Positions 1 to 45,502 of a DNA stretch of 45,502 nucleotides are shown piece by piece. Location of the stretch: assembly GCA_013215655.1 (NCBI GenBank), contig JABSOX010000044.1, positions 1-45,502 of the forward strand, in the 5' to 3' direction. The notes beneath the pieces are model-generated. The model worked only from the letters and a program-made list of their open reading frames with translations, made no database searches and was not told the origin of the DNA. The position numbers and the translations under genes were made by a program. Every line of letters starts with the position of its first letter. The first letter of the stretch is position 1. The DNA comes from Colwellia sp. GTDB taxonomy: Bacteria > Pseudomonadota > Gammaproteobacteria > Enterobacterales > Alteromonadaceae.

Positions 1-1414
1 CATTGATTAGACTTAAATGAAGACTGCGGGTAGAGCCCATATGCTGAATGCTGCCAGTGATAATCGTATCGACGCCATATTTATTATAAATGCCAGTAAT
101 ACTTGAGTCTTCAAGGTTTCTAATGTCACTGATTGGTAGTACCCAAGTTGTACCATCACCTTGTTGATAACCGACTTCGGCTAAATCGCTACTGAGCATA
201 GTGGCGATACCGTCGCTAAATATTTGTAAAACCGGATCGCCACTAATATTGTCAAAGGGTAAAAAGGCGATTTTTTTTGATTCAAGCAATTGTCGGGCAA
301 TCAACTCTTGCGTACTAGGAGGGAACAATACGCTGCGAATACTCCAAGCTAATATAACCATCAGCGGCATGGCGATTACAATTTTCATAAGCCAATGTTG
401 TTGTTGCCACCAATTTTTTTTATGATTTATCTTTTCATCAATAACGTTAAGTTCTTGCGCTAATTCTGCGGCGCTTTGATAACGTGCTGAGGGTTCTACT
501 TGTAATAACTTATCAACAATGGCGATCAGTTCAGCTGGCACTGCGGTTTTACTCTCGGTCTTATGTTCAGCCTTTTGTTCGACAATCAGTTCGGCTAAAG
601 ACGTATATTCACCCTTGGTAATAGCTTGGCTAATTTGTTGAAAATTAAAACCCAAAAATGGTTTAACGCCAGTTAACATTTCGTATAAAACAATGCCAAG
701 CGAAAACAAGTCAGAGCGGGCATCACTGGCCTGTCCTAAAATTTGCTCCGGTGCCATATATAGTGGTGAACCTGTAATGATAGGCTGCTTATGATCAGCT
801 GAAGGCTCTTGCTTTTTTTCTGCTGAAGGCTCTGGTGCTGAAGGCTCTTGTTCTAAAGGTTCAATCAACGCGGCAATACCAAAGTCGAGTACTTTAATAT
901 GTCCGTTAACATCCACCATAATATTTTGTGGTTTAATGTCACGATGAATAATGAGTTGTTGATGGGCACAACTCAGTGCAGCAACTATTTGTTGGGTATA
1001 CGCCAACACTTTCTTTAGTGGTAAACCCTGCGAGGGAATAACGGCATTTAACGGCTGACCATCAACCCACTCCATCACAATAAAATTAGCGTCCTCGTCA
1101 CGAGCAATGTCATACACAGTAACAATATTCGGGTGGTTAAGTTTCGAAATGGTTTTCGCTTCTGCCAGTATTAATGGCCGTTGATCCTTACTAATATGGA
1201 TCATTTTAATCGCAACAAAACGCTCTAATGCCAAGTCTTTAGCTTTATAAACCGCGCCCATGCCACCCTTACCTAAAATATCGATAATTTTAAAGTGCGC
1301 CAACCTGCTATGCTTGAGCTGCGTGGCTTGCTGATCATCAGAAAGCAACACTTGCTCATTACACAGTGTATCGTCTAGCGCGAGTGTATCGTTGTCTAGA
1401 TTGTTTGGGTTCAT
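1..1414 (-). CDS. Membrane serine/threonine protein kinase with TolB-like outer domain (3' end outside window)
   Basis: Hanks-type kinase that would phosphorylate Ser/Thr of partner proteins. I translated it by hand from the ATG at 1412-1414; the frame is open to the left edge, so the C-terminus is missing. Visible motifs: glycine loop GKGGMG (about residues 48-53), VAIK lysine 70, catalytic HRDIKPQN (157-164), DFG (177-179) and APE (221-223). A hydrophobic segment at about 343-362 is followed by KKIAFLPFDNISGD and SDGIATMLSSDLAE, which resemble the TolB-like domain that often follows bacterial STPKs. The loop between DFG and APE carries an unusual insert with three EPSA repeats (about 190-206). 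No strong ribosome site precedes the start. The FHA protein encoded upstream on the same strand is a plausible partner or substrate. The kinase assignment is firm; the target is unknown. Confidence 0.93.
   Translation of the reverse strand, partial: MNPNNLDNDTLALDDTLCNEQVLLSDDQQATQLKHSRLAHFKIIDILGKGGMGAVYKAKDLALERFVAIKMIHISKDQRPLILAEAKTISKLNHPNIVTVYDIARDEDANFIVMEWVDGQPLNAVIPSQGLPLKKVLAYTQQIVAALSCAHQQLIIHRDIKPQNIMVDVNGHIKVLDFGIAALIEPLEQEPSAPEPSAEKKQEPSADHKQPIITGSPLYMAPEQILGQASDARSDLFSLGIVLYEMLTGVKPFLGFNFQQISQAITKGEYTSLAELIVEQKAEHKTESKTAVPAELIAIVDKLLQVEPSARYQSAAELAQELNVIDEKINHKKNWWQQQHWLMKIVIAMPLMVILAWSIRSVLFPPSTQELIARQLLESKKIAFLPFDNISGDPVLQIFSDGIATMLSSDLAEVGYQQGDGTTWVLPISDIRNLEDSSITGIYNKYGVDTIITGSIQHMGSTRSLHLSLIN
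798..848. repeat. Three copies of a 12-bp unit inside the kinase gene
   Basis: GCTGAAGGCTCT occurs at 798-809, 822-833 and 837-848. On the coding strand it gives the repeated peptide EPSA in the kinase activation segment. The copies are exact at the core and separated by short variable spacers. Confidence 0.85.
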
Positions 1415-1767
1415 TTGGTTGTTTTGGCTGAATTTTTTCAATTAATATCCATATCAAAAAAATAGTAGGTCAATACCATACCTTATAGGCAGGATTAACT
1501 TGGTGTTACGACTATTTTTACTTCTTATTATTTATTATTTATTATTTATTATTTAATGAAATTCATTATTATACCGCCAATAATCACATGGCAATGTCAA
1601 AATGTCGATAATTTTGAATTACATTAATTTCAGTAATTTTTGCGTCATTCGTACTTTAAGAAAATAATACAGCTAAATAGATGTGGTGATTACAGTATTA
1701 GTTAGGATATAGACAGGATTTTGACTTAGGTTTGGTTAGCGTGTTGATTAATACTATTGTTAAGATT
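1415..1767. other. Gap between the kinase and FHA genes
   Basis: About 350 AT-rich bases without a convincing gene. They hold the heptamer repeat at 1525-1555 and must contain any promoter for the kinase. I see no clear terminator for the FHA gene. Confidence 0.6.
1525..1555. repeat. Heptanucleotide tandem repeat (TTATTAT x4 plus a partial unit)
   Basis: Four perfect TTATTAT units (1525-1552) and a trailing TTA. The array lies about 110 bp upstream of the kinase start codon, where a promoter or upstream activating region is expected. Copy number of such arrays can vary by slippage. Confidence 0.85.
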
Positions 1768-2748
1768 TTAACTGGTCAAATTACGAGTATCATATTCAAC
1801 CTCATCACCTTTAATAATACAAAAACATGTGGATGCTAAACGTATTTTCCCGACATTACGTTCGATAATATTACTGGTTTCACAGGTATTATTAAGTGCT
1901 TCAACAAATTGTTTACGAATGCGGTAAATGAGAATATTCAAATGGCTGGCATCAACTCCCAAACCTTTGGCAAGTAATTCTGAATAAACCCAGCCTTGTT
2001 CGCTATTAGCAAGGCCAGCATTTACATCTTTAGCTCGTTGTCGCGCTAAACACAGGGTGAGGTAATGGTGATTACGCACCAGCAAATCAAGTTTTTGTTC
2101 GCCACTTTGCATAAAAACATGAGTACTTTCTTCATCAAGGCTGGTTTGAAAGAGAAAGGTTAATTCGTTGAGCGAGGTAACACTCGGCCTGAGTATTTGC
2201 GTATCGGCAAGTGTACTGTTTATTTGCAATTGCCATTTTAAACCATCAATCGTTAAAACGTCTTTATTTTGCAATTCCACCGGGACTATTGATTCATTTA
2301 GATTATCATCAACTATTTCTTGCCACCAAGAGTACGTTTGGTTGTTATAACGCAGTAATATTTTGTGTGATTTTTTGCTTGGTAATAAATGGAAATACTC
2401 GAGTTCAATAGCATCACTATTATGTTCGATAGGAATAAGACAATCACAGGGGGCTTTTGTGTCATGCACTTCAAAGGCATTACCTGACTTGCTAGCAAAA
2501 GTGAGTACATCACCGACATTAAGTTGTACTACTTTTTCTCGTCCCAACTTATTACCGTTGAGCCAAGTGCCGTTACTACTAACATCACGCAATAACCAAT
2601 GCTGTCCGTTCCATTCAATAAAGGCGTGGATCTTAGAGATATAAGCATCAGCGACAAAAGTATTTACCGAGTTCTTAAGTCGACCAAAGCTATGGTGTGA
2701 TTGTAATAAACAACGTTGTTGGGTTTGCTTATTGATTAAAACGGCCAT
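1768..2748 (-). CDS. FHA domain protein with C-terminal winged helix
   Basis: 326 residues. The first 100 form an FHA phosphothreonine-binding domain: SFGR (20-23), SKIH (38-41) and SSNGTWLNG (57-65) are the conserved binding-loop residues. The C-terminal part (about 215-312) ends in a pattern such as ILIYRIRKQFVEAL followed by a wing-like strand, resembling the OmpR/PhoB-type winged helix. FHA recognition of phosphothreonine fits a Ser/Thr kinase partner, and the kinase gene lies immediately downstream on the same strand. Inference: this is a kinase-responsive adaptor or DNA-binding regulator. No membrane segment is seen. The FHA call is firm; DNA binding is likely but not certain because the recognition helix is divergent. 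Confidence 0.85.
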   Translation of the reverse strand: MAVLINKQTQQRCLLQSHHSFGRLKNSVNTFVADAYISKIHAFIEWNGQHWLLRDVSSNGTWLNGNKLGREKVVQLNVGDVLTFASKSGNAFEVHDTKAPCDCLIPIEHNSDAIELEYFHLLPSKKSHKILLRYNNQTYSWWQEIVDDNLNESIVPVELQNKDVLTIDGLKWQLQINSTLADTQILRPSVTSLNELTFLFQTSLDEESTHVFMQSGEQKLDLLVRNHHYLTLCLARQRAKDVNAGLANSEQGWVYSELLAKGLGVDASHLNILIYRIRKQFVEALNNTCETSNIIERNVGKIRLASTCFCIIKGDEVEYDTRNLTS

Positions 2749-3009
2749 CTTTTCTTCTTATTTTTGTATCGGCTATTATCGAGTAGTTGACTAAAATGGG
2801 TAAAGAGACAAACGACAAGCTATCGCTTTAACTAAAGCTTCTCAACCAGTAACACCTCAATTGAAAGCATCAAAGTCACTAACACTTATCCATTCATTTT
2901 GCCTTATTTCATCTTATTTTGCCAAGCAATCGAGAAGTATTACCTAAAGGATAATTTTTTCAGTTCCTGCGAATATAAATATTTAGCTGTTATTTGATAA
3001 AATTTCTCT

Positions 3010-3879
3010 TTAGTCTTGAAGCGCTATAGATGCCATTTTCATAATGCTTTCCATTGATTTTGCACCGGCAATGAATAAACCATTATGACAAAACATAGCA
3101 TCATCAATATCAGTAACTTCGCTAAGCGCTTTATTGGATAACCCAGCCCATTGTTTAGGTAACGGTTTTCGATCTTCAAATGAACCAAGTTCTGCAGGTA
3201 CGGCATGAATTATCCATTCACCCGACAGCGAAGGGTAAACCATAAATAAAGCGTCTGCAGATAAGGTAAGAACCGTTTCTTTCCACGGAATATATTTTTC
3301 TAAAATAACTACTCTTGGATCTTTTGCCTTGGTAATCGCTTTAGTGACAATTTCTTTGGCACTAATATCACCGTCAGCAGAAGCGATGAACCGTTTCAAA
3401 ATGCGCGATGCAAAATCAACCGCTTCATCAAAACAGCTATCAAAGTGACTGTCTTCTTGCCACGTAGGATTAAACATTGCAATCGTTTGACTGAGGCTAA
3501 TGCCGTTATAAACACCTTCAACATGACCACAATCGACCGCATCAATCATTGATACTAGATTTACATCTACAGCATTTGCTACGTCTTGATTAGCTTGGCA
3601 TATTTCTAAACCATATTTTTGCCAAATCAAACCAAATGAGGAATAAGGAACGCCATTATCTCGCTTACCAGCACCACCACGTTGATGATGATCAAAACGA
3701 CCTGAATCTGGGTCATATTCACCACCTACATCGATCACAATATCAGCCTTGCCGATCAGGTCTAAGTCACGTGTACGTATGAGTTTAAAAGAAGGAATGA
3801 TCTGCCGAAGAGCAGCGATACTAAAAACATCGTCTGCATGAAAATTACCGTTGTGAGTTGCTATTATTTTATCGTTCAT
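3010..3879 (-). CDS. MYG1 / UPF0160 family metal-dependent hydrolase
   Basis: 289 residues, full length for bacterial MYG1-like proteins. The start THNGNFHADDVFS (8-20) and DSGRFDHHQRGG (58-69) give the His/Asp and D-H-H metal motifs of the DHH-like superfamily. The C-terminal half carries the family-typical sequence ending in CHNGLFIAGAKS. Eukaryotic MYG1 is a 3'-5' RNA exonuclease; the role of bacterial homologues is not settled, so only a metal-dependent phosphoesterase/hydrolase role is suggested. No signal peptide, so cytoplasmic. It stands alone between the FHA gene and the divergent amine oxidase. Confidence 0.9.
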   Translation of the reverse strand: MNDKIIATHNGNFHADDVFSIAALRQIIPSFKLIRTRDLDLIGKADIVIDVGGEYDPDSGRFDHHQRGGAGKRDNGVPYSSFGLIWQKYGLEICQANQDVANAVDVNLVSMIDAVDCGHVEGVYNGISLSQTIAMFNPTWQEDSHFDSCFDEAVDFASRILKRFIASADGDISAKEIVTKAITKAKDPRVVILEKYIPWKETVLTLSADALFMVYPSLSGEWIIHAVPAELGSFEDRKPLPKQWAGLSNKALSEVTDIDDAMFCHNGLFIAGAKSMESIMKMASIALQD

Positions 3880-4217
3880 TTGTATTCTTCATTTAAATAG
3901 TGTCATTTTGGAAAAGAGTAAAAAGGCATTGCTTAATACTTGAATGTTTTGGAAAGATGTAAGCCGTATAAGTCACTGGCGATTCTATACGAATATAACA
4001 AACAAAACAGCTAGTTTTAAATAATGGTTGCCAGCCTATGCATGCTACTTTTCTGTTTGGCCTGCTATTTTTAACGAGTCGTTCTTTATTGACTGCCACA
4101 AAAGTTCAACAGTCATAAAAACTCAATCTGATGCGATTACTGCTTGCCTGAATCTATGAATATGTTTACGCTCTTAATTAAAAAAAAATTGCGGATGAAA
4201 TTCAATACTATACTGTT
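3880..4217. other. Divergent intergenic region, nothing specific seen
   Basis: About 340 bp between the MYG1-type gene (minus) and the amine oxidase (plus). A 68-codon open frame on the minus strand here has no recognisable composition and is probably spurious. It presumably contains both promoters; I could not fix -35/-10 elements. Confidence 0.4.
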
Positions 4218-5507
4218 ATGGATAAATCTAACTATACAAAAAATCTTGTTAATCAAGCTCGTCGAAAATTTTTAAAACAAAGTTTAGTGATGTGTTCTAG
4301 CGCAAGTATTGCTGCATGTGGTGGCGGCTCAACACCCACACAACTAGCTACTTCCCCTCTTCCTCCAACAACGAATTCTAACGATACGCCCGGTATATTA
4401 ACTGAAACCTCAGCACCATTAAATATCGTAATAATTGGTGCTGGCATGTCAGGATTAATTGCCGGCTATGAGTTACTCAGAGCCGGTCATCAAGTGACAA
4501 TACTCGAAGCTCGTGACAGATTCGGAGGTCGAGTCCATACTTTGTATGATACCTTTGAAAATGGACAATTTGCTGAAGCCGGCGCATCCAGAATCCCATC
4601 CAATCACAATTTAACGCTGTCTTACATTGAGCACTTTGAGCTAAATATTGATCCATTTTATCCGAGAACTAATAATTACTTTAACATTCAAAATAATGTC
4701 AGTTCCATTATCTCGGCACAAGAATACATTAATCAACCACCTTGGCCTGGTTCAGTCAATCGCAGCGACTTTTATAAAATTAGAGGTGGCATGGCTAATC
4801 TACCTTTAGCACTAGCAAATAGCCTTAGTGATAATATCGTTTATGCATCTCCTGTTGAGTCAGTGCAACAATCAAATGAAAACGTGGTTATTTATACCCG
4901 TAATAATGAACAATATTTGGCAGATAGAGTTTTGTGTACCGTGCCATTACCGGTATTAAATAAAATCTCTTTTACTCCGCCATTGTCAGATCAAAAAACA
5001 TTAGCAAGTAATGGTGGCTATGACTATACAGACTCAACAAGACTCTATACCCAGTTCTCAGAGCGCTTTTGGTTAGCCGATAATCTAAACGGTTGGGGTG
5101 ATACAAACTGGCCTGAAGAGGTTTGGCAACCCACTTGGGATAGTGGTGAAAGCTCAGGTATTATTCAAAGTTATCTTCGCGATACTACGGCTACAGAGAT
5201 AGACTCATTTGACATGCTCCAACAAATTGAAAGTGTGCATACTCGCTGGCAACATGTTTTCCCTCAATTTGAAGATATTATTATTAGAAATCATGTTCAT
5301 TCATGGCAAAAGGAAATTTGGACGGGTTCAGCATACGCATCCCCTACTAATACCCAAAATGTAGCCCTTGCCTCTCATATAGGGCTTGCAGAAGGTAGGG
5401 TACATTTTGCAGGGGAACATGCATCACAATTTCATGGCTGGATACAAGGCGCAATAGCATCAGGTATCCGTGCAGCTAATGAAATACATAACTTAACTAA
5501 TCGCTAA
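4218..5507 (+). CDS. Flavin-dependent amine oxidase, Tat/lipoprotein-type export signal
   Basis: 429 residues. Flavin amine oxidases oxidise amines to imines using FAD and oxygen. The FAD-binding Rossmann motif IIGAGMSGL (72-80) is followed by LEARDRFGGR (96-105), and the C-terminal GRVHFAGEHASQFHGW is the usual second FAD contact. The N-terminus has a twin-arginine pattern RRKFLK (15-20), a hydrophobic stretch, then IAAC with Cys34 and a Gly/Ser/Thr/Pro-rich linker. This suggests folded export by Tat and possible lipid anchoring at Cys34. No clear Shine-Dalgarno precedes the ATG. The substrate cannot be told from sequence; tryptophan 2-monooxygenase-like and polyamine oxidase-like enzymes share these motifs. 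Confidence 0.88.
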   Translation: MDKSNYTKNLVNQARRKFLKQSLVMCSSASIAACGGGSTPTQLATSPLPPTTNSNDTPGILTETSAPLNIVIIGAGMSGLIAGYELLRAGHQVTILEARDRFGGRVHTLYDTFENGQFAEAGASRIPSNHNLTLSYIEHFELNIDPFYPRTNNYFNIQNNVSSIISAQEYINQPPWPGSVNRSDFYKIRGGMANLPLALANSLSDNIVYASPVESVQQSNENVVIYTRNNEQYLADRVLCTVPLPVLNKISFTPPLSDQKTLASNGGYDYTDSTRLYTQFSERFWLADNLNGWGDTNWPEEVWQPTWDSGESSGIIQSYLRDTTATEIDSFDMLQQIESVHTRWQHVFPQFEDIIIRNHVHSWQKEIWTGSAYASPTNTQNVALASHIGLAEGRVHFAGEHASQFHGWIQGAIASGIRAANEIHNLTNR

Positions 5508-5552
5508 AGTTAGTGTCTCAAATAGAACATACAATTAGTATATTCAAACCTA

Positions 5553-5665
5553 GACAAAAAAAGGGTTATTACACTTGCGTGTTATTACCCTTTTCTCTTT
5601 ATAAATTCTAACTAAATATCAGTGATACTCACTAACATATTGATGAATGTACACTTTAGGAAAAA
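5553..5665 (+). repeat. Dispersed fdx-tail/terminator element, copy 1 (degenerate)
   Basis: Hairpin at about 5561-5594 with an A-run on one side and a T-run on the other, so it can terminate both the amine oxidase and the converging PD40 gene. The conserved tail (about 5614-5656) matches the other copies. On the minus strand it reads I-N-M-(V)-S-E-Y-H-stop after allowing a one-base deletion. It is the most diverged of the five copies. Confidence 0.75.
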
Positions 5666-5717
5666 ATTCAACCTCAAGTTTTAGGTTTTACCCTTGAGTT
5701 CAAATAGTGAATGTTAT

Positions 5718-5762
5718 GCGATCCTTTATATTAGGAGGCGACTATTTTTCCACTAGGATCGC
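5718..5762. repeat. Inverted repeat
   Basis: GCGATCCT at 5718-5725 is mirrored by AGGATCGC at 5755-5762 with a 29-bp loop. It lies between the convergent amine oxidase and PD40 genes. Function is unknown; the arms are short and the loop is long. Confidence 0.5.
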
Positions 5763-5792
5763 TTGTTATATGAATTGTTATATGAATTGTTA
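5763..5792. repeat. 12-bp direct repeat at the end of the PD40 gene
   Basis: TTGTTATATGAA occurs twice in tandem (5763-5774, 5775-5786) and a third partial unit runs into the stop codon of the PD40 gene at 5790-5792. Confidence 0.75.
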
Positions 5793-6647
5793 TTTGGGTC
5801 TGAGGTTCTCAATAATCTGTGCATCTACCCAGAATATATCTCCGGTGTCACCGCCAAAAGATCGATGAAAGAAAAAGTACTTTCCATCAGGTGATATACT
5901 TCCATATGCTTCTGCGAATTCTGTATTTATCTTATCTCCTAAATTAATTGCAGCGCCCCATGAATCATCCTTTTCTCGAAAACTAATATATAAATCATTA
6001 TCACCCTGTCCACCTTCTTTTTCATCATCCCATATCAAATAAGATTCATCCGGAGCAATGAAGGGGTGTGCCTTCATTTCCCCCATGTCAATATCCTTGT
6101 TCAATGATTTCGGCTTTTCACGTTTACCATCTATTAATCGCGAATAACGAATATTACCTATCCTAGTTGCCTCATCAAAATAGTAAGTTCCTTTAGATGA
6201 AACCGTAAGGCGCATAATAGGAATGTCTTTAAAAGGAGCACCAAGACTTTTCACCTCTGACCAGCCAAAACTTGTTTTCTCCCGATATTTACTTCCCAAA
6301 TACAAAGTTTTACCGTCAGTAGAAATAAATGGCTCCCCCGCTCTGGGAGGCACAACAGACTCGACCCACCGATTATCTTTATATTGAATAACAACCAAGG
6401 TATTATTTTTATATTCCCCACCTCTTCTGCGAAAATAGAACTCTTTTAAATCGGGTGAAAAAGCAGCTTCGGCTTCCCTAAAATCAGTCTTGATAATACT
6501 AGGAGCAAATAATTCAGGGATTAAACCAGGTGGTTTTTGGCCAAGATAGTGGCTATTGAGCATGGGAGTGTCATTTTGACTATGGTTGGCGCAACTCGCC
6601 ATCAATACCGACAGTAGTGATAACATTATAGGTAAAGTAGATTTCAT
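5790..6647 (-). CDS. PD40 beta-propeller lipoprotein (paralogue A)
   Basis: 285 residues. The signal sequence ends in LMASC with Cys19, so this is probably a lipoprotein of the envelope. The body carries TolB-like PD40 blades, for example FSPDLKEFYFRRR, PFIAPDESYLIWD and ISPDGKYFFF, and ends in WVDAQIIENLRPK. Two further copies of the family lie at 7997-8851 and 8898-9761; all share GQKPPG near the mature N-terminus and the same C-terminal signature. Such propellers usually bind proteins or ligands; no catalytic residues are evident. It follows the serine hydrolase gene by about 10 bp on the same strand, so the two are probably co-transcribed. The fold is well supported; the function is unknown. 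Confidence 0.82.
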   Translation of the reverse strand: MKSTLPIMLSLLSVLMASCANHSQNDTPMLNSHYLGQKPPGLIPELFAPSIIKTDFREAEAAFSPDLKEFYFRRRGGEYKNNTLVVIQYKDNRWVESVVPPRAGEPFISTDGKTLYLGSKYREKTSFGWSEVKSLGAPFKDIPIMRLTVSSKGTYYFDEATRIGNIRYSRLIDGKREKPKSLNKDIDMGEMKAHPFIAPDESYLIWDDEKEGGQGDNDLYISFREKDDSWGAAINLGDKINTEFAEAYGSISPDGKYFFFHRSFGGDTGDIFWVDAQIIENLRPK

Positions 6648-6657
6648 GATTATTTCC

Positions 6658-7881
6658 TTATTTAATAAACGCAGGTATGATGGTTTTTGAAACCTGAGTC
6701 ATTATTGTATCTTCGCTATCAACGCCAGTGATCACAATAATTAAATCAAGCTCTTGAATCGCAATTATGCGTTGTCCGCCACCACCCCAAGCAAATTTGG
6801 CGTCATAGCTTTTATCACCGACTGCTATATTCGCTTGATACCAAAAATAGCCGTAACGATAGGTTTCGGGCATCCAATCTTGGGTAGGCTTAATAAGTCC
6901 ACTGGTCGCCTTAGCCAGATAATCTGCTGGAATAAGCTGTTCGCCGTTCCATTTGCCATTGTTAATGACTACGCTGCCCCACTTGAGCATATCACGAGAC
7001 GTCATTTTCACGCGCCAACCAGCTTCCGGCAGGCCACTAACGTGAGTCTGCCAGCGATAATTCGTGATGCCCATTTTGTCGAGAAGTTCACGTTTAATAA
7101 AGTCTTTGGCCGTCCCCGGCACAACGGCCTCGATGACTTGCATTACCAACGGTGGATTGAAATTTCCATATTTATAGATCTGAGACTCTGCAGTAATAGG
7201 TGCGCTATGCTCAAGCAGGGCTTGAACGAAACCTTGACCTTTTAACGCAGCAGGATTTTTCTCAAGTTCTTTCCATTTATCGCTACTGACGCTAAGTCCC
7301 CCATGCATGGTCAATGCCTTATGGAGTGTGATTTTTTCTGCACCCTCAACAAATTTTGTTGGATCGAGATCTTTAAGAAAGCTGACTAAGGGCTTATCCA
7401 AATCAGCCATGGTCAAGTAACCTAACTGGATTGCGCGGCCCAACGTCAAGCTGGTGTATGCTTTGACGGCCGACGCTTGGCCGTGGGCCAGATTAATACG
7501 AGCACGCTGATAGTATGATTCAAAGAGGAGTTTTCCCTTATGAGCAATCAGCAGGCTGTCGTAGTCACCGTGCTTACTGTCACCAATCTCCTGAGCAAGA
7601 TTGACAATCATGTCCTTATCACCGCCATCAATGCCTAATTCGCCAACGGCAATACCATCTTTTCTATTGGCTGGCTTTGAGTCAATATAGGCTTTTTTAA
7701 GAAAAGGCATATCCCAAAATGAGAGTTTGGCCTCGGCTGCTGAAACCTCTGGTGCTCGACTATTCGTTCCTTTGACATTTTTTTCGGTACTTGCTGCAAC
7801 TGTATTAATAAAAACAAAGCTGCTTACACTGCTTAAGAGCGCAACGGTAATTAAACATTTAAATTTTAAATTGATGTTCAT
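6658..7881 (-). CDS. Class C beta-lactamase-like serine hydrolase
   Basis: 407 residues with an N-terminal signal peptide (about 1-30), so exported. The penicillin-binding/class C fold is indicated by SAVK at 137-140 (SxxK nucleophile motif), YGN at 238-240 (YxN motif) and FAWGGGGQRIIAI near the C-terminus in place of the KTG box. The sequence around SAVKAYTSLTLGRAIQLGYL is typical of the PF00144 hydrolase/esterase group rather than true resistance enzymes. Likely an envelope esterase, peptidase or amidase; substrate unknown. It sits between PD40 paralogues and probably shares a transcript with them. By eye the coding region is more GC-rich than its surroundings, which may point to transfer. 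Confidence 0.88.
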   Translation of the reverse strand: MNINLKFKCLITVALLSSVSSFVFINTVAASTEKNVKGTNSRAPEVSAAEAKLSFWDMPFLKKAYIDSKPANRKDGIAVGELGIDGGDKDMIVNLAQEIGDSKHGDYDSLLIAHKGKLLFESYYQRARINLAHGQASAVKAYTSLTLGRAIQLGYLTMADLDKPLVSFLKDLDPTKFVEGAEKITLHKALTMHGGLSVSSDKWKELEKNPAALKGQGFVQALLEHSAPITAESQIYKYGNFNPPLVMQVIEAVVPGTAKDFIKRELLDKMGITNYRWQTHVSGLPEAGWRVKMTSRDMLKWGSVVINNGKWNGEQLIPADYLAKATSGLIKPTQDWMPETYRYGYFWYQANIAVGDKSYDAKFAWGGGGQRIIAIQELDLIIVITGVDSEDTIMTQVSKTIIPAFIK

Positions 7882-7996
7882 AGCTTTCCTATAGTCCTTT
7901 TCACTATCTGTACTTAATTTTATTCGAAGCAGTGCGTTTTCATATCTGCTCTATATCTGCTCTATATCCGCGATTTTGTTCTAGCTATGCTGCTTA

Positions 7997-8851
7997 TTAT
8001 TTAGGCCTGAGCGTCTCAATAATCTGTGCATCCACCCAATAGATATCTATATTTCCTTTACCAAAGTTTCTATTAAAAAGTATGTACTTACCGTCTGGGG
8101 TGACGCTTGCGTAGAATTCCGCTTTATCGGAATTGACCTTATCGCCCATATTGATCGCAGGTCCCCATGAACCATCCTGTTGTCGGTATCTAATATAAAG
8201 ATCAGTTTCCCCATAGCCGCCTTCCCGCTCACTATCCCAAATCAGATAACTTTCGTCTGCCGCGATGAAAGGATGGGCAGTCCATTTACCCGTGTTAACC
8301 ACGGAATCCATCTTTTTTGGGGGTTGGCGCTTGCCGTTCTTAAGTGTTGATATGCGTATTACGTCGTTGCTTTTATAATCGTCAAAAACATAGGTCCCCT
8401 TAGCCGATGCCGACAGTCGCATAATTCCCCAATCTTTCCGATCAAACATCGGTCCAAGGCTTTTACGTTCCGACCAGCTATCGCCGATGCGGTCCTTATA
8501 GCCTTTTGCCATATGCATGCGTTTACCGTCAGGCGAGAATACAATTTCACCTGTCCTGGGGAATTCAATATATTTCTTCCAGACATTATTATGCTGACGG
8601 AAGCCGGTAACGGTGGCGCTTTTTCTGTTTGAAGTGAAGTAGAACTCATTCATGCCGGGCGCAAACACGCCCTCAAGCTCCCAGCCTTCTTTGGAAATAA
8701 TACCAGGAGCAAACGGTTCTGCTACTTTTCCTGGTGGCTTTTGCCCCATGTATGGACCTTCTAGTATTGGAAATTCATCCTGACTATAACTTTTGCTGTC
8801 GGTAGCTATCGCAACAAATAACACCGCGATAAAAATAACAATGGGTTTCAT
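7997..8851 (-). CDS. PD40 beta-propeller exported protein (paralogue B)
   Basis: 284 residues. Unlike paralogue A the signal sequence (about 1-24, ending near SYS) has no lipobox cysteine, so a soluble periplasmic product is expected. Propeller blades include FAPGMNEFYFTSNR, SASAKGTYVFDDYK, PFIAADESYLIWDSE and VTPDGKYILFNR. The central region is very close to paralogue C at 8898-9761, even at DNA level, showing tandem duplication. Spacing to paralogue C upstream is about 46 bp and to the serine hydrolase downstream about 115 bp. Binding partner unknown. Confidence 0.82.
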   Translation of the reverse strand: MKPIVIFIAVLFVAIATDSKSYSQDEFPILEGPYMGQKPPGKVAEPFAPGIISKEGWELEGVFAPGMNEFYFTSNRKSATVTGFRQHNNVWKKYIEFPRTGEIVFSPDGKRMHMAKGYKDRIGDSWSERKSLGPMFDRKDWGIMRLSASAKGTYVFDDYKSNDVIRISTLKNGKRQPPKKMDSVVNTGKWTAHPFIAADESYLIWDSEREGGYGETDLYIRYRQQDGSWGPAINMGDKVNSDKAEFYASVTPDGKYILFNRNFGKGNIDIYWVDAQIIETLRPK

Positions 8852-8897
8852 GATTTATTCTCTTATTTAAAATTAATTTTGATTTACCATTAATGGC

Positions 8898-9761
8898 TTA
8901 CTGCTTAGTTCTAAGAGTCTCAATAATCTGTGCATCTACCCAGTGAATACCTGAATTACTTTTACTTATAGGGCTGTTAAAGAAAAAATATTTTCCGTCT
9001 GGCGTTACGTATCCTCCCCTTTCTGCACCGCTTGTATTTATTTTATCCCCCATATTAATGGCAAGTCCCCATGAACCGTCTTGTTGCCGAAAACTGATAT
9101 ACAGATCAGACTCACCATATCCATTGACTCTTTCACTATCCCAGATTAAATACGACTCGTCTGGTGCAATGAAAGGGTGAGCTGTCCACTTGCCGGTGTT
9201 TATATTCTTACTGAGCAGTTTGGGTTCTTCACGTTTACCGTCTTTGAGCCTTGAAATGCGGATTACATCGTTGCTTTTATAATCGTCAAAAACATAGGTC
9301 CCCTTAGCGGATGCTGTTAGGCGCATAATTCCCCAGTCTTCCCGGTCGAACATGGCTCCAAGGTTTTTTACCTCTGACCAACCTGTTTTGGTGCGCTCCA
9401 TATAGTTCTTGCCCAAAAGCATAGTATTGCCATCTGGAGTTAAAATGGGTCGACCCACCCTAGGCCCCACCACAGACTCGCGCCATCGATTGTTTTCGGA
9501 TTTAAAGACAACTAATGACCATTTTCCGTCTTTGCTTCTTCTCGTAAAATAAAATTCTTTCATATCGGGCGTGAAGAAAGCGTTACCATCACGATGTTCA
9601 ATTGAAAGTACACTGGGGGCAAAAACTTTTGAGATTGACCCGGGTGGTTTTTGCCCAAGATAAGGGCCTTCAAGGACAGGAGCTTTTTCATGTCCATAGC
9701 TTTTGCTATTCATCGCTAACACAGCAAGCAGCAGAGCGATAAAAATATAACTAGCTTTCAT
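8898..9761 (-). CDS. PD40 beta-propeller exported protein (paralogue C)
   Basis: 287 residues, the first gene of the probable four-gene cluster (C, B, serine hydrolase, A). Signal peptide about 1-23 without lipobox. Shared family marks: GQKPPGSISKVFAPSV, FTPDMKEFYFTRR, TASAKGTYVFDDYK, PFIAPDESYLIWDSE and the C-terminal WVDAQIIETLR. The divergent membrane regulator at 10089 starts about 330 bp away and is the obvious candidate to control this cluster. Fold assignment good, biochemical role unknown. Confidence 0.82.
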   Translation of the reverse strand: MKASYIFIALLLAVLAMNSKSYGHEKAPVLEGPYLGQKPPGSISKVFAPSVLSIEHRDGNAFFTPDMKEFYFTRRSKDGKWSLVVFKSENNRWRESVVGPRVGRPILTPDGNTMLLGKNYMERTKTGWSEVKNLGAMFDREDWGIMRLTASAKGTYVFDDYKSNDVIRISRLKDGKREEPKLLSKNINTGKWTAHPFIAPDESYLIWDSERVNGYGESDLYISFRQQDGSWGLAINMGDKINTSGAERGGYVTPDGKYFFFNSPISKSNSGIHWVDAQIIETLRTKQ

Positions 9762-10088
9762 TATTTATTTCCTTTTTAAATTTGATAACCAAAGCACATC
9801 GCATACTCCTTTATAGGAAATATGTTCAGGTGATTACCCTCAATCACTATTTTTAGAAATAAACATCAACGTGATTGTTATTAAAGTAAGAGCGCTAGTT
9901 TAACGAGTCGAAATTAAAAGACTTGATGTTATGATGATTTTTAGCTGACGTCTTGCTGATAGTTTAAAAATCAAACGTTATCAGATGGTTAAATAATTGG
10001 GTTTAGCTGTAGCCGAGGTTATGCTAAGGTGATCCACTTTATATAGACTCACTTTTGAGCACCCGTTTTCATCCGCAATAGAGGTTAT
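9762..10088. other. Divergent promoter region of the PD40 cluster and its putative regulator
   Basis: About 330 bp between two divergent start codons. AGAGG just upstream of 10089 is a reasonable ribosome site for the regulator. I could not identify an operator with confidence, though the region is the natural place for one. Confidence 0.45.
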
Positions 10089-12326
10089 ATGGCAGAGCAA
10101 TATTGGATTGGTGGTTTTTACATCGATTTATCCAGAAATCAAATCACTCAAAATATGCAATCCCAAGTAATTCCTCCTAAAGCTTTGGCCGTTTTAACCT
10201 ATTTGGCTGAAAATCAGGGAAAGGTAGTTAGCCATGACGAATTGTTAGGACAAGTCTGGCAAGACACTGTGGTATCAACTAATACCCTACAAAGAAGCAT
10301 CGCTCAATTAAGAAAAGCACTGGGTGACGATGGCAAAGTTCAAGTCTATATTAAGACCCATGCTAAACAAGGGTACAGTTTAGAGTGTGATGTCAGGTGG
10401 CATGAAATTGTCAACTCAACAAATACTGAATCAAACAACCTCGATGACCGCCAAGAAAATAGTGTTGACGAAACCTCTATTGATGAGGCTAATGTTAGTG
10501 ATGCCAATAGCAATCTTAATACTGACATTACATCAGCAACTAATACCATAGATAAGCCAAAAACTTTGAGGTCGGGTTTAATATCAATTGCGACCATCTG
10601 CGTGATAATGATTCTGGGGTTTATTGGCTATCAGTATTTCACTCCCAAGCAAGCTTCACAATTCTCCTTTGGGGAGTTACGTGCACTGACCTCAACAGAC
10701 AACAAAGAATTAGCTAGTATCTATTCGCCTGACGGTGAATACATTGTGTTTCACCGCTATTCAGAAGAATTTTGTATTAATAATGTCTGGGCAAAAAATT
10801 CCAAAACCCAGCAAGAGTTTCAGCTAACCAAGAATTTAGACTCATATGGCAGCCATAGTTTTTCTAAAGACGGTAAGAATCTAGTATTTGTTAAAACGGG
10901 AGGCTGTAGTAAACCTGTCGCGCAGAGGAAATGTTATAAATTGATGAGTTTGGATTTTAACAAGGCACTTGTTTCGCCTCAATCTCCAAAAGTATTGATG
11001 GAATGTAAAAATTCACAAATACGAACACCTAAATGGTTAAATAATAATAATATTCTTTTATTACAGAAGTTTTCGGATCGTTGGAAGCTGATCAGTTATT
11101 CGGTAAATGAAAATAAAAGCCAAGAGCTGTATGCACTCGAAGATGGCAATATAATCGATTATGACTATTCGGTCATAGATGATTTGATTGCACTAACCAG
11201 TTTTCATAATGATGGCCATTATTACATTGAAGTGCTCAAGGGAGATGGTCAGCTTTTATCGAGTCATCGAATCAAATATCCGCAAGAAATAGCAAATTTC
11301 AGACTTATCTATCCCAATTTTTCGCCGATAAAAAACCAACTCATTTTTAGCACAGGTAGACAGCTTTTTACACTTTCTTATGATGGCCAAATAACCAATA
11401 TCAGCTTACCTATTGATGAATCCATGGGTTCTCCTACATTTCATCCTGATGGCAATCGAATGCTGGTAATTAAAGGGCACTTCGATAGTGACATCGTGTC
11501 AATGCCCCTTTCACAGATAAAGAATGCAGATGTAAAGAAGGCTCAGGTAAATAAAAATCAAATAGCACAAGCTCAAAACAAAAACTTCTCAGTTATTGAA
11601 CGCTCGATACTCGGTGAAGACAACGCCATTTTACAGCCCAATGGTGAGTTAATTGCTTACAAATCGAAGCGTTCTGGAGAAGAACAACTTTGGGTAACTG
11701 ACGGTAAAGGTTCACGACAACTTACTCACTTTCCTATGGATACTTATTTATCTGGAATGGCTTGGGCGGCAGACGGTAAAAGTCTTTTAGTTAACGCCAA
11801 CAATGCTCTAACTCAGGTATACCTGGATGCAAAGAAAAAATCATTTCCATTGGAACATGCTGTTGTGCAACTTTTCCAATGGGATAGTAAAAACAACAGC
11901 GCTTTGTTAGTTGTACGCATCAAAGGTATATTGAAATTCGCCGAACTCAATTTAACTGACGCCAAGATTCGAATTATTAATGACAAGAGGGTTAGTTGGG
12001 GGTTAAAAAGTGAGAACGGTCTATTAGTCTACAAAGATCATATGAACAGATTTTGGCAGCCAGGACCCGCTGAAGATCAACGTATTGAAGCACTAGATGG
12101 TCAAGGAAGAAGTAAGCAGGGATTCGTGCAAAAAGACAATGTCATTTATGGTTTCAATGATGATTTTCAATTGTGGTCGTATGATCTTGTTGATGAACAC
12201 TTTGAAATCATCGGAAAGTTACCTAACAATGTAGATAATTTGACCGACATAGATCAAACAAAGCTTTTGATGACAATTCGGATTTCCGCAAATAAAGAAG
12301 TGCTTGAACTCTTTTTAAGAGAATAA
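10089..12326 (+). CDS. Membrane-anchored winged-helix regulator with PD40-like outer domain (CadC type)
   Basis: 745 residues. The N-terminal OmpR-type winged helix (about 1-105) shows VIPPKALAVLTYLAENQGKV, SHDELLGQVW, TLQRSIAQLRKALGD and the wing IKTHAKQGYSL. An acidic, Asn/Thr-rich linker (110-160) leads to one membrane segment (about 163-184). The remaining 560 residues lie outside and contain PD40/TolB-like blades such as IYSPDGEYIVFHRY, SFSKDGKNLVFVK, TFHPDGNRMLVIKG and WAADGKSLLVNAN. This is the CadC/ToxR-like layout in which a periplasmic sensor directly drives DNA binding. It is divergent from the three PD40 genes, so I infer that it regulates them and may sense a related ligand or the proteins themselves. 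Confidence 0.9.
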   Translation: MAEQYWIGGFYIDLSRNQITQNMQSQVIPPKALAVLTYLAENQGKVVSHDELLGQVWQDTVVSTNTLQRSIAQLRKALGDDGKVQVYIKTHAKQGYSLECDVRWHEIVNSTNTESNNLDDRQENSVDETSIDEANVSDANSNLNTDITSATNTIDKPKTLRSGLISIATICVIMILGFIGYQYFTPKQASQFSFGELRALTSTDNKELASIYSPDGEYIVFHRYSEEFCINNVWAKNSKTQQEFQLTKNLDSYGSHSFSKDGKNLVFVKTGGCSKPVAQRKCYKLMSLDFNKALVSPQSPKVLMECKNSQIRTPKWLNNNNILLLQKFSDRWKLISYSVNENKSQELYALEDGNIIDYDYSVIDDLIALTSFHNDGHYYIEVLKGDGQLLSSHRIKYPQEIANFRLIYPNFSPIKNQLIFSTGRQLFTLSYDGQITNISLPIDESMGSPTFHPDGNRMLVIKGHFDSDIVSMPLSQIKNADVKKAQVNKNQIAQAQNKNFSVIERSILGEDNAILQPNGELIAYKSKRSGEEQLWVTDGKGSRQLTHFPMDTYLSGMAWAADGKSLLVNANNALTQVYLDAKKKSFPLEHAVVQLFQWDSKNNSALLVVRIKGILKFAELNLTDAKIRIINDKRVSWGLKSENGLLVYKDHMNRFWQPGPAEDQRIEALDGQGRSKQGFVQKDNVIYGFNDDFQLWSYDLVDEHFEIIGKLPNNVDNLTDIDQTKLLMTIRISANKEVLELFLRE

Positions 12327-13419
12327 AAAACTTTGAAAAAGTTGATTGTCATCTAGGGCTCCCTAAAAACTAGGAACCACACTTATCTATTTTCTCCACT
12401 GAGGCTATATTACTAATTTGATAGCAACAAAACTTGATTATTTAACTTTAATCATCCTAAGATATAGTTGATTAAAAAAACAACTTATCTAAAAACCAGC
12501 CTAATTGATTGATGTATTTCTCTTTTAATTATATCTATCAAAGCAACTAAGATAAAAACAATATGCTTGAGCTGTCATGAATACATAATGCTTTGTTATC
12601 ATTACCATTTAATATATTTAATAATCTTATAGGTATTAAATGCCGTCGAAAAACTTTACGCTCAGCAGCAACGAAATTGGTATGATTTTTATGAAAAAGC
12701 TAACCAGAGATGATTTCAAAATTATTAGCTATTAAAGAATAGGTCCGATCAAAAAGGGTAATAGCACTTTCATGTTATTACCCTTTCATCTAATGAATAA
12801 AAAATCAGTTGGTGATTCTCAGACACCATATTGATGGTCTGTTCACTTTAGGACAAAACATTTATTTGAGCTCATGTCACAAAATGTAATCACCCCATAG
12901 GTCATATTTAATCGCAGTTGGCTACACTGTCGAGTTGATGCCACTGTTGAAAATAAAAGACCTAACGTCTACTTGTCTGTTAATTTGCAGTAACGCTCAT
13001 GTCTTATCTAGCAGCCTTTTCTTTAACCTTACTCCATGACTAAAACACTGACCTTTTCTTTAAAGCTTTAGCCTAAGATTTTCATTAACGTTTTTAATTA
13101 TAATTTCCTAAAATAATTGGGATATTACCCTTTATCAAAGTGTCTTATATCATTAATTCAGATCAATGCCTTTTTTGTAAAATTTAATTTCCATAAAAAC
13201 CGAGTAATTTTTTATACTGACTATACTCAATGACAAATAGATTCAACTTATCATTATATATACTTGTTTAATTTAGGGATTACTTTGTTAGAATACAAAT
13301 GTAACCCACGGTATGATCCAAGTTTGATTACTTACAATTACTACTGTTTTTTTAAATTAACGCTTAATAACAGCCAACATGCCCGAGAAGTAGCACGCAT
13401 TAAAAAGGATTGTAATTTA
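12327..13419. other. Long intergenic region with repeat copy 2 and a possible gene relic
   Basis: Nearly 1.1 kb without a full gene. It contains dispersed element copy 2 (12741-12860). At about 12634-12714 a plus-strand frame reads VLNAVEKLYAQQQRNWYDFYEKANQR then stop, with no start codon; it looks like the tail of a lost gene but this is weak. The promoter of the following signalling operon must lie near the right end. Confidence 0.45.
12741..12860 (+). repeat. Dispersed fdx-tail/terminator element, copy 2
   Basis: Hairpin at about 12754-12787 (AAGGGTAATAGCA paired with TGTTATTACCCTT, one mismatch) preceded by an A-run. The tail at 12809-12841 reads on the minus strand QTINMVSENHQ, so the ferredoxin-like peptide is kept but the stop codon is lost. 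It ends in the shared TTCACTTTAGGACA. Confidence 0.8.
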
Positions 13420-15189
13420 ATGGGTAAAAGTACGTTAGAAAAGTTTAAACCTGCAATTTTAATTGTTGACGACGTTTCGGCAAATAGGTTTGCATTACGG
13501 CAATTGCTCAAATCAATCGATGCTGATCTTATCGAAGCATCTTCCGGCGAAGAAGCTTTAGTAAAAGCCATTGAATTAGATAATTTGGCCTTGATTTTAC
13601 TCGATGTGCAAATGCCGATAATGGACGGCTACGAAACAGCTGAGTTACTGAGAGAAGAAGAGCAAACACTTCATATCCCTATCATTTTTGTCACTGCTGT
13701 GCACAGAGATGAACAGCATATATTAAAAGGCTATTTTTCCGGCGCCATTGATTATATTACCAAACCAATTCAACCTGAGATATTAGCAGCAAAAATATCG
13801 CTTTTCATGGAGTTATGGCGGTTGAGATTCGGGTTAGAACGAGAAATATTTAATAGAAATAAACTCGAAGATAAAAATAAATTTCTTGCCGATCATGACA
13901 TGTTAACGAGTTTACCAAATAGACGAAGCCTTTTTCTTGAAATAGAACGAGCAGCTGCACGTTCAGATCGAGACAATCATGAGTTTGCGTTGTTATTTAT
14001 AGATTTAGACGGTTTTAAGTCCGTAAACGATACTTTAGGTCATAAGGTAGGTGATGCGGTACTTATTCAAATCGCAAATAGGTTTAGTGGCTTAGTTAGA
14101 AAAACAGATACCGTTGCTAGATTTGGTGGCGATGAATTTGTTATTTTATTAACCGATATCAGTAATTCGCAATTCCTGATCAGTCGAATTACCGAAGTAT
14201 TAGAAATTGCCAGAAAACCGATTTTTATCAAAAACGAAGAAATTTCCTTAAGTGTAAGTGTCGGTGTTTGTATTTACCCTGACCAAATAGACGACGTAGA
14301 TAAGTTGGTTGATTATGCCGATATCGCTATGTATAAATCAAAAGAATTGGGGAAAAATACCTTTAGTTTTTTCTCTAACGACATGGATCAAGCAGCTCAT
14401 CGACGATTAACCGTAGAAAAACAATTACGACATGCAAGAAAAAAGAACGAATTTTCAATTCATTATCAGCCCGTTGTTAATTGCAACACAGGTAAACCTG
14501 TTGGTGTTGAAGCACTATTACGCTGGAAAAACAGCGAGTTAGGCAGCGTCCCTCCTGACTATTTCATCCCAATTGCTGAGTCTAGCGGATTAATACATGA
14601 ACTGGGGGCTTGGGTTTTTGAACAATCAATTGAAACAATTACTGAAATCAATAAAAGAATGCAGTCATTGCCTATCACATTAAAAGTCGCAGTTAATGCA
14701 TCAACACTGCAATTCAAAAATTCACTTTGGTTTAAAACATTACAAAAGGCGATAAAAACCGAAAAAATATCTCCTGAAAATATTGAAATTGAAATTACCG
14801 AAGGGTTACTGCTAGAAGATTCATCTGAAATTAATAATCAATTATCAAAAATCAGAGCCTTAGGCATTAGCTTGTCTGTAGATGATTTTGGTACAGGTTA
14901 TTCAGCATTGAGTTACTTAAAACGCTGCCCAATAAATACTGTAAAAATTGACAGAAGTTTTGTTAAAGGTATTCCTGAAGATAGAGAAGATATGGTGTTG
15001 ATTCACGCAATAATTGCAATGGCGCATGGCTTAGGATTAGTTGTTATCGCTGAAGGAATCGAGACACAAGAGCAGTGGGACTTCCTTAAATCTGAAAATT
15101 GTGACTTCGCGCAAGGTTATTTTTTTAGTAAACCTTTGCCCTCACAAGAGCTTGAAACTTGGTTGGATAAACAGTTTAGTGGCAAGTAG
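13420..15189 (+). CDS. Response regulator with GGDEF and EAL domains
   Basis: 589 residues from the ATG at 13420, chosen over an earlier ATG at 13264 because AAGGA lies 10 bp upstream and the receiver domain begins directly after it. REC domain about 11-130: DD at 17-18, phospho-Asp62, Lys115. GGDEF domain about 155-325 with intact GGDEF (236-240) and the RxxD inhibitory site (227-230). EAL domain about 335-585 with EALLRW (365-370), the DDFGTGYS loop and AEGIE. Both cyclase and phosphodiesterase sites look competent, so the protein may switch c-di-GMP synthesis or breakdown on phosphorylation. It heads a same-strand group with the hybrid kinase, cheR and cheB; the kinase begins about 120 bp downstream and is the likely phosphodonor. 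Confidence 0.92.
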   Translation: MGKSTLEKFKPAILIVDDVSANRFALRQLLKSIDADLIEASSGEEALVKAIELDNLALILLDVQMPIMDGYETAELLREEEQTLHIPIIFVTAVHRDEQHILKGYFSGAIDYITKPIQPEILAAKISLFMELWRLRFGLEREIFNRNKLEDKNKFLADHDMLTSLPNRRSLFLEIERAAARSDRDNHEFALLFIDLDGFKSVNDTLGHKVGDAVLIQIANRFSGLVRKTDTVARFGGDEFVILLTDISNSQFLISRITEVLEIARKPIFIKNEEISLSVSVGVCIYPDQIDDVDKLVDYADIAMYKSKELGKNTFSFFSNDMDQAAHRRLTVEKQLRHARKKNEFSIHYQPVVNCNTGKPVGVEALLRWKNSELGSVPPDYFIPIAESSGLIHELGAWVFEQSIETITEINKRMQSLPITLKVAVNASTLQFKNSLWFKTLQKAIKTEKISPENIEIEITEGLLLEDSSEINNQLSKIRALGISLSVDDFGTGYSALSYLKRCPINTVKIDRSFVKGIPEDREDMVLIHAIIAMAHGLGLVVIAEGIETQEQWDFLKSENCDFAQGYFFSKPLPSQELETWLDKQFSGK

Positions 15190-15308
15190 AAAAAGTTATT
15201 TTTCAAAGGCTGCCATTAAGAAAAATAAATTTAAGCATGATCCCCTAGAAGTATTCGTATTTTCAATATTGATACTCGTTACTCGTTATTTGTTGGAGTT
15301 GATGATTT

Positions 15309-18300
15309 ATGTCGATGAAAAATAATATTAATTTTTTTGAAAAACTCAGTACCCGCTTATTTACCCCGCTAATCGTTATTTTTATTTTTGTTATTATTAT
15401 TCTAATAGTATACGTACCGTCAGTAACACAAGAACACACCATAAAATCAGCCATATCAACAGCAGAAAATACGGTAAAGCAATACAAAAACATTAGAAGT
15501 TATTATACAAAAAACGTAATTAAAAAAGTACTTGGCACCTCTGATGTTACGGCCAGCTATGATCATGAAGGTAAAAATAAAGTTATCCCTTTACCTGCAA
15601 CGTTTATTCACGAAATAAGTGAAGAGTTTACTAAGCAGGGCATTATCTCTTTAAAATTATATAGCCCTTTCCCTTTCCCCAACAGAAAAAATAGAACGCT
15701 CGATAGTTTTGCCAATAATGCTTGGTCCGCATTAAAAGACAATAAAATCAAGACCTTTTCACAAGTCGATATTATTGATGGAAAAGAAGTTGTACGTGTA
15801 GCAATTGCCGATACAATGACTCAACAAGCATGTGTCGATTGTCATAACATCCATCCTCAAACACCTAAAAATGATTGGCAACTCAACGATGTAAGAGGTG
15901 TATTAGAAGTTCAAATTCCTATTGAGGAGCAATTAGTTAATGCTACTTCACTGAATGACGAAATCACCTTAATTGTACTCGCAGCAGTATCTTCAACAGT
16001 TATATTATTGTTTATAATGTTCAAAAGGCTAGTTTCTACTCGCTTAGCGAATGTTCATGACGCGTTGCAATATATTGCCAGTAGTGATGGAGATTTAAGC
16101 CAGAGATTAATAGAAACGCGTAAAGATGAAATTGGCCAATTAGCACAAGGTTATAATCAGATGCTACAAAGTATCAACGACAGTAGAAATACAGTCAAAG
16201 CCAGAGAATGGTTAGAAAATGGCATTTCAGAAATAAATAATATTATACGAGAGTCGCAAGATAAAACCCAAGTATCAAATCAGTTACTCTCTTATTTGGT
16301 ACGCTATCTTGAATGTCATCTTGGCGCTTTGTATTGGTTAGATGAAAATGGATTAAAACCTTACGCCACCTATGCTTTAGAGCAGCAACTTCCAAAATTA
16401 AAAACAATTGCACTAGGTGAAGGGCTTGTTGGTCAAGTAGCCCTAAATAAAAAGCCGTTGCATATTACTACAATTCCTAATAATTACTATGATATCAGTA
16501 GTAGCTTTGGTGAAGTAAAACCTCAATCACTCATCATTTACCCTATTATTTATAATGATAAAGTGATTGCTATCATTGAATTAGCTTGGTTAACAGAGAC
16601 ACCAGATAAATCGTTAACCTTCTTAGAAATGGTAAGTGAAGTGCTAGCAGTGTCTTGTATTAACATAAACCAAAATGAAAATGTTTTGACGATGTTAAAA
16701 GAAAGCCAAGTGCAATCAGAAGAGCTGCAAACACAACAAGAAGAATTACGAGTCACCAATGAAGCTTTATCGGTTAAAACAGATGCAATAAAAAATCAGC
16801 AAACGATTTTAGAAAAAACCAATCGAGAAATGGAAGAAAAGGCAGCGGCACTTGAGGAATCGAGTAAATATAAAAGTGAATTTCTAGCAAATATGTCTCA
16901 CGAATTACGCACGCCCCTCAATAGCTTACTTATTTTGTCGAGATCATTGGCACAAAACGATGATAACAATTTATCTGATGACGAAGTAGAGTCTGCTGAG
17001 GTTATTCAAGAGAGTGGTCGTAGCTTGTTAGAACTTATTAATGAAATTTTAGACTTATCTAAAGTTGAAGCAGGTCAGATGCAAGTGATCGCTGACACAC
17101 TCAGTGTTGATGACTTTATTGCAACACTTAACCGTAAATTCACCCATATGGCTGAAGATAAAAAGCTTAATTTCAACATAAACTTAGCAGATAACGTACC
17201 AAACTCCTTTGTTGTTGATAGTAGTAAACTTCATCAAATAATCACTAACTTGATTAGTAATGCACTAAAGTTTACTGAACAAGGTGAAGTTAATTTAACA
17301 CTTTCCTATAAGGAACAAGAGTCAAACGAATCTAAGTCAGAACAGCAGTTGATATTTTCTATAACTGACACAGGCATTGGCATTGCCAAAGAAAAGCATC
17401 AAGCGATATTCGAAGCCTTTCAACAAGCAGATGGGACAACAAGCAGAACATATGGTGGAACAGGACTAGGTTTATCAATCGCTTTAAGCTTCGCGAAGTT
17501 ACTTGGCGGTGATATTACGTTAGAAAGTGAAATTGGCAAAGGCAGTCGCTTTTCCTTGAATTTACCTTATATACCTCACAGACCCGCTGAAGAGTCTTGC
17601 AATGCTGCTGAATCAATGGCAATAGCAACTAATACTATAAAACAAAATTTTGTTTGTTTACCCCCTCCTTTTGAAGATGATAGAAACAAGCTAGATCAAA
17701 TAAAAAAATTAATTTTAATAATAGAGGATGATGTACCATTTGCACGCATTGTTTTTCATGCTTGTCACCGACAAGATTGTCAGGCTATAGTTGCTACTGA
17801 TGGTGAGAGTGGCTTAGTTTTGGCTAGCCAGTATCCTATTGACGGCATTGTACTTGACTATATGCTACCTAAACTAGACGGAGGTGAAGTAGCAAAAAAT
17901 ATACGGTCGAATAAAAAAACAAAACATATTCCAATTCACTTAGTGAGTGCTTTAGATAATATCGATGCGATGGATATTGTCGGTATTAATGAAAAATCAA
18001 CAAAACCTATTGCTCATCAACGGCTAACCGAAATTATTAAATCATTTGCTAAAGAACAAAAGAACCTGAATATACTCATTGTAGAAAATGATAAAAATGC
18101 TCTATTCGCGATGAATAAGTTATTGACTAAAGAAAAGGTAACTACTTTCGGTGTTGATAATGCTCAAGAAGCATTAACATTATTAAAAGAAAATACCTAC
18201 GATGCAATTATTCTAGACCTTGACTTACCAGAAATTTCAGGCTTTGAATTTCTTGAATTAGCCTCATCGGACTCTACCGTTACACTGCCTACTGTTTTTA

Positions 18301-18896
18301 TTTATTCAGGACGTGACATGTCTGAAGAGGATTTATCTCGCTTATCGCCCTTTACAGGAAATGTTATTGTTAAGTCAGCAAGGTCGCCAGAAAGGTTACT
18401 CGATGAAATTCATTTGTTTGCTAACCAAGTTGCCAACATTTCTGCTGATAAGGAAAAATATTATTCACCAAGTAATCAAACAAATGCAGCAACTGTTCCT
18501 GAGCCCATGCGCCAACCTGATGCAAGCTTTGAAAACAGAGCGATTTTGCTCGTTGATGACGATATGCGTAATACCTTTGCACTGGCTAAAGTACTTAGAA
18601 AGGAAAAGTTAAAGGTTAGAATAGCCTCTAGTGGTCAACAATCGATTGATATGCTAAATGAGCATTCAGATATTGAATTAGTACTGATGGATATTATGAT
18701 GCCGGGAATGGATGGTTATCAGGCAATGAATAAGATCAGAGAACTGAATAAATTTAAAGAACTCGCTATTATAGCAGTAACCGCTAATGCAATGCCCGGC
18801 GATAAAGAAAAATGCTTAGCAGCTGGAGCCAATGACTATATGTCGAAGCCTGTCGATGTAGGTCAGTTATTAACTATGATGAAGTTATGGTTATAG
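15309..18896 (+). CDS. Hybrid sensor histidine kinase with periplasmic CxxCH domain, HAMP, GAF and three receivers
   Basis: 1195 residues. Membrane segment about 19-37, then a periplasmic domain to about 218 that resembles the DUF3365/Tll0287-like sensor and contains CVDCH (175-179), a c-type haem attachment motif. A second membrane segment (about 219-238) is followed by HAMP (240-290), GAF (about 305-450), a coiled coil (460-520), HisKA with phospho-His531 in FLANMSHELRTPLNSL, and HATPase (about 640-760) ending in GGTGLGLS. Three receivers follow, at about 785-905 (VLDYMLP), 912-1030 (ILDLDLP) and 1078-1195 (LMDIMMPGMDG). The layout suggests sensing of redox state or small ligands by haem and output to CheR/CheB and the c-di-GMP protein. 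cheR overlaps its end by 10 bp, so the genes are translationally linked. Confidence 0.92.
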   Translation: MSMKNNINFFEKLSTRLFTPLIVIFIFVIIILIVYVPSVTQEHTIKSAISTAENTVKQYKNIRSYYTKNVIKKVLGTSDVTASYDHEGKNKVIPLPATFIHEISEEFTKQGIISLKLYSPFPFPNRKNRTLDSFANNAWSALKDNKIKTFSQVDIIDGKEVVRVAIADTMTQQACVDCHNIHPQTPKNDWQLNDVRGVLEVQIPIEEQLVNATSLNDEITLIVLAAVSSTVILLFIMFKRLVSTRLANVHDALQYIASSDGDLSQRLIETRKDEIGQLAQGYNQMLQSINDSRNTVKAREWLENGISEINNIIRESQDKTQVSNQLLSYLVRYLECHLGALYWLDENGLKPYATYALEQQLPKLKTIALGEGLVGQVALNKKPLHITTIPNNYYDISSSFGEVKPQSLIIYPIIYNDKVIAIIELAWLTETPDKSLTFLEMVSEVLAVSCININQNENVLTMLKESQVQSEELQTQQEELRVTNEALSVKTDAIKNQQTILEKTNREMEEKAAALEESSKYKSEFLANMSHELRTPLNSLLILSRSLAQNDDNNLSDDEVESAEVIQESGRSLLELINEILDLSKVEAGQMQVIADTLSVDDFIATLNRKFTHMAEDKKLNFNINLADNVPNSFVVDSSKLHQIITNLISNALKFTEQGEVNLTLSYKEQESNESKSEQQLIFSITDTGIGIAKEKHQAIFEAFQQADGTTSRTYGGTGLGLSIALSFAKLLGGDITLESEIGKGSRFSLNLPYIPHRPAEESCNAAESMAIATNTIKQNFVCLPPPFEDDRNKLDQIKKLILIIEDDVPFARIVFHACHRQDCQAIVATDGESGLVLASQYPIDGIVLDYMLPKLDGGEVAKNIRSNKKTKHIPIHLVSALDNIDAMDIVGINEKSTKPIAHQRLTEIIKSFAKEQKNLNILIVENDKNALFAMNKLLTKEKVTTFGVDNAQEALTLLKENTYDAIILDLDLPEISGFEFLELASSDSTVTLPTVFIYSGRDMSEEDLSRLSPFTGNVIVKSARSPERLLDEIHLFANQVANISADKEKYYSPSNQTNAATVPEPMRQPDASFENRAILLVDDDMRNTFALAKVLRKEKLKVRIASSGQQSIDMLNEHSDIELVLMDIMMPGMDGYQAMNKIRELNKFKELAIIAVTANAMPGDKEKCLAAGANDYMSKPVDVGQLLTMMKLWL

Positions 18897-19768
18897 CAAC
18901 GGAAATACCTATTTTGGATGAACAAAGTATTACTGAAACCCTGCGGACTAAAAATATTGAAATTGACTTGTTCATTACCGCGATTAAAGAAAAAGTAGGC
19001 TACGATTTAAGTGGTTATGCAAGGGCGTCTATTAAAAGGCGTATTGAGCAATTAGTTATTGATGAAAACGTAACGTGTATTGCAGAGCTTATTCCGAAGC
19101 TACTCTACTCAAAAGAGTGCCAAGCGAATTATATTAATCGCCTTACTGTCAATGTATCAGAGCTATTCAGACATCCAAATTCTTTCTTGAGTCTTAGAAA
19201 ATCTGTTTTGCCTTACTTAGAGAGCTTTCCCCGCCGCGACATTTGGATTGCAGGGTGCGCCACAGGTGAAGAAGCCTATTCAATGGCAATATTACTAGAG
19301 GAAGTTGGCTTATTAAATAATACACAAATTCACGCCACCGATATAAACACAGAAGTACTTAAACAAGCCAAAACCGGTATCTTAACTAAAGGGCTCAATA
19401 AAGATGACGCCGCGCGCTATCAAGCTAGCGGAGGAACATCAAGTTTAAGTAACTACTTCTCAACAGCATATAATAAACACAAACTATCTCAACACTTGTT
19501 AGATCACATTAGTTTCAGTCACCATAACATTTTACAAGATAAGGTTTTTTGTTCAGCTCAACTGGTTATGTGTCGAAATGTAATGATCTATTTTGATTTA
19601 AATACACAGAATAGTGCTTTGGCTTTATTTCATAATTCACTAGTTCAAAATGGTTATTTAGTTATTGGCGAAAAAGAAAGCCTAATAAACTCCCCTCTTA
19701 TTAATCTACTTAAAACAATAGATGAACCAGCAAAGATATATCAACGAAAAAGCAGTGCTAATGTCTGA
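18887..19768 (+). CDS. cheR: CheR-type protein-glutamate methyltransferase
   Basis: 293 residues. The N-terminal helical domain contains GYDLSGYARASIKRRIEQL (38-56). The SAM-binding domain has IWIAGCATGEEAYSMA (119-134), the acidic loop ATDIN, and LVMCRNVMIYFD near the C-terminus. CheR uses SAM to methylate glutamates in sensor proteins. The usual NxTxFFR substrate motif is altered to NVSELFRHP (89-97). The gene overlaps the hybrid kinase by 10 bp and cheB by 8 bp. No chemoreceptor gene is in the window, so the target may be the hybrid kinase itself or a distant receptor. Confidence 0.93.
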   Translation: MVIATEIPILDEQSITETLRTKNIEIDLFITAIKEKVGYDLSGYARASIKRRIEQLVIDENVTCIAELIPKLLYSKECQANYINRLTVNVSELFRHPNSFLSLRKSVLPYLESFPRRDIWIAGCATGEEAYSMAILLEEVGLLNNTQIHATDINTEVLKQAKTGILTKGLNKDDAARYQASGGTSSLSNYFSTAYNKHKLSQHLLDHISFSHHNILQDKVFCSAQLVMCRNVMIYFDLNTQNSALALFHNSLVQNGYLVIGEKESLINSPLINLLKTIDEPAKIYQRKSSANV

Positions 19769-20324
19769 TTTCAGGGTGTTTATTGGCGGTTCAGCTGGCT
19801 CGATTGCACCAATAAAGACCATACTATCAAGCTTGCCCACTGATTTTAATTTGATCATTACGTTAATAATCCACTCAAGTGGCGACAATAATACTTCGAT
19901 GATAGAAGCTATAGCCAGTTGTTGTACATTAACAGTTATTGAAATCAGTGATAAAGAAATCGTTAAACCAAATACTATTTACCTTGCACCAGGTGGCTAC
20001 CATTTATACGTAGAAAATATAAACAGTTACTCTCTCTCTGTTGATAAAAAAGAACATTACTGCCGACCTGCAATTGATCTGCTTTTTACTTCTGCAGCAG
20101 AGACTTTTGGCAAGCACTGTATTGCTATTTTATTAAGTGGTGCCAACGAAGATGGCACTGAAGGTTTACTCAATGTAAAACGTCACGGAGGTCTAACGAT
20201 AGTGCAATCGCCTGAATTATCTCAAGTGAGTATAATGCCGAAAATAGCCATTGAACGTGGTGCCGCAACCAAGGTTTTATCGCCAAAAGAAATTAGTCAT
20301 TTACTCTTGGAGTATAACGATTAA
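19761..20324 (+). CDS. cheB: CheB-type methylesterase, catalytic domain only
   Basis: 187 residues from ATG 19761, which overlaps the cheR stop; an earlier in-frame ATG at 19722 lies well inside cheR and would add only 13 residues. The CheB esterase triad is visible as Ser11 in FIGGSAGS, His38 in LIIHSSGDN and Asp131 in LSGANEDGTEG. It hydrolyses methylglutamate or deamidates glutamine in sensors. The receiver domain that controls classical chemotaxis CheB is missing, so activity must be regulated another way, perhaps by direct contact with the hybrid kinase receivers. Last gene of the operon. Confidence 0.9.
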   Translation: MSDFRVFIGGSAGSIAPIKTILSSLPTDFNLIITLIIHSSGDNNTSMIEAIASCCTLTVIEISDKEIVKPNTIYLAPGGYHLYVENINSYSLSVDKKEHYCRPAIDLLFTSAAETFGKHCIAILLSGANEDGTEGLLNVKRHGGLTIVQSPELSQVSIMPKIAIERGAATKVLSPKEISHLLLEYND

Positions 20325-21113
20325 AATTAAGTTTACTTAACCTATTTGGAAGCTTAAACCATTTTCATACCATTCATAACAAGTAAAAAGAAAATGGACC
20401 TGATCCTCCTTCGATAAAACGGACACAAAAACCAATTATATTGCGAAAATTAATGGAGCTATTAGTGAAACACCCGTTCAAATAAATTTTAGTGCAATAG
20501 TCAATGGACACTATACCAATCCTAAATTACCATTCGGTCACAGTATTCGTTCGGTAAAGTCAAAGCAAACTAAAAGTAAAACTGAAGAACAAAGTACTAT
20601 CAAAGCTCTATGATTTAAAAACAATAAAGATAATATACGCTACAAAACATCCAGTTAAAATCAACATACTATTGGCTAGTTTTGTAACAAAAACTTCGAA
20701 CAAAAAAGGGTAATTACACTTGCGTGTTATTACCCTTTTCTCTTTATAATTTCAAATTAAATATCAATGATTCTCTGAAACCATATTAATGGTATGTTCA
20801 CTTTAGGACAAAGCATTAATACAGTATTATTGACAAATAGGTTATTCAAAAGGAAATTAAAATTAATCTATTTGATATTGACCCATTAAGTTCTGTCACT
20901 AGAGTTTATTTTCTGTATTGATCATAGTCCTAAAATATAATGTGGTTTAGGCTTTAATAAGTAATTTACTTGTAACCAAGTTAAAATTTAAGTATGAATC
21001 CTAGCAAAAAATATTTACCAAAGAGGTGATTGAGGCAAAGGTTGAGGCATAAAAATTATACCTCTAGTTATCTTTCTTTAGCCTCATTGTAGCTAAATTC
21101 ACCTTAAATGAGC
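20325..21113. other. Convergent intergenic region with repeat copy 3 and a possible relic reading frame
   Basis: About 790 bp between cheB and the tricorn-like gene. It holds the dispersed element copy 3. From about 20408 to 20613 the plus strand is open and reads through GAISETPVQINFSAIVNGHY and KLPFGHSI before a stop. There is no ATG or ribosome site; this may be a gene fragment but could be chance. Confidence 0.4.
20700..20815 (+). repeat. Dispersed fdx-tail/terminator element, copy 3
   Basis: Hairpin at about 20706-20739 with A-run and T-run flanks, giving a bidirectional terminator between cheB and the tricorn-like gene. The tail at 20764-20796 reads on the minus strand HTINMVSENH then TGA. 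It ends in TTCACTTTAGGACA. Confidence 0.85.
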
Positions 21114-24100
21114 TTACTTCGGCAATACATCCTCTGCCGGCTTCGGTCTATTAGGAAAAGGCTGTGCTTTTAAAGGCAATATAGGTGACTTTTTCATTTC
21201 GTCTTCTAAATATTTTATCGCTGAATCCAACTGGGCATCTTTGCCATTAAAAGTTTCATACGGCAAATTGTCCACTTCAATTGTCGGAGTTACACCGCTT
21301 GCCTCAACGATCCAACGTCCATCCATGGCATACTGAGGAAATTCAGCAACCCGCGCCATACCGTTATCCACTAATCGGTTCATACCACGAAGCCAAACAC
21401 CAGCACCCGCCGTTTTCTTACCAATCACTGGCGCAAGATTAAGTGCTTTAATACCCGCAGTGAACGTTTCGCCATCTGAATAAGTATATTGATCCGCTAA
21501 AATAACAAGGTGACCACGGAAAGTCTGTTGCATATTAGTCGATGCTGGTCCTATTGGCGCTTGCCAAAACATCCAAGCACGACGCAATAGTTTTTCTATG
21601 ATCCAGCTATCAATATTGCCACCACGGTTACGTCTAACATCAATGATTAAACCATGTTTATTATAATTGGCATAAAATTCACGGGCAAAACTAGCGATGT
21701 CACCTGCCCCCATGGCATATAAGTGTAAATAGCCAATTTGATCATGCGATTTTTCAACCTTTACCCGATTGTTATTAACCCAATCATTATAACGTAGTCG
21801 GCTATCTTTCCTCGATGATGTAGGTGTAACCACGGTTTTAACTGTTTTATCGTCACGTTTCAAAGATAGTAATATTTGTTTACCCGCTTGATTGCGCAAT
21901 AAATTATTAAGATCGGCAATTGATGAAATATCCTTACCGTTAATCGCAAAAATCACATCACCGTTTGCTGCATTCACACCCGGTCGTAATAAGGGCGAGG
22001 CTTGGCTAGGTAATTCATTATCAAATTGATAAATATGCTCTATCAACACACCGCTTTTAGCTTGCGTTAATATTGCGCCTAATGATGCCGGTTTTGCACT
22101 ATTACTGTCTTTGGCAAAATCACCACCGCGTACCTGTGAATGTAATGCATTTAACTCACCCATCATTTGAGAAAATATATCGTTAAGCTCATAACGGTCA
22201 GTAATGCGACTTAACAAAGGTAGGTACTTTTTCTGGGTTGCTTGCCAATCGAGGCCGCGCATATTTTTATCGAAAAATGAATCCCTGTGCATTAACCAAG
22301 CATCATGGAATATCTGATTCCATTCTTGTCTCGGGTTAATTAATAATTGCCAATCTTTGCTGATCACTTTCGATTCTTTAAGTTCTTTAGGGAACTTAGC
22401 ACCTGCATCAACAATAAATAATTTACTATTACCACCATCCTGTTTTACCAACATTCTTTTGCCATTATCAGACAGGCTGTAAGTAGCAATACCTGTAGCA
22501 AATGTTTTAAGCTCGGGAGAAGCTTTAATTTTTATCGACTTTATACTCGGTTTACTTTTCGGCTCGGTAATTTTGTCTATCACATAAAGAAATTTATCAT
22601 TCATGGTCAAGTTATCATAATTGCCAGAAGCAACTGGCACTTGCCAAAGGCGGTTACTTAATCCTTGCCAATCAACCAGATTAGTTTTCACTTCTTTTTC
22701 TGTCTTACTTTTATCACTTTCTGCTTTACCTTTTTTCTCATCCTTCTCTTTAGAACTTTCCATCAATTCATTAGGTCTTTGAAAGGGGAATTTTGCATCT
22801 TTCTTTAATGAATAAGCAAATATTTCCGTTCTACGGTCAAAAACCGTGCCTAAGTTTCTATCGCCCCAAGGTGATCTTGGCCCAGCGCTAAATGCTCTGT
22901 CTGATAGAAAATAAATCCAATTACCATCAGGGCTAAAAGCAGGTGAAAAAGAGTTATATTTATCGCTCGTTAACGTGACTTGTTTGTCTTCGGCTAAGGA
23001 AAACAATAAAACACGACTTCTTTCATCTTTTTGATGTGTTCTAGTGGTCGATAATAACTGGCTATCAGCAGACCAAGTCACTCTAGAGTAGGGATCTAAG
23101 CCCGCTCCTAAAGTCATTATCTTTTTATTTTTACCTGTACTGGTATTGAGTAACCAAAGATCGCCATTCATATCATCATGAGCAATCCATTTTCCATCAG
23201 GAGAAAGTGACAAGTCCCAACGAAAAATAGAACCGTCATTGGTCAGCTGTTCAGCCTTTTTAGAACCATCAGCCGCATACTTCCATAACTCTAATTCACC
23301 ACTGGCATCGTTAATGGCATAAACCCATTTACCATCATGACTTAATATTGCCTTGCGCGTTCTCGACTCTGGATCAGTCGCCACTTCTACTAAGCGAGAC
23401 TTATCAATACCGGCAACCGCAACCCTGCCACGCGCAGTAATAACCACTTTATCGAAATCTGAAGCTATACGGGTTGAGGTCGCATATTCTAGCGGATCGT
23501 TAAGCCAATGTTCACGCAGGTTTGGAAAATCAGAGGTTAATTCAATGGCTAATGTTTTACTTTTAGCACTTTTTAAGGCTAATAGTTTAATATCAGCGCC
23601 TAATTGATAAACAATGTTTCCTTCATCTAACTTGGCAGTGCGAACTGGCCATTCTTTATAGAAAGTAACTTGTTTTTGATTTTTACCCGCCAAACTCATT
23701 GACCAAATATTGTCGTTACCACTGGCATCACTGATAAAATAAAGTTTGTTTTTATACACCATAGGTTGGCGAACAGAGCCGATATGATCAGACGTTAATT
23801 TCTTAGCCTCTTTTTTAGAGCCTAATTTATACGACCATAGTTCGCCCTTCGCGCCACCGCGATAAACCTTGTTATTATCGGTGGAAACTTGTAAACCAAA
23901 TTGAATGAAATATATATTTTTATTATTTTCATCAATTGTGCCTTCCACGGCATCCGCTAACGGAATTGATTTTGCGACTAACGTGTTAGGGTCAACCTGA
24001 CGTAATGTCCAGTTACCCGTAGGGCCAACGCGATTGTTACTGCTATATAAAATGTCGCCATTAGTAGTCCAACCTTGTAAACGAACACTACTGTTTTCAA

Positions 24101-24413
24101 AACTTATGCGTTTGGCAATGCCACCATTAATGCCGATAACATAAACTTCTTTAGCACCTTCATAATTCGCCACAAAAGCAACTTGCTTGCCATCGTTTGA
24201 AATTGTTGCCTGTATTTCTTCAGCTGGATGAGTTGTTAACCTTCGCGCCTGAGATTGATTTACTTGGCTTACCCAAAGATCACCTTCTGCGGTGAAAACC
24301 AGCGTATCTTTATGAATGTCTGGAGAACGATAATAACCTGTTGATGCGTTAGTTGTAGCGCATATCCCTGGTAACAAGCCGATTAATAATGCGGCCGTGA
24401 ATTTTAAATTCAT
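21114..24413 (-). CDS. Periplasmic tricorn-like S41 protease (PD40 propeller, PDZ, S41)
   Basis: 1099 residues. Signal peptide about 1-23, then two propeller regions with many PD40 blades (DTLVFTAEGDLWVS, LSPDGKWIAHDDMNGDLWL, FSPDGNWIYFLSDRAFS). The central charged linker (about 550-580) is Lys/Glu-rich. A PDZ domain (INGKDISSIADLNNLLRN) precedes the S41 catalytic domain with GLIIDVRRNRGGNIDSW and nucleophile Ser979 in YTYSDGE. The histidine in GELNALHSQVRGG matches the tricorn active-site His, but the neighbouring residue that is Ser in archaeal tricorn is Leu here. Family role: degradation of peptides or misfolded proteins, in this case in the periplasm. Single gene, with dispersed element copies on both flanks. 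Confidence 0.93.
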   Translation of the reverse strand: MNLKFTAALLIGLLPGICATTNASTGYYRSPDIHKDTLVFTAEGDLWVSQVNQSQARRLTTHPAEEIQATISNDGKQVAFVANYEGAKEVYVIGINGGIAKRISFENSSVRLQGWTTNGDILYSSNNRVGPTGNWTLRQVDPNTLVAKSIPLADAVEGTIDENNKNIYFIQFGLQVSTDNNKVYRGGAKGELWSYKLGSKKEAKKLTSDHIGSVRQPMVYKNKLYFISDASGNDNIWSMSLAGKNQKQVTFYKEWPVRTAKLDEGNIVYQLGADIKLLALKSAKSKTLAIELTSDFPNLREHWLNDPLEYATSTRIASDFDKVVITARGRVAVAGIDKSRLVEVATDPESRTRKAILSHDGKWVYAINDASGELELWKYAADGSKKAEQLTNDGSIFRWDLSLSPDGKWIAHDDMNGDLWLLNTSTGKNKKIMTLGAGLDPYSRVTWSADSQLLSTTRTHQKDERSRVLLFSLAEDKQVTLTSDKYNSFSPAFSPDGNWIYFLSDRAFSAGPRSPWGDRNLGTVFDRRTEIFAYSLKKDAKFPFQRPNELMESSKEKDEKKGKAESDKSKTEKEVKTNLVDWQGLSNRLWQVPVASGNYDNLTMNDKFLYVIDKITEPKSKPSIKSIKIKASPELKTFATGIATYSLSDNGKRMLVKQDGGNSKLFIVDAGAKFPKELKESKVISKDWQLLINPRQEWNQIFHDAWLMHRDSFFDKNMRGLDWQATQKKYLPLLSRITDRYELNDIFSQMMGELNALHSQVRGGDFAKDSNSAKPASLGAILTQAKSGVLIEHIYQFDNELPSQASPLLRPGVNAANGDVIFAINGKDISSIADLNNLLRNQAGKQILLSLKRDDKTVKTVVTPTSSRKDSRLRYNDWVNNNRVKVEKSHDQIGYLHLYAMGAGDIASFAREFYANYNKHGLIIDVRRNRGGNIDSWIIEKLLRRAWMFWQAPIGPASTNMQQTFRGHLVILADQYTYSDGETFTAGIKALNLAPVIGKKTAGAGVWLRGMNRLVDNGMARVAEFPQYAMDGRWIVEASGVTPTIEVDNLPYETFNGKDAQLDSAIKYLEDEMKKSPILPLKAQPFPNRPKPAEDVLPK

Positions 24414-24649
24414 TCTATATCCTTGTCATTTTTTATTTATTATATTTATCAATTTCTCTTAGATTATCCTAGTTCTTAATTCTCCCCTAGGATTAACTTG
24501 TAGGATTTATGAATGAAATTACAGTCCTGTAACTACTTTTTACTGGATAATAATTGAATTTTATTAGAGATGTAGTGAATTGGGGACGGTAGCACGCTCA
24601 AATAAAACAAAGCGCTAATGTCCGCAATGCGAATTTGAACATAAGTATT

Positions 24650-24786
24650 TATCAATTGGACACGATGTCCGATCAAAAAAGGGTAATAACATCAGGATGT
24701 TATTACCATTTATCATAAAATATATTTAAAGTTCAATTAGTGGGTTTCAGAAACCATATTAATAGTATGTTCACTTTAGGACAAAA
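24650..24786 (+). repeat. Dispersed fdx-tail/terminator element, copy 4
   Basis: Most complete copy. The left part, ATCAATTGGACACGATGTCC, matches the region beside fdx at 27144-27165. The hairpin at about 24679-24708 is followed on the minus strand by a T-run, so it can terminate the dimethylargininase transcript. The tail at 24737-24769 reads on the minus strand HTINMVSETH then TAA, identical in its last seven residues to the real ferredoxin end. Confidence 0.88.
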
Positions 24787-24792
24787 TCTTAC

Positions 24793-24825
24793 TTTTCTGT
24801 TTTCTGTTTTCTGTTTTCTGTTTTC
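24793..24825. repeat. Heptanucleotide tandem repeat (TTTTCTG x4 plus a partial unit)
   Basis: Four perfect TTTTCTG units (24793-24820) and a partial fifth, directly next to element copy 4 and about 80 bp beyond the dimethylargininase stop codon. Confidence 0.9.
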
Positions 24826-24905
24826 ACCACAAAGCAACGGCACAGTAAAAATCAAGTTAAGACCTGCCTGGCAATTTGAGTTTATTCATATACTTTGCAA
24901 AAGCA

Positions 24906-25667
24906 CTAAAAACGCAGTGACAAACAACTTAATCCACCATCCAACTTCTGAAATTCAGACATCGCCACTTCGCGTGTTTTATAACCTAATTGTTGAATCG
25001 CATGCAGCACTTTAGGAAATCCTTTAGGCACCAACACAGTGCCATTTATCCATACACAGTTGGCTGCATAGTCTTCATCCTTATCAATTTTTATTCGATT
25101 GAATTGGATAAAATCAACATGTTCATTCATTTCACCAAAAGTCAGTAGGTTATTATCCTCTAAATAACTTAACCCCGTTTTTAAATGCAATAATTCTGAC
25201 ATTTCAACCATAGAGCCAGACAAATCATATTTACCCAATATTTCGATCAATTGTTCAGCACCTTTAACATCTGTCCGATCTGACAAACCAATATAAAAAT
25301 GACCACCCACCATCATAATATCGCCAGCTTCCACATGACCAGTTAATTCAATGCTTACTACTTCGGGATAAAATGCTTTAATCGCTTCCTCAATATGTTG
25401 AGTTTCTCCCCTACGGCTTGCCGCGCCCGGATGAGTTAAAATGGCGCACTTAGGTGTGAGTAGGGCTACATCTTCGACAAAACAAGAATCAGGGTAGTCT
25501 TCTAACGCTGGCAATTCGGTGATCTGTAAACCACATTCTTTAAGGGCGATAATATAATCCTGATGTTGCTCACAGGCTAAGGCATAGTCGGGTAAACCCA
25601 TATTTGCTTCGGTTAGTCCTTTAAGCATAGCTTTGCAAGGTTTGCGTACAATTGCTCGAGTAAACAT
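24906..25667 (-). CDS. ddaH: Dimethylarginine dimethylaminohydrolase
   Basis: 253 residues, the length of the bacterial enzyme. It hydrolyses N-omega-methylated arginines to citrulline and methylamines. Catalytic Cys248 lies in GGLSCLSLRF and His161 in LLHLKTGLSYLE. Other conserved blocks are YPDSCFVED (58-66), HPGAASRRGET (79-89) and VEAGDIMMVGGHFYIG (112-127). From memory the whole protein closely follows the Pseudomonas aeruginosa enzyme. The permease gene lies 30 bp upstream on the same strand, so the pair probably imports and degrades an arginine derivative. Arginine deiminase and agmatine deiminase relatives are less likely given the C-terminal signature. Confidence 0.93.
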   Translation of the reverse strand: MFTRAIVRKPCKAMLKGLTEANMGLPDYALACEQHQDYIIALKECGLQITELPALEDYPDSCFVEDVALLTPKCAILTHPGAASRRGETQHIEEAIKAFYPEVVSIELTGHVEAGDIMMVGGHFYIGLSDRTDVKGAEQLIEILGKYDLSGSMVEMSELLHLKTGLSYLEDNNLLTFGEMNEHVDFIQFNRIKIDKDEDYAANCVWINGTVLVPKGFPKVLHAIQQLGYKTREVAMSEFQKLDGGLSCLSLRF

Positions 25668-25697
25668 TTTCTCTCCTATTATTTATTGGAATAGAGC

Positions 25698-26921
25698 TTA
25701 TTGATATAAAACCCATACACCTATAATTGCCAATAGCGAAAACAACGTCGCTAATAGAGCTATAGTAAGTTGCACAATATTAATTTTTTGGCCTTGTTTA
25801 TGGTCTTGCCACTGTAGTTTTATACTCGCCAACCCTGTGCCTAAGTAAACAATCATCACAGCGAAAGTGGCAATAATGACCAAATACTCATAACTGCTGA
25901 TGAGGGACTCACTGTTACTAATTAATAAAAGAATGGCGCCTAAAACACTTGAAAATAACAATGCGCGTACGGGAGTACCTTGTGCGTTTTGCTGGCTAAA
26001 ATACTTAGGAAACATGCCATCTCTTGCGCCTGCGAGCAAGATAGTACCCGTGATCATAATACATACATTTAAAGTACCACTTATCGCAAACAAAGCGCCG
26101 ATAGTGATAATGATGGCACCTGAGTTGCCCATAAGAATTTGTGCAGCATCAGCAAAAGGCGATGTTGATTGCTGTAACTCTGCCAAGGGAATAATAGACA
26201 TCAAACCAAACATAGCAACCATATAGACAATTACTGCGGTTAGGGTGCCTAAGATAGAGGCTTTGGGAATGGTTTTTTTAGGGTCAATGGTATCTTCAGA
26301 TGGCAAGGTAGCAGACTCGACACCAATAAAAGAAAACATAATCAATAAGCATAACGCCGCAACCATATGAAATAGCGAATTATTATCAGGATTAATCGCG
26401 GGAATTTCTTTGATCTCTCCAAACATAATGCCAGCGACACCTAAAAAGACTAAAGGTAGGATCTTAATTACAGTGGTAACAAGTTGCACCGTACTGGCCT
26501 CACGCATACCACGAATGTTGATAGCGGTGAACAAAATAATAAGACTAATGGCAAATGCGGCACTGAATAGTGAGTTATCGATAAATGGCAAATATGCCTT
26601 ACTATAACCGGTAAAGGCAAGCGCAAGCGCGGGCACCGATGAAACTAAGGATATCCAATATCCCCAAGCGACAATGGCTGCCCATTTAGGGCCAAAGGCT
26701 TCTTGAACATAAAAATAAGGGCCGCCTAAACCGGGTTTACGGGATGACAAATAACTATAACTTAAGGCTAAGCATATGGCACCAAATCCGGTCACCGCCC
26801 AACCAAGAAAGCTATAACTGCCATAAGGGGCAAGTAAGGCTGGCATAGTCAAAATGCCTGAACCTATCATCATACCGGCCACTAGTGCCCACGAACGCCA
26901 TATTCCGATTGTTTTTTTCAC
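25698..26921 (-). CDS. APC-family amino acid permease
   Basis: 407 residues, strongly hydrophobic, with about 11-12 membrane helices. The first helix carries GMMIGSGILTMPA (16-28), the substrate-loop motif of APC antiporters/permeases; GGPYFYVQEAFGPKWA follows at the TM2-TM3 region. It resembles the arginine/ornithine/polyamine antiporter branch more than large amino-acid symporters. It is the first gene of a two-gene unit with ddaH (30 bp apart), which suggests transport of arginine, methylarginine or the citrulline product. Direction of transport cannot be told from sequence. Confidence 0.9.
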   Translation of the reverse strand: MKKTIGIWRSWALVAGMMIGSGILTMPALLAPYGSYSFLGWAVTGFGAICLALSYSYLSSRKPGLGGPYFYVQEAFGPKWAAIVAWGYWISLVSSVPALALAFTGYSKAYLPFIDNSLFSAAFAISLIILFTAINIRGMREASTVQLVTTVIKILPLVFLGVAGIMFGEIKEIPAINPDNNSLFHMVAALCLLIMFSFIGVESATLPSEDTIDPKKTIPKASILGTLTAVIVYMVAMFGLMSIIPLAELQQSTSPFADAAQILMGNSGAIIITIGALFAISGTLNVCIMITGTILLAGARDGMFPKYFSQQNAQGTPVRALLFSSVLGAILLLISNSESLISSYEYLVIIATFAVMIVYLGTGLASIKLQWQDHKQGQKINIVQLTIALLATLFSLLAIIGVWVLYQ

Positions 26922-27230
26922 TGTAATTCTTCTTATAGCTTAGTGTTATTAGCAGAGATTCTACTGACAGACTAAACACTAATAATGATTATTTCAACTG
27001 GTATGAGCTTTTTGCATGGTTAAATTTAAAACATTTTCCGGAGCTTTAATAGCCTTTACAATATTTGGCTTCTCCCTTTTAAGACGGCACTAAGAATGTC
27101 AACTCACGCACCTATTCTTTGTATAAATATTAGACATAATAATTTATCATTTGGACACTATATCCAATTAAAAAAGGGTAATAATATTTTCATATTATTA
27201 CCCTTTTTTAAAAATTATTTAAAACACTAT
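26922..27230. other. Intergenic region between fdx and the permease gene
   Basis: About 310 bp holding the isc operon terminator (element copy 5) and presumably the permease promoter. No iscX-like reading frame is present here, although iscX often follows fdx in gammaproteobacteria. Confidence 0.6.
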
Positions 27231-27270
27231 CTAGTGAGTTTCTGAAACCATGTTCACCGTATACTTAGGT
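27144..27270 (+). repeat. Dispersed element copy 5: true 3' end of fdx with its terminator
   Basis: Same order and spacing as the other copies, but the tail (27231-27263) is the actual end of the fdx reading frame (YTVNMVSETH then TAG). The left flank ATCATTTGGACACTATATCC matches copy 4. This copy is the candidate source or template of the family. Confidence 0.88.
27173..27207 (-). terminator. Intrinsic terminator of the isc operon
   Basis: Perfect 14-bp stem AAGGGTAATAATAT / ATATTATTACCCTT with a short loop, followed by a T-run on the minus strand just after the fdx stop codon. A T-run on the plus side makes it potentially bidirectional. Confidence 0.88.
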
Positions 27271-27569
27271 ATTTCAACAACCAAATCTTCATCACCAACA
27301 ATTGCTTGGCAGCCTAGGCGAGATTCTGGCTCTAAGCCCCATGCTCGATCAAGCATATCGTCTTCAAGTTCATCGCTTTCTTCGATGGAATCAAAACCTT
27401 CACGGATGATCATATGACAGGTTGTACAGGCGCAAACTTTTTCACAGGCATGTTCAACACCAATATCATTTTTAAGAGCGACGTTTAGAATGGTTTCGCC
27501 CTTTTCAGCTTGTACTACTGCCCCATCTGGGCATAAATCTTCGTTGGGGAGAAAAATAATTTGTGGCAT
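27231..27569 (-). CDS. fdx: ISC-system 2Fe-2S ferredoxin
   Basis: 112 residues. Adrenodoxin-type ferredoxin that supplies electrons during Fe-S cluster assembly. Cluster ligands are Cys42, Cys48, Cys51 and Cys87, matching the E. coli numbering; an extra Cys46 is present. The acidic helix SIEESDELEDDMLDRAWGLE is typical. Last gene of the isc operon, 35 bp after hscA. Its last eleven codons are duplicated in the dispersed elements described here. iscX is absent downstream. Confidence 0.97.
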   Translation of the reverse strand: MPQIIFLPNEDLCPDGAVVQAEKGETILNVALKNDIGVEHACEKVCACTTCHMIIREGFDSIEESDELEDDMLDRAWGLEPESRLGCQAIVGDEDLVVEIPKYTVNMVSETH

Positions 27570-27604
27570 TTTCTTTATTCCTAATTAATGCGAATTAATG
27601 CAAT

Positions 27605-29497
27605 TTAGAGTTCGTCTACTGAATGACCAGCCAATGCTGTTTTTATTGATGAGTCCATACGACGTTCCGCAAAAGTAGCAGTACTGTCATTTAATTTTTC
27701 AAGCGCAGCTTCAATATCAGCAACAACATCACTTTGGCTAATGCTAGCTAATTCAGTAATTGCACTCTTGATAGTGGTTACTTCATCTGCGGATAATAAA
27801 TGGCTATCTGCAAATAATGCTGCTTGAATTGATTCAATAACACGAGAGGCTTCTACTTGTTGCTCTTTAAGCATACGAGCTTGCATGTCACCTTCAGCAT
27901 TAGCCATTGATTCCATCAACATCGAGGTAATTTGATGCTCTTCTAAACCAAATGATGGTTTGACCGTAATACTGGTTTCAACACCTGTGGATTTCTCCAT
28001 TGCTGAAACTTCTAATAAACCGTCCGCATCAACTTTAAAGGTCACTCGAATATGTGCAGCACCCGCTGTCATCGCAGGAATACCACGTAGTTCAAAACGT
28101 GCTAATGAACGACAATCATCTACCAATTCACGCTCACCCTGTAATACATGTACCGCCATGGCTGTTTGACCATCTTTAAAGGTGGTGAATTCTTGTGCTT
28201 TAGCCACAGGAATAGTGGTATTTCGAGGTATAACTTTTTCGACTAAGCCGCCCATGGTTTCTAAGCCGAGTGACAAAGGAATAACATCAAGCAATAACAT
28301 ATCACTGTCAGGCTTATTCCCCGCAAGAATATCTGCTTGTATAGCGGCGCCAATGGCAACCACTTTATCGGGGTCAATTGACGTTAATGGTTGTTTGTTA
28401 AAATGCTTTTCAACCTCAGCACGCACTAAAGGTACACGAGTTGAACCGCCGACCATTACTATTTCAATGATTTCATCAATACTTATTTCAGCATCTTTTA
28501 ATGCACGTCGACAGGCGCGTAGTGTTTTCTTAACCAGTGGCGAAATCAGTTGTTCAAAGTTTTCACGCGTAATTACCGATGACCATTCTTTTTTATTTTC
28601 TGTATCCAAGCTCCCTTCTAAAGTTAACTTCGCTTCAAAACGTTCAACACGACTCAGCTGTTCTTTGGTAAGTCGAGCTTGGTGTAATAATTGGCGTTCC
28701 ATAGAGTTAGACAAAGGTCGTTGTAAATCAGACGTTTCAATAAAATAATCAACTAAAACGTTATCAAAGTCATCACCACCAAGGGCAGAATCACCTCCGG
28801 TTGCTAGTACTTCAAAGACGCCTTTATTTAAGCGTAAAATTGAAATATCAAAGGTACCACCACCAAGGTCATAAACAGCAATAACACCCTCTTGTTGGCC
28901 TTGTTGATCGCTATCTAATCCGTAAGCAACTGCAGCCGCTGTGGGTTCATTTAATAAACGTAATACATTTAAGCCGGCAAGTTTAGCTGCATCTTTAGTG
29001 CTGTGACGTTGTGCATCATCGAAATAAGCAGGTACAGTAATGACTACGCCTGTCAATTCGCCACCAAGGGCACTTTGTGCACGCACCGAGAGTGTTTTTA
29101 ATATCTCAGCTGATACTTGCACAGGATTAACCGCGCCTGATCGTGTTTCAATTTCAGGATGATTTTCATCACCACTAAATTGATAAGGCAAAGATGGATA
29201 TTTATTGGTGATATCCGCTAGTGAGCGACCAATTAAACGTTTGGCTGAAACAATAGTATTTTCAGGATCCGTGATCGCATAAGCTTGTGCAGCTTGCCCT
29301 ACTAATACTTCTCCTTCTTGATAACTAACAACTGAAGGTAAAATATCGTGGTTATTGTCGTCAACTAACGTTTCCGCTAAGCCGCTTTTTACGCTAGCAA
29401 TAAGAGAGTTGGTTGTACCTAAATCAATGCCTGCGGCAAGTCGATGTTCGTGAGGAACAGTACTTTGTCCAGGCTCAGCAATTTGTAATAAGGCCAT
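27605..29497 (-). CDS. hscA: HscA, Hsp70-type chaperone of Fe-S assembly
   Basis: 630 residues. It binds the LPPVK motif of IscU and drives cluster transfer with ATP. The ATPase domain begins with [14 protein letters not shown] and contains [13 protein letters not shown] and [12 protein letters not shown]. The substrate-binding domain follows the linker-region sequence [17 protein letters not shown]. Located between hscB (22 bp upstream) and fdx, as in other isc operons. Confidence 0.97.
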
Positions 29498-29519
29498 TAT
29501 AAAAGTCTTCTAAAGGTGA

Positions 29520-30047
29520 TTAATCGTCGAACAATAGATCTTCAAGTTTGTCTAATTCAACATGAAGTTTTTGATAAAACTTTAGTTTTCGCAAGTTTTC
29601 ACATGCTAGAGCATTGGCCGCTTCAGTATTTTCATTTAGCTGTGTTTGCATAGTTTTAAATAACTGTTCAAATTCAGCCTCAAGAACTTGTGTAACTTCA
29701 AGAACAGCAGCATCAACATCATCGGCATGTTTAACTTCAGCCAACATTTCACGCAATTCCATTTGCCTCATTAAAAAGCTATTATCACTAAATGACACTT
29801 GTTCACTCGGCATGTCAACATTTCTAAGTACTAACATATATTCAGCACGCTTAATTGGATTTTTAAGCGTCTGATAAGCATCATTGACTAATGTAGATTT
29901 TTTTACTGCGAGTAACTTTTCTTGTTCTGTGCCATGAGCAAAACGGTCAGGATGCACCGCTCTTTGGAGATTTTGGTACGTTTGCGCTAAGGCCTTTGTA
30001 TCAAGATTGAACTGGCTGTCTAAACCCAATAATTGAAAATAATTCAC
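29520..30047 (-). CDS. hscB: HscB, J-domain co-chaperone
   Basis: 175 residues. N-terminal J domain with the HPD motif at 32-34 (LQRAVHPDRFA), then a three-helix C-terminal domain (about 85-170) that binds IscU. It stimulates HscA ATPase and delivers IscU. Length matches the E. coli protein. It follows iscA by 38 bp. Confidence 0.97.
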   Translation of the reverse strand: MNYFQLLGLDSQFNLDTKALAQTYQNLQRAVHPDRFAHGTEQEKLLAVKKSTLVNDAYQTLKNPIKRAEYMLVLRNVDMPSEQVSFSDNSFLMRQMELREMLAEVKHADDVDAAVLEVTQVLEAEFEQLFKTMQTQLNENTEAANALACENLRKLKFYQKLHVELDKLEDLLFDD

Positions 30048-30085
30048 AAACTATACTCTAGCTAAAATTGATAAAAGCAGATCGA

Positions 30086-30409
30086 CTAAACATTAAAGCT
30101 TTCACCACAACCACATTCGCCTTTAGCATTAGGGTTAGTGAATTGAAATCCCTCGTTTAGACCTTCTTTAACAAAATCTAACTGAATACCATTTAAGTAA
30201 ACCAAACTTTTTCCGTCGATGATAATTTTAACATCATCAATAGAGAAAACTTGGTCATCTTCGTTAAGGTCATCAACAAACTCAAGAACATAAGCCAAAC
30301 CCGAGCAACCGGTAGTTTTTATGCCTAAACGTAAACCTATGCCTTTGCCACGGTTATCCATGAACGATTTTACCCGTTCAGTGGCGGCGGGTGTCATAGT
30401 AACACTCAT
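30086..30409 (-). CDS. iscA: IscA, A-type Fe-S carrier
   Basis: 107 residues. The three conserved cysteines are Cys35 ([14 protein letters not shown]), Cys99 and Cys101 (GECGCGESF), matching E. coli IscA. It carries iron or Fe-S clusters from IscU to apo-proteins. It follows iscU by 23 bp. Confidence 0.97.
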
Positions 30410-30432
30410 ACTTTTAGCTCCAACAAGCGTAT

Positions 30433-30816
30433 TTACTGCGGGTTTTTACTGCGATAGTCTTCAATTGCTGCTTTAATTGCATCTTCCGCTAAAATTGAAC
30501 AATGAATTTTAACTGGAGGTAATGCGAGCTCTTCAGCAATAGCAGTATTTTTGATCTTACCTGCTTCTTCAATTGATTTACCTTTTACCCATTCGGTAAC
30601 CAATGAGCTTGAAGCGATTGCAGAGCCACAACCGTACGTTTTAAACTTAGCATCTTCGATAATACCATCTTCAGATATTCTCAATTGCAGTTTCATTACG
30701 TCACCACATGCAGGTGCGCCAACCATACCTGTTGCTACTTGTGGATCATCTTTATCCATAGAACCAACGTTGCGTGGATTTTCATAATGATCAATTACTT
30801 TTTCTGAATAAGCCAT
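30433..30816 (-). CDS. iscU: IscU, Fe-S cluster scaffold
   Basis: 127 residues. Cluster ligands are Cys37 and Asp39 ([11 protein letters not shown]), a cysteine in [10 protein letters not shown], and Cys in [13 protein letters not shown]. The HscA recognition motif LPPVK lies just before the last cysteine. The assembly scaffold for IscS-derived sulfur. It follows iscS by 65 bp. Confidence 0.98.
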
Positions 30817-30881
30817 AACTTTTCTCCTATGCTACGTAACTGCTTTAAAATCACAGTTACGTAAATAATATTTAAGGTTGC

Positions 30882-32096
30882 TTAGTGAGCAGCCCATTCA
30901 ATTGAGTCTAAATCAATACCATCTTTGAACATTTCCCAAAGTGGTGACATGTCACGTAAATGACCAATTGATTTTTGAATAATATCTATTGCGTGGTCTA
31001 TTTCTTCCGCAGTAGTAAAACGTCCAAAACTAAAACGAATAGAACTATGTGCCATTTCGTCATTTAATCCTAAAGCGCGTAATACATAAGAAGGCTCGAG
31101 ACTTGCGGAAGTACAGGCCGAACCTGAAGATACCGCTAAATCTTTTAGCGCCATGATAAGAGACTCACCTTCAACAAAATTAAAGCTAATATTTAAATTA
31201 CCCGCATAACGTTTGTCAAAATCGCCATTAACAAAAACTTGTTCCATGGTATTTAAACCCGCCCATAAACGGTCGCGCATTTTAGTTACATGTTCTAAAT
31301 CTTGTGCCATTTCTTCTTTGGCTATTCGGAAAGCTTCACCCATACCAACAATCTGATGTGTCGCTAAGGTACCACTGCGCATACCACGTTCATGACCACC
31401 ACCGTGCGTTTGTGCTTCAAGACGGATACGCGGCTTACGGCGAACAAAAAGTGCGCCCATGCCTTTTGGTCCATAAATTTTATGAGCTGAAAAAGACATC
31501 AAGTCGACTTTTAGGTGTTGCATATCAATAGCAATTTTTCCGGCACTTTGTGCAGCATCAACATGAAAAACAATTTTACGAGCACGACATATTTCACCAA
31601 TTTCGCTAATGTCTTGAATAACGCCAATTTCGTTATTCACATGCATGATACTCACTAAAATGGTATCTTCACGTATTGCATCATTTAATTTATTTAAATC
31701 AATTAAGCCGTTACTTTCAGGATCTAAATAAGTCACTTCAAACCCTTGACGTTCTAATTCACGGCAAGTATCTAAAACAGCTTTATGTTCTGTTTTGCAG
31801 GTAATAACATGTTTACCTTTTTTACTATAAAAGTTCGCAGCACCTTTTATAGCTAGGTTATTAGACTCTGTAGCACCAGAAGTAAAAACAATTTCACGAG
31901 GGTCAGCATTGATTAAGTCGGCAATATGATTGCGCGCAATATCAACAGCTTCTTCGGCTTGCCAGCCAAACTTATGTGAACGAGATGCGGGATTACCGTA
32001 AAAACCATCGGTGGTCATATACTGCATCATTTTTGTCGCAACACGTTTATCTACAGGTGTTGTTGCTGAATAATCAAAATAAATAGGAAGCTTCAT
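30882..32096 (-). CDS. iscS: IscS, cysteine desulfurase
   Basis: 404 residues, exactly the E. coli length. PLP lysine in [16 protein letters not shown] and catalytic Cys328 in [10 protein letters not shown]. It converts cysteine to alanine and passes persulfide to IscU and tRNA-thiolation partners. It follows iscR by 25 bp. cysE lies upstream of iscR and could supply its substrate pathway. Confidence 0.98.
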
Positions 32097-32121
32097 GAGC
32101 TAACACTCTCCAACGTAAATT

Positions 32122-32631
32122 TTACCAATCTTGCATAATGCTTTGAGTAGCAATAATTTTACTTGATAATTTATTGCTACTACTTGTTTCTTTATGATTT
32201 CTATCTTGTCTTTCTGATACGTCTTTAACAATTCGTTGTTCAACTAATTCAGACAAGCTTATATTTTTCAGGAATTCTTCAATACGAGCGCTCAGGTCTT
32301 CCCACAAAGTATGAGTAAGGCATTGTTCGCCATCTTGGCAATTCCCTTTACCTGAACATTTAGTGGCATCAATGCTCTCATCAACAGCACTGATCACATC
32401 AGCAACTGCTATTTGTGCAGAACATTTACCTAAACGATAACCGCCACCAGGACCACGGATACTATTCACTAAACCATGTTTACGTAAACGAGAAAATAAC
32501 TGTTCCAAATAGGACAATGAAATACCTTGTCGCTCAGAAATATCAGCTAAAGATACCGGACCAGACACAGCATGAATGGTAACATCCAACATTGCTGTTA
32601 CTGCATAACGTCCTTTAGAAGTCAGTTTCAT
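32122..32631 (-). CDS. iscR: IscR, Rrf2-family Fe-S regulator
   Basis: 169 residues. The N-terminal winged helix reads [17 protein letters not shown] with the recognition region [18 protein letters not shown]. The 2Fe-2S ligands are Cys92, Cys98, Cys104 and His107. Holo-IscR represses the isc operon; apo-IscR regulates other genes. Two type-1-like sites flank the promoter upstream, consistent with feedback control. First gene of the operon. Confidence 0.97.
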
Positions 32632-32689
32632 TGTTTACTCCTGTTGATTTTCGCGCAATTTTACATAACCTTGTAAAATAGTCAACTAA

Positions 32690-32714
32690 ATACCCTAGTG
32701 ATTTACTCAAGTAT
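32690..32714. promoter_or_regulatory. IscR type-1-like binding site B
   Basis: 25-bp imperfect palindrome with outer arms ATACCC and CAAGTAT and an A/T centre. It overlaps the iscR -10 element, so binding should block transcription. Confidence 0.65.
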
Positions 32715-32740
32715 TTTAACTCAGGGAGGTTGAGAGTCAA
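32713..32740 (-). promoter_or_regulatory. iscR promoter
   Basis: On the minus strand, -35 TTGACT (32735-32740) and -10 TAAAAT (32713-32718) are separated by 16 bp. The start codon lies about 80 bp downstream. Confidence 0.7.
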
Positions 32741-32745
32741 TACAA

Positions 32746-32770
32746 ATACTTGACTAATTTACTCAAGTAT
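32746..32770. promoter_or_regulatory. IscR type-1-like binding site A
   Basis: 25-bp near-perfect palindrome with arms ATACTTGACTA and TACTCAAGTAT around TTT, closely fitting the known type-1 IscR consensus. It lies just upstream of the -35 element, 56 bp from site B centre to centre. Confidence 0.8.
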
Positions 32771-32809
32771 TCGTATTGCACTAATAAATAAGAGGAAAGT
32801 TATTAACAA

Positions 32810-33619
32810 CTAAATTTCAGGGTCAAATGATGCAACAACAGCTTCACGACGTTGCGCTGCAGCTTTTTCATCCTCAACAAATTCACCAACACGTAGTTCA
32901 GGTAAGTCTTCTTGGCAAACACTACCACCAAGGCTATTCACTTCTTTGCACAACGAAGATACCTTGCCATCCATTAAATGCATATGGTCAAGTAAACGAC
33001 CAATAGCTTTAGCAACGGGATCTGGATTATCTGCTGATACCGCATAAGCATCGAAACCAAACTTATTCGCCGCTTCTTGGCGTTTAGCTTTATCTTTCGC
33101 ATCTTTTTTACTGTTTACAATACGAGCTGGAATACCAACAGCCGTGGCATTATCAGGTAAGTCTTTAACCACAACAGAATTAGAACCAACTTTACCGCCA
33201 TTGCCGATACGAATAGGACCCAGTATTTGTGCCCCTGCACCAATAACCACATTATCACCTAAAGTTGGATGACGTTTACCTTCTTTCCAACTGGTTCCTC
33301 CTAAAGTAACGCCATGATAAAGTGTACAATCGTTACCTATTTCAGCAGTTTCACCAATAACGATGCCCATACCGTGGTCAATAAAAAACCGTCGGCCTAA
33401 AGTTGCACCAGGATGAATTTCTACACCCGTTAACCACCGCGAAAAAGTTGATATACATCGCGCTAATAATTTCCAGTCCGCTTGCCACAACTTATGACTT
33501 AAACGATGGATCCAAATAGCATGCATACCCGGGTAATTGGTTAATACTTCAAAAGTGGTACGTGCTGCGGGATCTCGATCAAAGACACTATTAATATCTT
33601 CTTTGATACGACTGAACAT
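32810..33619 (-). CDS. cysE: Serine O-acetyltransferase
   Basis: 269 residues. Makes O-acetylserine from serine and acetyl-CoA, the first step of cysteine synthesis. The left-handed beta-helix is seen in [19 protein letters not shown] and [20 protein letters not shown], ending in [19 protein letters not shown]-terminal extension of about 80 residues follows the helix, as in many marine CysE/EpsC proteins. It is upstream of iscR on the same strand but separated by the IscR-controlled promoter region. Cysteine made here feeds IscS. Confidence 0.95.
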
Positions 33620-33688
33620 ATTTCTTCCTTATATTTGTTGATACCTATCCATACAAGAAATGGTGGGTATAACAATAATTACATAATA

Positions 33689-34486
33689 CTAGTTTTTATT
33701 TTTTGCTGCTCTTTCTACTGACGCCAAAATACCACGTAACATTTTAACTTCTTTAACATCAGGACGTGCTCGATTAAGTAGACGTCTTAATTTAGTCATG
33801 ATCAAACCGGGATGACTCGGCACAATAAAGCCTGTTGTTTTTAATGCATCTTCAAAATGTTGATATAAGCGCTCAGTATCTTCAATAATCGGATATTCAT
33901 CTTCGCCAACATCCTCACTATCAGTAGCAACCACCGTTTGAACAGGTTTACTTTTCTTATAGTCTTGTTCTTGTGCTAACAAGTAACTAGTACGTACTTC
34001 ATAACTTAATGTTTGCACCGCCATGGCTAAATTCAATGAGCTATATTCCGGATTAGCGGGGATTTGCACATGAAAATGACAAAGTTGTAATTCATCATTA
34101 GTTAAACCACTACTTTCACGACCAAAAACTAACGCTACAGGAAAGTTTTTCGCTTCATCAACAAGCTTTACACCACAACCTCTCGGTTCTAACATCGGCC
34201 AAGGTAAAGTTCGTGAACGAGCACTTGTACCTACCACTAAACCACATTCAGCAATAGCTTCTTCCAAGGTGGCAACAACTTTTGCATTCGCTAATACATC
34301 ACTTGCACCAGCAGATAATGCTTGTGCTTGCCCATTAGGCATTTCCTGTGGGTCTACTAATATAAGCTGACTAAGTCCCATGGTTTTCATAGCGCGAGCT
34401 GCTGAACCCATGTTTCTACAATCTGAGGTATTGACTAAAACAATACGTACGTTATCTAACAAAGAACTTGACGTTGAAGCTGACAT
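33689..34486 (-). CDS. trmJ: TrmJ, tRNA (cytidine/uridine-32-2'-O)-methyltransferase
   Basis: 265 residues. SPOUT-family SAM-dependent enzyme modifying the ribose at position 32 of tRNA. N-terminal [19 protein letters not shown], then [15 protein letters not shown] and [16 protein letters not shown] are the knot motifs. The C-terminal extension ends in [20 protein letters not shown], typical of TrmJ. It precedes cysE and iscR on the same strand, the common order in gammaproteobacteria. Confidence 0.95.
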
Positions 34487-34860
34487 TATCTTTTTTACTC
34501 ACTTAAATTATTGCATCATCAACCACGATAAATAGTGGCTAAATTTTCGGGCAATACTAGCATAGAACGATACCTCTGTACTGGGAAAATATCACCAAGT
34601 TTGTCATCAATTTTTAGTGTTAATCATTATGATTTAGTCAAATTTGATATATCTAGTTAATTTATCTCCATTGCCACTCAATGAATATCTCGATGAATTT
34701 GTATAACAATCAAACTTTTTTAGTCTACTGTTATTGGGTGTCGCTAAATGAAAATAGGTTTGCTATAATATGCGCGCTTGAATTTATACGCTCTGCGTCA
34801 AGCATTGTTCTTTTTAAAATTTGTTGTTTTTAGTTATCGTTTCTAAATAAGGTAGTCGAT
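34487..34860. other. Divergent intergenic region of trmJ and suhB
   Basis: About 370 bp. The suhB promoter is visible at its right side; the trmJ promoter was not fixed. No other gene or repeat was seen. Confidence 0.5.
34761..34769 (+). promoter_or_regulatory. Probable extended -10 promoter of suhB
   Basis: TGCTATAAT, a consensus -10 with an upstream TG, about 90 bp before the suhB start. No -35 at good spacing was found, as is common with extended -10 promoters. Confidence 0.6.
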
Positions 34861-35664
34861 ATGCATCCTATGCTTAATATTGGTGTGCGCGCTGCGCGCT
34901 CCGCTGGTAAAGTTATTATTCGCGCGTTTGAACAGTTAGATAAAGTTGAAATAGAGTCAAAAGGTACTAATGACTTTGTTACAAGTGTCGACATTAGCGC
35001 TGAAGAAGCCATTGTTGAAACGATTCAAAAGTCGTACCCAAACCATACAATTATCGGCGAAGAATGTGGATTAATTCAAGGAAGTGATAATGACTTTCAA
35101 TGGATCATTGACCCATTAGATGGAACAACAAACTTTCTTAAAGGCATTCCTCATTTTGCTGTATCCATTGCCTTAAGAGTTAAAGGTAAATTAGACCAAG
35201 CCATTATTTACGATCCAATTCGTGGCGAGTTATTCACAGCAAGTCGTGGTAAAGGCGCACAACTCAATAGCAGTCGTATTCGCGTGAAAAATCACAAAGA
35301 GCTTAATGGCACTATTATCGCAACAGGTTTCCCCTTTAAACATAAGCAACATACCAACGCTTACTTAGAAATGTTCAAAACATTATTTACTAAAGCATCC
35401 GATATGCGTCGTGCTGGCTCCGCTGCACTAGATTTAGCGTACGTTGCAGCTGGTCGTGTTGATGGATTTTTTGAAATTGGCTTAAAACCTTGGGATACCG
35501 CAGCAGGCGAACTTATGGTAATTGAAGCTGGCGGTTTGGTTACTGACTTTGTTGGTGGTCACAACCAAATGAACTCTGGCAACATTGTTGCTGCTAGTCC
35601 TCGTTTATTAAAAGAAATACTCAAAAATATTCGTCCTCATTTAGGCGATTCTTTAAATAAGTAA
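34861..35664 (+). CDS. suhB: SuhB, inositol-1-monophosphatase family
   Basis: 267 residues, the length of E. coli SuhB. Metal-binding motifs: GEECG, WIIDPLDGTTNFLKGIPHF and WDTAAGELMVIEAGG. It hydrolyses inositol phosphates in vitro; in E. coli it also acts as an rRNA transcription antitermination factor. Divergent from trmJ, the conserved neighbour. Confidence 0.96.
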   Translation: MHPMLNIGVRAARSAGKVIIRAFEQLDKVEIESKGTNDFVTSVDISAEEAIVETIQKSYPNHTIIGEECGLIQGSDNDFQWIIDPLDGTTNFLKGIPHFAVSIALRVKGKLDQAIIYDPIRGELFTASRGKGAQLNSSRIRVKNHKELNGTIIATGFPFKHKQHTNAYLEMFKTLFTKASDMRRAGSAALDLAYVAAGRVDGFFEIGLKPWDTAAGELMVIEAGGLVTDFVGGHNQMNSGNIVAASPRLLKEILKNIRPHLGDSLNK

Positions 35665-35676
35665 TCTCGCCTATAA

Positions 35677-35823
35677 GTCGAGCCTCGCTAGGGCTCGTAT
35701 CGACCTACATTCATACCGTTGAGTGTGGGTCGAAATTAATACCCCCTCCAACAATACGGCTAAAACATCTTTATCTCGGCTTCAAAAAATCGTCGAGCCT
35801 CACTACGTTTGTATTGACCTACA
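35677..35823. repeat. Pair of diverged ~32-bp direct repeats with a central inverted arm
   Basis: GTCGAGCCTCGCTAGGGCTC begins copy 1 (35677-35709) and GTCGAGCCTCACTACG begins copy 2 (35792-35823); both end in GACCTACA. Between them TGTGGGTCGA is the inverse of TCGACCTACA, so copy 1 can form a hairpin. Copy 2 runs into the stop codon of the EAL protein gene. It lies between two convergent genes and may act in transcription end or be a small repeat family. Confidence 0.7.
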
Positions 35824-38068
35824 CTAACTGTTTCGCTATAAAATTCACTAAATCTTGTTCTGACAAAGGTCGGCTATACCAATAACCTTGTATTTCATCA
35901 CAGCCGATTGATTTCAAAAATTCAACATGAGATAACTCTTCAACCCCTTCGGCGATAAGTGATAAACCCAAATTTTTCCCTAAAGCAACAATGGTATTTA
36001 TTATCGCTCTATCTTCATGATTATTATGACAATCCATAATAAAAGATTGATCAATTTTTAATTTATCAACGGGAAATCTTTTTAAGTAAGAAAGTGATGA
36101 ATAGCCCGTACCAAAATCATCAATAGACATTTGAATACCTAACGATTTAAGTCGATGCAAAACAGCTAGAGTCTGTTCTTCATTATGCATAAAGACTCCT
36201 TCAGTGATCTCTAACTCCAGATTTTTAGCAGATAACTTTGATGCCTCTAAAGCACTAATGACACTTTGACAAAATTTAGGATGGGAAAATTGTCTTGGCG
36301 ACACATTAACCGCAACAACAAGTTCACTATGACCTAATTCAACTAAGCTTTTTGTAAATAAACACGCTTGATTAAGTATCCATTCGCCAATAGGAACAAT
36401 TAGGCCTGATTGCTCAGCAAGTGGGATAAAATCAACAGGAGATATAATATTATCTTGATGACGCCAACGAACTAAGGTTTCGATACCTAGCACTCGGTCA
36501 TTTGTTAAATCAAGCTGCGGCTGATAAACCAAAAACAACTCATTAAGGGCAACAGCATTACGCAAACTATCCGTTAAAGTAATGCTCTTATGTATTTCAG
36601 CAGAAAACTCAGGAGAAAATAGTGAAAAACTATTATGTTCATCATTTGCAGCCATAACCAGCGCCGTATGCACATTCTTCAAGAGACTATTACGCGTATC
36701 GCCATGCTCTGGAAAAATACCATAACCAAAGTCAATTTCGATAAAAAACTCTCCACAGTTTGTCACTACAGGTCGCTCAGATAACATGACAATATCTCGT
36801 GTTAACTCTTGTAGAGCATGAGATGAAACACTACGTAAACAAACTAAAGAAAACTGGCTCTCATTGAGTTGATAAAGACTGACACCGTCAGCCAAATTCT
36901 CGGCAACAAGTTGAGAAAAAACACAAACAATTTCATTGGCCGTATCGCCACCCAATGCAGTGACCAACTTGTTAAAACTTTTAATTTCGAAAATACCTAA
37001 CGAAAAAGCAATTTTTTTGATGATCAATTTATCAAGATCATTATTTAATTTGTACTGATTAGGCAGATTGGTTTCTTGCACATAAAAAGCAATATGTTTT
37101 ACTTTTTGCTCAGCTAATTTACGCTCGGTGATATCAACAATATGTAAGTCGTAACTATCAACTTCAGGCAACCAATTGATACTCACTTGTAAAATTCTAT
37201 CTTGTAACGGCTGTTCAATCGTCATCGAAGTGCAATCGTGATTGTTTATTTCTTTTCGTAAGGCAATAAAATTAGTGGGTAATAACTTATTGATATCTTT
37301 TTCAGTAAGCTCCACCGAATGTAATAAAACTAAACAAGCAGGATTAAAAAATGAAATTTCGCCTAAATTATTAATACTTAAAATGGGATTAGGATTACGA
37401 TTGGGGAATAATGCCAAACGGGTATTTTTGGCATTGGTTAAAATAAATTGTTTGGTATACCAAGAAACAAGCCCACCAAGTAAAACAATAGCAATGCCAT
37501 AAACAACGACCGTCCAATGGGTTATTTCCATTTGTGTTAATGTTGCGGCATGCGCTTGATCAACTTCAACTTGTGTTTTTTTCTCAACAGAAAGAAGTGT
37601 TGGCAGTAGATCCGTTCGAACACTCGCTATTTCAGTTAAAAGATCGCGTAAATGATCCCAATTATCATCATTTAATAGCATTGCCTGATGAAACTCATTT
37701 GACAACCATTCGATATGCTTTTGTTTCTGAATAATTAAGTCAGCCTGTTCCCCCAAACCTTCCTGCTTCGAGATAGCAATATTATGTAGCGTAAAAGATT
37801 TTTTGTTTTTAGCAAAATTTTCTAAAAAAGATTGGCTATCTTGAGAACGGTAATATTCGTAAATAATACGTTCTTGCTCACTTAAGTCAGCAATAATTTG
37901 GTTAACGCTAGTTAAAACGGGAATACGGTTATTAACGAGGTCAATGGCATTATGACGCACTTGTTCTGTCGAAAGGTAAACAAGAATAGACAACGCCAAC
38001 CCCATTAAAATAGCTAGGCCAGCTAATAATGAGGCGCGTAATAAATAAGGTTTAACAATGGAGTTCAT
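35819..38068 (-). CDS. Membrane sensor with PAS, degenerate GGDEF and EAL domains
   Basis: 749 residues. Two membrane segments (about 10-32 and 186-205) enclose a helical periplasmic sensor region. A PAS domain (about 222-320) and then GGDEF-like and EAL domains follow. The GGDEF signature is replaced by NESQF (402-406), so cyclase activity is unlikely. The EAL domain keeps catalytic residues: ETLVRW (530-535, Ala changed to Thr), EITEGVF, DDFGTGYSSLSYLKRFP and AEGVEE. The protein is most likely a c-di-GMP phosphodiesterase controlled by the outer sensor and PAS. It stands alone, convergent with suhB. Confidence 0.9.
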   Translation of the reverse strand: MNSIVKPYLLRASLLAGLAILMGLALSILVYLSTEQVRHNAIDLVNNRIPVLTSVNQIIADLSEQERIIYEYYRSQDSQSFLENFAKNKKSFTLHNIAISKQEGLGEQADLIIQKQKHIEWLSNEFHQAMLLNDDNWDHLRDLLTEIASVRTDLLPTLLSVEKKTQVEVDQAHAATLTQMEITHWTVVVYGIAIVLLGGLVSWYTKQFILTNAKNTRLALFPNRNPNPILSINNLGEISFFNPACLVLLHSVELTEKDINKLLPTNFIALRKEINNHDCTSMTIEQPLQDRILQVSINWLPEVDSYDLHIVDITERKLAEQKVKHIAFYVQETNLPNQYKLNNDLDKLIIKKIAFSLGIFEIKSFNKLVTALGGDTANEIVCVFSQLVAENLADGVSLYQLNESQFSLVCLRSVSSHALQELTRDIVMLSERPVVTNCGEFFIEIDFGYGIFPEHGDTRNSLLKNVHTALVMAANDEHNSFSLFSPEFSAEIHKSITLTDSLRNAVALNELFLVYQPQLDLTNDRVLGIETLVRWRHQDNIISPVDFIPLAEQSGLIVPIGEWILNQACLFTKSLVELGHSELVVAVNVSPRQFSHPKFCQSVISALEASKLSAKNLELEITEGVFMHNEEQTLAVLHRLKSLGIQMSIDDFGTGYSSLSYLKRFPVDKLKIDQSFIMDCHNNHEDRAIINTIVALGKNLGLSLIAEGVEELSHVEFLKSIGCDEIQGYWYSRPLSEQDLVNFIAKQLV

Positions 38069-38214
38069 ACTCTATATGCCATTTTCTCGTTAAACTATTA
38101 ATACCAACTGACTTAAAGAATTGTTCACTTGATATAGGACAGTGTTTAGTGATAGAAAATTACATTTTAAATATAGAACAATCAAGACAATATGCGATAT
38201 TTACGCTTTATAAG

Positions 38215-39510
38215 TTAATTTAGCATCGCCAGCCTATTTTGTACTCCTTGCTCTTGCTCAACATAATGAAACCATTGCTTAGCTGTTTTTGCCGACTCTT
38301 TTAATTTTTTCGCCTGTGTAAATGCCATTAAAGAACGCTCAAATTGTTGGAGATTATATGAAGCCATACCTTTCACTAAATGCATATCACCTAAACGTGT
38401 TAAGCCACCACGTTTTATTGCTCTATCTGCGGCATCATAAGCTAATAACCATTGCTCAGTATTTAAATAAGCTTGTGCTAAATAGGCATCAAACTTTCCC
38501 GAGTCAGCAATTTTAGCCGCACTTTTTAGAACAGGTATCGCTTTATCATCATTTTTTGCAGCAATGTATGCCTGCGCTAGCAGATCTAAATAACGTACTT
38601 CAGCAACCACATCACCTTTTTCGATAGATTCATTTAATAATTTAGCCGCTTTAAACGGTACACCGTGATAAAGGTATAATTGTACTAAAGTTAATATATC
38701 ATTCGATTTTGTTACAAACCCTGCCTGCCATGCGCTTTCCATAATGGCTAATTGTTTGTCTTCTTGACCCACTTCGCCATACATACCGCTAAGTTGTACC
38801 CAATAATTAGGTTTGTTGTAATAACGGACTAAATTTTCAATCACCTTCACAACTTCATTGGGTTGCTTTAATTCATAATAATTTGCTCGCTGTAATACTA
38901 ACCAATTTTCTTTAGGTATACCGTTTTTTGCGAGTACAGAGTCAACCGCTTTGTTAACAAAACCAAGTGATTGCTGATACTGTTTATTTTGATAATAAGC
39001 CTGCGCAAACATCATGTATTGCTGCCCAGTTAAAGCTTTACTATTAAAGCCTTGCCATTTTTTTAAATGTTGAATACTGGCAGTATAATCTTGCTGCTGC
39101 ATAGCCAACTGAGCAAGTGAGTATAATGTTGATAATCGTAATGATTCAGGAATAGCCTCTTCAGCAATGACATGTTCAAAACTATCAATGGCTGAGTCAA
39201 GATCATCATTACCGTAATACATGAAACCATAAAAATTCCACAACATCGCTTTTTCATAACTATTGAGGCTATCAATACGATCTTTGACCTCATCTAATAC
39301 ATCAAAACCTTCAAGTTTTACGCCTTCATCGGCAAGCTTTTGCGCACGTGCTAACTGTGCATAAACACGGTTTCGCATTGCTGGCACTTTGACCGATTGC
39401 TTACTTTGACTTTCTGCATAGACAATACCGCCCACAGATAATAACTTTATTGTTGGCGCGGCATATAAACTTGCGGCTGATAATATCGTTAACAACATTT
39501 TTTTGATCAT
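38215..39510 (-). CDS. TPR protein of the TonB cluster
   Basis: 431 residues from the ATG at 39510, preferred over one 51 bp further upstream because AAGGAG lies just before it and a signal peptide starts directly (IKKMLLTILSAASLYAA). The rest is helical with tetratricopeptide-like repeats, for example LWNFYGFMYYGNDDLDSAID and MMFAQAYYQNKQYQQSLGFV. Periplasmic TPR proteins commonly close this kind of TonB cluster and probably bind partners of TonB or the receptor. Starts 10 bp after tonB ends, last gene of the operon. Confidence 0.88.
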   Translation of the reverse strand: MIKKMLLTILSAASLYAAPTIKLLSVGGIVYAESQSKQSVKVPAMRNRVYAQLARAQKLADEGVKLEGFDVLDEVKDRIDSLNSYEKAMLWNFYGFMYYGNDDLDSAIDSFEHVIAEEAIPESLRLSTLYSLAQLAMQQQDYTASIQHLKKWQGFNSKALTGQQYMMFAQAYYQNKQYQQSLGFVNKAVDSVLAKNGIPKENWLVLQRANYYELKQPNEVVKVIENLVRYYNKPNYWVQLSGMYGEVGQEDKQLAIMESAWQAGFVTKSNDILTLVQLYLYHGVPFKAAKLLNESIEKGDVVAEVRYLDLLAQAYIAAKNDDKAIPVLKSAAKIADSGKFDAYLAQAYLNTEQWLLAYDAADRAIKRGGLTRLGDMHLVKGMASYNLQQFERSLMAFTQAKKLKESAKTAKQWFHYVEQEQGVQNRLAMLN

Positions 39511-39520
39511 AACCCTCTCC

Positions 39521-40141
39521 TTAACCATCAATTTGGAATGAAATTTTATTGCGAACACCACTTACCGCCATAGCTACACCGTCCACTACCCGGGGTTTAT
39601 ATTTAAATTTTAAGGCAGCATCCATTGCCGCACGATCAAATACCCCTTCCGGTTTTGACTCAACGATCAGTGGGTCTTGTACTGAACCATTAGCCGTGAC
39701 CGTAAATTCAACAATGGCGTAACCTTCAATACCTCGAGATTGCGCGCGACGAGGATAAATAGGCGCTACCTTTACGATCGGTAAATAGTCACCGTCACCA
39801 CTGCCTAGTGATAAGCCATTGGATAATCCTATATCAGTTTCAATATTCGCTGCAAAATTAGTGCTTACTGCATTTGCATTAGGGTTTGACTGTTGCATTT
39901 TTGGCTGCGCCATAGGAGGTGGAGGCTCTTTCGGTTTTACTGGCTTTTGTGGTTTACGTTCTTTTTTTACTAACTGCTGTTCTTTTTTGAGACGAATAAA
40001 GTCAAGCACATTGCCACGAGGAGCATCCGTCAATACATTCTTCCCTCCAGCAATCAGTGCTTGCATACTCCACAATAACCCCAAAGTAACCATCACAGAA
40101 AATACTAAGCCTAATAAATAACGACCGCTTTTGTTAATCAT
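39521..40141 (-). CDS. tonB: TonB family energy-transducing protein
   Basis: 206 residues. N-terminal membrane anchor about 9-28, Pro/Lys-rich periplasmic linker (about 58-85, KPVKPKEPPPPMAQP), and the C-terminal TonB domain (about 120-206) with VAPIYPRRAQSRGIEGYAIV and FKYKPRVVDG. It transmits proton-motive force to outer-membrane receptors. Starts 2 bp after exbD. The short length fits TonB2-type proteins. Confidence 0.94.
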   Translation of the reverse strand: MINKSGRYLLGLVFSVMVTLGLLWSMQALIAGGKNVLTDAPRGNVLDFIRLKKEQQLVKKERKPQKPVKPKEPPPPMAQPKMQQSNPNANAVSTNFAANIETDIGLSNGLSLGSGDGDYLPIVKVAPIYPRRAQSRGIEGYAIVEFTVTANGSVQDPLIVESKPEGVFDRAAMDAALKFKYKPRVVDGVAMAVSGVRNKISFQIDG

Positions 40142-40143
40142 GA

Positions 40144-40557
40144 TTAAATCTCTTGTGCCGCAATTGAGACATCAAAAACACGTGCGGCTCTTGCTGCATC
40201 CATCACTTTAATCAAGGTATCCGTTGTTGATTTTTTATCCGCTTGAATGACCACCGTACCTTGTGGGTTTTCCGCTTTTAATCGTTCTATATTGGCTTGT
40301 ACCGCACGTACATCAATACGGCGTTTATTAATCCAAATTTCGCCTTTATCACTAATCGCAACTAAGATATTAGCGCGATTTTTTTTCACTGCTGTTGCCG
40401 CTTCTGGACGATTAACTTCTATACCGGCTTCTTTAACAAACGAGGCAGTGACAATAAAAAATATCAACAAAATAAAAACAACATCCAACATCGGTGTCAT
40501 GTTTATTTCTTCAGCTTCTTCTTGCTCTTGTAAAACTTTTGCTAATTGAGAACGCAT
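40144..40557 (-). CDS. exbD: ExbD-type proton channel subunit
   Basis: 137 residues. One membrane helix (about 22-43) with the essential Asp25 in NMTPMLDVVFILLIFF, then a periplasmic domain ending in VVIQADKKSTTDTLIKVMDAAR. Works with the ExbB-type proteins of the same operon. It follows the small ExbB gene by about 42 bp. Confidence 0.96.
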   Translation of the reverse strand: MRSQLAKVLQEQEEAEEINMTPMLDVVFILLIFFIVTASFVKEAGIEVNRPEAATAVKKNRANILVAISDKGEIWINKRRIDVRAVQANIERLKAENPQGTVVIQADKKSTTDTLIKVMDAARAARVFDVSIAAQEI

Positions 40558-40599
40558 GTTTTTACCCTTTAATTTTAACTTTTATTTTTTAAATGGTGT

Positions 40600-41127
40600 T
40601 CAGTGATTCATTGGTAAACAGTCTTCTAACTGCTCTGTTCTTCGTTTTGTTTTACGTTGTAACCAAGTCACCATAAAGACTCCTGATAACGAACCCACCA
40701 TACCTGCCATTGTTGGAATAGTTGCTCGTGAAACCCCTGAGGCCATCGAACGAGCATTACCACCACCTGAAATAGCCATCACATCAAAAACCTCAATCAT
40801 CCCCGTAACGGTGCCCAATAAACCTAATAGCGGACATAACACCACTAAACTTTGTATTAAGGTGACATTTTGACTCAGCATTTCAGTGGCTCTTGAAACA
40901 TGTGCGACACGTATTTGCTGTGCATACCATGAGTTTTTATCACTTCTATTTTTCCAACTTTTTACAATGCCAGCTTTAATAATGTTATAGCTACGTAAAA
41001 AGAAAAATAAACGTTCAAAAATCAATAACCACATCAAGCAAATTACCCAAGCAATGACGGTTAATACGATACCGCCAGTGTCGAGAAACTCACGAATGCT
41101 ATTCATCATTTCGATGAACAAAATCAT
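40600..41127 (-). CDS. exbB: ExbB/TolQ-type proton channel protein (short)
   Basis: 175 residues with three membrane helices. The MotA/TolQ/ExbB signature is CPLLGLLGTVTGMIEVFDVM followed by GGGNARSMASGVSRAT. Starts 3 bp after the TtpC-type gene, so the two are translationally coupled. The window therefore has two ExbB-like proteins for one ExbD, as in Vibrio TonB2 systems. Confidence 0.94.
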   Translation of the reverse strand: MILFIEMMNSIREFLDTGGIVLTVIAWVICLMWLLIFERLFFFLRSYNIIKAGIVKSWKNRSDKNSWYAQQIRVAHVSRATEMLSQNVTLIQSLVVLCPLLGLLGTVTGMIEVFDVMAISGGGNARSMASGVSRATIPTMAGMVGSLSGVFMVTWLQRKTKRRTEQLEDCLPMNH

Positions 41128-41130
41128 GAT

Positions 41131-42558
41131 TTATACTCCTTGCTCAGCGAGTTCTTTTCCAATAGACATGGGATCTTCCGCAAACTCAGAGCTTCCTGTA
41201 GGCACAGAGTTTTCTGCTCGTTCAGCAATGATGCCAGCACTTTGTTGTTGCAAAATATTGATGATACTGCGACTGCGGGTATTTAAAATAGTAGAAATAA
41301 AGACCATCGGAATAGCCACCACTAAGCCTAGTACGGTAGTCACTAAGGCTTGTGAAATACCACCCGCCATTAATTTAGGGTCACCCGTACCAAATAAGGT
41401 GATCGCTTGGAAAGTATTGATCATGCCAGTAACTGTACCTAATAAGCCAATAAGTGGTGCAACAACTGAGATGATTTTGATGAAAGTAAGGCGTGTGGTT
41501 AATACAGGTACTTCTTTTAAAATGCGTTCAGAGAGTTTGAGTTCTAGAGTTTCAGTATCTGCATGCCGATTTTTATCTTGCACTAACATCACTCGACCCA
41601 ACGGATTATCATCAACAGCTTTATTGCTTTTTAATTGGCGATTTACTTTGCTACTGATAATAAACAAGCTAATAAAGCGCTCTATCGCAATGAGTAAACC
41701 AAATAAGCCTAATGCCACAATAACGTAGCCAACTGGTCCGCCTTGTTCAATACGTTCTTGTATATCAGGTGCTTGTACCAATAACCCTAAAATTGAACCG
41801 CCCGTTGGGTCTAGAGCAAAAGGTACAATACCTGTTGTGGTAGTACTTAGCACTTCAGCACTTGATAAGTAACGCCCTGATGGCTGTCTAATTAATTCAG
41901 CAACAGAGCCCGTTTCATCGATATACTCTAAATATTTACCGTTAGAAACCAAGTTAAATCCGCCAATACGAATCACTTCACTTTGACTTTTTGTGCCATC
42001 CGCCAAAACAATTTCACGGCTAAACTTATGCACTTTACCGCTTTGTGTCATTTCCCGTTGTAGTTCAAACCATAAACGTTCAATTTCTTCAATAGAGGCT
42101 AATTTTGAAGATGAACCCATATTTTTAGCAAATTCATCTAAAAATTCACCTCGACCAGCAATTTGCGCTGAAACTACTGAAGTTTGAAATTTACTTTTAG
42201 TATCGCCAGACACCTGCTGTAAAACACCAAATAGCTCTTTTAACTCACCCATACGCTTATTTAAGGCATCAGTTTTATTGGTTAAAGCAACTTCGTTATC
42301 TTGAAAATTCAATTCTAATTTAGTACTTAAATTAATCGCTTGCTTGCGTTTAACTATTACCTTCTTAAGTAGATTATCTTGTTGATCTTTTTTCGCAGAA
42401 AACTCCGCTTCACGTTTTTTATTTTGTTTGTTTTGCGCTATTTTTCCTTGCTCAAGTTGTGATAATAATTCATCTAAGCTGTTGGCTTGTGCAGCACTGG
42501 CATTATTTGCCGAAAGAGCAATAAGCATTGCAGCAACAAATGTAGTTAACTTTTTCAT
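41131..42558 (-). CDS. ttpC: TtpC-type MotA/TolQ/ExbB protein with periplasmic extension
   Basis: 475 residues. Signal peptide about 1-22, then a long coiled coil (about 30-135) and a periplasmic beta region, before three membrane helices in the C-terminal 200 residues. The channel signature is VVAPLIGLLGTVTGMINTFQ with GGISQALVTTVLGLVVAIP. TtpC proteins are required with ExbB/ExbD/TonB2 in Vibrio and related bacteria. It follows the DUF3450 gene by 14 bp. Confidence 0.93.
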   Translation of the reverse strand: MKKLTTFVAAMLIALSANNASAAQANSLDELLSQLEQGKIAQNKQNKKREAEFSAKKDQQDNLLKKVIVKRKQAINLSTKLELNFQDNEVALTNKTDALNKRMGELKELFGVLQQVSGDTKSKFQTSVVSAQIAGRGEFLDEFAKNMGSSSKLASIEEIERLWFELQREMTQSGKVHKFSREIVLADGTKSQSEVIRIGGFNLVSNGKYLEYIDETGSVAELIRQPSGRYLSSAEVLSTTTTGIVPFALDPTGGSILGLLVQAPDIQERIEQGGPVGYVIVALGLFGLLIAIERFISLFIISSKVNRQLKSNKAVDDNPLGRVMLVQDKNRHADTETLELKLSERILKEVPVLTTRLTFIKIISVVAPLIGLLGTVTGMINTFQAITLFGTGDPKLMAGGISQALVTTVLGLVVAIPMVFISTILNTRSRSIINILQQQSAGIIAERAENSVPTGSSEFAEDPMSIGKELAEQGV

Positions 42559-42572
42559 CTGATTATTCCTAG

Positions 42573-43355
42573 TTATTCGGCCGAGTTTTGTGCAATAGGC
42601 ACAATAATTAAATCTGGTGCAAGCTGTTTACGGGCGATACGTAGCCCTTTATTGATGTCTGAACGATATTCAGCAGGTAATTTCTGCCAAGATTTTGTTT
42701 GGTTATTCCATAAACCTAAGTGTTGACCATCACGTGTTTGATAAACCAAGCTCACCCGCCCTATTCTTAAAAAATCGACATCACGTTCACTACCTTCAAC
42801 ATCAATTAAGCCGCTGTAAGCTTCAATTGTACGACCGTAATCCACTTCAATTTGATAAGCGTCAAGCACACGGCGAAACTTCTCTGATACAGAAACATCA
42901 GCACGCTTCATCATCTCTTGTAACGACACAATACGTTGATTACGTTCATCCAATAAAAACTGCATATCAAGACTAACAAAAGTAACTAAGGTATCGATCA
43001 TCCGCGACATTAAGGGTGAAACTTGACGCTCAATAATGCTAACTTGTTTCATCGACACTGCAATTTGCGCCAACTCTTTAAGCTGATTATCTATTTGGGT
43101 ATGCATTTGTTGGTTGTAAATACCTAAACCATCCACTTCTTTATTAATGGTTTTAAATTGCTGCAACTTATTTTGAATTTGCTCACTGATGCTATTCACA
43201 CGTTGCTGAGACTGATTCGCTGACTGATTAATGTGTTGCCCTGCCGTAACCACGTCTTTTAAGTTAGAATCTTGTGCAAAAGTAGAAAATGTAAGTACCG
43301 AAGCAGTAATAAATACACTTGCTTGCGCCAGTTTAGACAGCTTTAACTGTTTCAT
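42573..43355 (-). CDS. DUF3450 periplasmic coiled-coil protein of the TonB cluster
   Basis: 260 residues from the ATG at 43355, preferred over one 18 bp upstream because AAGG precedes it at good spacing. Signal peptide about 1-27 ending in TFAQ. Residues 30-110 form a long coiled coil rich in Gln; the C-terminal part has VSLVYQTRDGQHLGLWNN and SDINKGLRIARKQLAPDL. DUF3450 proteins regularly head TtpC/ExbB/ExbD/TonB operons. Its function is not established; a periplasmic adaptor role is inferred from position. Confidence 0.9.
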   Translation of the reverse strand: MKQLKLSKLAQASVFITASVLTFSTFAQDSNLKDVVTAGQHINQSANQSQQRVNSISEQIQNKLQQFKTINKEVDGLGIYNQQMHTQIDNQLKELAQIAVSMKQVSIIERQVSPLMSRMIDTLVTFVSLDMQFLLDERNQRIVSLQEMMKRADVSVSEKFRRVLDAYQIEVDYGRTIEAYSGLIDVEGSERDVDFLRIGRVSLVYQTRDGQHLGLWNNQTKSWQKLPAEYRSDINKGLRIARKQLAPDLIIVPIAQNSAE

Positions 43356-43584
43356 GTTGAAATAACCTTTCATGTTATTATTTACTAAATATTGTCGTTA
43401 ATAAGCAGTAGCAATTAACGAGGATTAAATGGTAATGGGTATAAAATTTATGAAAGAGATTTTAAAGACTATTTATGACACTTAGGTTTCATTAATATTG
43501 CAGGTTTGTTAAATGACAAAACAATGACATTTTTCTTACAACAGAAAATTGGACAATAACGACCTCAACAAAAAAAGAGAACAA

Positions 43585-44220
43585 ATGGAAAATATAGGGA
43601 AAATTTTTATTATAGGTTTGCCACGCACCGGCACCACCAGCGTCTGTGCAGCTATGCTAGATTTAAGCCTTAAAGTCGCTCATACCGCTTATACTCAAAA
43701 AACCTTTGAACAAGCGCAAGTTATTGCTGATACACCGATTTTTTGTGATTATCAAATACTAGACAGCTATTATCCTAATAGTCTTTTCATTTATTTAGAG
43801 CGTGCCACACACTTATGGTTACCATCAATAAAGCAACTTTTAGCACGCATGCAAAAAAACATTCTTCGAGCTGATGGCGGTTTTAATCCCACCATTAAAC
43901 GTTGTTATCAACAGATTTTTACACCTTTTACTGAAGAAAATATTCAAGACGATAATTTTTTATTGGAATGCTATCAACAACACCAAAATAACGTTAAAGC
44001 TTATTTTGAGAAACGCCCACAAGATTTATTATCAATAGATATCAGCGAAGGGCATAGTTACGCTCAATTGTTATCTTTTTTAGGACTGGATGTAAAAGAA
44101 GGTGATTTCCAACAAATGAATATTGGCGGCAAGATTACCGCATGGAATGATTTGAAAGATAAGAATAAAGTCTCATCAACCAATAAAGGTAGGATCACCA
44201 AGCTTTATTATCTTCTATAA
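43585..44220 (+). CDS. Sulfotransferase-like P-loop protein
   Basis: 211 residues from the ATG at 43585; an in-frame TTG at 43549 is possible but adds charged, non-conserved residues. The 5'-phosphosulfate loop is IIGLPRTGTTSVCAAM (about 8-23). DTPIFCDYQILDSYYPNSLF and the following LERATHLWLPS match the Sulfotransfer_4-type family. It would transfer sulfate from PAPS to an unknown acceptor. It is divergent from the TonB operon and has no partner genes here. Confidence 0.8.
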   Translation: MENIGKIFIIGLPRTGTTSVCAAMLDLSLKVAHTAYTQKTFEQAQVIADTPIFCDYQILDSYYPNSLFIYLERATHLWLPSIKQLLARMQKNILRADGGFNPTIKRCYQQIFTPFTEENIQDDNFLLECYQQHQNNVKAYFEKRPQDLLSIDISEGHSYAQLLSFLGLDVKEGDFQQMNIGGKITAWNDLKDKNKVSSTNKGRITKLYYLL

Positions 44221-44700
44221 TAAAGCTTGTAGAATACCTTTATCTCTAATGCCTCTCCATACAAGCGTTTGATAATTACATACCCGTTACCATTCAAAGT
44301 GCATGATTTCAGTTGGAGTTATAAGCACTTTAGGCAAGGCATTCATTTTAAATAATGGTCATTCTCGGCAACTGCGTCCTGCGTTGCCCTAATGGTCCAC
44401 ATCCATGTCGAAACCTTGTTACTATGAATAACGCGGCATAAAGTACTTATAAACCAACCCAGAGGGGACTTCTGAGCAAACCATGCTCGTCGTTGTCTCT
44501 GTTTTTAAGGGAATGACCATGAATAAAAAGAGACGTCTTGATCATGAATTGCTCAGGTGTCCTGAAACATGCATCTTGAATGGCAATGGGTATAGATACC
44601 TTGTTACAAGATAAATAATTATAGCGATTTACACTAAGATAATTTTTATATATTGTTGCCGCAAAAATCGTTAATACATCGTAAATAAAAAGGAATTATT
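44221..44700. other. Intergenic region occupied mostly by a foldback element
   Basis: The 314-bp element at 44280-44593 fills most of this stretch. The remaining bases hold the ribosome site AGGA for the ABC gene. No gene was seen. Confidence 0.7.
44280..44593. mobile_element. Non-coding foldback (MITE-like) element with ~32-bp terminal inverted repeats
   Basis: The left end ATACCCGTTACCATTCAA continues to TGCATGATTTCAG. The reverse complement of the right end reads ATACCCATTGCCATTCAA and continues to TGCATGTTTCAG, giving a close inverted match over about 32 bp. Inside, ATGGTCATTC (about 44355) is mirrored by GAATGACCAT (about 44513), and GGCAACTGCG/TGCGTTGCC forms a small hairpin. No reading frame inside. 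A target duplication could not be fixed. Confidence 0.85.
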
Positions 44701-45358
44701 TTGTCATTAAAGATTGAGTCACTTAATCATCAAATAGTTGATGGTGATAACCAACGCCATTTACTGGAAAATCTCTCCCTCTCAGTATCACCGGGTGAGT
44801 GTGTTGCTTTAATGGGAGAAAGTGGCAGCGGAAAAACGACCTTATTAAATTTAATTGCCGGCCTTGAGCCGATACAAAAAGGTTGTATTGAAGTCGCGGG
44901 ACTCTCTTTATCACAATCAACGGATAAACAACTAAGTGCATTACGCAAAAAGCACATAGGTATTATTTTTCAATCATTTAATTTACTCAACAGCTTGTCG
45001 GTGCAAGATAATATTGAATTTAGTGCCAAGTTATCAGGTCGTTATGATCACGAACATGGCTTAGCTTTAGCTGACGAATTAGGGTTAACTTCCCTTTTAA
45101 ATAAATACCCTGCCACTCTTTCTGGAGGGGAAATGCAAAGGGTCGCAATTGCCCGTGCCTTAAACGCCCGTCCATACTTATTGCTGGCAGATGAACCTAC
45201 CGGTAATCTAGATGAAAATAATAGCAACCATGTTGTCGATCAATTGGTGAAATTAGCCAAGTCAAATCTTGATGGTTACCCATAGTGCAGATGTGGCTTG
45301 TCGTATGGACAAAATATACCGTTTAGTTGATGGCAACTTAACCTTATTTGAAAGTTAA
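44701..45358 (+). pseudogene. ABC transporter ATP-binding protein, frameshifted near the C-terminus
   Basis: LolD/YbbA/MacB-type ATPase starting at TTG 44701 with AGGA 6 bp upstream. Walker A GESGSGKTT, Q-loop IIFQSFNLL, signature [15 protein letters not shown] and Walker [13 protein letters not shown] are intact. The frame ends at a TAG after KSNLDGYP (stop 45283-45285). From 45269 another frame continues as LMVTHSADVACRMDKIYRLV and ends ...TLFES at 45358, which is the expected H-loop and C-terminus. A small indel near 45267 therefore removes the H-loop histidine from the product. No permease gene follows within the window. Either a pseudogene or a sequencing error. Confidence 0.85.
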
Positions 45359-45362
45359 ACTC

Positions 45363-45443
45363 ATGGAAAATTTACCTAAACCTTATAGTGAGTTTTTACT
45401 AGTTGGGAAAGCTCATCTTGCGGAATACTTGAATAAACCCTAA
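45363..45443 (+). CDS. Small hypothetical reading frame
   Basis: 26 codons from ATG 45363 (begins MENLPKPYSEFLLVGKAHL) just after the ABC pseudogene. I do not recognise it. It could be the truncated start of a lost gene where a permease is normally found, or chance. Confidence 0.25.
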   Translation: MENLPKPYSEFLLVGKAHLAEYLNKP

Positions 45444-45502
45444 TTTAATAACGGATTTATCTATAGATTTGCGAAACCAACCATTGTTTATATATGAATT
45501 TT

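Follow-up and report, generated by a model that had tools for sequence, protein, structure and literature searches.

The last codons of the isc ferredoxin gene, best read as an insertion dock of the serine-recombinase type in Colwellia and its relatives

In a 45,502-nucleotide stretch of DNA from Colwellia sp. (the whole of it is called the window here), the 3' end of fdx, the ferredoxin gene of the isc operon, recurs in four copies. The structure is real, and it is best read as an insertion dock of the serine-recombinase type in the last codons of fdx. We propose, with a probability of about 0.9, that the repeats are attachment-site (att) scars of successive site-specific insertions into the Asn-Met codons of the gene.

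The target gene was identified as fdx_isc (TIGR02007), with hscA, iscU and iscR upstream. The preliminary description of this DNA, made from the sequence alone, had pointed to four minus-strand elements at about 5.6, 12.8, 20.7 and 24.7 kb repeating the fdx 3' end and its terminator, and the repeat families (D4-D7, D9) confirm them (Table 1): terminator-type hairpins stand at fdx and at all four copies, named E1 to E4 by position, and tail repeats were found at 12813-12840, 20768-20795 and 24741-24768, that of fdx lying at 27235-27262. Our translations also agree with the earlier reading of the tails as xTINMVSE(N/T)H, two of them followed by a stop, against YTVNMVSETH-stop at the end of fdx itself; the 12.8-kb tail (E2), which has lost its stop, runs on as QTINMVSENHQ, and the 5.6-kb copy (E1) has single-base gaps and carries TTAGTGA (Ser codon AGT), like the recombinase-bearing ends described below. 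Every copy opens with a TTTGTCCTAAAGTGAACATAC-type arm, where fdx has its own codons, and the repeat reaches upstream of the tail with TTTGTCCTAAAGTGAACA, which is exact in copies 2 to 4, has two mismatches in copy 1 and is absent from fdx. On the 3' side of the arm (minus strand), the copies and fdx have the tail, the spacer and the hairpin in common. As the gene is oriented, all the copies are downstream of fdx, and each is the edge of a different gene block. The elements had been called dispersed; with the 127-bp fdx end as query, a search of all 161 contigs of the genome (5.56 Mb) placed them instead on this contig alone and downstream of fdx, with six matches at E<=0.001, two of which are hairpins on the opposite strand. 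Likewise, the 24-nt arm, with up to three mismatches allowed, was found at three places in the genome, all on the window contig.

Table 1. Features of the fdx dock in the window (positions are those of the whole stretch)
Feature	Positions	Strand	Content and basis
fdx	27231..27569	-	ISC-system 2Fe-2S ferredoxin gene, proposed insertion target; TIGR02007, 189.4 bits (cut-off 132.1)
Core in fdx	27248..27254	-	AACATGG (Asn-Met codons); by alignment from the divergence point of G212/G131 and G205/G287, inferred for the window
fdx terminator hairpin	27171..27211	-	cassette side of the core; repeat families
Block 1	24755..27254		dimethylargininase-like gene (24906-25667), basic amino-acid antiporter-like gene (25698-26921); bounded by fdx and E4 cores
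att copy E4	24735..24788	-	arm TTTGTCCTAAAGTGAACATACTAT and displaced fdx tail HTINMVSETH-stop; repeats, profile E=2e-16
E4 terminator hairpin	24676..24716	-	repeat families
Block 2	20782..24754		single tricorn/S41-type peptidase gene (21114-24413); bounded by E4 and E3
att copy E3	20762..20815	-	arm and displaced fdx tail HTINMVSENH-stop; repeats, profile E=1.1e-16
E3 terminator hairpin	20703..20743	-	repeat families
Block 3	12827..20781		response-regulator GGDEF-EAL, hybrid histidine kinase, CheR and CheB genes (13264-20324); family searches
att copy E2	12807..12860	-	arm and displaced fdx tail QTINMVSENH, stop lost; repeats, profile E=2.7e-16
E2 terminator hairpin	12751..12791	-	repeat families
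Block 4	5636..12826		CadC-like regulator gene (10089-12326), PD40 proteins and beta-lactamase-family protein (5790-9761); bounded by E2 and E1
att copy E1	5617..5668	-	diverged arm and gapped tail; profile E=4e-10
E1 terminator hairpin	5558..5598	-	repeat families

The main evidence for insertion comes from relatives in which filled and unfilled sites can be compared, in three genera (g30, g8 and g14), with a fourth (g22) agreeing at the gene level. In genus g30, fdx of genome G212 is followed by a 2.2-kb cassette and one copy; in G131, a 38.8-kb island and a copy come between fdx and this same cassette (96.4% identical), beyond which there are further copies. From the core on, copy 1 of G131 shares 91.8% identity (over 110 nt) with the G212 fdx end versus 56.4% with its own, and the similarity between the two genomes stops at the core. 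Since this first copy matches the G212 fdx end, the newest block adjoins fdx and the previous end was carried away, an order which is shown for this pair. In genus g8, a 35-kb island in G287 has at its far end a copy that shares 72.7% identity with the G205 fdx end versus 52.8% with its own; the flank of this copy aligns too, and after it come genes of the sizes found after fdx in G205 (481, 701, 711 and 804 aa). In genus g14, fdx of G018 is directly followed by a 424-aa gene, a family that G150 and G122 have only after 1.4 and 5.7 kb, respectively, of other genes and then a copy. The far copies of G150 and G122 resemble the G018 fdx end (71.6 and 76.1%) more than their own (63.2 and 68.7%), and that of G122 has a different left arm, which speaks against the insertion model. 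In genus g22, the gene cluster that comes after fdx in G026 and G126 is preceded in G154 by cargo, a copy and two genes, this copy being 73.0% identical to the G026 fdx end, 59.7% to its own and 52.7 to 59.1% to three others. The filled and unfilled pairs change at AAYATGG. Altogether, these comparisons show at the sequence level that, in relatives, blocks were inserted inside the Asn-Met codons near the fdx end, displacing the old end. No unfilled sister of the window was found among the relatives compared, and we thus infer the same insertion history for the window itself from its own anatomy and its relatives.

The enzyme may be traced through two unusual gene ends. In G131 and G287, fdx ends with MVSER-stop, encoded by bases (TAGGACAAA) that are the mirror of the arm's TTTGTCCTA. 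Joining the halves from the same genome gives a 52-bp dyad in which 15 (G131) and 16 (G287) of 26 half-site positions are symmetric, a symmetry reached by 15 and 5 of 20000 shuffles, respectively; displaced host-type halves give 10 and 8, and a typed composite accounts for a higher figure of 17/26. Ends of the exact MVSER type were present in 2 of 395 genomes, both carrying the recombinase frame, while two further matches had two mismatches each and a reversed-pattern control gave five. We deduce that the right half of the putative attP would double as the last codons of the ferredoxin, Met-Val-Ser-Glu-Arg-stop. Against the insertion model, most cassettes have host-like tails and not the MVSER half-site. 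The Ser codon AGT was seen in 6 of 62 fdx ends, including those of G028 and G080, where no recombinase was found.

The recombinase in question is present in full in G131, as an intact 566-aa protein with resolvase, recombinase and zinc-ribbon domains (PF00239, PF07508 and PF13408) and the motifs YIRFS and DRLSR; it lies between fdx and copy 1 at 30 kb from fdx, a distance that counts against the insertion model. A truncated form (89-90%) stands directly after fdx in G287, pointing toward fdx, and a decayed one beside fdx in G418, both within ~230 bases of the fdx stop. When 395 family genomes were searched whole, 30 had a recombinase match at E<=1e-25, and identity exceeded 41% in G131, G287 and G418 only. 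As all three of these relatives sit in the fdx locus, the inserting enzyme is likely the large serine recombinase of that locus. A fragment beside fdx in G145 (49% over 55 aa) was found by searching fdx-side stretches only and does not count independently. In the ten genomes that have more distant relatives and in which fdx is placed (G020, G023, G077, G094, G114, G115, G178, G179, G191 and G205), none was found downstream of fdx within 100 kb, the relative in G114 being 41 kb upstream, and across 394 genomes of the order the best relative had 41% identity. The nearest NCBIfam names were CcrB, XisF and CcrA, all far below cut-off (62.7 bits versus 900 for CcrB, 42.7 versus 700 for CcrA). Relatives were also found in 69 plasmid and 280 phage records, all below 60% identity among the matches listed (10 each); in viral contigs, short exact peptide patterns revealed no recombinase relative, and neither the MVSER pattern nor the arm and tail pattern was found.

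We propose a model in which the target is AAYATGG, its Asn being the seventh codon before the fdx stop. A circular element would carry an attP composed of a TTTGTCCTAAAGTGAACATACCAT-type left half-site, a short core and a right half, the latter both completing the recombination site and encoding a replacement ferredoxin end with its stop and terminator. Crossover, at bases that can be placed approximately, would join the fdx body to the replacement end of the element, so that the gene stays intact, and the old fdx end, headed by the left arm of the element, would be moved to the far side of the new DNA. Repeated insertion would build a stack in which the newest block adjoins fdx and earlier discarded ends follow downstream of it. 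A non-palindromic middle of the core (AA by inspection) would fix the orientation, matching the same-strand copies observed. In the window, the core in fdx would be the place where the newest cassette joins the gene body. A search of the window genome at E<=1e-25 yielded no member of this recombinase family, which counts against the insertion model; the stack of the window would hence be a relic or have been filled in trans, and recombinase-free blocks in general could have moved with the enzyme in trans or represent remnants of larger islands.

The four blocks of the window measure 2440, 3973, 7955 and 7194 bp, and block 1 is by position the newest of the stack. Base composition does not set them apart, G+C being 35-40% throughout. 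In G005, two att copies enclose kinase and response-regulator genes related to those of block 3 (same clusters, >=40% identity), and cargo in other genomes includes teneurin/RHS-like and cadherin/PKD-type proteins. Six of 10 cargo proteins scanned were without any Pfam match, and PADLOC gave only weak partial matches, to histidine kinase, on the four proteins submitted. In comparison with an integron, the window array has fdx at its head and no integrase among its proteins scanned. It is conceivable, at somewhat less than even odds, that the window blocks never were separate mobile units but remain from one large serine-recombinase island, or from a few, that underwent deletion and kept their att copies. 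The lack of a family recombinase in the window genome and the decayed fragments beside fdx in G418, G145 and G287 would suit such remains, whereas small units are favoured by the 2.2-kb block that both G212 and G131 have kept whole between att copies and by the single 1.4-kb block of G150.

Within the insertion model, a more specific and tentative proposal, which we consider rather less probable than its opposite, is that of a class of fdx-targeting cassette chromosomes in Alteromonadaceae-type bacteria whose attP half-site is also the coding end of a housekeeping protein of the host and in which a reset from MVSER to MVSENH lets recombinase-free cassettes stack. A recombinase-bearing insertion would rewrite the ferredoxin to the MVSER end; the return of this end to MVSENH by mutation or exchange would recreate an insertable attB, and the reset dock could then stack recombinase-free cassettes of one to a few genes with the enzyme acting in trans. 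The ends of G033 (SERH), G145 (SENH, with Ser AGT) and window E1 (TTAGTGA) are such as would be expected from this path.

Site-specific insertion could also be right with a tyrosine recombinase as the enzyme, which we regard as unlikely. Every one of the 23 genomes searched contained tyrosine recombinase genes; two lie inside the G287 array, the G131 array includes a short one, and in G068 one stands ~9 kb downstream of fdx, ~2 kb past the last, weak copy. Among the matches listed for these 23 genomes, none was seen at the fdx edge of an array. Moreover, inverted arm copies recur in the left ends of islands (G287, G034, G131, G214, G089, G103 and others); measured from the fdx stop or the element tail, they stand at ~90-110 and 177-189 nt (in L158 of G287, L093 of G131, L156 of G214, L153 of G103 and others) and nearer in G076 (30-37 nt). 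At such fixed distances they resemble arm-type sites; a minimal serine-integrase attP does not need them, which weighs against our model, in which they are possibly extra recombinase or regulator sites. Nevertheless, the two G287 tyrosine recombinases each adjoin a partner gene that is the same in both cases, as would be seen with an unrelated insertion, the serine recombinase alone tracks the locus (3/3 genome-wide) and the MVSER end (2/2), and the deduced attP dyad has the size of a serine-integrase site.

The placement of the copies was surveyed across the family. The arm and tail pattern was found in Colwellia piezophila, other Colwellia and a Thalassotalea (eight stretches, two from G005 and one from G004). 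A sequence-only profile of 12 arm and tail sites, with AAYATG in 12/12 aligned sites and G as the next base in 11, matched 95 of 295 family genomes at E<=0.001, many of them by the tail only, as the fdx end itself gives. All 23 extra copies (E<=6e-7) on the fdx contig, in 13 of the 295 genomes, were downstream of fdx and on the same strand, at up to 56 kb, as were 19 of 19 when the four of the window were set aside. This count excludes six further extra copies on other draft contigs (three in G005, one each in G214, G103 and G084), weaker matches and tail-only matches in genomes without a placed fdx. One weaker match each in G106, G122 and G068 fits the downstream and same-strand rule; G214 has a weak arm-only match on the opposite strand just after fdx, and matches away from fdx occur in G203 (tail-only, E=2.3e-6), G005, G001, G153, G159 and G060, that of G203 counting against the insertion model. 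Left ends were less alike than fdx codons 1-100 in nine of ten pairs compared between genera, the tenth being equal (71.1 and 71.0), and recent transfer between genera is therefore unsupported.

This one-sided placement bears on the earlier suggestion that fragments of fdx ends had been spread, here by ectopic recombination, gene conversion or duplication, which we now hold to be very unlikely, the copies being best read as repeated site-specific insertion inside the last codons. The suggestion started from a coding-type substitution bias, taken as a signature of coding descent, and this bias is real. Relative to fdx, the three window tails differ at 7/3/20 codon positions 1/2/3 over 33 nt, and element tails of many genomes, right of the crossover, differ from the fdx consensus at 12/6/52, the count using the 29 of 38 tails that matched this consensus at >=23/33 positions, with gapped or weak ones left out. 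The 38 include some near-chance matches, and selecting well-matching tails favours mild change. Sixty working fdx ends gave 15/19/94, the same bias as the element tails; chi-square values were tiny but, the sequences being related, are not probabilities. A premature or lost stop was found in 6/29 ungapped tails and NMVSE plus stop was kept in 16/38, figures that do not favour the other suggestion made at the time, that selection maintains the peptide end. The most fitting reading of the bias is a legacy of the period when each copy was the working fdx end, followed by decay.

Several copies are indeed closest to the fdx end of their own genome, as spread fragments would be and against the insertion model: window E4 (75.7% versus 58.8-67.9% to five same-genus ends) and the copies of G005 (71.2% versus 48.0-55.4% to the ends of relatives), G004 (57.5% versus 42.5-52.0%), G106 (71.4% versus 65.5%) and G067 (68.1% versus 66.7%), the difference being small for G118 and G197. 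Tails brought by elements of close kin would give this, as would exchange or local duplication. However, the copies have a common arm which fdx lacks, all 23 on the fdx contig obey the placement rule, the copy is nearer to the fdx end of a relative than to its own in G131, G287, G150, G122 and G154, and spreading is made unlikely for G131 by the cassette shared with G212 and the similarity ending at the core.

Small RNA genes forming a family that stems from the fdx 3' UTR, with a minus-strand promoter (TTGTCC-17 nt-TAATAT), an ~80-nt RNA beginning close to the fdx-like tail and the terminator, were first considered for their promoter-like spacing and terminator and dropped on the unfilled-site comparisons; we now judge this reading highly improbable. 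Hexamer-like spacing exists in copies 3 and 4 and more weakly in copy 2, the hairpins are followed by T runs and the arm is conserved, but the window gave no Rfam match at gathering score, promoter-like sites in 5000-24999 were at chance level (70 versus 68.5 expected) with these hexamers absent among those listed, at least three copies elsewhere (L066, L067 and L071) keep the arm with no hairpin right after the tail, and unfilled sites, one-sided placement and block structure would be left unexplained. A Tn7-like transposon with TG...CA ends, considered for the arm repeated inverted at the left end, was rejected by inspection as no short target duplication fits, the repeated stretch being the fdx tail and terminator.

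Genomic islands that occupy the 3' end of tRNA genes follow a known restoration rule. In one such island, the final 20 bp of a tRNA-Lys gene are reported to recur, and tRNA-bordered tycheposons with xerD are described as well (PMC10872708); the repetition of a gene's 3' end through an island is common to these and the fdx dock, which differs by its target gene and by a serine recombinase in place of a tyrosine recombinase. A close parallel is offered by SCC/SCCmec and ECC elements, in which, according to PMC6222049, a large serine recombinase directs insertion at the 3' end of rlmH, att sites of ~50 bp form a dyad in the circular form with core TATCATAA, multiple attR sites occur in 16/32 ECC and cargo is highly variable. 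Like these, the fdx dock has an element-encoded large serine recombinase (intact in G131, truncated in G287, none of the family in the window genome), the 3' region of a conserved protein gene as target and a deduced attP dyad of ~50 bp (15 and 16 of 26 in G131 and G287), besides multiple att copies and highly variable cargo. Unlike them, as far as that source describes them, the target is fdx and not rlmH, the core is AAYATG and not TATCATAA, G131 has a single recombinase match and no CcrA/CcrB pair, with scores far below the Ccr cut-offs, and the dock, found in Gammaproteobacteria, holds many recombinase-free blocks of 1-8 kb. Thus, it works like the cassette chromosomes at rlmH and is not a member of them by the tests made. 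In Streptomyces, the serine integrase of phiJoe and relatives uses an attB 74 bp from an ORF end, occupied by mobile elements of varying content (PMC5311408); insertion of the serine-integrase type near an ORF end is shared with the fdx dock, while host, gene and recombinase differ and stacking is not described in the available part of that paper. An element targeting fdx was named in none of the literature titles listed, which were seen mostly at the level of title and abstract opening, so that absence from print is not thereby shown.

Our analysis offers a reason for the variable DNA downstream of the isc operon in Colwellia and relatives and provides the arm and ferredoxin end as a sequence tag by which acquired blocks can be delimited. 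It points to a core iron-sulfur gene of marine Gammaproteobacteria as the seat of a serine-recombinase dock. Recombinase and att pair, as deduced here, could become an integration tool for these hosts. If true, the proposed scheme would turn the fdx end into a dock at which imported genes stack up in marine bacteria, and would clearly exemplify joint constraint on a recombination site and on the C-terminus of a protein.

Some further observations concern the genes around these sites. Three PD40-repeat paralogs (64-80% alike at the DNA level) surround the beta-lactamase-family gene of block 4, and genes of the same clusters as this region were found in the G004 array. Signal-transduction genes adjoin the fdx dock in L068 (3985-5759), L071 (774-2857) and L070 (567-2105), named by eye as a histidine kinase with a LytTR-like regulator and proteins of the methyl-accepting type. 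In G287 (C1, L150 and L157; oriented 19.3-21.1 and 34.8-36.6 kb), a gene for a 281-282-aa protein followed by one for a 314-319-aa tyrosine recombinase occurs in two copies and is probably a separate insertion element nested in the island. Finally, a short near-palindrome of the TTGGACAC-N-ATGTCC type lies beyond both the E4 and the fdx terminators in the window (24656-24670 and 27151-27165; repeat D7).
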